The position numbers and the translations under genes were made by a program. A stretch of 64,000 bases of DNA from Chaetoderma sp. LZ-2023a (Eukaryota; Mollusca; Caudofoveata; Chaetodermatida; Chaetodermatidae). The notes beneath the pieces were generated by a model. The model was not told the DNA's origin. It searched no databases and worked only from the letters and a program-made list of their open reading frames with translations. The DNA lies in NCBI GenBank assembly GCA_034401795.1, contig CM067360.1, positions 118,563,572 through 118,627,571 of the forward strand, read 5' to 3'. Of the stretch, positions 1-64,000 are shown one piece after another; the first letter of the stretch is position 1; every line of letters begins with the position of its first letter.

Positions 1-1060
1 ACTAGTGATGATGATGGTGGTGTTCTGTTGTAGGGAAGTTGGTGTAGCTTTGTGACGCTTGGGTAATGCGAGATGGGCAGATCCAGTTTTCCGAGCTGGG
101 GAATGCCAATTCTGTTTCTGTTGCAGAAAAGTTGGATTGCTGTGGATCATAAACTCCCCATATTCGTGTGGTAGGGAATGTTGTGGAAAAAGTCGTCCCT
201 TACATTGTTCTGTTACATAATATAGGTGCATGCTATCTATATTATTGATGGTGTTAACTGTCACTGTTAAACTGTCTATATAGCCGGATGGGTGTGTGGT
301 GTTCGCGCAATGATGAATTGGCATATCCGGTCTTGTGGGCAAGTGTGTTCTGTATACTCCTGGCTTTCTGTGTCTTGGTGTGATGTTCTGACTGCTCACG
401 GCAGTCTTGGTAGGGCGGTTGTGGCCGGGGATACCCTTGGATGGGGAGTGTCACCTCCCGATACACGACAGTTGGTACGGTGTCATAGTTTTGAAGTACC
501 GGGAATATTCAAGCTTCCCTGCCCACCACCAGCGGGGGGGGGGGGGGGGAAGGGTGAGAGGGCGGGGCGGGTTACTGTGGTGTGGGATGCCACCTCCTCT
601 GTAACAGCTGACTCTCGTATCTGAAGATTGACAGTCAACATACGACGAGTGATGTATGAAATTGACAGGACCAGTGATGTCCGAACTTTGTGCATAGACG
701 AGGGACGCGAGTTGGAGTGGGGGGGGGGGGGGGTGGTGGTGATAATGGATGGGGTGCAACTTGGAGTTGGGGTGGACTCGCGATGTCAGGAGTTGGTGGG
801 GTACACTGAGTTGTGTGGTTCTGCTGTTCTTCAAAACAAGGTAAGGCCTCATCAAGTCTCTTCACTTCCATGCTATTTATTATATGTTCCACCCCACCCG
901 AAGCATGATCTGGGGCAGCCTCAGCTTCCGGTTGTGGTAAATTTATAATTGGGGTAGTAGCATGAAGTGGGTGGGAATGGGAACACGTTGGCGGAACAAC
1001 TTTTCCATCCTTCACCTTGCACAGCACAAACGAGAAAGTCTTCAGATACGACTTCCCAGG
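1..1060 (-). other. 3' part of Gypsy copy A, no readable gene
   Basis: This lies beyond the last readable integrase codons. It holds long G runs (about 534-549 and 719-732) and GT-rich DNA. Short ORFs on both strands have skewed composition and no recognisable motif. It probably contains the 3' untranslated region or LTR, but no match to the leader/LTR at 6570-10040 was found by eye. Confidence 0.4.
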
Positions 1061-2633
1061 TCATGTAGACCCGCTATGAGAAGGGAGAGGGAGACTACGT
1101 ATCTCGTCATCGTCCTCAGTGTTAGTCATATGATCACCGGACTCCTGGCTTGGTAGGAAAGGGGTGGAACTGGCAATGTGGTGCTCCAGACTAACGTCAG
1201 AAATAGTTGTCTCCATAGAGACATCTGGCTGGGTACTGGTGTCACGTGGAACCCCCAGTCCGAGCTCTGGCACTAGGTCGCCACTGACACAAGGTTTAAG
1301 TTGATCGAAGTGGGTGACTGAGGTCAGGCCATCTGAGGTGCGGATATGGTAGGTTACATCCGACATCGGACCTATTACCACAGAGGGGCCTTTCCACTGG
1401 TAACTCAGTTTACTTGGCATGTTTGCATAGCATCATGTATCATGAACCCAAACAATCTTTCCCGCCTCATACATGTCTCCATGCACTCGCCGGTCATGCC
1501 ACGTTTTCTGACACTTGTGTGCAGTGGATAACGTTGCTCTTACTAGCTCACGGAACTGTTCTATCTGCTGCCACATCAGCTCCACATAGAGAGATGTTGA
1601 ATTTTTCTCCGCCAGAATCCTGGGCATGGGCAGATCCAGGCATGGTTAATTCATGGCCTACCATTAACCGAGCAGGGGTATAATCCATGCTGGACTGTAT
1701 CTAAGTGTGGTATGCCATTAGCACATATGGGAGTCGTAGATCCCAGTCACGACAATCAAGGCGTGTTTCCTTAGTCAACATCTCGGCCAGGGTTTGATTG
1801 AACCGCTTTACCATTCCATCACTTCTCGGATAGTAGGGCGTCGTTTGAGTCTTGACTATATAAACCAGTTTGCAGAGCTCGGAGACTAGCCGGCTCTCGA
1901 AATTACTTCCTTGGTTGGAGTGAAATTCACAAGACATACCAAAGTGGCAGAACACATTAACAGTCAGGACCTCCACAACTGTGGATGTCTATTGGTCCGG
2001 CAAAGCAAATGCTTCCACCCACTTCATAAAATAATCTTGTAATACGAGGATGTACTTGTTTCCTTCATCCATCGCATTCAAGGCCACTCACTCCCATGGT
2101 GTACCTAAAAGTGTAACTTGTAATGGTGTGGAATGATGCTGGCCAACAGCACGTCTTTGGCACGGGACATATTTGGCGACCCTAGCCTTCAAACTATCAT
2201 GTATCCTGATCCAGTGGAATCTCTGTTTGATACGGGTTGTTGTTTGCTCGATGGCCAAATGTCCGGCATTATCATGCAGCTGTTGCAGAATTCTTTCATG
2301 ATAACGCTCAAGAATCACTATCTGGTTATTAATGTGGAGCATGCCAGCTTGCATATGACACTTTCCAAACCTCTGATAGTAATACTTTGCCGTCACGGAA
2401 AGTAAATTAACAGATTCCCTAGGAGGATGTACCCCCTCCTCGATCCACGCGCATATGTTTCGTGTTTGTGCATCAGTTGTTTGTTCATGAGCCACTGTCT
2501 CCATATCCCACTCTGCGCACCGCATTTCAGGGAACACTGCACACCACATTTCAGGGAACATGGGAGATGGCTGTGTTGTGTGTGTCACGGTGGTGGCCAC
2601 TTCTTGTTCATCCTCGATCCCAATTCTGCTCAA
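1061..2633 (-). pseudogene. Gypsy integrase, inactive
   Basis: Three integrase modules can be read in pieces. At 2633-2088 there is an H2C2-type zinc module with LHDNAGHL and a degraded cysteine pair (KYVPCQRR, first Cys replaced by Tyr). At about 2085-1701 is the catalytic core, with HSNQGSNFES and TTPYYPRSDGMVKRFNQTL. At 1420-1061 is a C-terminal GPY/F-like module (YQWKGPSVVIGPMSDVTYHI). In the core, the expected second catalytic Asp is Asn (in HSNQGSNF) and the catalytic Glu is Lys (in MVKRF). The enzyme would therefore be dead even without the frame breaks. Its role in an intact element is to insert the cDNA into host DNA. Confidence 0.85.
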
Positions 2634-2804
2634 GGCATTGACATTTCCATGCAGTTTGTCGGGTCTATGAACAACGTTGAAGTTAAAGGCCTGCAGGGAT
2701 TCCTGCCACCTCGCTACCTGGCCCTCCAGATTTTTTAGGTTTCTGAGCCATCATAGGGAGGCGTGATCTGTACGCAGGTTAAATGGGCGCCCATACAAAA
2801 AGTG

Positions 2805-3850
2805 TTAATAATATTTGATGAAATACACCACAGCTAACAATTCCGTCTTAGTGGTCGCATAGCGTTTCTCTGTTTTGTTTAGAGTATGTGAACTATAACC
2901 CAGTTCCTGCTCTGTTCCATCTTCCATGACCTGAGATAGAACTGCACCTATGGCATAATCAGATGCATCAGTGTCCAAGATGAAATCGAGGTTAGTGTTA
3001 GGATGAGCAAGAATTAGGGCAGTCGTCAAATGTTCCTTCAGCACCCTCATCCGCTCCAGTGGTCAATCCCTTTCCGTGATCCTAAATAGTGGTGATGCAA
3101 TCGGACTAATGTGACGGATTTATCAGCGATAGTACTGGCAGAAACCGAGGAAACGCCGGGTATCCGTGACCATGGTGGCGGTTTGCCACCCCACTACTGC
3201 TATAGTTGTGGAAGGTTGAGTAGCCACTCCATCGATATGACGTGTCCCAGGAGCTCGACACTCTGTCTACAAAATTAGTCTTCTTGGGTTTGAGTTTGAG
3301 ATTAGCGGTATGGAATTGCATTAAGACTTTGTCCAAGTTGGACAGAGTCTGCTCAAACCAGGAGCCAAAGACGATTAAGTCGTCGATGCAACAGAGACAG
3401 ATCTCCTATTGCAGGGTAGTTAATACCTGCTCAATGAGATGCTCGAACATTTCAGGAGAGTTGTACAATCTGTAGTGTATCATGCGGAACTGGAAAAGAC
3501 TGTCTCCACACACAAGATCTTCTCCCAGTCAGCCTCATCCATAGCTACCTGCCAGTACCCACTAGCTAAATCAAGGGTACAAAATCATTTGGCTCCGGAC
3601 AAGGAATCTAAGGCCTGATCTATCCAAGGGAGCGGATAAGCATCCTTGATGCTAAGATCACTAAGGCCACGGTAGTCTATACAAAACCACAAAGATCCGT
3701 CATTTTTGCCCACTAGTACTATGGGACTGGCTCAGGGGGATGCTGAAGGCTTTATAATGCCTGTTCACAACATGTCGTTTACTTGTTGATGTGCCTCTGC
3801 CTCCTTGTGAATGGGAAGACGTCGAATGGGTTGTCGAATGGGTCGGTCGT
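2805..3850 (-). pseudogene. Gypsy reverse transcriptase and RNase H, decayed
   Basis: Minus-strand frames give ASPIVLVGKNDGSLWFCIDY, then DAYPLPWIDQALDSLSGAKW and FCTLDLASGYWQVAMDEAD. These are the fingers and palm of a Ty3/Gypsy RT, with motif A in FCTLDLASGY. The catalytic box reads CIDD near 3370, where most relatives have a Tyr first. The RNase H part at 3050-2805 is one open frame containing DFILDTDASDYAIGAVLSQ and the conserved TELLAVVYFIKYY. The RT part has several stops and shifts. This would be the cDNA-synthesising core of the pol polyprotein. Confidence 0.88.
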
Positions 3851-4339
3851 TTCTGAGGTCGATGGAGTGTTGCACGAGATGAGTTTCTCCCGTGTCCATG
3901 TCTCCTGCCGAGAAACTTTCGCGATACTTATATAGACATTTTCATATGCCACATTTATGGGATTGAACCAATCCAACTGTGGCACGCAAATATACGTCAT
4001 GCAGATGTTCCTGTAAATCGTCAGAAGTTGTTGCTGGTGTAGGTGCGGTAGCGGAGTGTCCCCAATGATATTACATCCGCCAGATGGCTACAACGAACTA
4101 CCGATACAAGAGTTATTAGGTGTGTTGTGCCATTGAATGCACGGAATGGTATATGATCCGTATTTATGGTGTCCACGATCACTCCGGGGCTGGCACATTG
4201 TGAGGCGATTATGTATTCATGTTCGGGTTCCAGTATAGCTATGTGTGTTGTGTTTCCTAACTGTGGTGCAGTACCCCATACCATTTTCTCTTGTCCCGGC
4301 TCAACTGTGGCCATAGATGCCAAAATCACTGCACATGTA
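3851..4339 (-). other. pol linker between protease and RT, decayed
   Basis: Between protease and RT, minus-strand frames of about 70-100 codons (for example 4329-4021 and 4000-3779) continue the pol polyprotein. The second ends in PIRRLPIHKEAEAHQQ-like text leading into RT. No separate domain is recognised. Confidence 0.45.
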
Positions 4340-4902
4340 TCGTACAGTGATGATTCCGGTCCAAGGGGTATGCATCGGCCATGTATTTCTAGTTCCAGTT
4401 GTCTGCAATGTATGATGGCTTCGATGGCACTGAGGAAATCAGAACCAAGCAGGGCCTCATTTTGAATGACAATTCGCTGTATGAATTGCGTTTACTCCAT
4501 CTGTATTACGAGGTTTACTATACCAGCCACAGGAACATCGGCTCCCGTGGGTACTTGCAAAAATATGTTTGTAGGCCAAAGGGTTCGCTTTGTATGGGGT
4601 TGGATGCTCTCATACAAGCGCATGTTGAAGCCGGTGATTGAAGGTCCGGTGTCAATGGTCGCACTGGTGGAAATACCACTAAACAGACAAGCACACTTAT
4701 ATATTGCTTTGCAGTCTGCCTGTGGAAGAGTTTCGAATGATACTGCCTGAGGGGTTGCTATTGGTGCAGTTATCATCCTGTACACAGTCGGCCTGTTTCC
4801 AAATAGCTTCCGTGAGTGCAGTTGGTGGCTAAGTGAGGAAGGGCTAACCCGTCGTCGCTGCTGCTGCAATTGCTTAGGTGATGACGGAGCTGTGGGTAGC
4901 AA
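4340..4902 (-). pseudogene. Gypsy aspartic protease
   Basis: The minus frame from 4902 contains SGISTSATIDTGPSITGFN, the retropepsin active-site loop with an intact D-T-G. It also has a hydrophobic second strand (VAGIVNLVIQ) and, after a short shift, ALLGSDFLSA, the usual C-terminal element before RT. It cleaves the gag-pol polyprotein. A degraded zinc knuckle (RCFFCMSTQYPMMHYKK, near 5050-5000) lies just upstream, as expected for the gag-pol junction. The domain is short but well placed. Confidence 0.75.
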
Positions 4903-5156
4903 TGGTGGTGTTGTTGATGCTGTGTCCGTGTACTGTGAATTTGTGTATACAGCAGTCTGGCCAGGAATGGTGCAGTCATGGATAAATTACTTTTTGTAAT
5001 GCATCATGGGATATTGTGTAGACATGCAAAAGAAGCAGCGGTGGCGCTGAGGTTTGCAGCTCTTACGATGATGCTTCTACTTGCAGATCAATGAAACCGA
5101 ATGTTGACCGCAATCGGTGTCATTATTACTGCTGCCGGATGAAGTGGGTGATGCTG

Positions 5157-6560
5157 TCAAGACCTGTGAAATGCATACCACCAATGGCCACCGGGTGTTA
5201 AGTGCATTGTCAGCGGGTCCTGGTGCTTGTATACACGTTGTTTCAGTGGAAGACTATAACCAACCACTGCCGGTTTACATATGAAAGAAGGTTTGTTAGA
5301 TACAGAGATTGCGGGGTCACAACCTCCAGCAGAGGGAGATGCAGTGTGCATCGATGGTACCGACATATATAAAGCCAGGTGTGTGTGATTGCGTATTGTC
5401 GTGGAAGTGTGAATTGTCATGTCGGCCACCTGACGTTGTTGTCCGGAGGCCACAGTTGAGCCGGGTTGTGAGATTGGGCACCGAACTGTCTCTGTACTCA
5501 GTGCGCATTCTAGTGTAATGGGGTCTCAGGCTGCGGTGTACATCGGTCAGCAGTAGGATTGTAGACAGAGGGCGATTTGGACATCGCTCCGTCCAAAACA
5601 TGTATTTCGTGGCTGTGTAGGTGTTATCATATTTGTTGCAGGTCGTGTTGTCGATTGTGTCGCGGCGGTGGTGCTGAGTGTGGGGACTAAGTTGGCAAGT
5701 GCGGAGATCTGTTTTGTTATCTCTTCTAACCTGGTATGCATGTTCTGACGATTGTTGTTATTGTGCTGAGTTCCCACATCTGGGGGCATTGTTGTGGCCC
5801 CTGCGATGGGATTGACCACGCCCTCTTCCACTAGGCATGTGATTTTGACTGGTAGGTTGTTCTGATTGTGTGCGGGTCGGATGCTGAGGTGGATGCTGAT
5901 GCAGTTGGGTTGTCGGCAGTGATTAGGAGGTCGGCATCATTAACTTCATGTATTGGATGTAATTGACAGCGATCGGCTTTCTCCCGCTCCAAGAAATTCT
6001 CAATCGAAAACGCAGTTGCCATTAATGACTGAATGCTACCATGTTCTATGAGGAATAAATTTTGGCTGAGTAAAGGTTCTCCGCTTAACGCGTCGATGAA
6101 AGTGGCCAGATGCAGATGTGTGACTCCTTCATGATTCATGCTGGGGCAGGCATGAGTAACTAGTCGCCGAATACGACTAGGCAATTCTGGTAATGTCTCC
6201 CCGGCTCATTTACCCGAGTTTGTATGACTAATTATTTCGAATGGGCACACATAATTATCCCAATCATTCTCCCCGCTAAATTCAGCATGGAGAATGATCC
6301 AGCCATGGCCATGATATGGTGTTATTGGCGCAAATCCAGGTAGTGGTGCTGGCGAGAAAGGCGTGAACGTGAATGCGGGTCTGCCTGTTGGTGGTAATTT
6401 TCGATGACATTCCTGCTGATGTCGTGTCCAGGATGGTGATTCCCGACGATAGTGTTGACCACGAGGTTCTGGTTCCGCCGAATGATGACCTGATGTGAGT
6501 CCATAGACGGGTGCTGGTCTAAAGACTGGTGGATGCTTGCTGTGTAGACGACGTTGACAT
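5157..6560 (-). pseudogene. Gypsy gag, decayed
   Basis: Minus-strand frames read AEFSGENDWDNYVCPFEI at about 6285-6230. After a stop comes a capsid-like stretch, LPSRIRRLVTHACPSM then FIDALSGEPLLSQNLFLIEH, at 6184-5831. A Gln/Asn/Thr-rich C-terminal part follows (5831-5160). The FSGE-DW start of the capsid region is shared with the better preserved copy at 43750-43640. Gag would form the element's particle. At least one stop and several shifts interrupt it. Confidence 0.75.
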
Positions 6561-6569
6561 TCTATCAGA

Positions 6570-9500
6570 TGTTGCGATGGGTATTCCTCATATGGAGGCA
6601 GTCTAGGAGACTGACGGGGGTGGTGTGTGCAGTGTGATGTAGTTCTTCTGGAAATTTTTTGAAAAGGAGGTGCCGCATCTCCCGATATCGTATCATGTTA
6701 CCCGAGGATGGTACGGCAATGACGTTTATATAGGAGGAGATGCAGGACATGGTGCATGAGGTGCAGACCATTGGCCACCCTGTGATGACGTCGGTGAACA
6801 TAATGGCTTTGAAGTATTGGTATGACCAGTTGGCGTTGTTGTCATGGTTGACCATGCTCCGGCAAAGGCGTTGGGTGCCTACCACGGATATCTGACAATG
6901 TGATGTATTGAGTATCCATCTGTGAGGCATCATGAAATGTCCCCTCGTTGATTGACGAATACTTCTGTAAAAATGGTGCTGGTTGTTCCGCACCGCCGAC
7001 ATTTTTAGCATAGTCAGTGAGCATGCATGCAGTCCTTCCATCATATGATGCCACTTCCAACTCCAGCGAGTGCTGAATGGCTGATGTATTGTTCGGGCCC
7101 ACATCGGGTGCCACTTGTAGCTCACGCGAGTACATGCTGGTCCGTCATCTTGCTCAGCTCCGTTGCACCCCATGTACAGGATGCACGGGAGGGCTGGTTA
7201 CCTATGGTTCTCAGGATTACAGATTCTGTATCGCGACTCACTGGACAGTACAAAGACCGGCTTCTAGAGCCATTGGAATGATAACATTCCAGTTGGGCTG
7301 TACGACCATTGCCGCCGAGATTGAACTTCATGGTCTCATCCCAACTGTTGGTGTCTCTAGTATGACGGTCCATAACATAATTTAGGAGTCTGAACACGAT
7401 AATAAACTTTAAAAAAATATTGCTAAACAAACAATGGTACTCGTTTGCTAGTGGACGAGAGAAAGTGTACAGTACATAGAACTAGGTTGGTTTCTTGTTC
7501 CCGTGTGCTCCTCAGTGCTACCTCGCAGAGCCCTATTTATGTGAGAGGTATCCCTGTAAAGGAGTGCCCTAACGAGGCTACTTATATAGTTTAACATAAA
7601 CCATTATACACATAACACAAATACTATTGTCGCGAGAGGAATGTGCCTTGAGTGGGCCTCCGTCACAGGAAAATGCCTTCAATGCCGAAGTATGGGAAGA
7701 GAGCTGGCAAAAAGGGCCACTCTCTTGTTCAAACAACAAGTTATGTGTAGTCTGTGTCAACCTAGTGAAACCATAATTAATGTGATGCACGCTGGGTTAC
7801 GTGAAGACGGAGTGGATGGTTTCTGAAAAATCCAAATACCACCGTCTTATGTAGGGCCAAAGACACTGTATTGGTAGTTGCCGCTTTATTTATGCTGCCT
7901 TCTGCTAAATTCTAATGTACCATATAGTTGTTAGATTTGCTGCCAAACTTTGGCCGCAAGTTGCAGTGATTCCTACCTATATTTTGACATTTGCGTCTAA
8001 CTGGCGAAAATGTCTGGTTTCCCGAAGGTTACCCAACGTAGCATCTTCCTCAGAAGTTTCTGAATGACTGTTCCACAATCATATAACGATCCTGTTACAC
8101 ATCACCCTGCAACCACATATAACATCACTAGGTCCAGTTACTGTTAACATAAGCAATTTAAAAAGTGCAATAGTATTTTATGGTAGGGAGTAAGAGACAG
8201 ATATCCCTCCTTAGTGACATTCCCGTGAGGGTGTGATGAGTTCCACGATCGCACCCGGTCACTGTACAGAGTTGGATGAAGATCTGCGTCTCGTCCGTCA
8301 CTCGTGTGCTATGGAACTAACGTGTGTCTGTCATTAGGGTTAAGTTTCAGAATGCCCAGAGATGCACTGCAGGCCGGATTTACATAATAGTAGGGTTTTT
8401 TGCAGTGCTTCCTACTTTGGCTCGGTTACTACGTTAACTGGTATCCAAAGATACAGACGGGGATATATGCGAATCAACACGTTGGTCTTCACCACTCGGA
8501 ACACCCAATAGTTGCTGAGAGTCGGATCATGCCAACGTGTCGATGGGGAAGTCCAGACAATTATTAACCCTTGTGGCTGGAGGAGCGTAGAAAGAGACAC
8601 TCACTTAATATAAATAAGAGGCCCTAACGTATTTGGCCAATTTATACAATCTAGCCAGTGTGCAGTGTTACTTATCCGCTACACCCAGAAAAGAGGCGTA
8701 CACCAAATGCCTCTTATGGAGAGATTGTCGCTAACTACTTTAAACCTATCCTCCTACCGAGCTAGAATAGCCAGGTTTAGTCGATCACATGTCAGGCCCG
8801 ACCAACGTGAGCATGAACAGTGACCTCAGTGTATAATTGATGCTGGGGGAAATAGTGATGCGGATATAATGTTGCTGTATAGTACAGTCTAGCGTACTGC
8901 GTCCTAGAGTTTTTATATAAAGAACACAAAATAACTAGGATGGCTACTTGCCATATACATAACTAACTATCACAGTGCTAACAGTACATCAGGGCATAGT
9001 TAGTTGTAAGCACGGACATCGCGATAATATATACAGTAAAGAAAATGAAAAATATAAAATGCGGTCGCAGATGACCGGGGAGGTGCCTATTAGTCATCAG
9101 TACCTAGTATGGAATAGATGAATCAATAGTACAATAATATAGTTACTTGAGTACCTATTGGCCATCGGTACGGATACGGTTCAACGATCACTGTAGGAAT
9201 TCGTTACAGACGAGGAACGCGAGGTGGCATGATACTGAAGTTGCTGGGAAGTTTCAACTGGCGAACTGCTGATTTTGCTCGCTCACAAGACGGTGAGGAT
9301 GAACGACTATAGAGAAATGTCCAATAGATAGTCATAATAACAAATATGTGAATTTATGCATTAAATTAGATAGTGTCCATCCGGTGATGGGAGTTTGAAA
9401 GTTGCCCGTAATAAGTAGGGCTGCAGTGGTAATTAAACATTGCATGTAACATAGCTGGGTACAACATGCAGGATACATCGCATAGCTCGTGTGGTGTACC

Positions 9501-9943
9501 AGGCAGAGTCCCACCAGACTATGGCCTAAAAGTAAATTAATCACACGACATGCTGCGCAGAAGTTTGATACCACTTTTCAGCATGTCCAGAAGATGCGAC
9601 GAGTTATCCACCAAGAATCACAACCTGTTCTACATGCTGTAGAGACTACATCGGGGCCACGAGGCCCATCCGTGTGAAGGCTCATCTTGAATTTGTTGTA
9701 GTGACGAAGTCTTATTATTTATTAAATTGCCCCAGGATGGCCGTCCGGGTGCTTACAAAAACGTAAGTCATGGGGATGGTCCAATTGCTTACCAGCGCAG
9801 GAGAACTGAATTCCGAATGGCACTGCTGCGGTGTTGGTACCACAGTCAGTAAGCAGTTGCCCACGTCTAGCACTGCGCTGGTCCAGCAACCCTGCAACGG
9901 CTGTCGCCCACTGAAGTGTCATCTCGATTCTTGATTATTCGCT
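6570..9943 (-). other. Gypsy copy A leader and LTR, no intact gene
   Basis: This stretch aligns by eye, with many small gaps, to 44330-46916 upstream of the second Gypsy gag. Shared landmarks include the phrase atttggccaattt near 8630 and 46300, and the phrase gatggccgtccggg near 9740 and 46705. Minus-strand ORFs such as 7430-7122 have a counterpart in the other copy (GGNGRT-like text), so an upstream gag or leader peptide is possible. LTR borders and a primer-binding site were not resolved. Confidence 0.6.
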
Positions 9944-9952
9944 CCTTTTATA
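9944..9952 (-). promoter_or_regulatory. TATA box of Gypsy copy A
   Basis: TATAAAAGG on the minus strand. The related element has the same nonamer at the equivalent place (46917-46925), which supports it as the LTR promoter. The start site should lie roughly 25-30 bases lower in coordinate. Confidence 0.6.
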
Positions 9953-10259
9953 CAACTCGTGACTTCAGATGCAGGACGCCCAGCCAATCAGCAGGCGATC
10001 TGTAGCCAATTTACGTCAGCAACTTATAACAAATTTGATGACACGCACTTGAATGACAGATTAGATCCCTTCATGTGCATATAGTTATCACAACTCAGCA
10101 ACAAAAGAGAACTATCCCATAATTTACAGACAAAAAGGTACGCTAAATCATCTTTGATAAAGAGAATTTATTAAAGCTCACATAAATTGGCAGAATGCAG
10201 CTGGATAGATGGTATATGTCTTCCATCGCAATAACATACACAGATCATTATCACCAATT

Positions 10260-10402
10260 TTCATTAAAAAATAGAAAACCATCCACAAATACAACACACG
10301 CACAGAACAAAATCTACACACACACAATTAGCAAGAACAATCTATGGCAACAGGACACTATCTGCCATTGTATCCAAGCTTTGGAATGAACTAGATGACA
10401 TT
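10260..10402 (+). pseudogene. Possible LINE RT C-terminal scrap
   Basis: One plus frame reads IYGNRTLSAIVSKLWNELDD and stops at TAG shortly after. The spacing of a basic stretch, then LWNELDD, then a stop resembles the tail of non-LTR RT proteins, where WN-LP or a variant precedes the C-terminus. The match is short and nothing upstream supports it. Confidence 0.3.
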
Positions 10403-10490
10403 TGTAGGACATAGCTGCTGCAGAAACGATCCCAGAAAAAACATTAACACGATGCATTGTTAGTAACTATTATACTTGGCCATCATAATC

Positions 10491-10495
<5 letters not shown>

Positions 10496-10553
<58 letters not shown>

Positions 10554-10558
10554 CTCTC
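10496..10558. repeat. (CT)n microsatellite
   Basis: About 30 CT units with a single G interruption near the end. Confidence 0.95.
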
Positions 10559-12489
10559 TTAATTTATGTATTTTATTATGCCTGTTTTAATAGATATCGT
10601 TTGTATTATATATGCATTATAGTATGAAGTTAAGCCTCTTAGGCTTAATTACAAACAACCTATACTGTATATCGCATTGTGCTTACACGGAAAGTACAAT
10701 TAACTAACTTGAACTTAGAATTGTAAATGTAGGTGTCGCTCATAAACCTACTGACCGAGTGTAGCACATTCCCACCATAACGCAATCTTGACAAATATAC
10801 GGCGCTTTACCGATATTATTGCATAGAGAAAATTCTGATAACGCCGTTGAAAGCTAAATAGATGCTAGCTGAGTGGTAAGCTACACAGTGCATTGGACAT
10901 TGTTGACCGTCTTTGCAAACCAGTAATATGGATATTTGATCACTATGGCTGTGTTCACACTAGAGTTAATGAAATATAGCGCTACTCCGGATTAAATCTC
11001 TAGAGTGAAACATGAACCTAAGATTCGAAATTATCAGATTATAACGCAAGTTCTGCGCAACGTCTTCAAATACCAAATTAAGAAACCTAAGTAGTACATT
11101 AAGTACACATTCCTTGTAATCATCCTAACGTCTGCAAGAGCGAATGAAAGAGAACTCAATAAAATATTCATCACATTGGCAATAATTTAAGCCAGTGTAG
11201 TCAGCCCTGGCGCTATAGAACGAACATCAAACACACATCTCAGGACAAGTTACTTAATGATATTGCGCAATGCTGGCAATACCGAACATAAGTTACAACG
11301 CTGGAATTGTTTAGTAGTCCTCCCATGTCATCGGAGTGACAAGGACACAGAGACGCTTCGGTGAAACTTGTGTCCATACTCGATTGTATTCTTGCAAGTA
11401 AGGATTTCCCCATTAGGCCTACTTACAGTAGTGAGGGAGTCACTTTTTAGGCATGTCCTGTCCAATGTGTAAGTGTGTTAGAATCGATGTATATATGTTG
11501 ATCTCTTAATTCTCAGAACCACAGTGACAAGGTGAATATTGGAAAGTTCTTGAATCTTTTGAAAATATGACCACAGCCGCTCTCTATCAAATTAGTTGCT
11601 AAAGGGCTAAACATAGTGCTTATAACAAATTATAGATTCGCCAATAATCCAATTCGCACAGATTGTACAGTTTGGTTGTGATGTCAGCTGACACACTTGA
11701 TGCATTTCAATGTCTAAGTAACAGCTCCAAGTCAAATTATGTTCAATATAGTCAACATAACGTTTTTAATTGCAAATTTATCAAACACTCATAATTCCAA
11801 ACCTGGCAGACGTTTCGAATTTCACGAAAGAGAGCTCTAGGCCATTTTAATTGCGACGTCAGCTAATATGTAGCATATTTAACTACGACGCTAGATACTT
11901 GAGTGACAGTGACATTTCATCCAGCAATGCGCAGAACAAAGGCGAGCTATGAAATGTGTCGCTGGTGATTTGATAATACATCAAACAAATATTGCCTTTG
12001 ATGTACCTGGTGGTGGAGAGAAATATTCTCTAAATAATTCAACAAGACAGCTTCTGATTGCAGAAGGATGCTAGTTTATCGCCCCGTATTACGATTACGC
12101 AAACGCGCTGGGCAAGACTTGACTCACTATGACAGAAAACTCCAAGAAACGTTACAATTCGATTTTCCACACTAGGCTCGGATCTGCTCTGCGGCGGCTC
12201 ATAAATAGCCATCGGTACGATTGCTAATACTGAAGTATTGATCCCATATTTCTGGCTTATGTGATCTCATATCGAGCGTCAATCACGTCAGACACATTTG
12301 AACGGTGACCTCATTCTCATAGGCGCTTTTTTATCTGCACGTTGGTTACCGCCACAATCAGCACCATTAAGAATGGACCTTTACAGTGTATCCATCCAGC
12401 ACATAACGTCATAATCAACCACGTGGCTTGTAGGATGATGCCATACGCAAGGCCGTCATGGATGCCATAGATAAGTACGTCACGAACGC

Positions 12490-12640
12490 AGTCGTTTGAT
12501 CGGTCAGTCAGTCAATCGATCGGCTGCTCAGTTTCTCAGTTGGTCATTCAGTCATTCAGTCAGCTGGCTCGACGGTCGTTCAGTCGTTCATGCAGTTGTT
12601 CAGTTAATCAGCCAGTCAGTCTCCCGGCCAATGAGTTTGT
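12490..12640. repeat. Degenerate (TCAG)n-like tetranucleotide tract
   Basis: Repeated gtcagtcagt, gttcagt and tcgttcagtcg phrases with a loose 4-base period. It is too degraded to count units. Confidence 0.6.
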
Positions 12641-13044
12641 TAGTTGGTCTACCGTTCGCTCATTTGGTTATTTGGTCAGAACACTTTTCTCACAGTTCTG
12701 GCAAAGCAAACTATAGTGAAACAATTCATTCTACTGATTTTACTAGGCACTCACAGGGCATCAATTGCAAAGCAGTTATTTGCCAAAACTCTTGGGAAAC
12801 TTGAATCTAATTTATTTGACCAGATACGATTTCTGTTGCAGGCAACAATTGGTTCCATAGACACACTTATTTTGAAATAGACATCCAGATATATCGTACA
12901 TTGTAACTTATTAAGTTAATAGTGGTATTGTGACTGAATAGGGTAAATGTGGTTAATCATCATGCTTATATCACTTTCCGTGAACGCATTAAAGGACCCG
13001 CCTATCAATCAATCAGCCATTCATTAAGTATTTATCTGTGGTCA

Positions 13045-13265
13045 CATACGCTGACATCATTTCAACTTACGTCCATTTAGCTATCACCACTTTAAGGAAA
13101 GCCACTTCAGCTGACGCCACTTAAAATGATGATACATTATCTGATGGCGCTCAAGCTGGTACCTGTTTTACTGACGTCACATCTACTGATGTAGTGTGAA
13201 CTGTCGTGATTTCAGCTATGGTTATTTAACCTGATATCACTACAACCGAGGTCACTGCAGCAGGC
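13045..13265. repeat. 15-bp degenerate minisatellite
   Basis: About 14 head-to-tail units can be cut at roughly 15-base steps, each close to ACGTCACTTCAGCTG. Examples are acgccacttaaaa, atggcgctcaagctg, acgtcacatctactg and atatcactacaaccg. Many unit junctions recreate a TGACGTCA-like palindrome. Confidence 0.6.
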
Positions 13266-14040
13266 GCCTCTTCGTATTATGTTATATAATATCTCTGTAT
13301 GGAAAACTCCAATGAGTAGTGGATTAGGGTCTCCGTGCGATCTCGCATGGGGGAAATGCACGCAAGCATGCATGCACGCACATGCGCGCATACAGGCACA
13401 CACATACACACTATAATTAAAGATGTGGTAATTCCATGTTAACAAGAGGGCGGGGATGTAATCCTTCTCTAATGCGTTTATGCCAGTAACTAGCATGGAC
13501 CTTGAGAGGTATCAGTCAAAATAATAACCAAGCCACAACATCTGCTGCATAGGTGCGGAATAGCTGTCTGGGGGGATCTATTTCTTGTTGTTTCGAGAAG
13601 CCACCATTGCTGCAACTAAATAGCAACTGCTAAGAAAATGAGGCGCCCATTTACACGTGGTCTAAGGAATTATGTTGGTTCAATTATAAACAGCTGATAT
13701 ATCACTATATTCCAGCTTTACTCAAGCTACCAAAGTCCGTCTAGGTCGCTACCACTTTTCTCTAAACGAATATCCATATTGAAAAGAGAATAGTCTCCTG
13801 GTATTCAATTATCAAACAGATAAATGAGTGTTTTGCACGGCAGCCATTAGAGTTGTAAAAGTGGCTTGATGAACAATTACGAATGTTATGCAATTATCGT
13901 GTTATTACGAAGTGATTTATTAACACGCTTAATCCTTGAAAGGCTAGAGGCTAAACACACGAGGAGCAACGTTGTTCGCACATTATTCGCATAATTGTAT
14001 CGGCATCGCTGGACCCAACGTCAATGCGAGCATGGAGTTC
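13266..14040. other. No gene seen
   Basis: Short broken frames only. A purine/pyrimidine-alternating cacgca/catgca stretch lies at 13358-13410. Confidence 0.5.
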
Positions 14041-14335
14041 TTATTGTTTTTGTTGTCTTTGTCGTTGTCGTCATCGTCATCATCGACGTCATTGTCATCG
14101 CCGTTTTTGCTGTTGTTGTTGTCGTTGTCTTCGTTGTTGTTGTTGCTTCTTCTGATGCTGTTGTTGTTGTTGTTGTTGTTGTCGCTGCTGTCGTCGTCGT
14201 CGTTGTCGTCGTTGTTGTTGTTGGTGGTGGTGGTAGTGTTGTTGTTGGTGTTGTTGTTGCGGTGGTGGTGGTGGTGGTGGTGGTGGTGGTGGTGGTGACG
14301 GTGGAGGTGGTGGTTTTTGTTGTTGTTATTGTTCA
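14041..14335. repeat. Trinucleotide low-complexity tract (GTT/GTC/GGT)
   Basis: Almost pure GTT, GTC and then GGT triplets. It gives apparent poly-Leu/Ser, poly-Val and poly-Asn/His ORFs in three frames. Equal openness in several frames is the signature of a triplet repeat, not of coding. Confidence 0.95.
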
Positions 14336-14402
14336 ACATTTTTAATACCTCTGATTCTATTAGAGGGATTTTCAGTACGCGGCTGTGTTCCTTCTGATTG
14401 TG

Positions 14403-14665
14403 GCATCATCTAAATAATAAAGCAATTAATTGATGATGACCTCAGATTCTCGATTCGATCCTCCAATTAAATTGCATGTGGATCTATGAAAATGGTGTGT
14501 GTCACTAGTGATCGACTTTTATATAAGTATTAAGGCGCTATGTTTCATTCTGAGTGTGACGTCATCTAACTAAAAACGCAATTAATTTTGACGTCAGATA
14601 CTCGATTTGACCCTTCAATTAGATTACATGTGGATCTATGCGAATGAGGATTGTCACGGCCATCG
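14403..14665. repeat. Diverged direct duplication, ~157-bp period
   Basis: 14403-14507 and 14560-14662 align. Both contain cgcaattaat/agcaattaat, a gay-ctcagat or gacgtcagat phrase, cctccaatta/cttcaattag and acatgtggatctatg/gcatgtggatctatg. Confidence 0.6.
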
Positions 14666-15413
14666 CCGCCATTCACCAACTCTGTTATCAACTCCAAAAA
14701 GACCAAATCGACCGCTACCGCACCAGGAAACCATCTGCGCAAGAAGTGCCTATTTAGATCAATTGCCACTTAGTTGTCATTATCCCGCGCTTGTCGCGTC
14801 CTTGCCGATTTTGAATGATCAAATAGAGCTCTAGGATTATTAGAATGTTTTACAGAGAACAGACAGAATGTCGGAACAGATCGATTCAGTGGATGGCTTG
14901 GTGAAGAATTACCTGTGGTATCTCCTACACTGTGATGATGTATACTATTAAGAGGGTGGGTGCGGGGGGGGGGCAATGATCCGATTATCGATGCTTGCTT
15001 ATGCCACATATATTGCTTGCCATTTATTATATAACATGTTTAGCACTCCACCAATAGCATTAATCACAATGTCCGTCCTTCATCTAAGTATCACAGCCGA
15101 GCTTGACCGGCAAATAATGCCAAATCTCCTGCCTGGTTTGAATTTCCAGTCCCGATTGTATTACGAGGGTCCATTAGTTCCAAACATTTACAAACGTTGG
15201 AAAGTTCATTACGACTGAGAAATCATCTGCAATTTGCTGTTTCACCCACTTCTAAAAGATTGCACATACCTCTGTCCCACAGGTCCACCCTGCTTTGTAT
15301 TGCAGATTTTGGCCCGTTATTGGTGTGCATCTTAAGGTAATTTAAATACGCATGCATTATTATACCCTCCATCCCCTCTCCCCCCCCCCCCCTCCCTCCC
15401 TCCCTCACTCCCT

Positions 15414-15418
<5 letters not shown>
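14666..15418. other. No gene seen
   Basis: Short ORFs without recognisable domains, and a C-run and CCCT-rich stretch at 15368-15420. I see nothing else that can be supported. Confidence 0.45.
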
Positions 15419-15454
<36 letters not shown>

Positions 15455-15472
15455 GCAAGCTACGCTCTGCCA

Positions 15473-15554
<82 letters not shown>
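15419..15554. repeat. (CT)n then (AT)n microsatellites
   Basis: CT units run 15419-15450 and AT units about 15475-15554, separated by agcagcaagctacgctctgc and cagg. The 18-mer gctacgctctgccaggat before the AT tract recurs at 50265-50282, again before an AT tract. Confidence 0.9.
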
Positions 15555-15556
<2 letters not shown>

Positions 15557-15925
15557 AACTCAGTAAATACTAGCCATTGTAAAACGAAATAGAATCCTCA
15601 CTCTTTGGTTACTTGGCCAGTTTTTCACTTTGTGTATTGATGCTGTGGACTCGCGGGCATTAGCTGTCACTCCAGTATCCCTTAAACGAACATAATTTGG
15701 AATATTGTGCTTCCATGCCTTTCCCACTACACGTGCAGAGTGCACATGGTCAAGGTAATACATTGGGAACCGTTATTGTATAAATATACTTTCTGTATGA
15801 CGCATAGCATAATTGTATTGCGTATACTACTTGTTGTGGATCTTGCGGGATTGCATGTGTGGTGCCTTAGTTGATTTATGGGGCCTGATGTTATGGGTGT
15901 AATACCATCTCGTGCTGCTGTATTC
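15555..15925. repeat. R repeat, copy 1 (shortened)
   Basis: Begins attgaactcagtaaatact after an AT microsatellite and runs through ggacctgatgttatgggtgt-like text to aataccatctcgt, where it jumps past ~710 bp present in copy 2. Other copies: 25641, 50355 and 51285. No coding capacity was seen. Confidence 0.85.
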
Positions 15926-17752
15926 TGAATACAATATTGATAACAGCATTCTCCTTAAATTCTCACAATTATTAAATTACGTTCATGAATATAAATATAA
16001 TTTGTTGTGTGGTTAAAGAAATAATACGCAAATACATATGGTTCAGTGCAAACGCACCGAAACCAAAGTCTGCAGCCATACAGGTGGTGTCTGGAAAGAG
16101 CTCCAGACCGGCGTCCAAGGGGGGGGGGGGGGGGGGCAAAAGTTAAAACACACATACTGGCTATGCCCGTCTCTATTCAAAATAGTCAATAGGTAATCCC
16201 GAGGTCACCGCGACCTTTGTTAAAAAAATTAAAATATAATAAAATAAAATACAATTTGCATAATCAGTAATAGTCTAGATCACAGCGGCCTAGGCTGTAC
16301 AGAGAATTCCAGTATAATCCTAAGGCAACTTCCAAACATCACCTCCCATCACCTCCCTCAGGGCAAGCCTTCACCAGTTGCACCAAGGCCTATACATTTA
16401 TACGGTATTTAAAGGTATTATTATTACTAAACCATTTTATGTCCAATAATTCAACACACGAATGAACATATTAAATATAACTAATAAATACAGATAATAA
16501 AATGCAAGAATACCTGAAAACTCGTATAAATTACACCCCTTGATTCAATAATTATAACCCTCGCGAGAAGGCTTAATTAACGAGGAATACGATATTGATA
16601 CCAGCATTCGCTCCTTTAAAGGTGCATATTCAAAATAAAATTTCTAAAAATAAAATTGTTTAAATTATTCATTTTAGAGGCTTAAACTGTGAGTCTATAT
16701 GTAATGAAACGAAATGCATCTTAACATATGATGATTCCATTCCATATAAATTAATATACTTTTTAAGTTGCGAAATTGATATATAGGCACAGGCCTCTAT
16801 TTCAATTTGGCAACTTAAAAAAACTGCCTCTATTTCAATTTCGTAACTTCAAAAATTATATTACTTTGTATGGAATGGAATCGCCATATATGCTAAGATG
16901 TATTTCGTTTCATCAGATATAGACACATTATACAGAATTAAAAGATTACAATTTTAACAAAACATTTTCTAACAGCCTGGTGTTAATAATCACTTAAAAA
17001 TTATCGCAATTATCAAATTACGATCACAAATATAAATATAATTTACAAGAAGGTCTAAAAGACCTAACTTGACGTCATAATCAACTTTAGATTATATTAT
17101 ACTAATATGTATGGGCCGTGATTTAAATTATACTATGGTTGACTTATATTGAATTCTTATCAAGAATTATAGTCATTGCATGCTGGTATTGCATAGTTTT
17201 TTAAAACAGCATGCGTCCCGTTGTAGGCCTACACGATTGCACCTTAAATCGCCTGTGTATTAAACCCAGAAATCCAAATATAAATACCTTCGATCGAAAG
17301 ATATTATTTCCATAATAAACTTAACAGAACGAGTTGCCTCCCTTGATAAACATACATATCCAGGGTCAGAAATCATCTATTTTAATGGTGATTGATATGA
17401 ATCAGGATGGCCGGCGCACCGGATTTGAACAGGTTATGGCCATTTTCGCTAATTGCGGATGAAGTATAGCCTTTGTCACAAAATGACTTCTTGATAGCGA
17501 TTATCAAATGCTCAGTGAAATAATACATGCATTAAACAAGTTCAAGTTCAATATTATTTATTTCACAATTTATGTACATGTTAACAGATACTACACAAGA
17601 AACACACAAAGTGGACAACAATAAAAAGCGTTCACATAACTTACAATACATAATATATTTTTAATGCGCAAAATAAATGTACTGCCTTTAAATACCAAAT
17701 ATCGGTTTGCAGAATGCTTTTGTGAACTTAGGTACCAGTTTCAAACAGGGAT
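15926..17752. other. AT-rich spacer left of transposon copy 1
   Basis: No gene. It contains an internally repeated block (a phrase near 15946 reading atattgataacagcattctc recurs in variant form near 16596) and a ~200-bp foldback at 16703-16913. Near 17540 is a ttcaagttcaa phrase, a common LINE-tail-like motif. The same DNA is at 26716-28549. Confidence 0.6.
16703..16913. repeat. Foldback (imperfect palindrome), copy 1
   Basis: The left arm 16703-16779 (atgaaacgaaatgc...gcgaaattga) pairs with the right arm 16832-16913 (caatttcgtaac...atttcgtttcat). The loop is ~50 bp and itself partly repeats the arm end. It resembles a small MITE or snapback element. The duplicate is at 27497-27710. Confidence 0.75.
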
Positions 17753-18158
17753 AGATATCTCACAGGGACTCCTACCCAGTCCAAAAATTGACATCAAAAT
17801 ATATTACCATCCGCTACACTATATACAATAATAACAAGGGGCGACAACTTTGAACTTGAATCTTGATACCCTCGGTACGTTTATGGCAAGAAGGCCTTCG
17901 AAATACACCTGATTTATCACGCCGCTTAGGCTAAAACACTCTAGTATGATCCATGAAATTATTCATACCCAACACACTTACTGTCGATACGGAGAAGGAC
18001 AGAAAATATGCCATCAAAGGTGAAATATTACAACTCTTTTCGTTCGTAAAATCTTGGTGGACGGAAGTAGATAGCTCGCGTAGATAATCCTGCAATTTCA
18101 TTGGTCAAACATATACACGCAAACCTTGCTCTGGCCCAGGGTAAATTGCGGGAAATTT
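17753..18158 (+). repeat. Left terminal inverted repeat, copy 1
   Basis: Begins agatatctcacagggactcc. It is the same as 28550-28955 and the inverse of 41432-41846. Confidence 0.85.
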
Positions 18159-18229
18159 AAAGAGTCTGGACTTTTCGCAAACGTCAACATGTCGCTATCA
18201 GAGAACAGCATTGATGAAAAGAATGCTAG

Positions 18230-18918
18230 ATTGATATAGTAAGGTTTATTCATGCCCATAGAAGCCGGGTATTATGTTTTATCGGGAGAGAGCGGGTGTA
18301 TCTGCGTTTGTGGATAGAGGTGCCATGGGGATGGCTGGTTCGTTGTGGTGAGGGCGGGTGTCTGTGTGGCGGTGTGGTAAGGAGGCCGTTCTATAGGCTC
18401 TGTCTATGGTTGGCTACCTGTTATGACGATATATAGAGTCTTGAATCTATAATTTAAATATTTGTCATTTATTTACTTTCACTGTTTTATATTTTCTCGT
18501 CTGTATATATGTGTGTACATTTGTTGGATTTCCCAATAAAGATTGATTGATTGATCGATCGATCGATCGATCCATCCATCGCTTGATCGATCCATCCATC
18601 GATCGATCGATCCAATTTTCCGGGGGAAGGCCCCCCCAAACAAACTATAATTAGTCATATTAAAGGGAGAATAATATCCTATATTTCACCCAATTTCTTC
18701 TGAGAAAGTAAAATTCTGCACTAAGTTATGTCTGCTTGTAAGATCGTATGTGTAGAATTTGACTTTTCAGAAGAAATTGGGTAAAATACATTCCAAGCCC
18801 ACTATGGGGCATATTCACAACTCAAAATGCAGGAGATGCCCTCTAAGAATATCTGGCTTTCAAAAAAATGTCCAGGGAGGGCCCCCTGGAGAAATTGAGG
18901 GCCCCCCTGTTGATTGAT

Positions 18919-18951
<33 letters not shown>

Positions 18952-18952
18952 T
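18230..18952. repeat. LINE-like tail and (GATT)n/(GATC)n tracts, with foldback
   Basis: AATAAA at 18535-18540 is followed immediately by GATT/GATC/CATC tetramers to about 18612, the shape of many non-LTR retrotransposon 3' ends. A second GATT tract lies at 18908-18952. Between them, 18684-18721 and 18750-18787 form a foldback (arms start tttcacccaatttc). The copy at 29030-29740 is equivalent. It would sit in an intron or 5' region of the transposase gene. Confidence 0.55.
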
Positions 18953-19300
18953 ATATATTGGCGTAAAACGGAGGGGTGAGAAAGGGGTGATAGTTTCCCC
19001 ATCCGAAGATTTCTCATCTCTCACATAATTAGTGAATCCCAGTAGTACCCCTACCCTCTAGTTTGTAGCACCACCGATTGCTTAGCCCCGTCAACCCCAT
19101 TCTGTCAATGTAGCGTCCTATGTGTATATGATTGTTAGTTGCACGAGTGTCCGAAGGAACTTTTCCAGGGGGCCCGACTGGATGGTCTAGAAGGGTGCAT
19201 CAACTTTTCTCGAATCTAGGTGGGGGGAGGGGGCGTTCTTCATTGAGTGTTGTGAAGCATCTTTAACCCTTATAAAAGTGAATTGTAAAATTCTTGGATT

Positions 19301-19415
19301 TAGCTAGTATGATAGTGAATGCTCACTTTGGAAACACTATTGTTGTAAGTTGTAACTTTCAGCAACATTATTTGCAGAATGAACATTAGCTATCATACTC
19401 ATTATTATACTAGCT
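19301..19415. repeat. Foldback near the transposase acceptor
   Basis: agctagtatgatag...cactattgttg on the left pairs, with gaps, with cagcaacattattt...actagct on the right. The counterpart lies near 30095-30208. Confidence 0.5.
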
Positions 19416-19810
19416 CCTTAAAATTGAATATCAGACATCAGGGCGATACTGGTTAATTAGCTCAAACATAATTCTGCATTACTTCAGTCACCAAAAATGT
19501 CAACTTTACATCGACAGTTTAAACTGAAATTGTGCTGATACGGAGGGGGCAAATGCCCCTCTTTCCCATTCCTGCGGTTGCTTTTGGTTGGTTGTCTGAT
19601 TGGGTAAATACTTACATTAGAGAATCGGTGTTCTAGCCATCTTCACCAATGGGCACAACTTTCAGTTCTTCATACTTGCATTGCAGATGACATCATTCAT
19701 TAGTTTGGATTGAACAAATAGACGTAAAATTTTGGATCTGTTTTCACATCTGTTTAATCGCTTCCTTTTGTTTTACAATGCATTCAAGCAATTCTTTCAT
19801 TTTATCACAG

Positions 19811-22079
19811 GCTCCACTCAACATATATTGAAAACCAAGGTTCGCGTATATCAGCTGATGAAGTAGGTCGGAAATTTAGAGAAGACTTTGGCTTAAATTA
19901 TCAACAATGCTCAATCGGTGCTTTAATCCGAAAGGTTTTTCGAGGTGTAACGGTTAAGAGGGAACGACTAGATACAGATTGGACAAAACGGGCATCTTAC
20001 TTTGTAGGGCTTAAAATGAGAGTCCAGGATGAAGATGTTTCTATAACATTAAGTGATGTTCCACAACTTTTGCAACCTGGATTCATTATTATGAGCCAAG
20101 ATGGCACATGTGTTATCATCGGAAAATACACTGGTCTGATTTGTAACGAACACTATGTATACATGGAAATAAGTATATCATCCACAGGCAGCCTTCTAGT
20201 GACGATGGGTGAGAAACTGATTGACTTTGGGCTCACTAAAATTACGATGACAAAGAGGGCGTTGTCAGTTGCTCTTTCTGTTCTATCCAGTTTCCGTTTT
20301 TGTACAGGTTTACCTATAAATGCTCTCGATTCAAATCAGAAAGAAAATTCCATGATACAGACTAGCACAAATCAAGAACATGTCGCATATTCCCCGAAAT
20401 GTTACAAGGTGTTGCCATATACCCAATATAATTCCTCAACATCGTGCGCTCAATGTGTCAAACTTGGAACCTCTAAGAGTAGGGTTAGACCCAACACATC
20501 TACTTTTGGCTGCGAAGGGCAAAGTGATCCAACTGAAAATATTAACACACGTGATGCACAGAAGATATCACCGACATTAAGCAAACCAGACGAAGTAATG
20601 GCATACCTGAAGGAAAGTGTCCCAAATTTGACAGACTTACAGCTTAACCGTATACAATCCCAGATTAGAAATGAACGAGATTCATATAGTAGGTCGTGGG
20701 ACAGCAGAATTATCCAACTGGCACTATCAATATGGACACGGAATCCTGGAATTTACAATCATATTACCGAAACCGGTGCATTGGTCCTCCCATCAGAAAG
20801 AACTCTTTGTCGATATAAGAATTCAGTTGACAAGGGAGCTGGTATCAAGGAGGACATGTTGAAATGGATGTATATGCAGGCGAAACAACAGAATCTCCCT
20901 GATCATGGCTACGCAGGCGGATTAATAGGAGACGAGATGTCAATACAACCAGACATTCAGATAACCAATGGAAAAACACGACAGTTAGTTGTCTTCACTG
21001 ATGTTGGCTCTGAGGCTGGTGCGTGTTCTAGCAAAAGTGATCCATTGTTAGCTAACCACGTATGTCAGTTTATGTTTCACGGCCTTACAGGTTTCAGATT
21101 TTTAGTTGCTCATTATCCAATAAACCAACTAAATGGGCCCCAGTTATATACTATTTTCTGGGATGTCGTCGAAGCATTGACACGGTGGGGCTTTAAGGTA
21201 ATCTACACTTGTCTCGACGGTGCTTCCAACAACCGGTCATTCATCAAGCTCCATTTCACTGATTCACCATATAAATTTCTCATGTCTGTGCCGTCCATGG
21301 TTGATCTCAAACAAGCCATTACATTTCTGGCCGACCCGTCGCACTTGTTCAAGAAAATAAGAAATAATGTACTTAAAAGTGGTAATGAAAAGTGGCATAC
21401 CAGATTGCTCGTGTACAAAGGACATGAAATTACATGGAAAACCTTTTTGGCAGCCTACCTATTGACAGAGGACCACGTGCGTCCTAACACAGCCAACAAA
21501 ATGCGAAATCATTTAGCTGAAGATGTCCTCAATTGCGAAATGCTGCATCTTATTAGACGATATAAGGAAAGTTTGTGTGATGGTGGACATATGTGCGTAG
21601 GAGTTATTTCATTGCTAGAGCAAACAAGCGTGTTGATTAAGTTTTTTAGAGACACTAGGCCAATACATGATCTGAGTAACGACAGATTGCTGAAATTAGA
21701 AAATGTTGGCAAATGGTTCCTTGAATGGGAAAAAGAAAGTATTTCTAAGAATCTAATGTCGGAAGAAACAAGAGAAGACATCCAATTCATGATTAGTGGG
21801 TTTCTCCAGCTAACAAAGAGAGTCACTCAAGATTTGCAAACGACATTAACACCTGTATATATAAACAGCGATATACTGGAGACTATCTTCTCACAACAAA
21901 GAGGGTTACACCACGGAGCAGGTAATAATCATAATTACCAACAGTATAGCTATACCACTAATAGCATCACCATATGCCAAAAAGTAAGTTCGAAGAAAAC
22001 TAATTCAGCAAGGAGGAAATCATCCAAGGGAAGCGGATCCTTGCCATACAAACACCTGTGCAAGCAGCTGAGACTCTGA
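19811..22079 (+). CDS. P-element/THAP9-like transposase with RFX-like N-terminal segment
   Basis: Likely DDE-type cut-and-paste transposase of the large element. The longest ATG frame is 20016-22079 (687 aa), but the same frame is open upstream to a tttatcacag acceptor at 19810. This adds 68 codons with SIGALIRKVFRG and RASYFVGLKM, resembling the second half of an RFX winged-helix domain. In the 687-aa numbering: DEMSIQP with Asp306, TCLDGASNN with Asp401, FLADPSHLFKKIRN with Asp440, and LETIFSQQR with Glu622. The ADPSHL-K-IRN box and the final LE-x-IFSQQR box are what point to the P superfamily. No THAP zinc finger is seen. The upstream exon is unresolved: the candidate donor after 18237 would not join in phase. 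The gene begins just inside the left terminal repeat and converges on the helicase gene. Confidence 0.75.
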
Positions 22080-22445
22080 CTCCAGAGATCAGCTCACTGC
22101 AGTCTTTCATGTTAAAGCCGCGTCAGATTTACCAAGTGAGTCAGCCTGCCTGTCTGCCTGCATGCCTGCCTGCCTTGTATGTCGACATTAGTCAAATTAG
22201 TTTTAAAATATTAAAGGGATGCTAATCTCATTTCAGATGTTGTAAAGATTATGGTATATAGATTCCATATCATTTGCGTCCTACCACATTCCCTTATTCT
22301 GTATCTCAATTATCTGGCGTATTGTTGAACAAATATGGCGTAAATGTTGAACAGTGATCGCCACTATTTTGTCTCAAGCGATAATGTCTGATGTCAGGCA
22401 AGTGACAATGCATTACATTCTTTATTATGTGATACTTATCCCATC

Positions 22446-22528
22446 GAATATTTTGAAACTAATTTGAATGGAAGTTGTTGCTGCCTATGGCAGCAACAAG
22501 TTCCAGTCAAATTAGTTTCAAAATATTC
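22446..22528. terminator. Strong hairpin after the transposase, copy 1
   Basis: 40-nt arms 22446-22485 and 22489-22528 pair at 38 of 40 positions around a 3-nt loop (tat). It is the first of three related hairpins between the two convergent gene ends. The terminator role is only a guess from position. Confidence 0.5.
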
Positions 22529-23396
22529 ACCAGCTTAACTCTATGGTTGCTTTTATGAGAAATTGCCAAACTATAACTGGCACCTCTATGACAGAGTGTA
22601 TATACCGAGGCGGGCGCGCTATGTTTTTTCTGATTGGTTGAAAACTAAATCATGACAGCCGTGATAGGGTGTAGAAATGTACCAGCATTTAGCTACTAAA
22701 GCCTGCATATTTCTCTTTAGTGGCATGATAAAAAGCTTAAAATTATCGGGAGATGAGCTTAGTTATCCTTTAAATAGCACAATTCTTAGCTTCACTTAAG
22801 AAGCGCATCAAAGCATTGATAAGTATAATTGAAACATATGATTCTCCACACGTGGCTCTACATGGGATCGCGTTAAATTGCTACTATCAACACGAGCAAT
22901 ATGAGAGTGCAGACCCTCGCCACCCCATTTTAATCACATTGCATAGTTTCCGGATTTTATTTTTGATTTCCCCCGGATTTTTCGGGTTTTTATGGATTGT
23001 CCAGATTTCTACAGATCCTGCTCAACGTTGTGGAATCCTATAGTGTATGGTTACATCATTTGATGTGTTAAAATTTGAACAAAATCGGGACAATAGTTTA
23101 CGAGTTATCCAGAGGTCCAGAATTTGATCCAATCCGGATCCATGTTCTTTTATCCGGCTCATAACACACCTCTGGAAATCCTCCTGCACGGCATGTTCCT
23201 TGCTTGTGTTAAAATTTGAGCAAAATCGGACCCATAGCTTTTTATATACAGGTGTCTCTGCATGTACGTATACACGCGCGCATGCATGCACGCATGCACA
23301 CGCATGGCTACACGCATACGCACAGACATGCACGTACACAGGCATACTTAATCGCAAATACCAATTACGGGCCGAGGGTGTAACATTCTCGAATTA

Positions 23397-23476
23397 TTTT
23401 TAAAGTAATTTGAGTGGAAGTTGTTGCTTCCCAAGGCCAAAAACATCTTCCCGCCAAATTAGTTTTATAAAATTTA
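23397..23476. repeat. Second hairpin of the same family, copy 1
   Basis: taatttgagtggaagttgtt on the left pairs imperfectly with acatcttcccgccaaattag on the right. It is the same module as the 22446 hairpin and the one at 23612. Confidence 0.6.
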
Positions 23477-23611
23477 TTAGCACAATTCTTAACTTGACTT
23501 GAAAACTGCACTAATTAAAGCATTGATAAATAACTAAAACCTAATTCTCCACACATGCTCAAGATTACCTTGCCTAAAATTAATCTACAGTGAATAACAT
23601 TCTCGATATAT

Positions 23612-23692
23612 TTTAGAACAAATTTGACAGAATGTTGATGCTTTAACAAGATCTTCCAGTCAAATTAGTTTTAAAATATTTGTCAGCATATT
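23612..23692. repeat. Third hairpin of the same family, copy 1
   Basis: The left arm acaaatttgacagaatgttg pairs with the right arm atcttccagtcaaattag. It is weaker than the first hairpin. Confidence 0.55.
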
Positions 23693-23739
23693 GTTATTGT
23701 ACTATAATATCTTTAACTGATTTATTTACGAGTCGTTAT

Positions 23740-25126
23740 TCCAAGAAAAAAAGTATTTTGTGCCTTGCAACTAGTAGAAGAACGTCCATAAAGCTTGGAA
23801 TTACATAAACGCGTTTGTCAGTAAATTGGGTACATCGGGATGAGGATATTGAAACATATCTGATGTAGCAATTATTCCAGACCACAGCAGACTGGACAAA
23901 TCCAGGGTTCATCCTTTGTGAAAATCTCTCCATATTTTATCATCACCAAGGCCCCCACACGTTCTGTGCCACCATCTGGAACAATTGCTACACCCAATCC
24001 ATGGTTCAGGATCCTCGTCATAATAGATTTCTCCACATAGTGCACACATATCGGAATCTATTGTCCTCTACAAGTCTTTTTTTTCGCCCTACTCTTGCCC
24101 TTTCTAGACTTTGCGACCTTGGTAGCTTTCCTGCCATGCTGTGTGTTCTTAGATGTCGACGCGTGTATTTCCATAGGTTCAGCTGTCAATGTCTCGATGT
24201 CAGAATGTTTTGTATGCCTATTCAAGTGACTGGGGATGAGTCATCGCCTCTGATTTGCGGATGGATTCCGACACTTGATCCACCAATACATCCTTTCTGT
24301 TTGATGGCTTTAGTTTTAATCCGTAACACTCCACAAGTGTGATGATTTCACATTTTGTGAAGTTGTAAGAAAATGTAAATGTCAGGACAGCACAGATGGT
24401 TGAAGACGCCCTCTTTGTTAGCACCTGTTTACGGTGCTCCAAGCTCTTGACCTTTCCGAGGTTCGGTAGCTAGTTTTTTTCGATATTCTCCATCAGTAAC
24501 ATTGAGGTAAGAAGTAGTTATTGTCAATAAAAAGTTCTCAATAGCAATGCTACTTGCATTACATCAGCCAGAATACTTACACAGTCTTCTAATAGAAATT
24601 TCGGGTAATTGTTGCACTTTTAACTCGCCAAAATAACTGGACCCAAGCACAGAACAATTCCGAATCTGCAATGATTGTTTCGTGAACGTATTTTAAAAAA
24701 TGTCTGCTTGATATGATCTGAAGAATTTGAATGTATCATCGTTTACATTGGTCAAACCACAGTTTAAATTTTGCTTTCTCTGGATATCACAGATACTTTC
24801 TGGAATTTCGTTGTTTCTTCAATCTCACTTTGAGACACGATAACAGAGTCTAGAAGGGCCACTTTAACTCTCATGTTCTGGTCGAATATTTCACCTTTCA
24901 TATCAATCTGCTTTGAACCAGTTTCCTGAATCGATATTTGGTGTTTGCCATAGCACGCCCACCAACATATCTCACTTTCCCTTGTGCAAAAACAGAGATT
25001 TCTGGCGCGATGGCTGATGACGACTGGCCTGCTATGTCAGTTTGTTTTGTTGTGAGGTCAACAGCAAGTTTACGAATTCTTGAAACTAAGTTACCTATAA
25101 CCAGATCATTTATAGGCAGATCTTTA
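23740..25126 (-). pseudogene. Helicase gene 3' part (SAP-like and PHD), copy 1, frame-broken
   Basis: Same DNA as 34560-36043, but with many one-base indels and an ~80-bp deletion near 24363. The PHD finger (about 24190-23890) loses frame at two single-base losses relative to copy 2. The break before the PHD is different in the two copies: one extra A near 24226 here, a 5-base loss near 35031 in copy 2. Indels crowd toward the gap, so some may be assembly errors. Confidence 0.75.
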
Positions 25127-25626
25127 NNNNNNNNNNNNNNNNNNNNNNNNNNNNNNNNNNNNNNNNNNNNNNNNNNNNNNNNNNNNNNNNNNNNNNNNNN
25201 NNNNNNNNNNNNNNNNNNNNNNNNNNNNNNNNNNNNNNNNNNNNNNNNNNNNNNNNNNNNNNNNNNNNNNNNNNNNNNNNNNNNNNNNNNNNNNNNNNNN
25301 NNNNNNNNNNNNNNNNNNNNNNNNNNNNNNNNNNNNNNNNNNNNNNNNNNNNNNNNNNNNNNNNNNNNNNNNNNNNNNNNNNNNNNNNNNNNNNNNNNNN
25401 NNNNNNNNNNNNNNNNNNNNNNNNNNNNNNNNNNNNNNNNNNNNNNNNNNNNNNNNNNNNNNNNNNNNNNNNNNNNNNNNNNNNNNNNNNNNNNNNNNNN
25501 NNNNNNNNNNNNNNNNNNNNNNNNNNNNNNNNNNNNNNNNNNNNNNNNNNNNNNNNNNNNNNNNNNNNNNNNNNNNNNNNNNNNNNNNNNNNNNNNNNNN
25601 NNNNNNNNNNNNNNNNNNNNNNNNNN
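25127..25626. other. Assembly gap, exactly 500 N
   Basis: A round gap size usually means unknown length. The left contig ends inside the helicase gene. The right contig starts inside the R repeat that also lies 9.6 kb to the left. Confidence 0.98.
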
Positions 25627-25640
25627 GCATGACACGTGTG

Positions 25641-26715
25641 TTTATTGAACTCAGTAAATACTAGCCATTATAAAACGAAATAGAATCCTCACTCTTTGGT
25701 TACTTGGCCAGTTTTTCACTTTGTGTATTGATGCTGTGGACTCGCGGGCATTAGCTGTCACTCCAGTATCCCTTAAACGAACATAATTTGGAATATTTTG
25801 CTTCCATGCCTTTCCCACTACACGTGCAGAGTGCACATGGTCAAGGTAATAAATTGGGAACCGTTATTGTATAAATATACTTTCTGTATGACGCATAGCA
25901 TAATTGTATTGCGTATACTCCTTGTTGTGGATCTTGCGGGATTGCATGTGTGGTGCCTTAGTTGATTTATGGGGCCTGATGTTATGGGTGTAATACCATC
26001 TCGTCTTGGGTTTCCCTGATAGCAGCTTATATATCCTCACTGTGATGCAGACCAGTGTGAGAGTTGTTTCTACTATTATGTTTAATTGGGTATCTTTTTA
26101 CTTGGGTATCCAATTCAGCTAGTTTCCCTGTCTCAAGTTCACTTCTAGCATTATACCAGCCATTGCGTTCTACTATATAGAGACTAGTCCAGCGTAGGTA
26201 AAATGTAGATTTTGAAGTAGTGAATATATATTTGGAATATACAACGAGATTTCACTTCTAGACATTATTGTGCTATAGCTCCCATACTGGATATTATTAC
26301 CAACAGAAATATACACATTTACCGATCTAGTGCTGATCCTCCCTTCACAAAAACTACTAGGTGACAAGCCACAATCATTATCCTACAGTCACCAACAATA
26401 CTACCACGGAAGTCGCTGATTCATCCTAGTGACGGGATATACGAAACACAACACAGCTGAAAATAACATAATGGTAGCCGCGCCAGAAGTTGCATACTCA
26501 CAATACATTTTCTGAAAATAAAATTATTTAAATTATACACTTTTAAAGGCTTAAACTATGAGCCTATATACTGTATATGGAATAGAATCAACTCATGCTA
26601 AGATGTAGTTTATTTCTTTACACATAGCCACATAATGTAAGCTTATAAAAGTATGCAATTTTAACATTTTTATTTTCAATCATTCTGGTGTGAATATGCA
26701 CTTTTAATTAACTTA
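25641..26715. repeat. R repeat, copy 2 (longest)
   Basis: Starts attgaactcagtaaatact. Its 26005-26500 part aligns with 50690-51200, showing that the longer form is a true repeat family member. Confidence 0.8.
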
Positions 26716-28549
26716 TTAGGAATACAATATTGATAACAGCATTCTCCTTAAATTCTCACAATTATTAAATTACGTTCATGAATATAAATATAATTTGTTG
26801 TGTGGTTAAAGAAATAATACGCAAATACATATGGTTCAGTGCAAACGCACCGAAACCAAAGTCTGCAGCCATACAGGTGGTGTCTGGAAAGAGCTCCAGA
26901 CCGGCGTCCAAAGGGGGGGGGGGGGCAAAAGTTAAAACACACATACTGGCTATGCCCGTCTCTATTCAAAATAGTCAATAGGTAATCCCGAGGTCACCGC
27001 GACCTTTGTTAAAAAGATAAAAATATAATAAAATAAAATACAATTTGCATAATCAGTAATAGTCTAGATCACAGCGGCCTAGGCTGTACAGAGAATTCCA
27101 GTATAATCCTAAGGCAACTTCCAAACATCACCTCCCTCAGGGCAAGCCTGGGGTGGTGCCCCTTCACCAGCTGCACCAAGGCCTATACATTTATACGGTA
27201 TTTAAAGGTATTATTATTACTAAACCATTTTATGTCCAATAATTCAACACACGAATGAACATATTAAATATAACTAATAAATACAGATAATAAAATGCAA
27301 GAATACCTGAACAGTCGTATAAATTACACCCATTGATTCAATAATTATAACCCTCGCGAGAAGGCTTAATTAACGAGGAATACGATATTGATACCAGCAT
27401 TCGCTCCTTTAAAGATGCATATTCAAAATAAAATTTCTAAAAATAAAATTGTTTAAATTATTCATTTTAGAGGCTTAAACTGTGAGTCTATTTGTAATGA
27501 AACGAAATGCATCTTAACATATGATGATTCCATTCCATATAAATTAATATACTTTTTAAGTTGCGAAATTGATATATAGGCACAGGCCTCAATTTCAATT
27601 TGGCAACTTAAAAAAACTGCCTCTGTTTCAATTTCGTAACTTAAAAGATTATATTACTTTGTATGGAATGGAATCGCCATATATGCTAAGATGTATTTCG
27701 TTTCATCAGATATAGACAAATTATACACAATTAAAAGATTACAAATTTAACAAAACATTTTCTAACAGACTGGTGTAAATACTCACTTCAAAATCATCGC
27801 AATTATCAAATTACGATCACAAATATAAATATAATTTACAAGAAGGTCTAAAAGACCTAACTTGACGTCATAATCAACTTTACATTATATTATACTAATA
27901 TGTATGGGCCGTGATTTAAATTATACTATGGTTGACTTATATTGAATTCTTATCAAGAATTATAGTCATTGCATGCTGTTATTGCATAGTTTTTTAAAAC
28001 AGCATGCGTCCCGTTGTAGGCCTACACGATTGCACCTTAAATCGCCTGTGTATTTAACCCAGAAATCGAAATATAAATACCTTCGATCGAAAGATATTAT
28101 TTCCATAATAAACTTAACAGAACGAGTTGCCTCCCTTGATAAACATACATATCCCAGGGTCAGAAATCATCTATTTTAATGGTGATTGATATGAATCAGG
28201 ATGGCCGGCGCACCGGATTTGAACAGGTTATGGCCATTTTCGCTAATTGCGGATGAAGTATAGCCTTTGTCACAAAATGATTTCTTGATAGCGATTATCA
28301 AATGCTCAGTGAAATAATACAAGCATTAAACAAGGTCAAGTTCAATAATATTTATTTCACGATTTATGTACATGTTAACAGATACTACACAAGAAACACA
28401 CAAAGTGGACAACAATAAAAAGCGTTCACATAACTTACAATACATAATAATATATTTTTAATGCGCAAAATAAATGTACTGCCTTTAAATACCAAATATC
28501 GGTTTGCAGAATGCTTTTGCGAACTTAGGTACCAGTTTCAAACAGGGAT
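26716..28549. other. AT-rich spacer left of transposon copy 2
   Basis: Same contents as 15926-17752, including the foldback at 27497-27710. No gene seen. Confidence 0.6.
27497..27710. repeat. Foldback, copy 2
   Basis: Duplicate of the palindrome at 16703-16913, with the same arm order and loop. Confidence 0.75.
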
Positions 28550-28955
28550 AGATATCTCACAGGGACTCCTATCCAGTCCAAAAATTGACATCAAAATATA
28601 TTACCATCCGCTACACTATATACAATAATAACAAGGGGCGACAACTTTGAACTTGAATCTTGATACCCTCGGTAAGTTTATGGCAAGAAGGCCTTCGAAA
28701 TACACCTGATTTATCACGCCGCTTAGGCTAAAACACTCTAGTATGATCCACGAAATTATTCATACCCAACACACTTACTGTCGATACGGAGAAGGACAGA
28801 AAATATGCCATCAAAGTCGAAATATTACAACTCTTCGTTTGTAAAATCTTGGTGGACGGAAGTAGATAGCGCGCGTAGATATTCCTGCAATTTCATTGGT
28901 CAGACATATACACGGCACACCTTGCTCTGGCCCAGGGTAAATTGCGGGAAATTTA
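28550..28955 (+). repeat. Left terminal inverted repeat, copy 2
   Basis: Opens agatatctcacagggactcc. The inner part near 28900-28955 still matches the other end (tttcattggtca, ctctggc, ggtaaatt). A 76-codon frame starts inside it (28805-29035) and ends at TAG overlapping a gtaagg donor-like site. Confidence 0.88.
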
Positions 28956-29034
28956 AAGAGTCTGGACTTTTCGCAAACGTCAAAATGTCGCTATCAGAGA
29001 ACAGCATTGATGAAAAGAAAGCTAGATTGATATA
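28805..29034 (+). CDS. Possible first exon, starting in the terminal repeat
   Basis: Open frame of 76 codons from an ATG within the repeat, or 16 codons from the internal ATG at 28985 (MSLSENSIDEK). It ends at a gtaagg donor-like site at 29035. It could be the first exon of the transposase, but splicing to the acceptor at 30602 would make a TAG at the junction, so the link is not supported. Copy 1 lacks the long version but keeps the short one. Confidence 0.25.
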
Positions 29035-30602
29035 GTAAGGTGTATTCATGCCCATAGAAGCCGGGTATTGTGTTTTATCGGGAGAGAGCGGGTGTATCTG
29101 TGTTTGTGGATAGAGGTGCCATGGGGATGGCTGGTTCGTTGTGGTGAGGGCGGGTGTCTGTGTGGCGGTGGAGTAAGGAGGCCGTTCTATAGGCTCTGTC
29201 TATGGTTGTCTATCTGTTATGACGATATATAGAGTCTTGAATCTATAATTTAAATATTTGTCATTTATTTACTTTCACTGTTTTATATTGTCTCGTCTGT
29301 ATATATGTGTGTACATTTGTTGGATTTCCCAATAAAGATTGATTGATTGATCGCTCGATCGATCGATCGATCCGTCGCTTGATCGATCCATCCATCGATC
29401 GATCGATCCAATTTTCCAGGGGGAAGGCCCCCCCCAAAACAAACTATAATTAGTCATATTAAAGGGAGAATAATATCCTATATTTTACCCAATTTCTTCT
29501 GAGAAAGTAAAATTCTGCACTAAGTTATGTCTGCTTGTAAGATCGTATGTGTAGAATTTGACTTTTCAGAAGAAATTGGGTAAAATACATTCCAAGCCCA
29601 CTATGGTGCATATTCACCACTCAAAATGCAGGAGATGCCCTCTAAGAATATCTGGCTTTCACAAAAATTTCCAGGGAGGCCCCTCTGGAGAAATTGAGGG
29701 CCCCCCTGTTGATTGATCGATTGATTGATTGATTTATATATTGGTGTAAAACGGAGGGGTGAGAAAGGGGTGATAGTTTCCCCATCCGAAGATTTGTCCT
29801 CTCACACAGAATTAGTGAATCCCAGTAGTACCCCTACCCTCTAGTTTGTAGCACCACCGATTGTTTAGCCCCGTCAACCCCATTCTGTCAATGTAGCTTC
29901 CTATGTGTATATGATTGTTAGTTGCACGAGTGTCCGAAGGAATTTTTCCAGTGGGCCCGACTGGATGGTCTAGATGGGTGCATCAACTTTTCTCCAATCT
30001 GGGTGGGGGGGGGGGGGGGCGGGGCGTTCTTCATTGAGTCTTGTGAAGCAGCTTTAACCCGTATAAAAGTGAATTGTAAAATTCTTGGATTTAGCTAGTA
30101 TGATAGTGAATGCTCACTTTGGAAACACTATTGTTGTAAGTTGTAACTTTCAGCAACATTATTTGCAAAATGAACATTAGCTATCATACTCATTATTATA
30201 CTAGCGCCTTAAAATTGAATATCAGACATCAGGGCGTTACTGGTTAATTAGCTCAAACATAATTCTGCATTACTTCAGTCACCAAAAATGTCAACTTTAC
30301 ATCGACAGTTTAAACTGTAATTGTGCTGATACGGAGGGGGCAAATGCCCCTCTTTCCCATTCCTGCGGGGTGTTGTTGGTTGGCTGTCTGATTGGGTAAA
30401 TACTTACATTAGAGAATCGGTGTTCTAGCCATCTTCACCAATGGGCACAACTTTCAGTTCTTCATACTTGCATTGTAGATGGCATCATTCATTAGTTTGG
30501 ATTGAACAAATAGACGTAAAATTTTGGATCTGTTTTCACATCTGTTTAATCGCTTCCTTTTGTTTTACAATGCATTCAAGCAATTCTTTCATTTTATCAC
30601 AG
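29030..30602. other. 5' region or intron of transposase, copy 2
   Basis: Contains the LINE-like tail with AATAAA at 29331 followed by GATT/GATC tetramers, the tttacccaatttcttctg foldback near 29483-29586, and a second short GATT tract near 29710. A G run lies at about 30002-30018. No domain-bearing ORF. Confidence 0.5.
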
Positions 30603-32803
30603 GCTCCACTCAACATATATTGAAAACCAAGGTTCGCGTATATCAGCTGATGAAGTAGGTCAGAAATTTAGAGAGGACGTTGGCTTAAATTCTCAACAAT
30701 GCTCAATCGGTGCTTTAATCCGAAAGGTTTTTCGAGGTGTAACGGTTAAGAGGGAACGACTAGATACAGATTGGACAAAACGGGCATCTTACTTTGTAGG
30801 GCTTAAAATGAGAGACCAGGATGAAGATGTTTCTATAACATTAAGTGATGCTCCACAACTTTTGCAACCTGGATTCATTATTATGAGCCAAGATGGCACA
30901 TGTGTTATCATCGGAAAATACACTGGTCTGATTTGTAACGAACACAAGGTACACATGGAAATAAGTATATCATCCACAGGCAGCCTTCTAGTGACGATGG
31001 GTGAGAAACTGATTGACTTTGGGCTCACTAAAGTTACGATGACAAAGAGGGCGTTGTCAGTTGCTCTTTCTGTTCTATCCAGTTTCCGTTTTTTGTACAG
31101 GTTTACCTATACATGCTCTCGATTCAAATCAGAAAGAAAAGTCCATGATACAGACTAGCACAAATCAAGAACATGTCGCATATTCCCCGAAATGTTACAA
31201 GATGTTGCCATATACCCAATATAATTCCTCAACATCGTGCGCTCAATGTGTCAAACTTGGAACCTCTAAGAGTAGGGTTAGACCCAACACATCTACTTTT
31301 GGCCGCGAAGGGCAAAGTGATCCAACTGAAAATATTAACACACATGAGGCACAGGAGATATCACCGACATTAAGCAAACCAGACGAAGTAATGGCATACC
31401 TGAATGAAAGTGTCCCAAATTTGACAGACTTACAGCTTAACCTTATACAATCCCAGATTAGAAATGAACGAGATTCACATAGTAGGTCGTGGGACAGCAG
31501 AATTATCCAACTGGCACTATCAATATGGACACAGAATCCTGGAATTTACAATCATATTACCGAAACCGGTGCATTGGTCCTCCCATCAGAAAGAACTCTT
31601 TGTCGATATAAGAATTCAGTTGACAAGGGAGCTGGTATCAAGGAGGACATGTTGAAATGGATGTATATGCAGGCGAAACAACAGAATCTCCCTGATCATG
31701 GCTACGCAGGCGGATTAATAGTAGACGAGATGTCAATACAACCAGACATTCAGATAACCAATGGAAAAACACGACTGTTAGTTGGCTTCACTGATGTTGG
31801 CTCTGAGGCTGGTGCGTGTTCTAGCAAAAGTGATCCGCTGTTAGCTAACCACGTATGTCAGTTTATGTTTCACGGCCTTACAGGTTTCAGATATTTAGTT
31901 GCCCATTATCCAACAAACCAACTAAATGGGCCCCAGTTATATACTATTTTCTGGGATGTCATCGAAGCATTGATACGGTGGAGCTTTAAGGTAATCTACA
32001 CTTGTCTAGACGGTGCTTCCAACAACCGGTCATTCATCAAGCTCCATTTCACTGATTCACCATATAAATTTCTCATGTCTGTGCCGTCCATGTTTGATCT
32101 CAAACAAGCCATTACATTTCTGGCCGACCCGTCGCACTTGTTCAAGAAAATAAGAAATAATTTACTTGAAAGTGGTAATGAAAAGTGGCATAACAGATTG
32201 CTCGTGTACAAAGGACATGAAATTACATGGACAACCTTTTTGGCAGCCTACCTATTGACAGAGGACCACGTGCGTCCTAACACGGTCAACAAAATGATAA
32301 ATCATTTAGCTGAAGATGTCCTCAATTGCGAAATGCTGCATCTTATTAGACGATATAAGGAAAGTTTGTGTGATGGTGGACATATGTGCGTAGGAGTTAT
32401 TTCATCGCTAGAGCAAACAAGCGTGTTGATTAAGTTTTTTAGAGACACTAGGCCAATATATGATCTGTGTGACGACAGATTGCTGAAATTAGAAAATGTT
32501 GGCAAATGGTTCCTTGAATGGGAAAAAGAAAGTATTTCTAAGAATCTAATGTCGGAAGAAACAAGAGAAGACATCCAATTCATGATTAGTGGGTTTCTAC
32601 AGCTAACAAAGAGAGTTACTCAAGATTTGCAAACTACAATAACACCTGTATATATAAACAGCGATATACTGGAGAATATCTTCTCACAACAAAGAGGGTT
32701 ACACCATGGAGCAGGTAGTAATCATAATTACCAACAGTATAGCTATGCCACTAATAGCATCACCATATGCCAAAAAGTAATTTCGAAGAAAACTAATTCA
32801 TAA
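30603..32803 (+). pseudogene. P-like transposase, copy 2, one frameshift and an early stop
   Basis: Same protein as 19811-22079, with the RFX-like segment starting at the equivalent acceptor (30602). A T run at 31089-31094 has six T where copy 1 has five, which shifts the frame. The second part (31061-32803) then continues in the correct frame. The C-terminus is 23 residues shorter because of a TAA at 32801. The three Asp and one Glu boxes are all kept (for example VDEMSIQP, LDGASNN, LENIFSQQR). The T-run difference could be a sequencing error, so this copy may be functional. Confidence 0.8.
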
Positions 32804-34560
32804 AGGAGGAAATCATCCCAGGGAAGCGGATCCTTGCCATAGAAACACCTGTGCAAGCAGCTGAGACTCTGACTCCAGAGATCAGCTCACTGCAGTCTTT
32901 CATGTTAAAGCCACTTCAGATTTACCAAGTGAGTCAGTCTGCCTGTCTGCCTGCATGCCTGCCTGCCTGTATGTTGACATTAGTCAAATTAGTTTTCAAA
33001 TATTAAAGGGATGCTAATCTCATTTCAGATGTTGTAAAGATTATAGTTTATAGATTCCATATCATTCACGTCTTACCACATTCCCTTATTCTGTATCTCA
33101 ATTATCTGGCGTATTGTTGAACAAATATGGCGTAAATGTTGAACAGTGATCGCCACCATTTTGTCTCAAGCGATAGTGTCTGATGTCATGCAAGTGACAA
33201 TGCATTACATTCTTTATTATGTGATACTTATCCCATCGAATATTTTGAAACTAATTTGAATGGAAGTTGTTGCTGCCTATGGCAGCAACAAGTTCCAGTC
33301 AAATTAGTTTCAAAATATTCACCAGCTTAACTCTATGGTTGCTTTTATGAGAAATTGCCATACTATAACTGGCACCTCTATGACAGAGTGTATATACTGA
33401 GGCGGGCGCGCTAGGTTTTTTCTGATTGGTTGAAAACTAAATCATGACAGCCGTGATAGGGTGTAGAAATGTACCAGCATTTAGCTACTAAAGCCTGAAT
33501 ATTTTTCTTTAGTGGCATGATAAAAAGCTTAAAAGTATCGGGAGATGAGCTTAGTTATCCTTTAAATAGCACAATTCTTAGCTTCACTTGAGAAGCGCAT
33601 CAAAGCATTGATAAGTATAATTGAAACATATGATTCTCCACACGTGGCTCTACATGATATCGCGTTAAATTGCTACTATCAACATGAGCAATATGAGAGT
33701 ACAGACCCTCGCCGCCCCATTTTAATCACATTGCATAGTTTCCGGATTTTATTTTTGATTTTCCCCGGATTTTTCGGGGTTTTTTCGGATTGTCCAGATT
33801 TCTACAGATCCTGCTCAACGTTGTGGAATCCTATAGTGTATGGTTACATAATTTGATGCGGTAAAATTTGAACAAAATCGGGCCAATAGTTTACGAGTTA
33901 TCCAGAGGTCCAGAATTTGATCCAATCCGGATCCATGTTCTTTTATCCGGCTCATAACAAACCTCTGGAAATCCTCCTGCATGGCATGTTCCTTACTTGT
34001 GTTAAAATTTGAGCCAAATCGGACCCATAGTTTTTTAGATACAGGTGTGTCTGCATGTACGGACACACGCGTGCACGCATGCACGCATGCACATGCATGC
34101 TACCCCACGCTTGCGCACAGACATGCACGTACACAGACAGACTCAATCGCAATACCAATTACGGGCCGAGGGTGTAACATTCTCGATATATTTTAAAAGT
34201 AATTTGACTGGAAGTTGTTGCTGCCCAAGGCCAAAAACATCTTCCTGCCAAATTAATTTTATAATATTTATTAGCACAATTCTTAACTTGACGTGAAAAC
34301 TGCACTAATTAAAGCATTGATAAATAACTAAAACCTAATTCTCCACACATGGCTCAAGATTACCTTGCCTAAAATTAAATCTACTATGAATAACATTCTC
34401 GATATATTTTAAAACTAATTTGACAGAATGTTGATGCTTTAACAAGATCTTCCAGTCAAATTAGTTTTAAAATATTTGTCAGCATATAGGTATTGTACTA
34501 TAATATCTTTAACTGATTTATTTACGAGTCTTTATTCCAAGAAAAAAAGTATTTTGTGCC
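32804..34560. other. Spacer between convergent genes, copy 2
   Basis: No gene. It has three related hairpins: 33238-33320 (38 of 40 pairs), about 34188-34268 and about 34398-34480. It also has a cctgcctg tract at 32940-32970 and a cacgcatgca tract at 34060-34135. The organisation is the same as at 22080-23740. Confidence 0.6.
33238..33320. terminator. Strong hairpin after the transposase, copy 2
   Basis: Arms 33238-33277 and 33281-33320 with loop tat. It is unchanged from copy 1. The terminator role is inferred from position only. Confidence 0.5.
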
Positions 34561-34668
34561 TTGCAACTAGTGGAAGAACGTCCATAAAGCTTGGAATTAC
34601 ATAAACGCGTTTGTCAGTAAATTGGGTACATCGGGATGAGGATATTGAAACATAATCTGATGTAGCAA

Positions 34669-34986
34669 TTATTCCAGACCACAGCAGACTGGACAAATCC
34701 ATGGTTCATCCTTTTGTGAAAATCTCTCCCATATTTTATCATCACCAAGGCCCCCACACGTTCTGTGCCACCATCTGGAACAATTGCTACACCCAATCCA
34801 TGGTTCAGGATCCTCATCATAATAGATTTCTCCACATAGTGCACACATATCGGAATCTATGTCCTCTACAGTCTTTTTTTCCGCCCTACTCTTGCCCTTT
34901 CTAGACTTTGCGACCTTGGTAGCTTTCCTGCCATGCTGTGTGTTCTTAGATGTCGACGCGTGTATTTCCATAGGTTCAGCTGTCAA
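34669..34986 (-). CDS. PHD finger, C-terminal part of the helicase gene
   Basis: Reads MCALCGEIYYDEDPEPWIGC, then SNCSRWWHRTCGG, then EPWICPVCC. This is a full C4-H-C3 PHD pattern with the aromatic pair before the His. Basic residues precede it (RKATKVAKSRKGKSRAEKK). PHD fingers usually bind histone H3 tails, so it might steer the element to chromatin. The frame joins exon 4 only across a small indel that differs between the two copies, so the uninterrupted parent probably encoded one protein. Confidence 0.82.
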   Translation of the reverse strand: MTAEPMEIHASTSKNTQHGRKATKVAKSRKGKSRAEKKTVEDIDSDMCALCGEIYYDEDPEPWIGCSNCSRWWHRTCGGLGDDKIWERFSQKDEPWICPVCCGLE

Positions 34987-36540
34987 TGTCTCGATGGCAG
35001 AATGTTTTGTATGCCTATCAAGTGACTGGGGTCATCGCATCTGATTTGAGGATGGATTCCGACACTTGATCCACCAATACATCCTTTCTGTTTGATGGCT
35101 TTAGTTTTAATCCGTAACACTCCGCAAGTGTGATGATTTCACATTTTGTGAAGTTTGTAAGAAATTTGTTGTTTTCAAATATTGTACCTTTTAACTTAAA
35201 ATGTGAAGCATTTTTATCTTCAGACAGATCCTCAAGAATGGATGTAAATGTCAGGCCAGCGCAGATGGTCGAAGACGCCCTCTTTGTTAGCACCTGTTTA
35301 CGGTGCTCCAAGCTCTTGACCTTTCCGAGTTCGGTAGCCAGTTTTTTTCGATATTCTCCATCAGTAACATTGAGGTAAGAAGTAGTTATGTCACTAAAAA
35401 GTTCTAAAATAGCAATGCTACCTTGCATTACATCAGCCAGAATACTTTCACAGTCTTCTAAATAGAAATTTCGGGTAATTGTTGCACTTTTAACTCGCCA
35501 AAATAACTGGACCCAAGCACAGAACAATTCCGAATCTGCAATGATTGTTTCGTGAACGTATTTTAAAATGTCTGCTTGATGTGATCTGAGAGCTTCCTTC
35601 GAATATAACGGTAGTTTTTTTCTCTCCAGGAGAAGGAAGAATTTGAATGTATCATCGTTTACATTGGTCAAACCACAGTTTAAATTTTGCTTTCTCTGGA
35701 TATCACAGATACTTTCTGGGAATTTCGTTGTTTCTTCAACCTCACTTTGAGACACGATAACAGAGTCTAGAAGGGCCACTTTAACTCTCATGTTCTGGTA
35801 GAATATTTCACCTTTCATATCAATCTGCTTTTGAACCAGTTCCCTGAATCGATATTTGGTTTTTGCCACAGCACGCCCACCAACATATCTCACTTTCCCT
35901 TGTGCAAAAACAGAGATTTCTGGCGCGATGGCTGATGACGACTGGCCTGCTATGTCAGTTTGTTTTGTTGTGAGGTCAACAACAAGTTTACGAATTCTTG
36001 AAACTAAGTTACCTATAACCAGATCATTTATAGGCAGATCTTTAAACAATTTTTCGCTGGCTTCAGAAAATACATTTGATGAAAGGTATGCATGGAATCT
36101 ACGATAAAATTCGGTCCAGTCTTTTGTGGTTGAACTTCGGGTCAATGTTTCTTCTTTTATTTTGAGTATTTCACTGTAGTGAAAGTTTAAGAAGAAAGCA
36201 ACATTTTCGGGATTATACTTAAGATTTGTAATGGTAGTGTTTATTAGTTTGTGTTGACTTGTTATAGGCTCTGGTGTGTACAGAGCGCTGAGCATCTCAA
36301 CAGCATCATGTGGACTTAATACAGACGGCAGACTCCAGCTTGTCCCAGGGTCATACTGAACCTGTAACAATCAATACTTGACAAATAATATCATAATAAT
36401 GATTTTCAGAATTGGTCCAATGGTTTCCTAGGACTGTAAAAGGTTGGTTGTTGGTCATTACACATAACCCAAACTTCTCCCCCCCACCCACCCACACCCC
36501 CAGTCACCCCCCCCCCCACCCCCAGGCTTTACCGGCAGTG

Positions 36541-36588
<48 letters not shown>

Positions 36589-38046
36589 CAACAACAAGAG
36601 CTCTGCAAACGGCGCATAATACCCCCGTCATAGTGACAAACCAATGAATGAGAGCTGTCAGAAAATAGCGATCTCTTCCTTAGACTCAGACCAGTCATCC
36701 TATGAAGTTTCAAAGCGATCCATTAAATGGTCAAGGAGTTATCATCTGGAAACCAATTTTCAAGATATTGGATTTTTGATTATCGTAAATTTCTAAAAGT
36801 TTTCCACCTAGTCCAAGTAAGCTATGAGGTTTTATAGCGATCCGATAAACGGTAACAGCGTTATCATCTGGAAACAAATTTTCAAGATGGTCATCGGTGG
36901 CTGGCGGCCATCTTGGATTTCGGATCATAGTCGATTTCGATAGGTTTCTTCCGCTGACCTAGTCCAAATATGCTATGAAGTTTAAAAGCGATCCGAGAAA
37001 CGATAACAGAGTTATCATCCGGAAACCAATTTTCAAGATAGCCACGAGTGGCTGGCGGCCATCTTTGATTTCGGATCATGGTCGATTTCGATGGGTTTCT
37101 TCCACCGAGCTAGTCCAACCACTCTATGAAGTTCCAAAGCGATCCGATAAACGGTAACGGAGTTATCATCCGGAAACCAATTTTCAAGTTTGCCGCCGGT
37201 GCCTGGCGGCCATCTTGAATTTCGGATCATTGTCGATTTCGATAGGATTCTTCCCCAGACATAGTGCAACCACCCTATGAAGTTTCAAACCGATCCGACA
37301 TACGTAACGGACTTATTATCCGGAATCCACTCTGCCACCTGCCCGCCCTTCCGCACGCCCAGACCGCGCCATCACATATTACCTTTACCAATTATTTTTG
37401 CTGGTTATAATAATAATAACAGGAAATATACTTTACACGGCAACAAAAGAGTTTACATGTTGTATGTAATTCTACATTTTAATGTTGTTACTTGTTAGCA
37501 GATGATTTTGCCATTGATTGTATGATGTCAATGAGAAGTGAATGTGCTTAAATAGAAAAGTTAACTAAGTCATAATAAGTCAATAACAATAATGAACTTG
37601 ACATTATAACATCGTCGTCATTGTGCTTCAACATATAACGTATACATTTATTACCTCAAAATCATTTTATACCGAATCCCATCTGATGTATTAACATGTT
37701 CTGACTTCAAATCCATTAACCCGAAGTGAGAAATATTTTGAAACTATATTTTTTAACCATCTGGGTTACGTTTCTTTTAGTACATGCATTATTAAACAAA
37801 AGTTTTTTAAAGCATCTGTCCATGTGAAACACTAATGCCAGATAGGCAATTGCCGATGTCTGGAGAGAGTAGAAATATACAAAGTTGATTCATTACCTGT
37901 CCAGATTGTAGTGTCTTCTCGAAGTCATCAATCGCTCGAAGTTCACTTGCGTCGGAAAGGGTTTCTACAGCAGCGGTACTATCTGATATATTTGCAATGT
38001 ACACCTACATTGTTGGATTAAAAATAACCAGAGATGGATAAAGGAT

Positions 38047-38122
<76 letters not shown>

Positions 38123-38130
38123 TGTGCGTG

Positions 38131-38174
<44 letters not shown>

Positions 38175-38242
38175 CGCACGTGAGAGAGTGCGCGCGAGAG
38201 AGAATGCGAGAGAGAGAGAGATAGTGCGAGAGAGTGTGTGAG

Positions 38243-38280
<38 letters not shown>

Positions 38281-40838
38281 TGAGAGAGTGCGAGAGAGAG
38301 AGAGAGTGTGAGAGAGAGAAACAGGGAGAGAGTGCGAGAGAGAGAGTGCGAGAGAGAGAGAGAGAGAGAGTGCGAGAGAGAGATATAGATGGGGGGGGGA
38401 AGGGTAGAGAGAGAGGGGTGAGGGGGGGGGAGATGGTAGAGGGAGGGAGAGGTGTGTATGGGAGATAGAGAGGGGGATTTGGGGTGGCAGGGAGAGGGAT
38501 GGAGGAGGGAGAAAGAGAGAGAAAGATCGAGACACATATTGTTTGGTGGGTGTGGGGTACATTCCTAAACGAGACTTATGTAGCCTATGCCAAATGTGAA
38601 CATGAGTTTTAATACAAGGATTCATGCAAGAGTTTGAAGTCTCTCCAGCAATTATTCAGATTTTAACGAATCGTAATTTACGCTTACTGTACACAGTACT
38701 ATATGACTAAAAACCTTGTGTGTGCGTGTGTTGTGTGTCATGAGAGAAATTAGGCTACCACGTATGTGGCATTTAAATGTGCCACTGAATACACTGTACC
38801 GTCTGACAACAGGAATTGTCTTGTTGCGGTTCCAATCCAGCTTCCTTACAGAAGTCTACAACATCTGTCTTGGGTCCTCGACAGGACGATGGTAAGTACC
38901 CAAGAACTTGTAACCCATCAATACAGACGGACCGACCCAGTGCCGTCCCAATCTGGCCCGCTTGATACATATCTAGGCAATGTAAAACCAGTCTTGGTAT
39001 TGTAGAACCTTGTGCCTTGTGGACTGTAATGGCGACGGATAGGGCAATCGGAAATTGGTGTCTCTCTGCAAGAACTTTTCTTTTAGCCGGATCATAAACT
39101 GAAAAGCTATACATTTCCAATTTTACAATTATGTTCTCAAACTTCACAGTTGGGCCATCTTCGTCCGTTTTAATAACAACACCCCTCAGACCATTGACCA
39201 GTGTGGAAGATGTATTTCGCAACAGGACAACAGGGCAGTTCATCTTAAGTTGGAGAATTCGTTTTGCACTGTATTGTCTTAGTAGCCTATTGTCGCCTGA
39301 ATCCGTTGCTCTATATGACACAGTTTCACCAGGCATATTATTGAGCATATCAACATTATGGCAATCAACCTCAAAATGTGTTGCGTATAGATGGACGCTT
39401 TCTTCATGTGACATGTTTGATGGTAGCTGGCGCTGTAAACGGCACATACAGGCATTTGTTTCAGGAGATGGATGCCCTCTTTCAAGTTCATTAATCGCAT
39501 TGATTAGAATCACTTCTGAATGTCGTATTACTGTATAGAGATATACTTTATGTGGCATAGCATTTTTCCAAATATCAGAATGGAATACGTGAACAACAGC
39601 ATCCTGATATAGATCATTTGGAACGGGAGGTAACTGATAGAAGTCGCCAACACAAACTACTTGTATTCCTCCAAAATAAATCTCACCAGCGCTTCTCAGT
39701 TTGCGACATACAAACTCCACTGCAAATAATACAACAATAAATCAACACTAACGATTTCCATGTACACAATGGATCCTCACCAGACATGTTTAAGAGGTTA
39801 CGTTTAGCAATCCTAAGAATCTTGTTGTTTTAGGTAAAAAGGTCATGGTCATGGTGACCAAAATAAAGAAATTGATTTCTGGACAAGAACTCAATTTTTA
39901 TTTGATGACTTCACCAAACTTGGATGAGAGATTTCCGTTGACATTTTGCCAAACATTATTAATGTTTGGAGCAAATTTAAGATCAAATGCGTGACGATAT
40001 GGAAAGGTATGCATAGATTTTCGCAATCTCACATTGCCGTTACTGTTCATTTTAGTAATAAGATGAATCAGATGACGACGATGATGATGATGATAATGAT
40101 TGCTGAGATCGATGATAATGATGATAAATGACATAATATTGAGAATAATATTACTAATATTACTAATTACAATGATGAATAATGAAACTGATAGTAGTAA
40201 TAATGATCATGATGGATGTACGTGTGGACAAACAGTCATTATAGATAGACAAACAAATGTGCGTCTGTGTGGGTGGGTGTATGGATGGATGGATAGATAC
40301 ATATTTTCACATTGGTGGCTTTTGGGTGGATGGGATGAGATGGGATGGATGTGTGGATGGAAAGACGGAAAGACGTTTGAAAACTTTGAGTTCCCATTAA
40401 GGAAATTTTCATAAATGATGGTAAGCCAATTTGTTACTTGTTCATCGTGTATTCAATTGCTAAGCACCAGAGCAGGTGAGTATAGAATCATACGAGACGA
40501 GTCACACAATTATTACTCTCATTCAACATTCATCACTGTCGGTGATTGTTGATGTATCAGTATTATTAGCAGAAAGAAACTGGTGTGCATGTAGACGGGT
40601 GGGGAATCGTCGCCTTCGCAATAATTCAACACCCCACCCCCGGTATATCCACCGTCACCACCACCACCACCACGACACCCCCCACCCCACCCTACCTGTT
40701 GCAACCTCCCTCCACCTCGCCTTAGCCATGATTCAACGCACACTTGATTTTCAAGTGTGAAAACGTGTATATATATGGGGGGGGGGTGTTAAACATCATT
40801 TTCATTCCTTTGTTTTAGCACACGCACGCACGCACGCA

Positions 40839-40925
<87 letters not shown>

Positions 40926-41341
40926 CCACCACCACCACTACCAAAGCCCTGCCGATTGTTTATTTTACAGTATTTTACATTTTCAAACACTTTTTGGCTT
41001 ATCAAGCTTATTTCATCTATTATTAGGACATCTGCATGTTGGACACGTTTTGCGGTTGCTTCATGTTCCGGCATCTGTAGACGATCTATTAGTTCATTGT
41101 TCGTGAATCGACCATCAAGCATCCCTGCCCAAGAATGGATGGTGGTACCGTCTAAAAAATGCCGTGACGCTATACCCGTACTTGCAGTGATGGGTACTGT
41201 TTTTCCAATACTTCTTAGGGAGCTAGCAACGGATTTAATTAGGAAAGTCTTGCCTGTACCAGCCTGGCCCATTACAACAACATTGTGCCCGTTTAGAATT
41301 AGCTGTTCAGCTTTCAATTGGTCGTCACTTAGCGATTCCAT
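34669..41341 (-). CDS. PIF1-like helicase with SAP-like and PHD C-terminal parts
   Basis: Gene model built from splice signals on the minus strand: exons 41341-40969, 39719-38800, 38004-37897 and 36361-35018. Phases agree at every junction: 1-nt carry-over after exon 1, then phase 0 twice. The encoded order is a superfamily 1 PIF1 helicase, a ~350-aa region of unknown fold with GKVRYVGGRAVAK, a SAP-like stretch (ITLAECYGLKLKPSNRKDVL), then after a frame break a PHD finger (34986-34669). Joined length would be about 1,000 residues. Helicases of this type unwind DNA or remove obstacles. Here it may help replicate or process the element, which is inference. The gene starts about 90 bp inside the right terminal repeat. 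Introns hold a CG-rich tetramer repeat, a GA microsatellite and a 151-bp minisatellite. Confidence 0.75.
35018..36361 (-). CDS. Helicase gene exon 4: unknown region and SAP-like segment
   Basis: Acceptor gattgttacag then GTTCAGTATG. 447 codons are open to a TGA at 35018. It contains APEISVFAQGKVRYVGGRAV (about residues 170-190 of the exon). The GKVRYVGG box is reminiscent of the YVAGY-like box in P-family C-termini, but this is weak. Near the end, TKCEIITLAECYGLKLKP and DVLVDQVSESI fit the helix-turn-helix pattern of a SAP DNA-binding motif. A 5-base loss relative to copy 1 near 35031 shifts the frame just before the PHD part. Confidence 0.7.
   Translation of the reverse strand, partial: VQYDPGTSWSLPSVLSPHDAVEMLSALYTPEPITSQHKLINTTITNLKYNPENVAFFLNFHYSEILKIKEETLTRSSTTKDWTEFYRRFHAYLSSNVFSEASEKLFKDLPINDLVIGNLVSRIRKLVVDLTTKQTDIAGQSSSAIAPEISVFAQGKVRYVGGRAVAKTKYRFRELVQKQIDMKGEIFYQNMRVKVALLDSVIVSQSEVEETTKFPESICDIQRKQNLNCGLTNVNDDTFKFFLLLERKKLPLYSKEALRSHQADILKYVHETIIADSELFCAWVQLFWRVKSATITRNFYLEDCESILADVMQGSIAILELFSDITTSYLNVTDGEYRKKLATELGKVKSLEHRKQVLTKRASSTICAGLTFTSILEDLSEDKNASHFKLKGTIFENNKFLTNFTKCEIITLAECYGLKLKPSNRKDVLVDQVSESILKSDAMTPVT
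36362..37896 (-). other. Helicase intron 3 with AAT microsatellite and 151-bp minisatellite
   Basis: Holds C-rich DNA at 36480-36525, (AAT)n at 36541-36587 and the tandem array at 36690-37330. The rest has no recognisable gene. Confidence 0.65.
36690..37330. repeat. 151-bp minisatellite, ~4.3 units
   Basis: The phrase tatgaagtttcaaagcgatc starts units at 36701, 36823, 36974, 37125 and 37276. The last three steps are exactly 151 bp and the first is shortened to 122. Each unit also has ggaaaccaattttcaag and ctggcggccatctt. Confidence 0.9.
37897..38004 (-). CDS. Helicase exon 3, small
   Basis: 36 codons, VYIANISDSTAAVETL onward to KTLQSGQ, between acceptor aatgtag and donor caggtaatg. Phase 0 at both ends fits its neighbours. 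No domain is recognised. Confidence 0.65.
38005..38799 (-). repeat. Helicase intron 2: long (GA)n/(GT)n purine tract
   Basis: 38048-38120 is nearly pure GA and 38140-38170 is GT. 38200-38540 is interrupted GA with G runs. It produces spurious Ser/Leu and Arg/Glu ORFs. A purine strand this long could form triplex DNA. Confidence 0.92.
38800..39719 (-). CDS. Helicase exon 2: motifs III to VI
   Basis: Acceptor ttatttgcag then TGGAGTTTG. Reads VVCVGDFYQLPPV (motif III), VIRHSEVILINAINELERG (motif IV-like), NCPVVLLRNTSSTLVNGLRG (motif V region) and FPIALSVAITVHKAQGSTI (motif VI region), then the PIF1 closing segment ALGRSVCIDGLQVLGY. Donor at cagacg/gtacag. The length of 920 nt leaves phase 0. 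Confidence 0.85.
39720..40968 (-). other. Helicase intron 1
   Basis: A GAT/AAT-rich stretch lies at 40070-40215. CCA-rich DNA is at 40650-40700. A long CGCA/ACGC tetramer tract occupies 40820-40915. No domain-bearing frame. Confidence 0.6.
40820..40925. repeat. (ACGC)n tetranucleotide tract
   Basis: About 24 units of cgca with one indel near 40840, then CA repeats and CCA triplets. Confidence 0.93.
40969..41341 (-). CDS. Helicase exon 1: Walker A and B
   Basis: From the ATG at 41341: SDDQLKAEQLILNGHNVVVM, then GQAGTGKT (Walker A), TASTGIAS (motif Ia), and VLIIDEISLIS (Walker B). It ends TAC T before gtaaaata. The next exon supplies TG, making Leu. PIF1 proteins often begin their domain this close to the start, but an additional upstream exon is possible. 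Confidence 0.82.
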
Positions 41342-41431
41342 TTGATTGAAAACAAATTTGAGTATGTGTACGCATTAGCGTGTTATTATCTATTTATCAG
41401 TATTATTATGTAAATATATTACGTATTTGCT

Positions 41432-41846
41432 TGAGTTTCCGTAATTTACCGCGAGCCAGAGGGGGGCGTGCCGCGTCAAGATTTGACCAATGAAACTGCG
41501 TCAATTTTTTATCTCAAGAGCGAGCTATCTACTTCCGTCCACAAAGATTTTACGAACGAAAAGAGCTGTAATATTTCGACTTTGATGGCATATTTTCTGT
41601 CCTTCTCCGTATCGACAGTAAGTGTGTTGGGTATGAATAATTTCGGTGATCATACTAGAGTGTTTTAGCCTAAGCGGCGTGATAAATCAGGTGTATTTCG
41701 AAGGCCTTCTTGCCATAAATGTACCGAGGGTATCAAGATTCAAGTTCAAAGTTGTCGCCCCTTGTTATTATTGTATATAGTGTAGAGGATGGTAATATAT
41801 TATGATGTCAATTTTTGGACTGGATAGGAGTCCCTGTGAGATATCT
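41432..41846 (-). repeat. Right terminal inverted repeat
   Basis: Its reverse complement opens agatatctcacagggactcc and follows 28550-28870 almost base for base. Inner similarity fades at about 41435. Confidence 0.9.
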
Positions 41847-43387
41847 GTTATTCATATACCGAGAGCTGGTATACGTCATCGCTGTCTATGATATGACAAC
41901 AGGAGTTTGTCAACAAAAATAAGGATACACCCCCCCTACACCCCCACGCTAAATCTGGAACATAACATAATTTATTGTAATGCATCTAGACCGGGTTAAA
42001 TTCGATTTTTTTAAATACCCTGTCTACATAGATAGCAGCAACGCCATTTTCAAACTCAAAATCCTGTGCCGTTCCTTGCAAAGTGGCAAATCCTGTGTTT
42101 AAAATGAAACTGGATTGTTTTGCATGCGTTAACATATGTACACATTATTTTGGTTTATGCCGTGCATGTGATCATCATCAGCATCATCGTCGCCGCTGCT
42201 GCCGCCACCGTCCCCGCAGCCACCACCAACACAACAGCCACCACCACCACCACCACCATTTTCTGACGCATAAGCCATTGGCTTGTTATTGCCTCAGCGT
42301 TATTTGTTATAGTATGGCTTGCGCTGTCCAATTCAAAATATGATTTGACTTTTGTCGCTTAATTAAGTCTCCTGGAAACTGTCAGTATAGCAGTGGCATT
42401 AGATTTAATGTCTGTTTGCTGTATGCAAACACAATTTTAATAGCCATTATACAATATATTTGAAACTCAATCTGTCTCGCACATATCAATTGTGCGAGCA
42501 TACAGTAAGAAATAAGCAAGACATGCAAGTTTGAAAACACGCAAAATTGACAGGAATTTTGATGTCAACTTTTTCGATTTCGGAAATCTATAGGCCAACT
42601 CCCTTTCCGGCACTCCAGTGACGGCTAACATAGCCTTGAATAGGATTCAATAGTAAACAAGGCAAATATCGAAAGCGGTGTCGCCGAAATTAACCTTAGT
42701 ACATGCTATGTTTGTAATTAATATGCGATGCAATCGCAGATTATTGTTTTTACTCGGGATCTTTCTTTTTATTACATTTTTTTATTATTTTTCTTCCTTC
42801 AAAGGTTTGGACCGCATCCCCTCCTAGAGTTGTTATCCGATCAACTCCAAACTTGGTCACCTTGTAGAACCCCTATGGGAATCGACGGCTCTTGTTTTTG
42901 TTTTGGATCTGCCTAATAGTTTTCGAGCTACCTACCTTTGAGTGGGCAAAAAAGTCCAATAGGAAATGTATGGGGATTTTCAAAATTGATCTTTGTAGTG
43001 CTACTACAGCTAGAGTTTTGAACGGATCACTACCATATATGCTGAGGATGTTACCACTGGGGATTTGTTATTTAATTATAATTTTTTTCAAAATGGGCAC
43101 AGACCATTGATCTCAGAATGCATGGACTAAAGACCCATAGGAAATGTATGGTGATTTCAAATGAATATTTGAAGTGCTACTACACCTAGAGTTTTGATCG
43201 GACTACAACCCCACCTCCCTCCCCCCATACTTGGGTAGGATGTTGTCCCTGATGATTATTTGTGAAAAAAATATTTTTTTCAAAATGGCCGCCATAAAAA
43301 AATGTTGGTAAAAAATACCAGTTTTCGTTTTTGACAGAAATGAACTCAGGATGAAAAACGTTTACAGCAGCGTCTTCACTTACGAAT
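41847..43387. other. No gene; degenerate ~176-bp direct repeat and CAT/CCA-rich tract
   Basis: 42170-42260 is CAT/CCG/CCA rich. 42950-43030 and 43125-43200 share ataggaaatgtatggggatt and gctactacagctagagtttt. cggccgcc-like and aaaatgg phrases recur. No open frame with a domain. Confidence 0.55.
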
Positions 43388-44233
43388 TCATGATGCAGAT
43401 TGTATGGTTTCTCCTGAACCACTGCTGTCGGTAGATGCAGGAGATGATGCTGTGTCGGGGGTTATGTTGCATACCACCAGAGGAAACCGAGAGTCTAGTG
43501 TCTTGGTGGCGGGACGTGGTGATTGCAAAAACGTTGTTTCAACAGAGGTGCTACAACCTACCACTGCCGTTTTACATATGAAAGAAGGGTTGTTACATGC
43601 GGATGTTGCGGGTACACTTTGTCCATTAGTGAGAATTAGTGGTGCCGCTGATGTGGGAGGCATCTTAGGCACTGACGTATGTGATGATCTATTGATGATC
43701 TCGAACTGGACATTGTAGTTTGCCCAGTCATCTTCCCCGCTAAATTCTGGGGGGAGAATGACCCGGCCTGGTCCATGGAGTGAAGTGAAGGGTGCGAATC
43801 CTGGTGGTGGAGATATGTGGGAGACTGACGTGAATGCTGAAGTTGGTCGACGTGCTGGTGGTTGTGTTGTTTGTGTTTCCCATTGGTGATGTTGGCGATG
43901 CTGAGGATGCCGTGTCCGAGATTGATACTCTCTTGGATGAAGCCACGTAAGTGATTCAACTGAGCTCCGCCCTGATGTGGTTCCATAGACGGGTGTAGGT
44001 CTATAGACTGGCGATGGTGTGCCGTGAAGGCAATGTGGATGTTCTTCGGATTGAAGTGGAGCGCGTTCCTCGTATGGTGGCGGTGCTGAAGGATGATGGG
44101 CGTGATGTGTATGGTGTGTTGAATGACCGATGCAACATTGGAAAGGAGGTACTGATTCCTCTGTTTCTCGCTGTCCTGCATACTGAAAATAAGGTGATAT
44201 ATTTACAGGGAGGGTATAAAGGATGCGGTACAT
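43388..44233 (-). pseudogene. Gypsy gag, copy B
   Basis: An open minus frame of 281 codons. It has a Pro/His/Ser/Thr-rich N-terminal part, then GRVILPPEFSGEDDW (the start of the gag capsid homology), and a Ser/Thr-rich end with NNPSFICKTAVVGC, which matches NKPSFICKPAVVGY in copy A. The capsid middle present in copy A (5831-6184) is missing here. The reading frame is therefore either an internal deletion product or has been spliced by deletion. Confidence 0.65.
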
Positions 44234-46916
44234 GGTTATTCGGCCATGATAACGCGTGTGAATTATAAATGTGTAAAGGGTTGAATTGGTGTTGCCCCCC
44301 CCCCCCCATAGGGGTCTTTGTCACAATCATCCGAAGTCTGGCACTATTGGTGTTGGCCTATCTCGGATGTCTGATGATGTTAGGAAATTATTCCCCGCTT
44401 GTGAGGCATCATGGAAGGTGCCTCACTTATAGGTGAGGACTGTTGTCGTTGAAATGCGGGTTGTCCCGCATCTGATAAATGTATGACATTGTCTGTGAGC
44501 ACACGAGCTCATTGTCCATCGTACGAAGATACCTCTAAATCAAGGGATCGCTGACTGTCAATGGATGGTGAGTCACTCTCACTGAAGGGTGTTGGCATGA
44601 GTTCTTGTTCTTCGAGCCCACATCGGGCACGACTGGTAGCTTGCGGGCTATCGTCGGGTCATTCTGGTATGAAGTACCCACCCGTCATGCCATACATGCA
44701 CAACGAACAAGGGTGCTGGTTAGCTCCGAGTCTCAGGGTACCGGATCCCGTGCGACGCCGCTCTGCGAAATGCATAGACCGACTCCTAAGGGCCATGCAA
44801 CTCAATCATTCTGGTGGGACCGTGCGACCATTGCCGCAAAAATTGAACTGCAGGGTCAACCCAACTATTTGTGTCACCGTTATATCTTCCTATATCAATG
44901 TAGCTATGGAGAATGAAATATCACAGAAAATAACAATTTTGTCAAACAGGGGTAAATCGTTTGACAGTAACTGAGCATATATTATAATACATACAGTAGA
45001 GCTAGCTAATATACTTTTCATGTGGGTTCACCGGCGGTACAACACAGACTCATACATCTGCAGTGGTATCCCTGCAAGGGAGGCATCCGCACAACGAGGG
45101 CACTGGTTAACTTAATATAAGCTATTACACCTTCATGTTTACAAATGAAAAAGACTCCTGACATTACGAGAGGGATATACCCCATGCAGGCTCTGGTTAC
45201 CCAGATGCTACTTGTTAATGCGATAGGTACTAGCCTCGCGCGGGCCTCCGCCACAGGATATCTCGCGTATGTAAGAGGCAAGTACCTCATGCGGGCCTCC
45301 ATCACAGGAAAATGTCTTCGACGCCGAAGCAGAGAAAAGAGCTGACAAACACGGTCACTCATTTGTTCAACAAAAATGCAAGGGAAAAAGACCATCCTAG
45401 TGAAAATCATAATTATCGTGATGCATGCTTGTTTACATGAAGACGGGGCAAGCGACTCCCGGAGGATTCACAAGTCCCCACCTTCTGTCATTCCAAGATA
45501 CTGCATTGGTAGGTGCCACTTTTATTTATGTGGGCCTTCTGCCATTCCTAACCTACGATTTACCTTTTGGAAATGGGAAATAGGTTAGGCTGCAGGTGGC
45601 AGGGGTTCCTACCTATCATTTAGACAAGGCTATCCAATGGCTGCAGACGCCCAGCTTCCAGTAGGTTGCCTTGGAAAGCATCTACCTCCATGAATAGCGG
45701 CGCACATGTTATTTCACAGCACATTTGAAATGGGTGAGATTCCAGATGCCCTGCTTCATAACTACATGAAACATCACTGGACGATGGCTACATTTTACAC
45801 AAGCAAATTTTATGACTGACATATCGTTATGGTGGGGGTAAAGAGAAGAATATCCACCGCGAGTGTCCTTCCCATAAGGGCATGGCAGATTCCAACATCC
45901 TGCCCAGACACTGCAATGAGTTGGGTGGAGATGCGCGTCACGTCCGTCACCAATCCAATGGACTTAACTATTGACCTGGCGTTAGGTTTATGTTCCAATA
46001 TGCACAATATGCACTGCGGGCTGGAAATAATATATCCTACGATAATAATAATTAATAACTACATGTTTTAGCAGTACGTTCCATCCTTGTCAAAGATGTC
46101 TAACTACTACGTATCCGAAGATACAGTGGGAGGTGTATGTAAACCCGCACTTTGGCCATCATTGCTCGAAAACCTCCAATAGTTTCCTAGAGTCAGATCA
46201 GTAACATGTGCGGGTGGGATATCCAAACAATTAAGAAGCCTTGCGGCTGAGTGGATTGTGGAGAGTGACAATTACTTAATAAATGTGAAGCCCTATAGGT
46301 ATTTGGCCAATTTTACAAAATTGGCGGTGTGCGGGACTATATTACAACAACAGCTGGAAAAGAGGCATACACAAGGAAGAAATTGTCCTTAACCACATTC
46401 AACTTATCCTACCGAGCTGAATAGTCTAGGTTAGTTGATAGCTTGCCGGGCTCAATATAGAGAGCACGGTCATCGACCTCAGTGCAACATTGTTGGTGGT
46501 TGGAATAAATGATGCGCATATTGCTGCTGTATAATATTTCATAGCATACTGCAGTCCAAAGTTTTACATAAATAAACAAAACAGTTCCGCTTATTGGTCT
46601 TCTCAAATGTACATACTGGGTCCAAAGACCCTCCCGCAGTAATTTCCGCTTATTGGTCTTCGCAAATGGAAAACATGATTTTAGTTTATTATTGCTCCTA
46701 GATGGCCGTCCGGGAGCATCCAATGTGGGTAGCAGAGTTGCGGGTAGCTGAGAACTGCTTTCCAGAGTGAGCTAAACTGAAAGCCGAGTTGAACCGAGAT
46801 GATGTGTTGTATCTATCTAACGGTGTTCCGGTCCACTCATCAAGCTCTCACTCTTAGGGCCAGTCCTCGACTCTCGGCCTCCATGCTGACGTTGCGCTCG
46901 ATCTTCGAATTTCACC
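44234..46916 (-). other. Gypsy copy B leader and LTR
   Basis: Aligns with 6570-9943. There are no intact ORFs beyond short leader frames. A C run lies at 44297-44308. Confidence 0.6.
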
Positions 46917-46925
46917 CCTTTTATA
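46917..46925 (-). promoter_or_regulatory. TATA box of Gypsy copy B
   Basis: TATAAAAGG on the minus strand, at the same place relative to the shared leader as 9944-9952. Confidence 0.6.
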
Positions 46926-47030
46926 CTCACTGAGATGTCACAGCTGGATCCCTGAATCAAGCATAGATCGCTGGGCCAACCAATCACCGCGCTAGAATGG
47001 TGTGACGTTTGCACAATTATCTATGTATTA

Positions 47031-47533
47031 CTACATGTGTAGATGTGTAGAGTGACGTACTAGGTCAATTGTACACACATCACCATCTATCTAGCTATAT
47101 ATATATATATATAGCAACTAAATAGCAACTCCCACGTTAATCTGTCTGTGGAGAGCGAAGTCAGTGATTGCTAATCGATGGGTGCCCACAGATATCGCAT
47201 ACACCACATGCACTCTACGCCTCTACCAACTGTCGTTCTTGGCATTGGTGTATGTTGTAATCTATTACTTGTCACACATGACTTGTTATCCGCTGAACCC
47301 TTTATCCCTTGAATTTGTTCAAGGAAATTTAAATTATCTCATAGAAAATCTATACTTGCAGACCAAGAAAAGCCTGCTATTGAAAATTTACTACTGGAAT
47401 AACTGGCTCGAAATATGCTTCGCTTGGACTGCAAGTCGGCATCACTCATGACCAGTTCTGAAGCAATGTTCGGCTGATATGAGCTTTAAAGAGTTGTGTA
47501 ACGACCGTGTGCATTTAGCACCATACACACCAT

Positions 47534-47577
<44 letters not shown>

Positions 47578-47637
47578 TCAATTTGGCGACTGTTATGCGC
47601 AACCGTAACACGTTCTACTCTGCTGATAATTGTACTA
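47031..47637. other. No gene; (CAT)n at 47536-47577
   Basis: A short AT microsatellite lies at 47094-47113 and 14 CAT units at 47536-47577. One plus frame at 47164-47451 has no recognisable domain. Confidence 0.5.
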
Positions 47638-47990
47638 CTACAGGGTCACCAGTATACACAGTTTGCTTGTTGATTTTTTAGAACACCTCTGGTGCTGGTA
47701 TCTGACGCCGTCAATACGTTTGAATGTTTTGGTTATGTCTTCGTTTTGATCGGAACTGACGCCAATGTTAGCTATCTGCTCCCAGAGGTCTTTTTTGTAT
47801 AACTTTCGCGTGCCACTGTCGCTGGATAGGTCGTAGATGACTCTACCCTTTTGTTTGGTATTGTGTATATACACTAGGTAGAGATGGTTCATTTGAAGGC
47901 GTGTAACGACGAGCTTATGGTCCACATTGAAGTCTGCATCTTCATTGCAATACGCATCCCGAATTAAGGGTTATGCGTCTGATTTGCATG
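47638..47990 (-). pseudogene. LINE (RTE-like) endonuclease C-terminal fragment
   Basis: Minus frames read CNEDADFNVDHKLVVTRL, matching the catalytic SDH-LV end of apurinic-type LINE endonucleases (Ser replaced by Val here). The linker that follows includes YDLSSDSGTRKLYKKDLWEQ, typical of RTE-clade proteins just before RT. It ends after about 95 codons. The Tc1 element abuts its 5' side. Confidence 0.55.
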
Positions 47991-48000
47991 GCATGACATC

Positions 48001-49654
48001 TATACACCTGTGCAAAAGTTAAGCACCAGCAAAAACAATAGAACGTAGAAAAATGATGGTACACTAGGCTGCCATACTTTTTGTCCCCGCGTTAGCTGAC
48101 ATAATTCCAAGTACGAAATGCACATGCATGCATGACTTCACGCCGCTTGATGTCCGTGCGTGGCGGGAAACAGCACACGTGTTCAGTTATGTAAAAGTCC
48201 AGTTTGAGGTGTAGAACATTACATACAGATTTAGGCGACAAGATTAGGAATTTTGTGTTCATGACCGTGGTTTATTTGTACAGAGAGAATTAGCTCTTGA
48301 TTGTGAACCGCTATGGCAAGACGAAGGTTAAGTGATCGTGTGAAATGGCAAATCATAGGCATGCATACCACTGGTATGTCATGCAGAGAGATTGGCAGAC
48401 AGCTGAACATTAACCATACTGTAATCAGTCGTTTGATTGCAAAACATGGGCAAACTAACGAGGTGAAGGACAGGCCTAGATCTGGAAGACCGAAGAAGAC
48501 TACTGCCCGTGATGATCGAGCCCTAGTACGCCTTGTTAGGAGATCTCCATTCACCAACAGCAGAGTGCTCAGCCAGCAATGGGAAACGCGCAATAGAGTG
48601 TCAATGTCTACCGTCAAAAGGAGACTGTATGCTGCTGGCATGAAAGCTAGGAGACCTGTCAGACGTCCTCTCCTCACTGCACACCACAAAGAGGAGTGTC
48701 TGAGGTGGTGCAACGAAAGAAGACACTGGAACATGAGATCCTGGAGACGGGTACACTGGTCCGATGAAAGTCGGTTCCTGCTTCATGCCACAGATGGCAG
48801 AACTCGTGTATGGAGGTCCAGACGCACGGCGTACGACCAACGTAACATCATGTAAGAAGTTCCATTTGGTGGAGGTTCCGTTATGATATGGGGGTGCATC
48901 TCATTTGATTGTAAGCTGGATCTGTTGACTGTACCTGGAACCCTAAATGGACAAAGATATCAAGATTCCATACTGGATAGAGTTGTGGTCCCTCATTTTG
49001 TAAATCATGCACCTGGAACCCACCCTATATTCATGGATGACAACGCCCGACCACATCGTGCTAGAGCTGTGCATGAATACCTCCGCCAGAATGCCATCGA
49101 AACCCTACCATGGCCAGCAAGGAGCCCTGACATGAACCCTATTGAGCATATCTGGGACAATGGTGAGAAGGAGGGATCCTCCTGTGCAGAACCTACTGGA
49201 ATTAACAGACGCACTCCATCTTGAATGGCAACGAATACCACAATGGCGTATCAGTCGGTTGGTGACCAGCATGAGACGTCGTGTCCAGGCCGTCATCCAG
49301 GCACAAGGTGGATATACCCGGTATTAATAATGACAGTCTCAAACTCGTGCACAGATGTTAAACTTCGTTTTCAGATACCATTAATGACAATCTAGCCACG
49401 TGTGTCAACTGTAGGGCAATAGTTGTCAGTTGTGTCAATGTAACTGTATTCAGGCCTCGTTTTCAAGTTCAAACAAAAACATACAGTGTTTCCCCACCAT
49501 CATAATCAGCATTCCTCTAGTTGCATTATTACCTCTTGCACTAAGATGGATGGGTACATAAATGTTTATGCTATTGCTTTCTTCATAGCACATGCATATA
49601 CCCTCGCATGTGCGTAAAAATAGGGTGGTGCTTAACTTTTGCACAGGTGTATAT
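48001..49654 (+). mobile_element. Tc1 element with 28-bp terminal repeats
   Basis: 48001-48028 and the inverse of about 49627-49654 share tatacacctgtgcaaaagtt plus aagcacca. The ends lie in TA-rich DNA, as expected for TA target duplication, though the exact cut cannot be placed within tatatata. The length of ~1.65 kb is normal for Tc1. Confidence 0.9.
48313..49327 (+). pseudogene. Tc1 transposase, DD34E, two lesions
   Basis: The N-terminal paired-type HTH reads GMSCREIGRQLNINHTVISR. Next come the GRPKKTTARDD linker and a second HTH (RVLSQQWETRNRVSMSTVKR). The catalytic Asp is in HWSDESRFLL. A TAA at 48853-48855 stops the frame just before VPFGGGSVMIWGC. The middle Asp is in FMDDNARPH, and 34 residues later the Glu in SPDMNPIEHIWD. 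A one-base shift follows at about 49160, after which the C-terminus continues in another frame to 49327. Only two lesions suggests a young but dead copy. Confidence 0.9.
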
Positions 49655-50264
49655 ATATAATTACGACGCTATAGAAATATTTTGAGCAAAATTTGACGGG
49701 GGAAAATTGACGATAAATCAGCCATTTCTGAACAGATTTTAAAACTGTTTGAAGTGTTCAAAAGCTCGTCAAATTCTAATCCTGTCTGATACCAAGAACT
49801 ACGAACATAATTAGAGTAAAGGTATTTACGAGTACCTACTCTGTACACTAGAGATACACACTCCCCTCTATTCTTGACACGCATGTCGTCAATGAGGCGT
49901 CTGAGAGCGCATATGCACACCAGATGTTCTAAGGGACTTAGGCGTTTTAATGACGAAATGCCTCTCGTATATGCATATATGCGCCTATTGCAGTATCCAG
50001 GGGTGTGTGCTTATGGGAATGACTCCATGACGGGCATTCTGTACCCAGCTTGGCTGGGACGGCCAGTACCTGCCTACTTGATCCGTGTCACACCGGCATA
50101 CAGTCATCCGACCACACATGATGTCCGGGATATAGGCATCCGAACACACACAGCGCCCGGTATACACGCAATCAACTACACATGCTGTCTGGCATACAGG
50201 CGCATAAAGGTATAATTTCAGATGACCAGAATCTGCATCATGAAATTGAAAACATGTCCAGAAA
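49655..50264. other. Unassigned stretch with ~38-bp degenerate repeats
   Basis: A minus frame at 49920-49669 ends in MADLSSIFPRQILLKIFL, which faintly recalls the start of an F-box, but nothing follows it. 50085-50205 has loosely repeated cacatgatgtccggg/cacatgctgtctggc and ggcatacag phrases at ~38-bp spacing. Confidence 0.35.
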
Positions 50265-50278
50265 GCTACGCTCTGCCA

Positions 50279-50356
<78 letters not shown>

Positions 50357-51225
50357 TGAACTCAGTAAATACTAGCCATTGTAAAACGAAACAGAATCCT
50401 CACTCTCTGGTTACCTGGCCGGTTTGCTCAATGTGTGTATTGATGCTGTGGACTCGCGGGCATTAGCTGCAATTCCAGTATTCCTTGAATGAACATAATT
50501 TGGAATATTTTCCTTATATGCCTTTCCCACTACACGTGCAGAGCGCACATGGTCAAGGTAATAAATTGGGAACAGTTATTGTTTAAAGATACATTAGCAA
50601 TTTTAGTGCGTATACTACTTGTTGTGGATCTTGAAGGATTGAATGTGTGGTGCCTTAGTTGATTTATGGGGCCAGATGTTATGGGTGTGATACCATCTCG
50701 TCTTGGATTTCCCTGATAGCAGCTTACATATCCTCACTGTGTTTGCAGCCCAGTGTGAGAGTTGTTTCTACTATATATGTTTACGTGGGTATCTTTTTAC
50801 TTGGGTATCCAATTCAGCTAGTTTCCTTGTCTCAAGTTCACTTCTAGCATTATACCAGCCATGGCGTCCTACTATATAGAAACCAGTCCAGCTTAGTTAA
50901 AGTGTAGATTTTGAAGTAGTGAATATATATTTGGAATGTACAACGAGATTTCCCTTCTAGACATTATTGTGCTATAGCTCCTATACTGGATATTATTAAC
51001 AACAGAAATATACATATTTACTGATCTATTGCTGATCCTCCCTTCACAAAACTACTAGGTGACAAGCCACAATCATTATCCTACAGTCACCCACAACCCT
51101 ACCACGGAAGTGGGTCACCCATCCTAATGGACGGATATACGAAATACAACACAACAGAAAGTAGCATAATGGTAGCTTCGTCAGAAGGATTAAAGGTGCA
51201 TATTCACAGTAAAATTCCTGAAATA
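50265..51225. repeat. R repeat copy 3 with (AT)n
   Basis: gctacgctctgccaggat, then (AT)n to about 50356, then attgaactcagtaaatact and ~870 bp aligned with 25641-26520. Confidence 0.85.
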
Positions 51226-51229
51226 TATG

Positions 51230-51290
<61 letters not shown>

Positions 51291-51757
51291 AACTCAGTAA
51301 ATACTAGCGATTGTAAAACCTCACTGTCTGGTTACCTGGCCGGTTTTTCACGCCGTGTATTGATGCTGTGGAATCGTGGGCGTTAGCTGTCAATCCAGTA
51401 TCACTTGAATGAAAATAATTTGGAGTATTTTGCTTCCATGTCTTTCCCACCACACATGCAGAGGGCGCTTGACCAGGGTAATAAATTGGGAACCGTTACT
51501 GTATAATGATACATTCTGTATGACACATAGCATAATTGTATTGCGTATACTACATGTGGTGGATCTTGCGGGATTGAATGTGTGGCGCCTTAGTTGATTT
51601 ATGGGACCAGGTGTTATGGGTGTGATAAGGTCTCATCTCGGGGTTCCCTGATAGCAGCTTACATATCCACACTGTGATTGCAGACCAGTGTGAGAGTTGA
51701 TTCTACTATATATGTTTACTTGGGTATCTTTTTATCCAATTCAGCTAGTTTCCTTGT
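51226..51757. repeat. (TA)n and R repeat copy 4
   Basis: A TA tract runs 51232-51286, then R again. The alignment to copy 2 stops at cttgtctcaa (51757), where GC-rich unrelated DNA begins. Confidence 0.85.
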
Positions 51758-52130
51758 CTCAATTGACGATCCTTGACCCCCACAGCCCTTTCAATCCATG
51801 GGCATAGGGTTGCATGTGATTGGACTCTAGAGGGAGACCGCAAAGGGTTGCAGGTGGTTGAGGTAGGCCTCTAGATTGAGGCACCCAGGGATTGAGAGGG
51901 CGGTGGGGGCCAAGGATCGCCAAATGGCTGCCAGTTGAGGGAGGTTGTATCTTTTTACTCCCGACACTACTACAAGGCAAAATGATATCACCGCCCTCAA
52001 GCAAGAGCCATAGCCCCCACCGCCCTCTCAAGCAGCAGAGACCCCGTTGTACCACCTCCCTGAACTGGTCTCCGGATCCGTGGCCCCCACCACCTCTCAA
52101 TCAGCGGAGACCGCGGGGGCATAGGCTGCG
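51758..52130. repeat. GC-rich short repeats, direct and inverted
   Basis: ggcccccaccacctctca at 52082 repeats gcccccaccgccctctca near 52011. Both are inverse to gagagggcggtgggggcc at 51895. The run of G/C here is unlike its surroundings. Confidence 0.65.
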
Positions 52131-52462
52131 GGGGCCACCACGTGTCCAGACAGGTATCCACAGGGATATACACCACCCACATGTAGTGATCGCCAGCACT
52201 ACACATAATGGGTCTGAACGCCCAGACAGGGGATATACACCACCGACAGGTACTGATCGCCACACATAATAGGGTCTGAACGCCCATTTAGAGACAGGCA
52301 TCCACAGGGATATACAGCACCCACAGGTACTGATAGCCAGCACCACACATAATAGGTATGAACGCCCAGACAGGGGATATACACCACCCACATGTACTGA
52401 TGGTCACGCATAATAGGGTCTGAACGCCCATTTAGAGATAGGCATCCGCAGGGATATACACC
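52131..52462. repeat. Minisatellite leading into the SAP ORFs
   Basis: Recurring cagggatatacacca (52162, 52231 variant, 52306, 52375 variant, 52449) and ggtctgaacgcccat/cag phrases. The same leader phrase sits directly in front of both SAP ATGs. Confidence 0.75.
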
Positions 52463-52588
52463 ATGAGTACTGTTGTACAGATTCGCGCTATTGCAAAGCA
52501 ATTCGGCCTTAGAGGCTACTCTAAGACCAAGAAAGCCGACCTGCTCCAGATGATCGGACAGGTCCGTGCCGAGGAGTGGCAGAAGTGA
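52463..52588 (+). pseudogene. SAP-like mini-ORF, first copy (truncated)
   Basis: 41 codons starting MSTVVQIRAIAKQFGLRGYS, with KKADLLQMI. It is a SAP-type DNA-binding hairpin of helices, and the two helices and the G-x-K-A-D-L turn are clear. It stops at TGA where the second copy continues. Confidence 0.6.
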
Positions 52589-52815
52589 CTCTCCCGAGCA
52601 ATGAATACGGGAGGGTTTTGAGCGCTTACCGAGGATCCTTGGAATCCCCCAGTGGATACGTGAGTTTCATCATTTAGACGAGGAGGTGACTGCTAGCTTG
52701 AGAGCCAAGGCATGTAGCGAGGTGGATGGAGGCCCATTCACTGGAGTGCTTAACTCTCCAACGCAGGTGACCCCCGTCTGAACACCCTATGCAGGCACCC
52801 ACAGGGATATACACC

Positions 52816-52956
52816 ATGAGTACTGTTGCACAGCTTCGCGCCATTGCAGAGCAATTCGGCCTTAGAGGCTACTCTAAGGCCAAGAAAGCCGACCTGCTCC
52901 AGATGATCGGACAGGTCCGTGCCGAAGAGTGGCAGAACGACTCTCCCGAGCAATGA
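52816..52956 (+). CDS. SAP-like mini-ORF, second copy
   Basis: 46 codons, MSTVAQLRAIAEQFGLRGYS, then KAKKADLLQMIGQVRAEEWQ, ending NDSPEQ. It is a complete SAP motif in a tiny protein. The stop overlaps the next ATG as ATGA (52953-52956). Placed directly upstream of a protein-primed DNA polymerase relic, it may be a DNA-binding or terminal-protein-related factor. This is inference. Confidence 0.55.
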   Translation: MSTVAQLRAIAEQFGLRGYSKAKKADLLQMIGQVRAEEWQNDSPEQ

Positions 52957-53132
52957 ATACTGGAAGGTTTCGAGCACTTACCAAAGACGATCCTTGGAAT
53001 TACCGCAAGAAAGCACAGCGGATACGTGAGCATCGTCAGTTGGACGAGGAGGTGACTGTGAGGCAAGACTGTAGTAAGGTGGATGGAGGCCCATCCATGG
53101 GAGTGCTTAACTCTGAAACGCAGGATCTTTAA
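52953..53132 (+). CDS. Small ORF overlapping the SAP stop
   Basis: 59 codons beginning MNTGRFRALTKDDPWNYRKK, charged, with no recognised domain. It starts inside the SAP stop (ATGA). A degraded partner follows the first SAP copy (52585-52760). An unusual base-level coupling of two ORFs for an animal genome suggests a viral or plasmid-like origin, or one protein read through by a shift. Confidence 0.4.
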   Translation: MNTGRFRALTKDDPWNYRKKAQRIREHRQLDEEVTVRQDCSKVDGGPSMGVLNSETQDL

Positions 53133-53244
53133 GCAATGCCAAGCTCTGAGCCCATGAGAGGATAAAGGGAGAAGGCGAACACATTCTCGACCAGCATCTC
53201 GGCAAAAGGGAGATAGAGGATAGAGGACACAGGTCAGTACGCTG

Positions 53245-56200
53245 AACATTTTTCAGAAGTCTAAAAGGAGACCTCAGAGGCTGGATCATGCAAAAGATCC
53301 AGCAGACTGTCCAGAACGCCTTCTACCTTCACTACACGCATACCTATCGCATCCGTAACAACGAAGATGGTAGGGTGATGCGCTTCCAGAAGAATGCTCC
53401 AGGGATCCCGTGACTGAACATGATAGGAGCAGCTCAGGACTGGGTGGCAGCAAGAGAGCAAGCCTGCCTCGACACAGACAATATCGATCGAACCAACACC
53501 AAGTGGGTTTTCGTTCGATCAGCCAACGTGGAGGTCAGAGCTGTCGTCGACCACCAACCTCTGCTTGGGACAGGCCCCCTCCCAGACTGGCTATGACAGA
53601 AGAAGAGTATGACTGCCCTCGACACATAAAGGGACAACACGTGTCTCTAGAGATGTCTAACAGTCCACCGAGGAGCGAGAGTTGATAGAAGACGAGCTCA
53701 TGCATGAGAGCTTGCCACACAGTTCCACGGCAAGACAGTACCTAATGTCCGCAAGACCTCACTGGATAAGCTGGATAAGGTAGAGTTCTTCGCCAGGATC
53801 TGGATTCGCGTGTATGAACCAACCGAAGAGGGCACCTGGCACTTGATCAGGCAAGCAGCTCACTACCGTGACACCATGACCATCGGAGTGTGGGACCACC
53901 ATGCCTTCTACATCAAGAACATCTCCAAGCTGGCACATACACTAGTCTGCAGTCACTGTCAGCAGAGGTGTACACAGGCAACGCTACACTGATCACTGTA
54001 CAGGCGGCACACCAAAACTCATGTGTCCTAGCGAGAAGGTTGAGGCGCCACAGTCTGTGTATGAGAAAGCCCTCTAGCCGCCCCAACCATCCAGTTCAGC
54101 AGTTACTCGCTGGATCGAGTATGAGTCGAGAAACAGAGGCGTACACATATACCATGTAGAGTGTGGGCACGGTGGCGAGCGTTGAATCGAGGGTGCTCCC
54201 GTACATGGTTATGATCCGACCACCAACACCGTTTACCAGTTCAATGGATGTCACTGGCACGGGTGTCCACAACACCAGCGAGGTGCGGATGCCAAACAAA
54301 GATACCGCAAGACAGTCGAAATAGAGGAGAAGCTGGATGCACGCTTGTGGTACAGTGGGAGTGCTGTATAAAACGCTGCCCAAGTGTCCCTAAACGCGTT
54401 CGGACAGTCCCATACCCACACTTCATAGTTTACGACTTCGAAGCACTCCTATATAGAATCAAGACTCATCCTACGGAAACTCTCACGATCGAGAGTACTC
54501 ACATACCTATCTCTGTGTCAGTTGGCTGCTCCTTAGATGACGCCATGAGTGAGCCCACTCCCCTCTGCAATCCTGACACCAAATAACTGGTCAGAGAGTT
54601 CATGCTGGCGATCCGACAGCGAGCACACCTAATCCGGACAAGGGTTAGGGCACAGTACATACTGACAGACCTGGACAAGCTCCCAAAGCGACAGCAGTGA
54701 CTGATCAACGAGTGGTGTGACCAAGTGCCTGTACTGGAGTTCAACTCTTGGTGGTATGACCTGAACCTCATCAAGGAGTACTTTGTCGATGAGCTGACTG
54801 ACAGTACAGGTACAGTGAAAGTCGCCAAGAAGGTTAGTCAGACCATGTTCCTCATAACACCTGAGCTATGGTTTCTCGATGTGCTGAACCACCTCGGCCC
54901 AAGAGTCTTGTACGAGGTATGAATCAAAGCTGACGGGTGTACACAGCAGAAGAGCTGGCTCCCGTATGAATGGTTTGACACACATGAGAAGCTTAACTAT
55001 CCAGGGCTTCCTGACTACTCAGCATGGACATCTAACCTCAAGGGTTGACACCCCCTGATGCGAACATATTGGGAACAGGGTAACCAGACATTCAGCAAGC
55101 ATGCAATGTGACCATTCGCCGACTGGCTGTGCTACTACAACAACCTGGATGTCAGTCCATTCATCGAAGCCCTAGAGCAGATGTGGGAGTTCTACACAGA
55201 ACGAGAAAGAGACATCCTCAAAGATGCGGTGTCTCTCCCAGGTGTGTCACTGCAGTACCTCCTTCATGGAACTGCTTAGCACATGCCGGATGTTAGCCTC
55301 TATTCATCGGACAAGGAAGCCTACGTGATGCTGAAGGGTGCTGTTGTTGGTGGTCCCATCATCGTGTTCTCCAGATACCATGGGGCCGGTGTGACTGGAA
55401 TCCGCCAGAGTGAGCGTGTCTGCCAACGTCTAGTCAGCTGTGACGCAACTGTTCTGTACCTGTCAACGTTTGGGTTTGCTGAGGTGGATATCGAGGTCCC
55501 CAAGGCTCTGTGGGCAACGTTTGAGGAAATGCCTCCTCTCTTCTATAACCGCAAGATCCCGGTAGAGGCAATCTCGTCTGAGATGCTGGCATATCTAGGG
55601 GGAACAGTGAGGAAGCAGCCCATCACCCAGAAGCTGGTCAGTGCCCTCTCTGGCAAGATGCGGCTGCTGTACACTCCGACCCTCAAGTCGTATATAACCC
55701 ATGGCCTGGAGATCACTGCTGTATACCGCACCATAGACTATGAGGCCAAGCGCCAACTTGAGTGGTTCGTGGAGAATGTTATGGAGGCCCGCCGCTCGGG
55801 AGATGTAGATAAGACCAAAGTGCTCTTGGCAGATCTCTTCAAACCCCTTGGCAACAGTGACTACGGGAAGCTCATAGAGGCCCTAGAACACCATAGCAAC
55901 ACCTGCTTCGTGAAGGATGAACGCGTGGTAGACAAGGCCCTGCGTAGTGCATGGTTGGAAGATCTCTAGGAGATCGGTGAGTCATACGAGCTCCAGAGTC
56001 GCAAGCCTAGAATCACTATTCGAAGGCGCCTCTAGGTGCGGATAGGCGTTTATGAGCTCGCGAAGCTGCGAATGCTGGAGTTCTACTACGACTTCCTCGA
56101 TCAATACGTAGCTCGTAACAGATTTGACTACCTGTAGATGGACACTGAGTCTGCGTATATCGCTATAGCAGCCTCCAACCTCGACGACGTCATTCGCCCT

Positions 56201-56590
56201 GAGATACGAGCAGAGTACCAGGCTCATAATCGGGACTGGTTAGCTTGGGATAAATGGTTTGGATGGACTCCGGGACTGTTCAAGCTCGAGTTCGAAGGCT
56301 CTCATGGTATCACTCTCTGCTCCAAATGCTACTACGTGGAGCGCACAGCTGCAAGTATGTGCTCTGCTAAGAGGATGTCAAAGCGGCAGAATGCAGTCTC
56401 TTGGCAGAGGTTCTACAGTGCCCTACATGACGGGGTGGACAGAGCTAAAAACTGAGGCCTACGCATGCACAACCAGGGTATGGTGACGTATGTGCAGGAA
56501 AAACTCGGACTCTCTGCTTACCATGATGAGCGCCATCTGCTGCCAGATGGTGTCCATACCGAACCCAACGAGCGACATGTCCCTCATGAA
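53245..56590 (+). pseudogene. Protein-primed family-B DNA polymerase relic
   Basis: Fragments in plus frames follow the order of a DNA_pol_B_2 protein as found in Polintons/Mavericks, related animal DNA viruses and linear plasmids. The N-terminal part reads YRIRNNEDGRVMRF (~53335) and PLLGTGPLPDWL (~53560). Next is VYQFNGCHWHGCP (~54228). Exo motifs follow: FIVYDFEAL, FNSWWYDLNLIKEY and CYYNNLDV. Pol motif A is in SCDATVLYL (~55437), B in LGNSDYGK (~55846) and C as MDTES just after a TAG at 56135. The longest intact piece is 55283-55969. About ten in-frame stops plus shifts make it dead. No integrase, packaging ATPase or capsid gene was recognised near it, so assignment to Polinton rather than another protein-primed element is open. 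Confidence 0.8.
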
Positions 56591-58926
56591 TAGACAGCAT
56601 CGGATCGGGCTTGAGCACTCCGGATGGCGGCAGCTGTGTGTCTGTAGCATGTATGACTTCATCCTGTCATTGTTTGACTAGATCCCGTCTCTCGGAACTG
56701 GTTTCCTTTAGTCGAACCTTCCTTCAAAATCCTGTTGTTACGGTCATTCACGGGTAAAGCTTTCCAGTGTTCATGTTTGGCATAAGTTACCTGCCTTTCA
56801 TCATGCAACTTCAATGATCCTGTTAGTAGACATGCTTTATTGTATCCTTATGTTCAAGGTGACCTTTCAGTTTAAGCCTATGGGCATTTCCAGCAAGGAT
56901 CCTTCAGCTGTGACTACGCATAGATGGTGTATTATATCATCATCAGACGTGGTCAATGTCCTTATAAGAGGCTTTATACTCTTTCTTCATAGGCACATAT
57001 CGCTGATTTACAGTTACTTCAGTAAATGTTCCCTAGTTGGTTCTAGTACAGTTGTTCCCTGCTGAATACGCTCGTACCTGTTCGTTTTTATTAAACAGAC
57101 TAATTTTTTTCTAAACTGGTTATCAGAAAAACCCGACGATTTGGAAAATTTTAATTGAAATTATGGTGAAAGGGAGATAAATGTCATCTTATAAGAACCA
57201 TCTGAGCAAATAAATTAGCGTGATTGACGCGTCATACAGGTGATACATTTTGAGTTGTCAAACGACCAGGGCGCTGGTGGGAGTCTGTTAGATATGGAAC
57301 AGAAGTGGTTTTTGGTATTAACTGAGAACGCGTCAAGCGAATCGAGGTGTATTTTCTGAAATATTGGCAGGTGGGTGATCTATTTATGCAAAGTTATACC
57401 AGTCGAGTCACCGACAGTTTTGTGGAAATGCTGTGGTGCAGATGGGTGTTTCCCGCATCCGCGTTGGTGTTCCGCCTACACTCACGGTTACACCCTGCAG
57501 CGCCTAGCATTTGTGTGCATACTGACTTATGGAGGCCGTGGTTGGTCATATTGCTGTTGTTTTCATTTCCTGTGTTGATCACTATCCGAGTCTTCGCCTC
57601 TACTCATGCAGCCACAAAGCGTGGACGTAGTAGCAGAGATGTATCTACCGGTCATGGGAATCGCTATCGAGTATGTTCGTGTCTATACACAGGCTACTCC
57701 AAGATCAGTCCACTGAATTGGCAGAATTGCAGTATGACTGCCTGATGGACTGGTATATGTATGGCCTGTTCAGTCAAATTGAAATGTTCTTTCTTTGAAT
57801 TAGATATCTAGTTTGTTCTTGAATGGTTCGACTGTTGTTGTTCCGGCTATTGTAGATGGGAGTGAATTCCACTGTGGTTCCACTCTATTGGTAAACAAGT
57901 GCTTGAGAATATCTGTGTTGCTGCGTGTTTTAAAGCGATGAGTGGTCGGTGATAACTAAGCCTGGATCCATCCATTTTGAATACCAACTAAAGCAATATT
58001 GTACATAGACCTGCACATTCTTTGCTCCAGCATCCCACGCTATGATTAACCGTGTACTTCCCAAATTGAATCAAGAAAATTTTCTCATAAAAAATTCCAC
58101 TTGTAGACCAAGAGAAAACTGTTTTAGTATGTATCACTTAAATGTAGTTGTCGAGACAGTCATCCACGTCGTATGTCTTCCAAAATAGTTTTCTCTTGGT
58201 CGGGAAATTGATATTTCCCAAGGCTATAGACTGGAGGTCATTTTTTGCTCCGGCTGAGGAAAGAAAGCATTACACGTTATAATACATGAGTGTAGACAGT
58301 CTACTGATTAATACCCCATAATCTGTCTACACAATATACTTGCGTATGCATGTTCGTGTCGCTATGAAACTTTGAAAATTGAAATCTCAGGTAATCTGGT
58401 TAATATTTTGAAACTCCATTTGACTTGTGGCTCTTGCTGTCGATGGACCTTTCGAGTGTATCAATCCATCAGATGACGTCATAGTCAAATACGTGACATG
58501 TAGGCTGACGTCATAGCCAACCACGTCAAACAACAACTGACTTTATCGGACACATATGAATATTCCCTTTTTCATGCATCATGCTGGCTTGAAATTAATA
58601 ATCTGGACAAATCTGTAACGGGGCTATTTTCCACCTATTTCAGAATACGGGGGATTAGCTGGTTGGAAATAGCTCCGCTACACTTCAGGATGAGACGACA
58701 GGTGAAGACACTCTAATAAATAATACACAAGATCGTTCTTCAAATGTTACAGAGTTTAAACTTTCAACGATTCGAAACTTTACTTCAAAATATGTGCTGT
58801 GTGATATATTACGCTGTAAAACACTATCTACCTATGCTTTATTCTCTCTACAAATCTATCGTTTAACTCTGTCGCTCTATCTCTAGCTCTGTCTCTAGCG
58901 GTATCGCGCGCACGGTCTCACACATT
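56591..58926. other. Mostly gene-free spacer
   Basis: Holds the LINE tail at 57780-57950. A plus frame at 57347-57745 has one hydrophobic stretch (LVILLLFSFPVLITI) but no family resemblance. Repeated tgacgtcata phrases occur near 58470-58510. Confidence 0.45.
57780..57950 (-). pseudogene. LINE RT C-terminal fragment
   Basis: The minus frame reads THRFKTRSNTDILKHLFTNR, then VEPQWNSLPSTIA and VEPFKNKLDI before a stop. The pattern F-x-NR-V-x-WNSLP-x-FK-LD is the standard end of many jockey/CR1-type RT proteins. No other part of the element is recognised. Confidence 0.65.
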
Positions 58927-59040
58927 GGGCCGAATTTATAAAAATTAGCTTACGCTTACAAGCACAAGCTTCTAGAACAAGCAAATGTATATCAAGGAGA
59001 AGCAAAAGCAAAAGCAAAAGCTTAAAGAGATATACATAAC
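58927..59040. repeat. Harbinger left terminal and subterminal repeats
   Basis: After the terminal 18-mer come aagc-rich repeats (acaagcttctagaacaagca, agcaaaagcaaaagcaaaag), then gagatatacata at 59027. tagaacaagca (58972) and the gagatatacata phrase both recur inverted at the other end. Confidence 0.8.
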
Positions 59041-59150
59041 CTTTTGCTTGACCTAATATAGTTTTCTCGGACATTCTAGCAAGTTGTTAGCTAAAGCTTG
59101 GCGCGTGGCTCGTGCGCATTGCATGTGTGGCCAGCGCATGCAGGATGCCT

Positions 59151-59158
59151 ATTTATAT
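59151..59158 (+). promoter_or_regulatory. TATA-like box of the Myb-like gene
   Basis: atttatat 61-68 bases before the ATG at 59219, the only TATA-like site in that interval. Confidence 0.4.
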
Positions 59159-59218
59159 ACAGTATGCATTTTGATCTACTACAGTTAGTGTTGAAGTGAA
59201 CTGGCTGTGTAAACCATT

Positions 59219-61345
59219 ATGGATTCGTATGGTGAATCTGAGGAAACGTTCAACAACTGTGATGAACTGAACTTAGTAATGGTTTCAATCATCAGAGATT
59301 ACCCCGTTCTAATGGAGAAAAGTCAATTGCCAAGCGCTAAAGATCGAAAAGTCAATGCAATCAAGGAGGCTAAATCAAGAATTTCTACAAGAACTGGCAA
59401 AAACTTAGACGAAAAACAAATTTTGAAAAAACTCTCGAACATGAAGGCTAACGTTAAGAAAAAAACTGATCGTAAACAAACGGGGAACCGTAAAATAATT
59501 ATGTGTCCGTGGGAGCAGCAGCTGTACGATATTCTCCAAGGTAATGAGAACCCAACCCTAACCAAGATGTCCTGCTCAGTCTCTGCCGGCTTCCAATCAA
59601 CCCAATCCGTAACACAATGTGAATCCTCGTCTCAGGATGTTCCGCCCAAGTCAAGCTCTGCAACATTCAGGGTAAGTTTCCCTTTTTTTTAATAAAATCT
59701 CCGCCTGCATGCGATGGAAGAATATACCCGTTTTGAGACCTGGATCAAGACGCATTATTATTGCCATATAAGTGATATAACTGACGGTTACTCCTTTATG
59801 TTGTTTATTTAACCCTTTACTCCATACATCGGCCAAGAACGGTCAATGCATAGGTCTTATAAGATGATTATTTGCAGACATAGAGAATACAGTTTTTGAA
59901 ATGTAACCACTGGAACGTCTGGATCGTTAAACTCGCCAGTCATTCCAGTTGTACATTTCCAAAAAACTAGTATTCTCTTGGGCTGCAAATTGACAAATTC
60001 TATGAGAAAATTGAAATGTTTTTGACAAAACCTCGTCACGAAATGGTTAAGTTGTGAGCCTGAATTTACCAAATAAAGACTTAGATGCATTGAACATTTC
60101 AAATGTAGGAAACTCTTTCGTATCCAAAGCGCACGTGTAATAGTCTTACGAAATGTCCATTTGCATGCCAACAGATTCCAATAGGATGCCCATGATACTG
60201 TAGGAAATTCTAAAAACTGCCATTTGATAACTTGCAAAATACATTATCTATATTTAAGTCACAATTGTAATGACCAAATGTTATCCTAAAAGTGTTACAT
60301 TTAGGACCATTCCTTATTTCAACTCAGTGCAAAGGATGGTACTTTTGATGCTTTCATATTTACCCTCGACCCCGCAGGTGGAAAATGGTATTGTATTTGG
60401 GTCTGTCTGTCTGTATATCTGCCCCTGCCTGCCTGCATGCATGCATGTATGTATGTATGTATGTATGTATGTATGTATGTATGTATGTATGTATGTATGT
60501 ATGTATGTATGTATGTATGTATGTATGTATGTATGTATGCGCCCGTGCATGCATACCTTCAAGCATGCATGCGTAAGTGCGTACACGTGTGTCCATGCTT
60601 GTGTGTGTGTGTGTGTGTGCGTGAGTGTGTGTGAAGCCTGGCAAAGCGATATATCAGGAACTAGGCCTATTGATCTGTTTTAACTAATCACATTTTAACA
60701 CAATTAAGAAGTTGGGCATGGAAATGCAATTGCAGAGTTTGGTCCTGAGCTGGCAAAGAAAACCCGGATCTGGATCGAATCGAATTCCGGATCAATGTAT
60801 ACACTAATGATCAGATTTGAGGGAAAGTGTAATGCAATTGCGTGTGCTGCGATCAGCTAGGCTGTTAAAAATATATAATTTTAAAAAGATAAATCTTGGA
60901 AATCCGAAATAAAGGTGACAAAAATGGGAGGTGTGAGTGTCTGCAATCGCCGAGTGTTCTTGTTTAAATATTGGATTATATCCATGATATTTGGATTAAT
61001 GCTATTTTCATTATTATAAGACTTGTATTACCTTTTATTTTCCAGCGTCGCAGTGAACGGAATGAGCCAGGCAGTTCTGCAATGACACCACCCACAAGTC
61101 GCTCATCGACACCAGTGAATCTACAAGCTCCGAAGAAGAAACGTTTGTCTGCCGAGACTGAGGAAACCGAGAACCTATCAACGACAGAACTGCAGAGACT
61201 AGTGCTACTTGAGCAGCTAAAATACACCAGAGCGAAGATGCGACGCCTTGAGCAGCAAAACAGTCAGACAACTGAAGCGGCTGATCCACCTGTCGACATG
61301 GTCCACCTGACAGACATGGATAACTGGCGATATATGTCTCACTAG
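59219..61345 (+). CDS. Harbinger Myb/SANT-like DNA-binding protein, two exons
   Basis: Exon 1 59219-59671 (151 codons) ends at agg before gtaagtttcc. Exon 2 61046-61345 starts after ccttttattttccag. Both borders are phase 0, giving 250 aa. The N-terminal region (NLVMVSIIRDYPVLMEKSQL, then DRKVNAIKEA) fits the three-helix Myb/SANT-like domain seen in Harbinger partner proteins. A basic stretch follows (KANVKKKTDRKQTGNRK). The C-terminal part has EELQRLVLLEQLKYTRAK-like heptads (TELQRLVLLEQLKYTRAKMR). These proteins bring the nuclease to the ends and the nucleus. AATAAA at 61522-61527 is 177 bp after the stop. The intron holds an ATGT microsatellite. Confidence 0.85.
60436..60540. repeat. (ATGT)n microsatellite in the Harbinger intron
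   Basis: About 25 ATGT units. A GT tract follows at 60600-60640. Apparent Met/Tyr/Val-Cys ORFs here are artefacts of the repeat. Confidence 0.95.
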
Positions 61346-61521
61346 ATGCAACGTAAAGTGGGCTTGGTTCGTTGCGACTTTCAAGATAACATTTCCTTTC
61401 AAGCAAAGTTTTTGTTCCGTAAAATGCTTAGCCAGACTGGTACTGCCAACTTCCATGTAGTAGCAGCTCTTGACACAGATTGCGTTAAGTGATATTACAC
61501 ATCGTGCGCAACATGTTAAAG

Positions 61522-61527
61522 AATAAA
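61522..61527 (+). promoter_or_regulatory. Poly(A) signal of the Myb-like gene
   Basis: AATAAA, well spaced after the stop at 61345. Confidence 0.5.
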
Positions 61528-61639
61528 GAGTAAAGAAATTTCACTACATAATTTTTCTTTATAACAATATTAGAATTTAGTAGTTAGTTTGCTACACACG
61601 CCGGATGCGTTGTAAACCAGAATAATGCACTTCATTTAT

Positions 61640-62665
61640 TTAGTCAGCGCGCCTGTCGAAAAGTATAGTGGTAATTTCTTGTCGTCTTTGCTGTCCTTGT
61701 AATAGAATGCGGCGAGCAGCCACATGGACTTGCTCATGTTGGTTCAAATCATCCTCATCCACCTCTTCATCACCTAAATCATCATTTGTGTCATTTAGAA
61801 ATTTGGCGACGTTATGCAATACGAAGCATGCCATGATGCATTTCGGAATGTTCTCTAGTTTAAGACGAATGCCGTACCGCAGGATAGGAAACCGTCGTTT
61901 TAATTGACCAAATGACTGTTCAATGACCACGCGATTTCTAGCATGTATTCTGTTGAAATATCTCTCAGCTTGTGTGTTTGCCTCACTGTATGGTGTCATC
62001 ATATATGGCGCTAACCCATAACCCGAATCACCTAGAAGAAATCCTTGTACATTCCCTGAAATCTTAGCATGTAGTTCGGATGTTTGAAATATTCGAGAGT
62101 CATGCACTGACCCCGGCCAGCCTACATCAACACTGGTGAATGTATACTTCTCATCACATGTCGCCTGAACATTAAACGAAGGAAAGTTTTTGCGATTTAT
62201 GAAGTCATCTCCAAACTGTCCATGTGGCTTATCAATGCGTACATGAGTACAGTCGATGGCGCCGATTGTAAAAGGAAAACCAAGCTTATCCGCCCACCGT
62301 TGCTTTGCCAGGGTGATATCTGCATTAGAAAGTGGAAATTGTATCCACGTTGCGTGTTCAGATGATATGAAATCCAAAGTACTGGAAACATGTCTAGATA
62401 CCGTTGGTTGTGTTATACCTATCACCTCCGCTACTGTAGTCTGATAACCAGGGTCTGCTAAATAATGCAGAGTTGTTTCCATACGCTGCACCGGTGACAG
62501 ACATCCACCACGCCTCTCGGGATTTTCTGGTAGAAATGTTTGTGCCAGCCATTCAACATTTCTCTTGTCAAATCGAAATAACTTGCGGTAGGTCAAAGGA
62601 GATATCTCATCACGATTAATCCTACTCTTATATACCTTAGAATGTTCTCTTATATGCATAAACAT
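61640..62665 (-). CDS. HARBI1-like nuclease (DDE transposase)
   Basis: Intact 341-aa frame of normal length. An HTH lies at about residues 76-100 (TTVAEVIGITQPTVSRHVSS). The catalytic triad is Asp138 in FTIGAIDCTHVRI, Asp213 in LLGDSGYGL and Glu249 in RNRVVIEQSFGQLKRRF. The Asp-Glu spacing is 35. The end is acidic then Gln-rich (DDLGDEEVDEDD). It works with the Myb-like protein encoded on the other strand. The two genes converge with 294 bp between stops. An AATAAA overlaps the stop region at 61640-61635. Confidence 0.95.
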   Translation of the reverse strand: MFMHIREHSKVYKSRINRDEISPLTYRKLFRFDKRNVEWLAQTFLPENPERRGGCLSPVQRMETTLHYLADPGYQTTVAEVIGITQPTVSRHVSSTLDFISSEHATWIQFPLSNADITLAKQRWADKLGFPFTIGAIDCTHVRIDKPHGQFGDDFINRKNFPSFNVQATCDEKYTFTSVDVGWPGSVHDSRIFQTSELHAKISGNVQGFLLGDSGYGLAPYMMTPYSEANTQAERYFNRIHARNRVVIEQSFGQLKRRFPILRYGIRLKLENIPKCIMACFVLHNVAKFLNDTNDDLGDEEVDEDDLNQHEQVHVAARRILLQGQQRRQEITTILFDRRAD

Positions 62666-62819
62666 GTTGCAAATAATTCAGAACGGAACCCTTAGCTAAA
62701 TGTCAAGCTACTCTAGAGGAGCTTGCAAAACGGAAAGCACATGCTTGATGTCATAAGGAAATGGACAATTTTATGTATACGGTTTCAAGCAATTGATCTC
62801 AATTTAAGCTAATACTTAT

Positions 62820-62945
62820 AAGTCACAGTTTTTGCTTTTCCTAATAAGCAAATGCTTGTTCTATGAAGCATTATCTATTTTTTATGTATATCTCTGGAAG
62901 AAAAAGCCTAGAAAAAGCTTATGCTATTTTTTATAAATTCGGCCC
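62820..62945. repeat. Harbinger right terminal and subterminal repeats
   Basis: Inverse of the left end, with tgcttgttcta at 62853 and tatgtatatctct at 62883 before the terminal 18-mer. Confidence 0.8.
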
Positions 62946-62948
62946 ATT

Positions 62949-64000
62949 CTCTCTCCCCTTCTCCGCAGTCATGCTTATTTTATAACTAGCGGTATCTAGG
63001 CAAACAAATATAAAACAAGTTCTGAATATTCAAAGCGTATCAAAAACAATTTCTAAAGAACAATTCTAAAACAATTGCTATTACGTGTTACATATATTTA
63101 TGCATTAACGTTAAATACAGATTATTACCGATTTCATTCTCTATACATGATGGTAACATGGTTACTGACATAAACTGAAAGCATGATGATTACTTTGAAA
63201 ACAACCGGAATGAAAGTTGTTATGCCATAGGGAGCAGCGACTTTCAGTAAAATGATTTTCAAAATACTCAACAGGCCTCATGTCATAACCACGTGGAACC
63301 TGTTTGTGTCACTTCAGAATGAACACGGTTATGTTTGATTACTCTATTCCGCGGCTGTGGTAGTAGAAACATCCTACAGCTGCAATCAGTCCTTCTTCGC
63401 TTTAAACAGGTTAGCCGGCTTAAAAATCAATTTCTAGTACAGTGCACCGCAGAAGTAATCTATACTGTTGACAAAACAGAATAAAACGTACTGCCGAATA
63501 CTTAGACCCCAATTGGACCGGAAGACAAGGCAGCAGCCTTCAATCGAATTATTCCCAAAACACCCAACAGAACATTGCTTACTAACATGTTTCTGTTTAC
63601 ATTTTTGATACGTTTTCTTAGTAGTACTTCTGAGCTGCACTGTATATAGGCATTATTATGAAAAGTTCATGAACTAAAAAATCTCCACAAACATGATATT
63701 TCTAACACGCTGGGCACTGGTGATTATGAAGCTATTGTGAATTCAACTATTGTTCTCAATGGGTATAGCCAGGAAAGGACACGCTTGACCGCACATGGTT
63801 TCTGCTATACTAACAGGGAGCGCTCTCGATATACGGTCGAATAGGCGGATTTTATGAGAAATATAGAATTCTACACATCGTTATATAGCCATATATATGA
63901 TTGATTCGCTTTGATTTTTAACCGGTCACATACGCCACCCGCTTAAAAAACCATGACGCCCTCATGTCATAAATATTATAAAAATCACACTTAAAATCTT
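62949..64000. other. No gene; one hairpin
   Basis: 63192-63270 forms an imperfect hairpin (ctttgaaaacaaccggaatg against gattttcaaaata) that resembles the hairpins in the giant transposon spacer. The rest has only short broken frames. Confidence 0.45.

Follow-up and report, generated by a model that had tools for sequence, protein, structure and literature searches.

The 64,000-nucleotide stretch of the Chaetoderma genome analysed here (the window) contains a locus in which long inverted repeats enclose a gene resembling P-superfamily transposases and, facing it, a gene for a PIF1 helicase. This raises the question whether both genes belong to one mobile element and, if so, what a cut-and-paste transposon does with a helicase of its own. 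P elements, which serve as a standard model for studying DNA transposition, are described as small and dependent on host repair. The initial annotation had proposed a composite transposon lineage joining a P-like transposase with a helicase, a proposal largely supported by insertions carrying both genes elsewhere in the genome and by a second family.

Ends, copies and a second family

The whole element extends from 28558 to 41838 (13,281 bp) and sits between two 8-bp copies of the target duplication AGATATCT, the left one at 28550..28557 and the right one at 41839..41846 (neither assigned to a strand). Its left terminal inverted repeat, which starts with CACAGGGACTCC, occupies 28558..28950 on the plus strand, and the right one 41436..41838 on the minus strand; the terminal repeats of this family (family 1) are about 400 bp long and open with CACAGGG. 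Comparison of the window with itself gave 98% complementarity between 28550-28835 and 41561-41846. With the ends corrected, the alignment of both repeats spans 403 columns at 89.3% identity, 299 of the first 310 columns being identical. This alignment and the reading of both genes confirm the long inverted repeats around two convergent genes that had been reported, while the ends themselves, formerly set at 28550 and 41846, lie 8 bp further in, the outer 8 bp being the target duplication. Because 44 of 51 short genomic matches to the window repeat start at query position 8 or 9, and because short copies bear 8-bp duplications of their own, AGATATCT was assigned to the target site and rejected as repeat sequence.

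Copies were searched in the rest of the window's own 2.44-Gb genome. Further insertions that have these ends and carry the two genes, which the initial annotation had suggested looking for, do exist: both repeats and both genes are found at C4:49514891-49538323, together with a nested Gypsy-like retroelement, and one repeat with both genes at C4:80165633 and at C12:191203175, where the transposase is only partial. Derivatives of about 150 bp elsewhere in the genome bear the same ends as the 13-kb element. In ten sampled short gene-less copies the 8-bp duplication is exact in six (two of which appear to be a single site read on both strands), has one mismatch in two and is absent in two. Repeat copies unrelated to the genes, named beforehand as an argument against such an element, were not found; the ten gene-less copies, of which eight have a duplication that is exact or off by a single base, look like non-autonomous derivatives.

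A second family, whose transposase is 34% identical to that of family 1, has CATAGG ends and also carries both genes. Its 8-bp duplications are exact in three out of four sampled derivatives, and none was seen at the family-2 element on C11 itself. Terminal inverted repeats are thus present as in the P superfamily, those of family 1 being much longer than in P and those of family 2 measuring 28 bp. The 13-kilobase element is a real, repeatedly mobile transposon of an animal genome. On C9 a triple array of repeat ends was observed.

The window holds this insertion once more, on the plus strand (17761..25126), consisting of the left repeat, the transposase and the 3' end of the helicase gene, and cut off by a 500-N gap at 25127-25626. 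The initial annotation had missed both this copy and the gap. The region 15921-25126 matches 26714-36044 over about 1.8 kb of left flank, the transposase and the end of the helicase gene, with 96-99% identity per 500-column bin apart from one bin of 93.4% (gaps aside). Because the flank matches too, this copy is not an independent insertion and was rejected as independent support; judged by its sequence, the duplicate reflects either a segmental duplication or two haplotypes placed one after the other. Its transposase is open over 773 codons (19758-22076), while that of the main copy is split over two frames with two stops close to the end. Both window copies are damaged by frame breaks, and their transposase lacks 12 residues found in two other copies.

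The transposase and its DNA-binding domain

The transposase gene (30603..32869, plus strand) encodes an RFX-like winged helix followed by an RNase H-like domain, its start being a presumed splice acceptor. A putative first exon lies at 28985..29034 on the same strand, with an ATG about 35 bp inward of the left repeat and the donor GTAAGG; it is unproven, because the codon formed where it joins the following exon reads TAG.

The P-superfamily-like character claimed for this protein is borne out by several comparisons. The window transposase matches PF21787 (E 2e-15), as do all 27 aligned proteins, i.e. the window's own and 26 of 45 relatives. A profile matches the P-type structure 6p5a (E 2e-12), with D230 aligned to the aspartate of a DEM motif and E531 to the glutamate of NSDILE, whereas the D of DGAS, proposed here as counterpart of D303, lies outside the aligned blocks. 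Drosophila P and vertebrate THAP9 have the same RNase H-like DDE core with these D230 and E531 positions. In Foldseek the top matches of the transposase were 6pe2 and 6p5a (E 1e-19 and 4e-19, target TM 0.76-0.77). As a single sequence, without profile, the window transposase found no P transposase in the PDB. The GTP-binding insertion domain (Pfam TNP-like_GBD) was matched in three of the 27 aligned proteins, the window's not among them.

A THAP domain was not among the matches of the 27 aligned transposases at E up to 0.01. In its place the N-terminus carries an RFX-like winged helix, which resembles the RFX structure 1dp7 in Foldseek (target TM 0.78). A profile built from nine of twelve N-terminal slices (P0008, P0012 and P0013 were dropped by eye) gave RFX matches with E 0.0028 and 0.007. 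The Pfam RFX model matches three of these nine N-termini, the best with 1.2e-5, and does not match the N-terminus of the window transposase itself.

The helicase gene and its linkage to the transposase

The helicase gene runs on the minus strand from an ATG about 95 bp inward of the right terminal repeat. Exon 1 (40969..41341) contains the Walker A motif GQAGTGKT and the sequence DEIS and matches PF05970 with E 4e-21, its exact donor being uncertain. Exon 2 (38800..39719) supplies the remaining PIF1 core and the 2B domain (PF05970, PF21530), and exon 3 (35018..36361) a mostly helical C-terminal region with the motif GKVRYVGG. The gene ends in a PHD finger (34672..35031; PF00628, E 2.7e-7), whose frame differs from that of the preceding exon in this copy. 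The spliced protein matches PF05970 with E 2e-32, so that core, 2B domain and Walker A/B motifs of PIF1 (PF05970, PF21530) are all present. The PIF1 and PHD parts of the initial annotation therefore stand, while the SAP-like part was rejected, because the exon supposed to hold it matches nothing in Pfam, even with a threshold of E 10.

The helical character of the exon 3 region is predicted from the model of a full-length relative (P0046), and the region found no known fold or family in fold and family searches. The same model matches Candida Pif1 in Foldseek (E 2e-32), and the Helitron transposase 7lcc is also among its predicted fold matches. A PHD finger is present in 16 of 22 aligned helicase proteins (the window's and 21 of at least 120 relatives). 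Relatives aligning over the full length come from bivalves, abalone and a hemichordate, and a wider protein search with a C-terminal profile (window exon plus eight slices) returned two proteins.

Across the genome, a helicase match lies at most 15 kb away from 17 of 24 transposase clusters, where about 0.01 would be expected by chance, and the orientation is antiparallel in all 16 unambiguous pairs. This bears on a reading in which two unrelated elements became nested accidentally, or transposon debris surrounds a helicase locus of the host. Nothing spoke for it beyond the single window, before other copies were read; other insertions and the second family carry both genes as well, and with the observed linkage it is so improbable that we reject it. 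Nor is the helicase the stable single-copy host locus which the initial annotation had considered as a possible objection, since it is present in multiple copies and has the transposase close by at these 17 clusters. The P-type transposase and the antiparallel PIF1-PHD helicase are a standing pair in two families of this genome. The pairing is not absolute, because a helicase match within 15 kb is lacking at seven of the 24 transposase clusters, and a transposase match at 19 of 33 helicase exon-2 clusters. Related loci were also sought in viral and genome contig collections; no relative was found there, and the linkage is known from this genome only.

A standing pair might still include a passenger, i.e. 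a helicase acquired from host or Helitron DNA which has no role in transposition and whose PHD finger perhaps protects against silencing by the host. Hosts and Helitrons commonly carry PIF1 genes, and the clusters devoid of a helicase would fit such a passenger. So would the weak constraint between family-1 copies: dN/dS of the transposase is 0.60-0.78 in three long comparisons, two short comparisons give 0.28 and 1.47, and the helicase exons give 0.18-1.24, which is below 1 only weakly and too weak to decide. However, the pairing and its uniform orientation hold for transposases down to about 30% identity, and the PIF1-helical-PHD architecture is maintained in helicase relatives at 25-45% identity. 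We consider the passenger quite improbable.

Relation to known transposons and possible role of the helicase

No description of a P-superfamily transposase with PIF1 or RFX was found in the open literature (titles and beginnings of abstracts among the matches listed). The one listed paper in which all the relevant terms occur, PMC4067079, is about Helentrons. P and THAP9 are described with 8-bp target duplications, as found here, and with a THAP DNA-binding domain, the inverted repeats being 31 bp in the 2.9-kb P element and 13 bp in zebrafish THAP9 (PMC7776569). Unlike these, the present element has repeats of about 400 bp, a length of 13.3 kb, a helicase gene and an RFX-like domain; where Drosophila P has one gene in about 3 kb, there are 13,281 bp and two genes. 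In Galileo, another member of the P superfamily, we know of no helicase gene. Galileo is described as sharing the P-type transposase and long inverted repeats (0.5-1.2 kb) with the element, but differs in its THAP domain (PMC3688188). With Helitrons the element has the PIF1-family helicase in common. A Rep (HUH) nuclease domain is not among the listed Pfam matches of its proteins. To our knowledge Helitrons lack inverted repeats and target duplications; as the element has both, Helitron mobility was rejected.

Taken as a whole, the element is probably a DNA transposon that moves by cut-and-paste and represents a new lineage of the P superfamily, with a helicase that would help to recopy it into the donor gap. 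The RFX-like winged helix would bind sites within the terminal repeats, and the transposase would cut out and insert the element in the manner of P. The repeats may serve as promoters, since they end about 95 bp short of the helicase ATG on one side and about 35 bp short of the possible transposase ATG on the other. The PHD finger could recruit the helicase to chromatin. In what is the least certain step, PIF1 would drive long DNA synthesis of the D-loop or break-induced type, recopying the 13-15-kb element into the donor gap, and so long an element would then not be lost or internally deleted at each excision.

While we favour this role in recopying long elements, the helicase of the same transposon could instead serve a replicative transposition step, by setting up the fork or remodelling the strand-transfer complex. 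In phage Mu these tasks are performed by host factors. A helicase that is a standing partner in two families would fit this, and so would the helicases of other DDE transposons: KolobokH is described with a RecQ helicase, on the complementary strand in Kolobok-1_CCri (PMC9587614), and AcademH as a further helicase-encoding lineage (PMC10045372). KolobokH differs by pairing a Kolobok transposase with RecQ, compared to P-type and PIF1 here, and AcademH, though likewise encoding a helicase, by its Academ transposase and its duplications of 9-10 bp. But the 8-bp duplications of the short derivatives need only cut-and-paste, and a replicative role seems unlikely to us.

If donor-gap recopying is the role, the element itself provides DNA synthesis for which other cut-and-paste elements depend on the host; we know of no earlier element of the cut-and-paste kind that drives the recopying of its own donor gap. 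The lineage offers a direct test of how large cut-and-paste elements escape loss or internal deletion during donor-gap repair. Being four to five times as long as P, with a different DNA-binding domain and a PIF1 helicase of its own, such a P-type lineage would also widen the superfamily past its textbook form. We put forward only tentatively, as possible rather than probable, that an old, animal-wide P-type branch exchanged its THAP domain for an RFX winged helix and gained a PIF1-PHD replication helicase, thereby supplying its own DNA synthesis. In mussels, oysters and scallops, such elements may account for annotated PIF1-like genes with a PHD finger.

Ends, size and duplication of the element in the window

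Several insertions, definite ends, target duplications, conserved catalytic positions and a standing linkage of two genes characterize the transposon in the window (family 1). The initial annotation had placed a P-like transposase and a PIF1 helicase between inverted repeats, and both features are real: the transposase gene lies on the forward and the helicase gene on the reverse strand, and the repeats are 98% complementary over 286 bp in a first-pass comparison of the window. Counted from the corrected ends they show 89.3% identity over 403 aligned columns, with 299 of the first 310 columns identical. The octamer AGATATCT stands directly outside CACAGGG at both ends, and as it is palindromic, the window by itself does not tell repeat from target. 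Elsewhere in the genome 44 of 51 short repeat matches listed start at query position 8 or 9, and different octamers border the short copies that were sampled. The element therefore spans 28558-41838 (13,281 bp), and the outer edges first proposed, 28550 and 41846, had wrongly included the octamer. Between helicase exons 2 (38800-39719) and 3 (35018-36361) lies a 151-bp tandem repeat of 3.5 copies (36806-37329).

The stretch 15921-25126 is collinear with 26714-36044, bins of 500 columns being 96-99% identical (gaps aside) except for one of 93.4%. About 1.8 kb of it is flank left of the repeat, and because this flank is shared both copies represent one insertion, so that they can not be counted as independent of each other. 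The first copy stops at a run of 500 Ns (25127-25626). One locus thus appears twice around this gap (15552-25126 and 25643-36044), with an insertion difference of about 710 bp at 26005-26713. Two haplotypes set end to end without being merged are the likeliest explanation, with a segmental duplication as a possible alternative. In the first copy the transposase has an open frame of 773 codons, and in the second it is split across two frames with two stops. Neither copy need be active, because both lack 12 transposase residues which are present in two insertions on contig C4 (49.5M and 80.17M) and in the closest outside relative.

Outside the element, the window harbours a Tc1/mariner-type transposase that occupies neighbouring open stretches (48307-49221, forward strand; HTH_Tnp_Tc3_2 at E 1e-15 in the first) and a dispersed repeat family with 84-99% identity (15453-15913, 25643-26537 and 50259-51762).

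Further insertions, a second family and gene linkage

Searching the 2.44-Gb genome with the repeat gave at least 69 matches (40 of 184 candidates scored). A further full copy lies at C4:49514891-49538323, where the two repeats, the transposase and every part of the helicase follow one another as in the window. It is about 10 kb longer due to an insertion inside helicase exon 3 (C4:49522357-49532337), which by its long open frames is a putative Gypsy-like LTR retroelement. Its flanks lie within an AT microsatellite, where seven of eight bases agree. Only one repeat was found at other loci, namely the right one with helicase and transposase at C4:80165633, with helicase and a partial transposase at C12:191203175, and with helicase exons 1 and 2 only, within the 20 kb read, at C4:101350611. 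Among ten fold-back derivatives of about 150 bp picked from the list, an 8-bp duplication is exact in six, has one mismatch in two and is without match in two; two of the six exact cases (L024 and L026) are apparently one site in opposite orientation. At C9:67548612-67551099 the terminal repeat (query 47-405) occurs three times in tandem at a spacing of about 1,065 bp, beside transposase fragments and with no helicase match.

Transposase matches in the genome at 43% and 37% belong to a divergent second family with CATAGG ends on contigs C11 and C778. The C11 element (134509992-134525436) has 28-bp inverted repeats, 26 of 28 bp identical, beginning CATAGGCAC. A second copy is present on C778 (two blocks with 98.8 and 99.1% identity), and its left flank differs from that of C11, which fixes the left end of the family. 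The C11 transposase (PF21787, E 7e-12; RFX, E 0.004) shares 34% identity with that of the window over 785 alignment columns. It is located between two helicase parts, the core on the opposite strand and, beyond the transposase, a helical and PHD part (PHD, E 0.006). With the left end at least 41 matches were found (40 of 336 candidates scored), and all 41 listed start at the first base. The C11 element has no 8-bp duplication at its ends; of four derivatives of about 1.0-1.2 kb (958-1,239 bp) chosen from the left-end matches, three have an exact one and the fourth does not. At C13:94.8M, C13:102.18M and C8:61.72M a helicase without transposase match lies about 2 kb from a family-2 end.

Genome matches to the transposase (58 of 90 candidates scored), helicase exon 3 and helicase exon 2 were clustered and linked within 15 kb. 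Among the matches scored, 17 of 24 transposase clusters have a helicase match in this radius. Conversely, a transposase is found at 11 of 15 exon-3 clusters (chance expectation 0.004) and at 14 of 33 exon-2 clusters (0.010), both pairings together having a chance expectation of about 0.01 (~0.014). The two genes are on opposite strands in all 16 unambiguous clusters, which are not all independent as they include both window copies and two family-2 copies, and some of which stand on single weak matches (C4:15.36M, C4:6.24M); a cluster on C10 is ambiguous, with transposase matches on both strands. Unpaired are seven transposase, four exon-3 and 19 exon-2 clusters. Of the latter, four lie near a family-1 end, including C4:49.5M, where the nested insertion has widened the distance between the genes, three lie near a family-2 end, and twelve are PIF1 matches at 23-37%.

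Affinities of the transposase and the helicase

As a single sequence the window transposase found no P transposase in the PDB. With a profile of 27 sequences and a cutoff of E 1, the Drosophila P transposase is the sole match; it aligns in three collinear blocks (E 2e-12). The aspartate of the DEM motif aligns with D230 and the glutamate of NSDILE with E531, which covers two of the three catalytic residues of P (D230, D303 and E531; PMC7776569). An AlphaFold2 model (mean pLDDT 79.9) matches 6pe2 and 6p5a in Foldseek (E 1e-19 and 4e-19, target TM 0.76-0.77), and also the DNA-binding domains of RFX1 (1dp7, 78 columns, target TM 0.78) and RFX5 (target TM 0.72). The placement of this RFX-like part at the N-terminus comes from sequence and not from the fold match: an N-terminal profile (9 of 12 slices cut) run against the PDB finds RFX5 (E 0.003) and RFX1 (E 0.007), and Pfam RFX is found in three of nine N-termini, in one of the 27 full sequences (E up to 0.01) and in the family-2 transposase. 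The window transposase has no Pfam RFX match, and THAP is absent among the Pfam matches of the 27 proteins (E up to 0.01). Two relatives of the element's proteins (P0013 and P0067) carry the labels of MAGs from bacterial symbionts (Sedimenticola, Thiodiazotropha), probably due to host contamination.

The helicase (exon 1 at 40969-41341) has a PIF1 core and a 2B domain according to Pfam, and a full-length relative folds onto Pif1 in a predicted model (pLDDT 81.2). A GKVRYVGG-like motif after the core is common to the relatives; the region following the core gave no convincing Pfam family and no PDB chain. PHD occurs in 16 of 22 aligned helicase proteins; the window sequence in this alignment did not include its PHD part (34672-35031). 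In the search for relatives the best 7994 candidates were scored, and among the best 120 of 3150 matches the closest is from Saccostrea (42% over 99%). Others that align along its length come from Mytilus, Pinctada, Argopecten, Haliotis, Mercenaria and a hemichordate; single local alignments cover 36-99%, and relatives are 25-45% identical. Between family-1 copies selection on the helicase is only weakly visible.

Described transposons and possible mode of action

A P-superfamily transposase paired with PIF1 or an RFX domain is apparently not described among the matches listed in a search of the open-access literature; Repbase or Dfam may contain an entry not described in any paper. A review of giant transposons does not mention Pif1 anywhere. 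Accessory helicases as such are already known from KolobokH (RecQ; PMC9587614) and AcademH (PMC10045372), and long inverted repeats from Galileo (PMC3688188).

Measured inward from a repeat, the distance to the helicase ATG is about 95 bp and that to a possible transposase ATG about 35 bp. By this anatomy the repeats probably act both as promoters and as sites to which the RFX-like domain binds. P copies persist because the sister refills the donor gap, and PIF1 drives D-loop synthesis over long tracts. A resident PIF1 would therefore suit an element of such length, refilling the donor gap by long-tract D-loop synthesis. For P itself, PMC7776569 connects repair of the donor with Bloom's helicase of the host.
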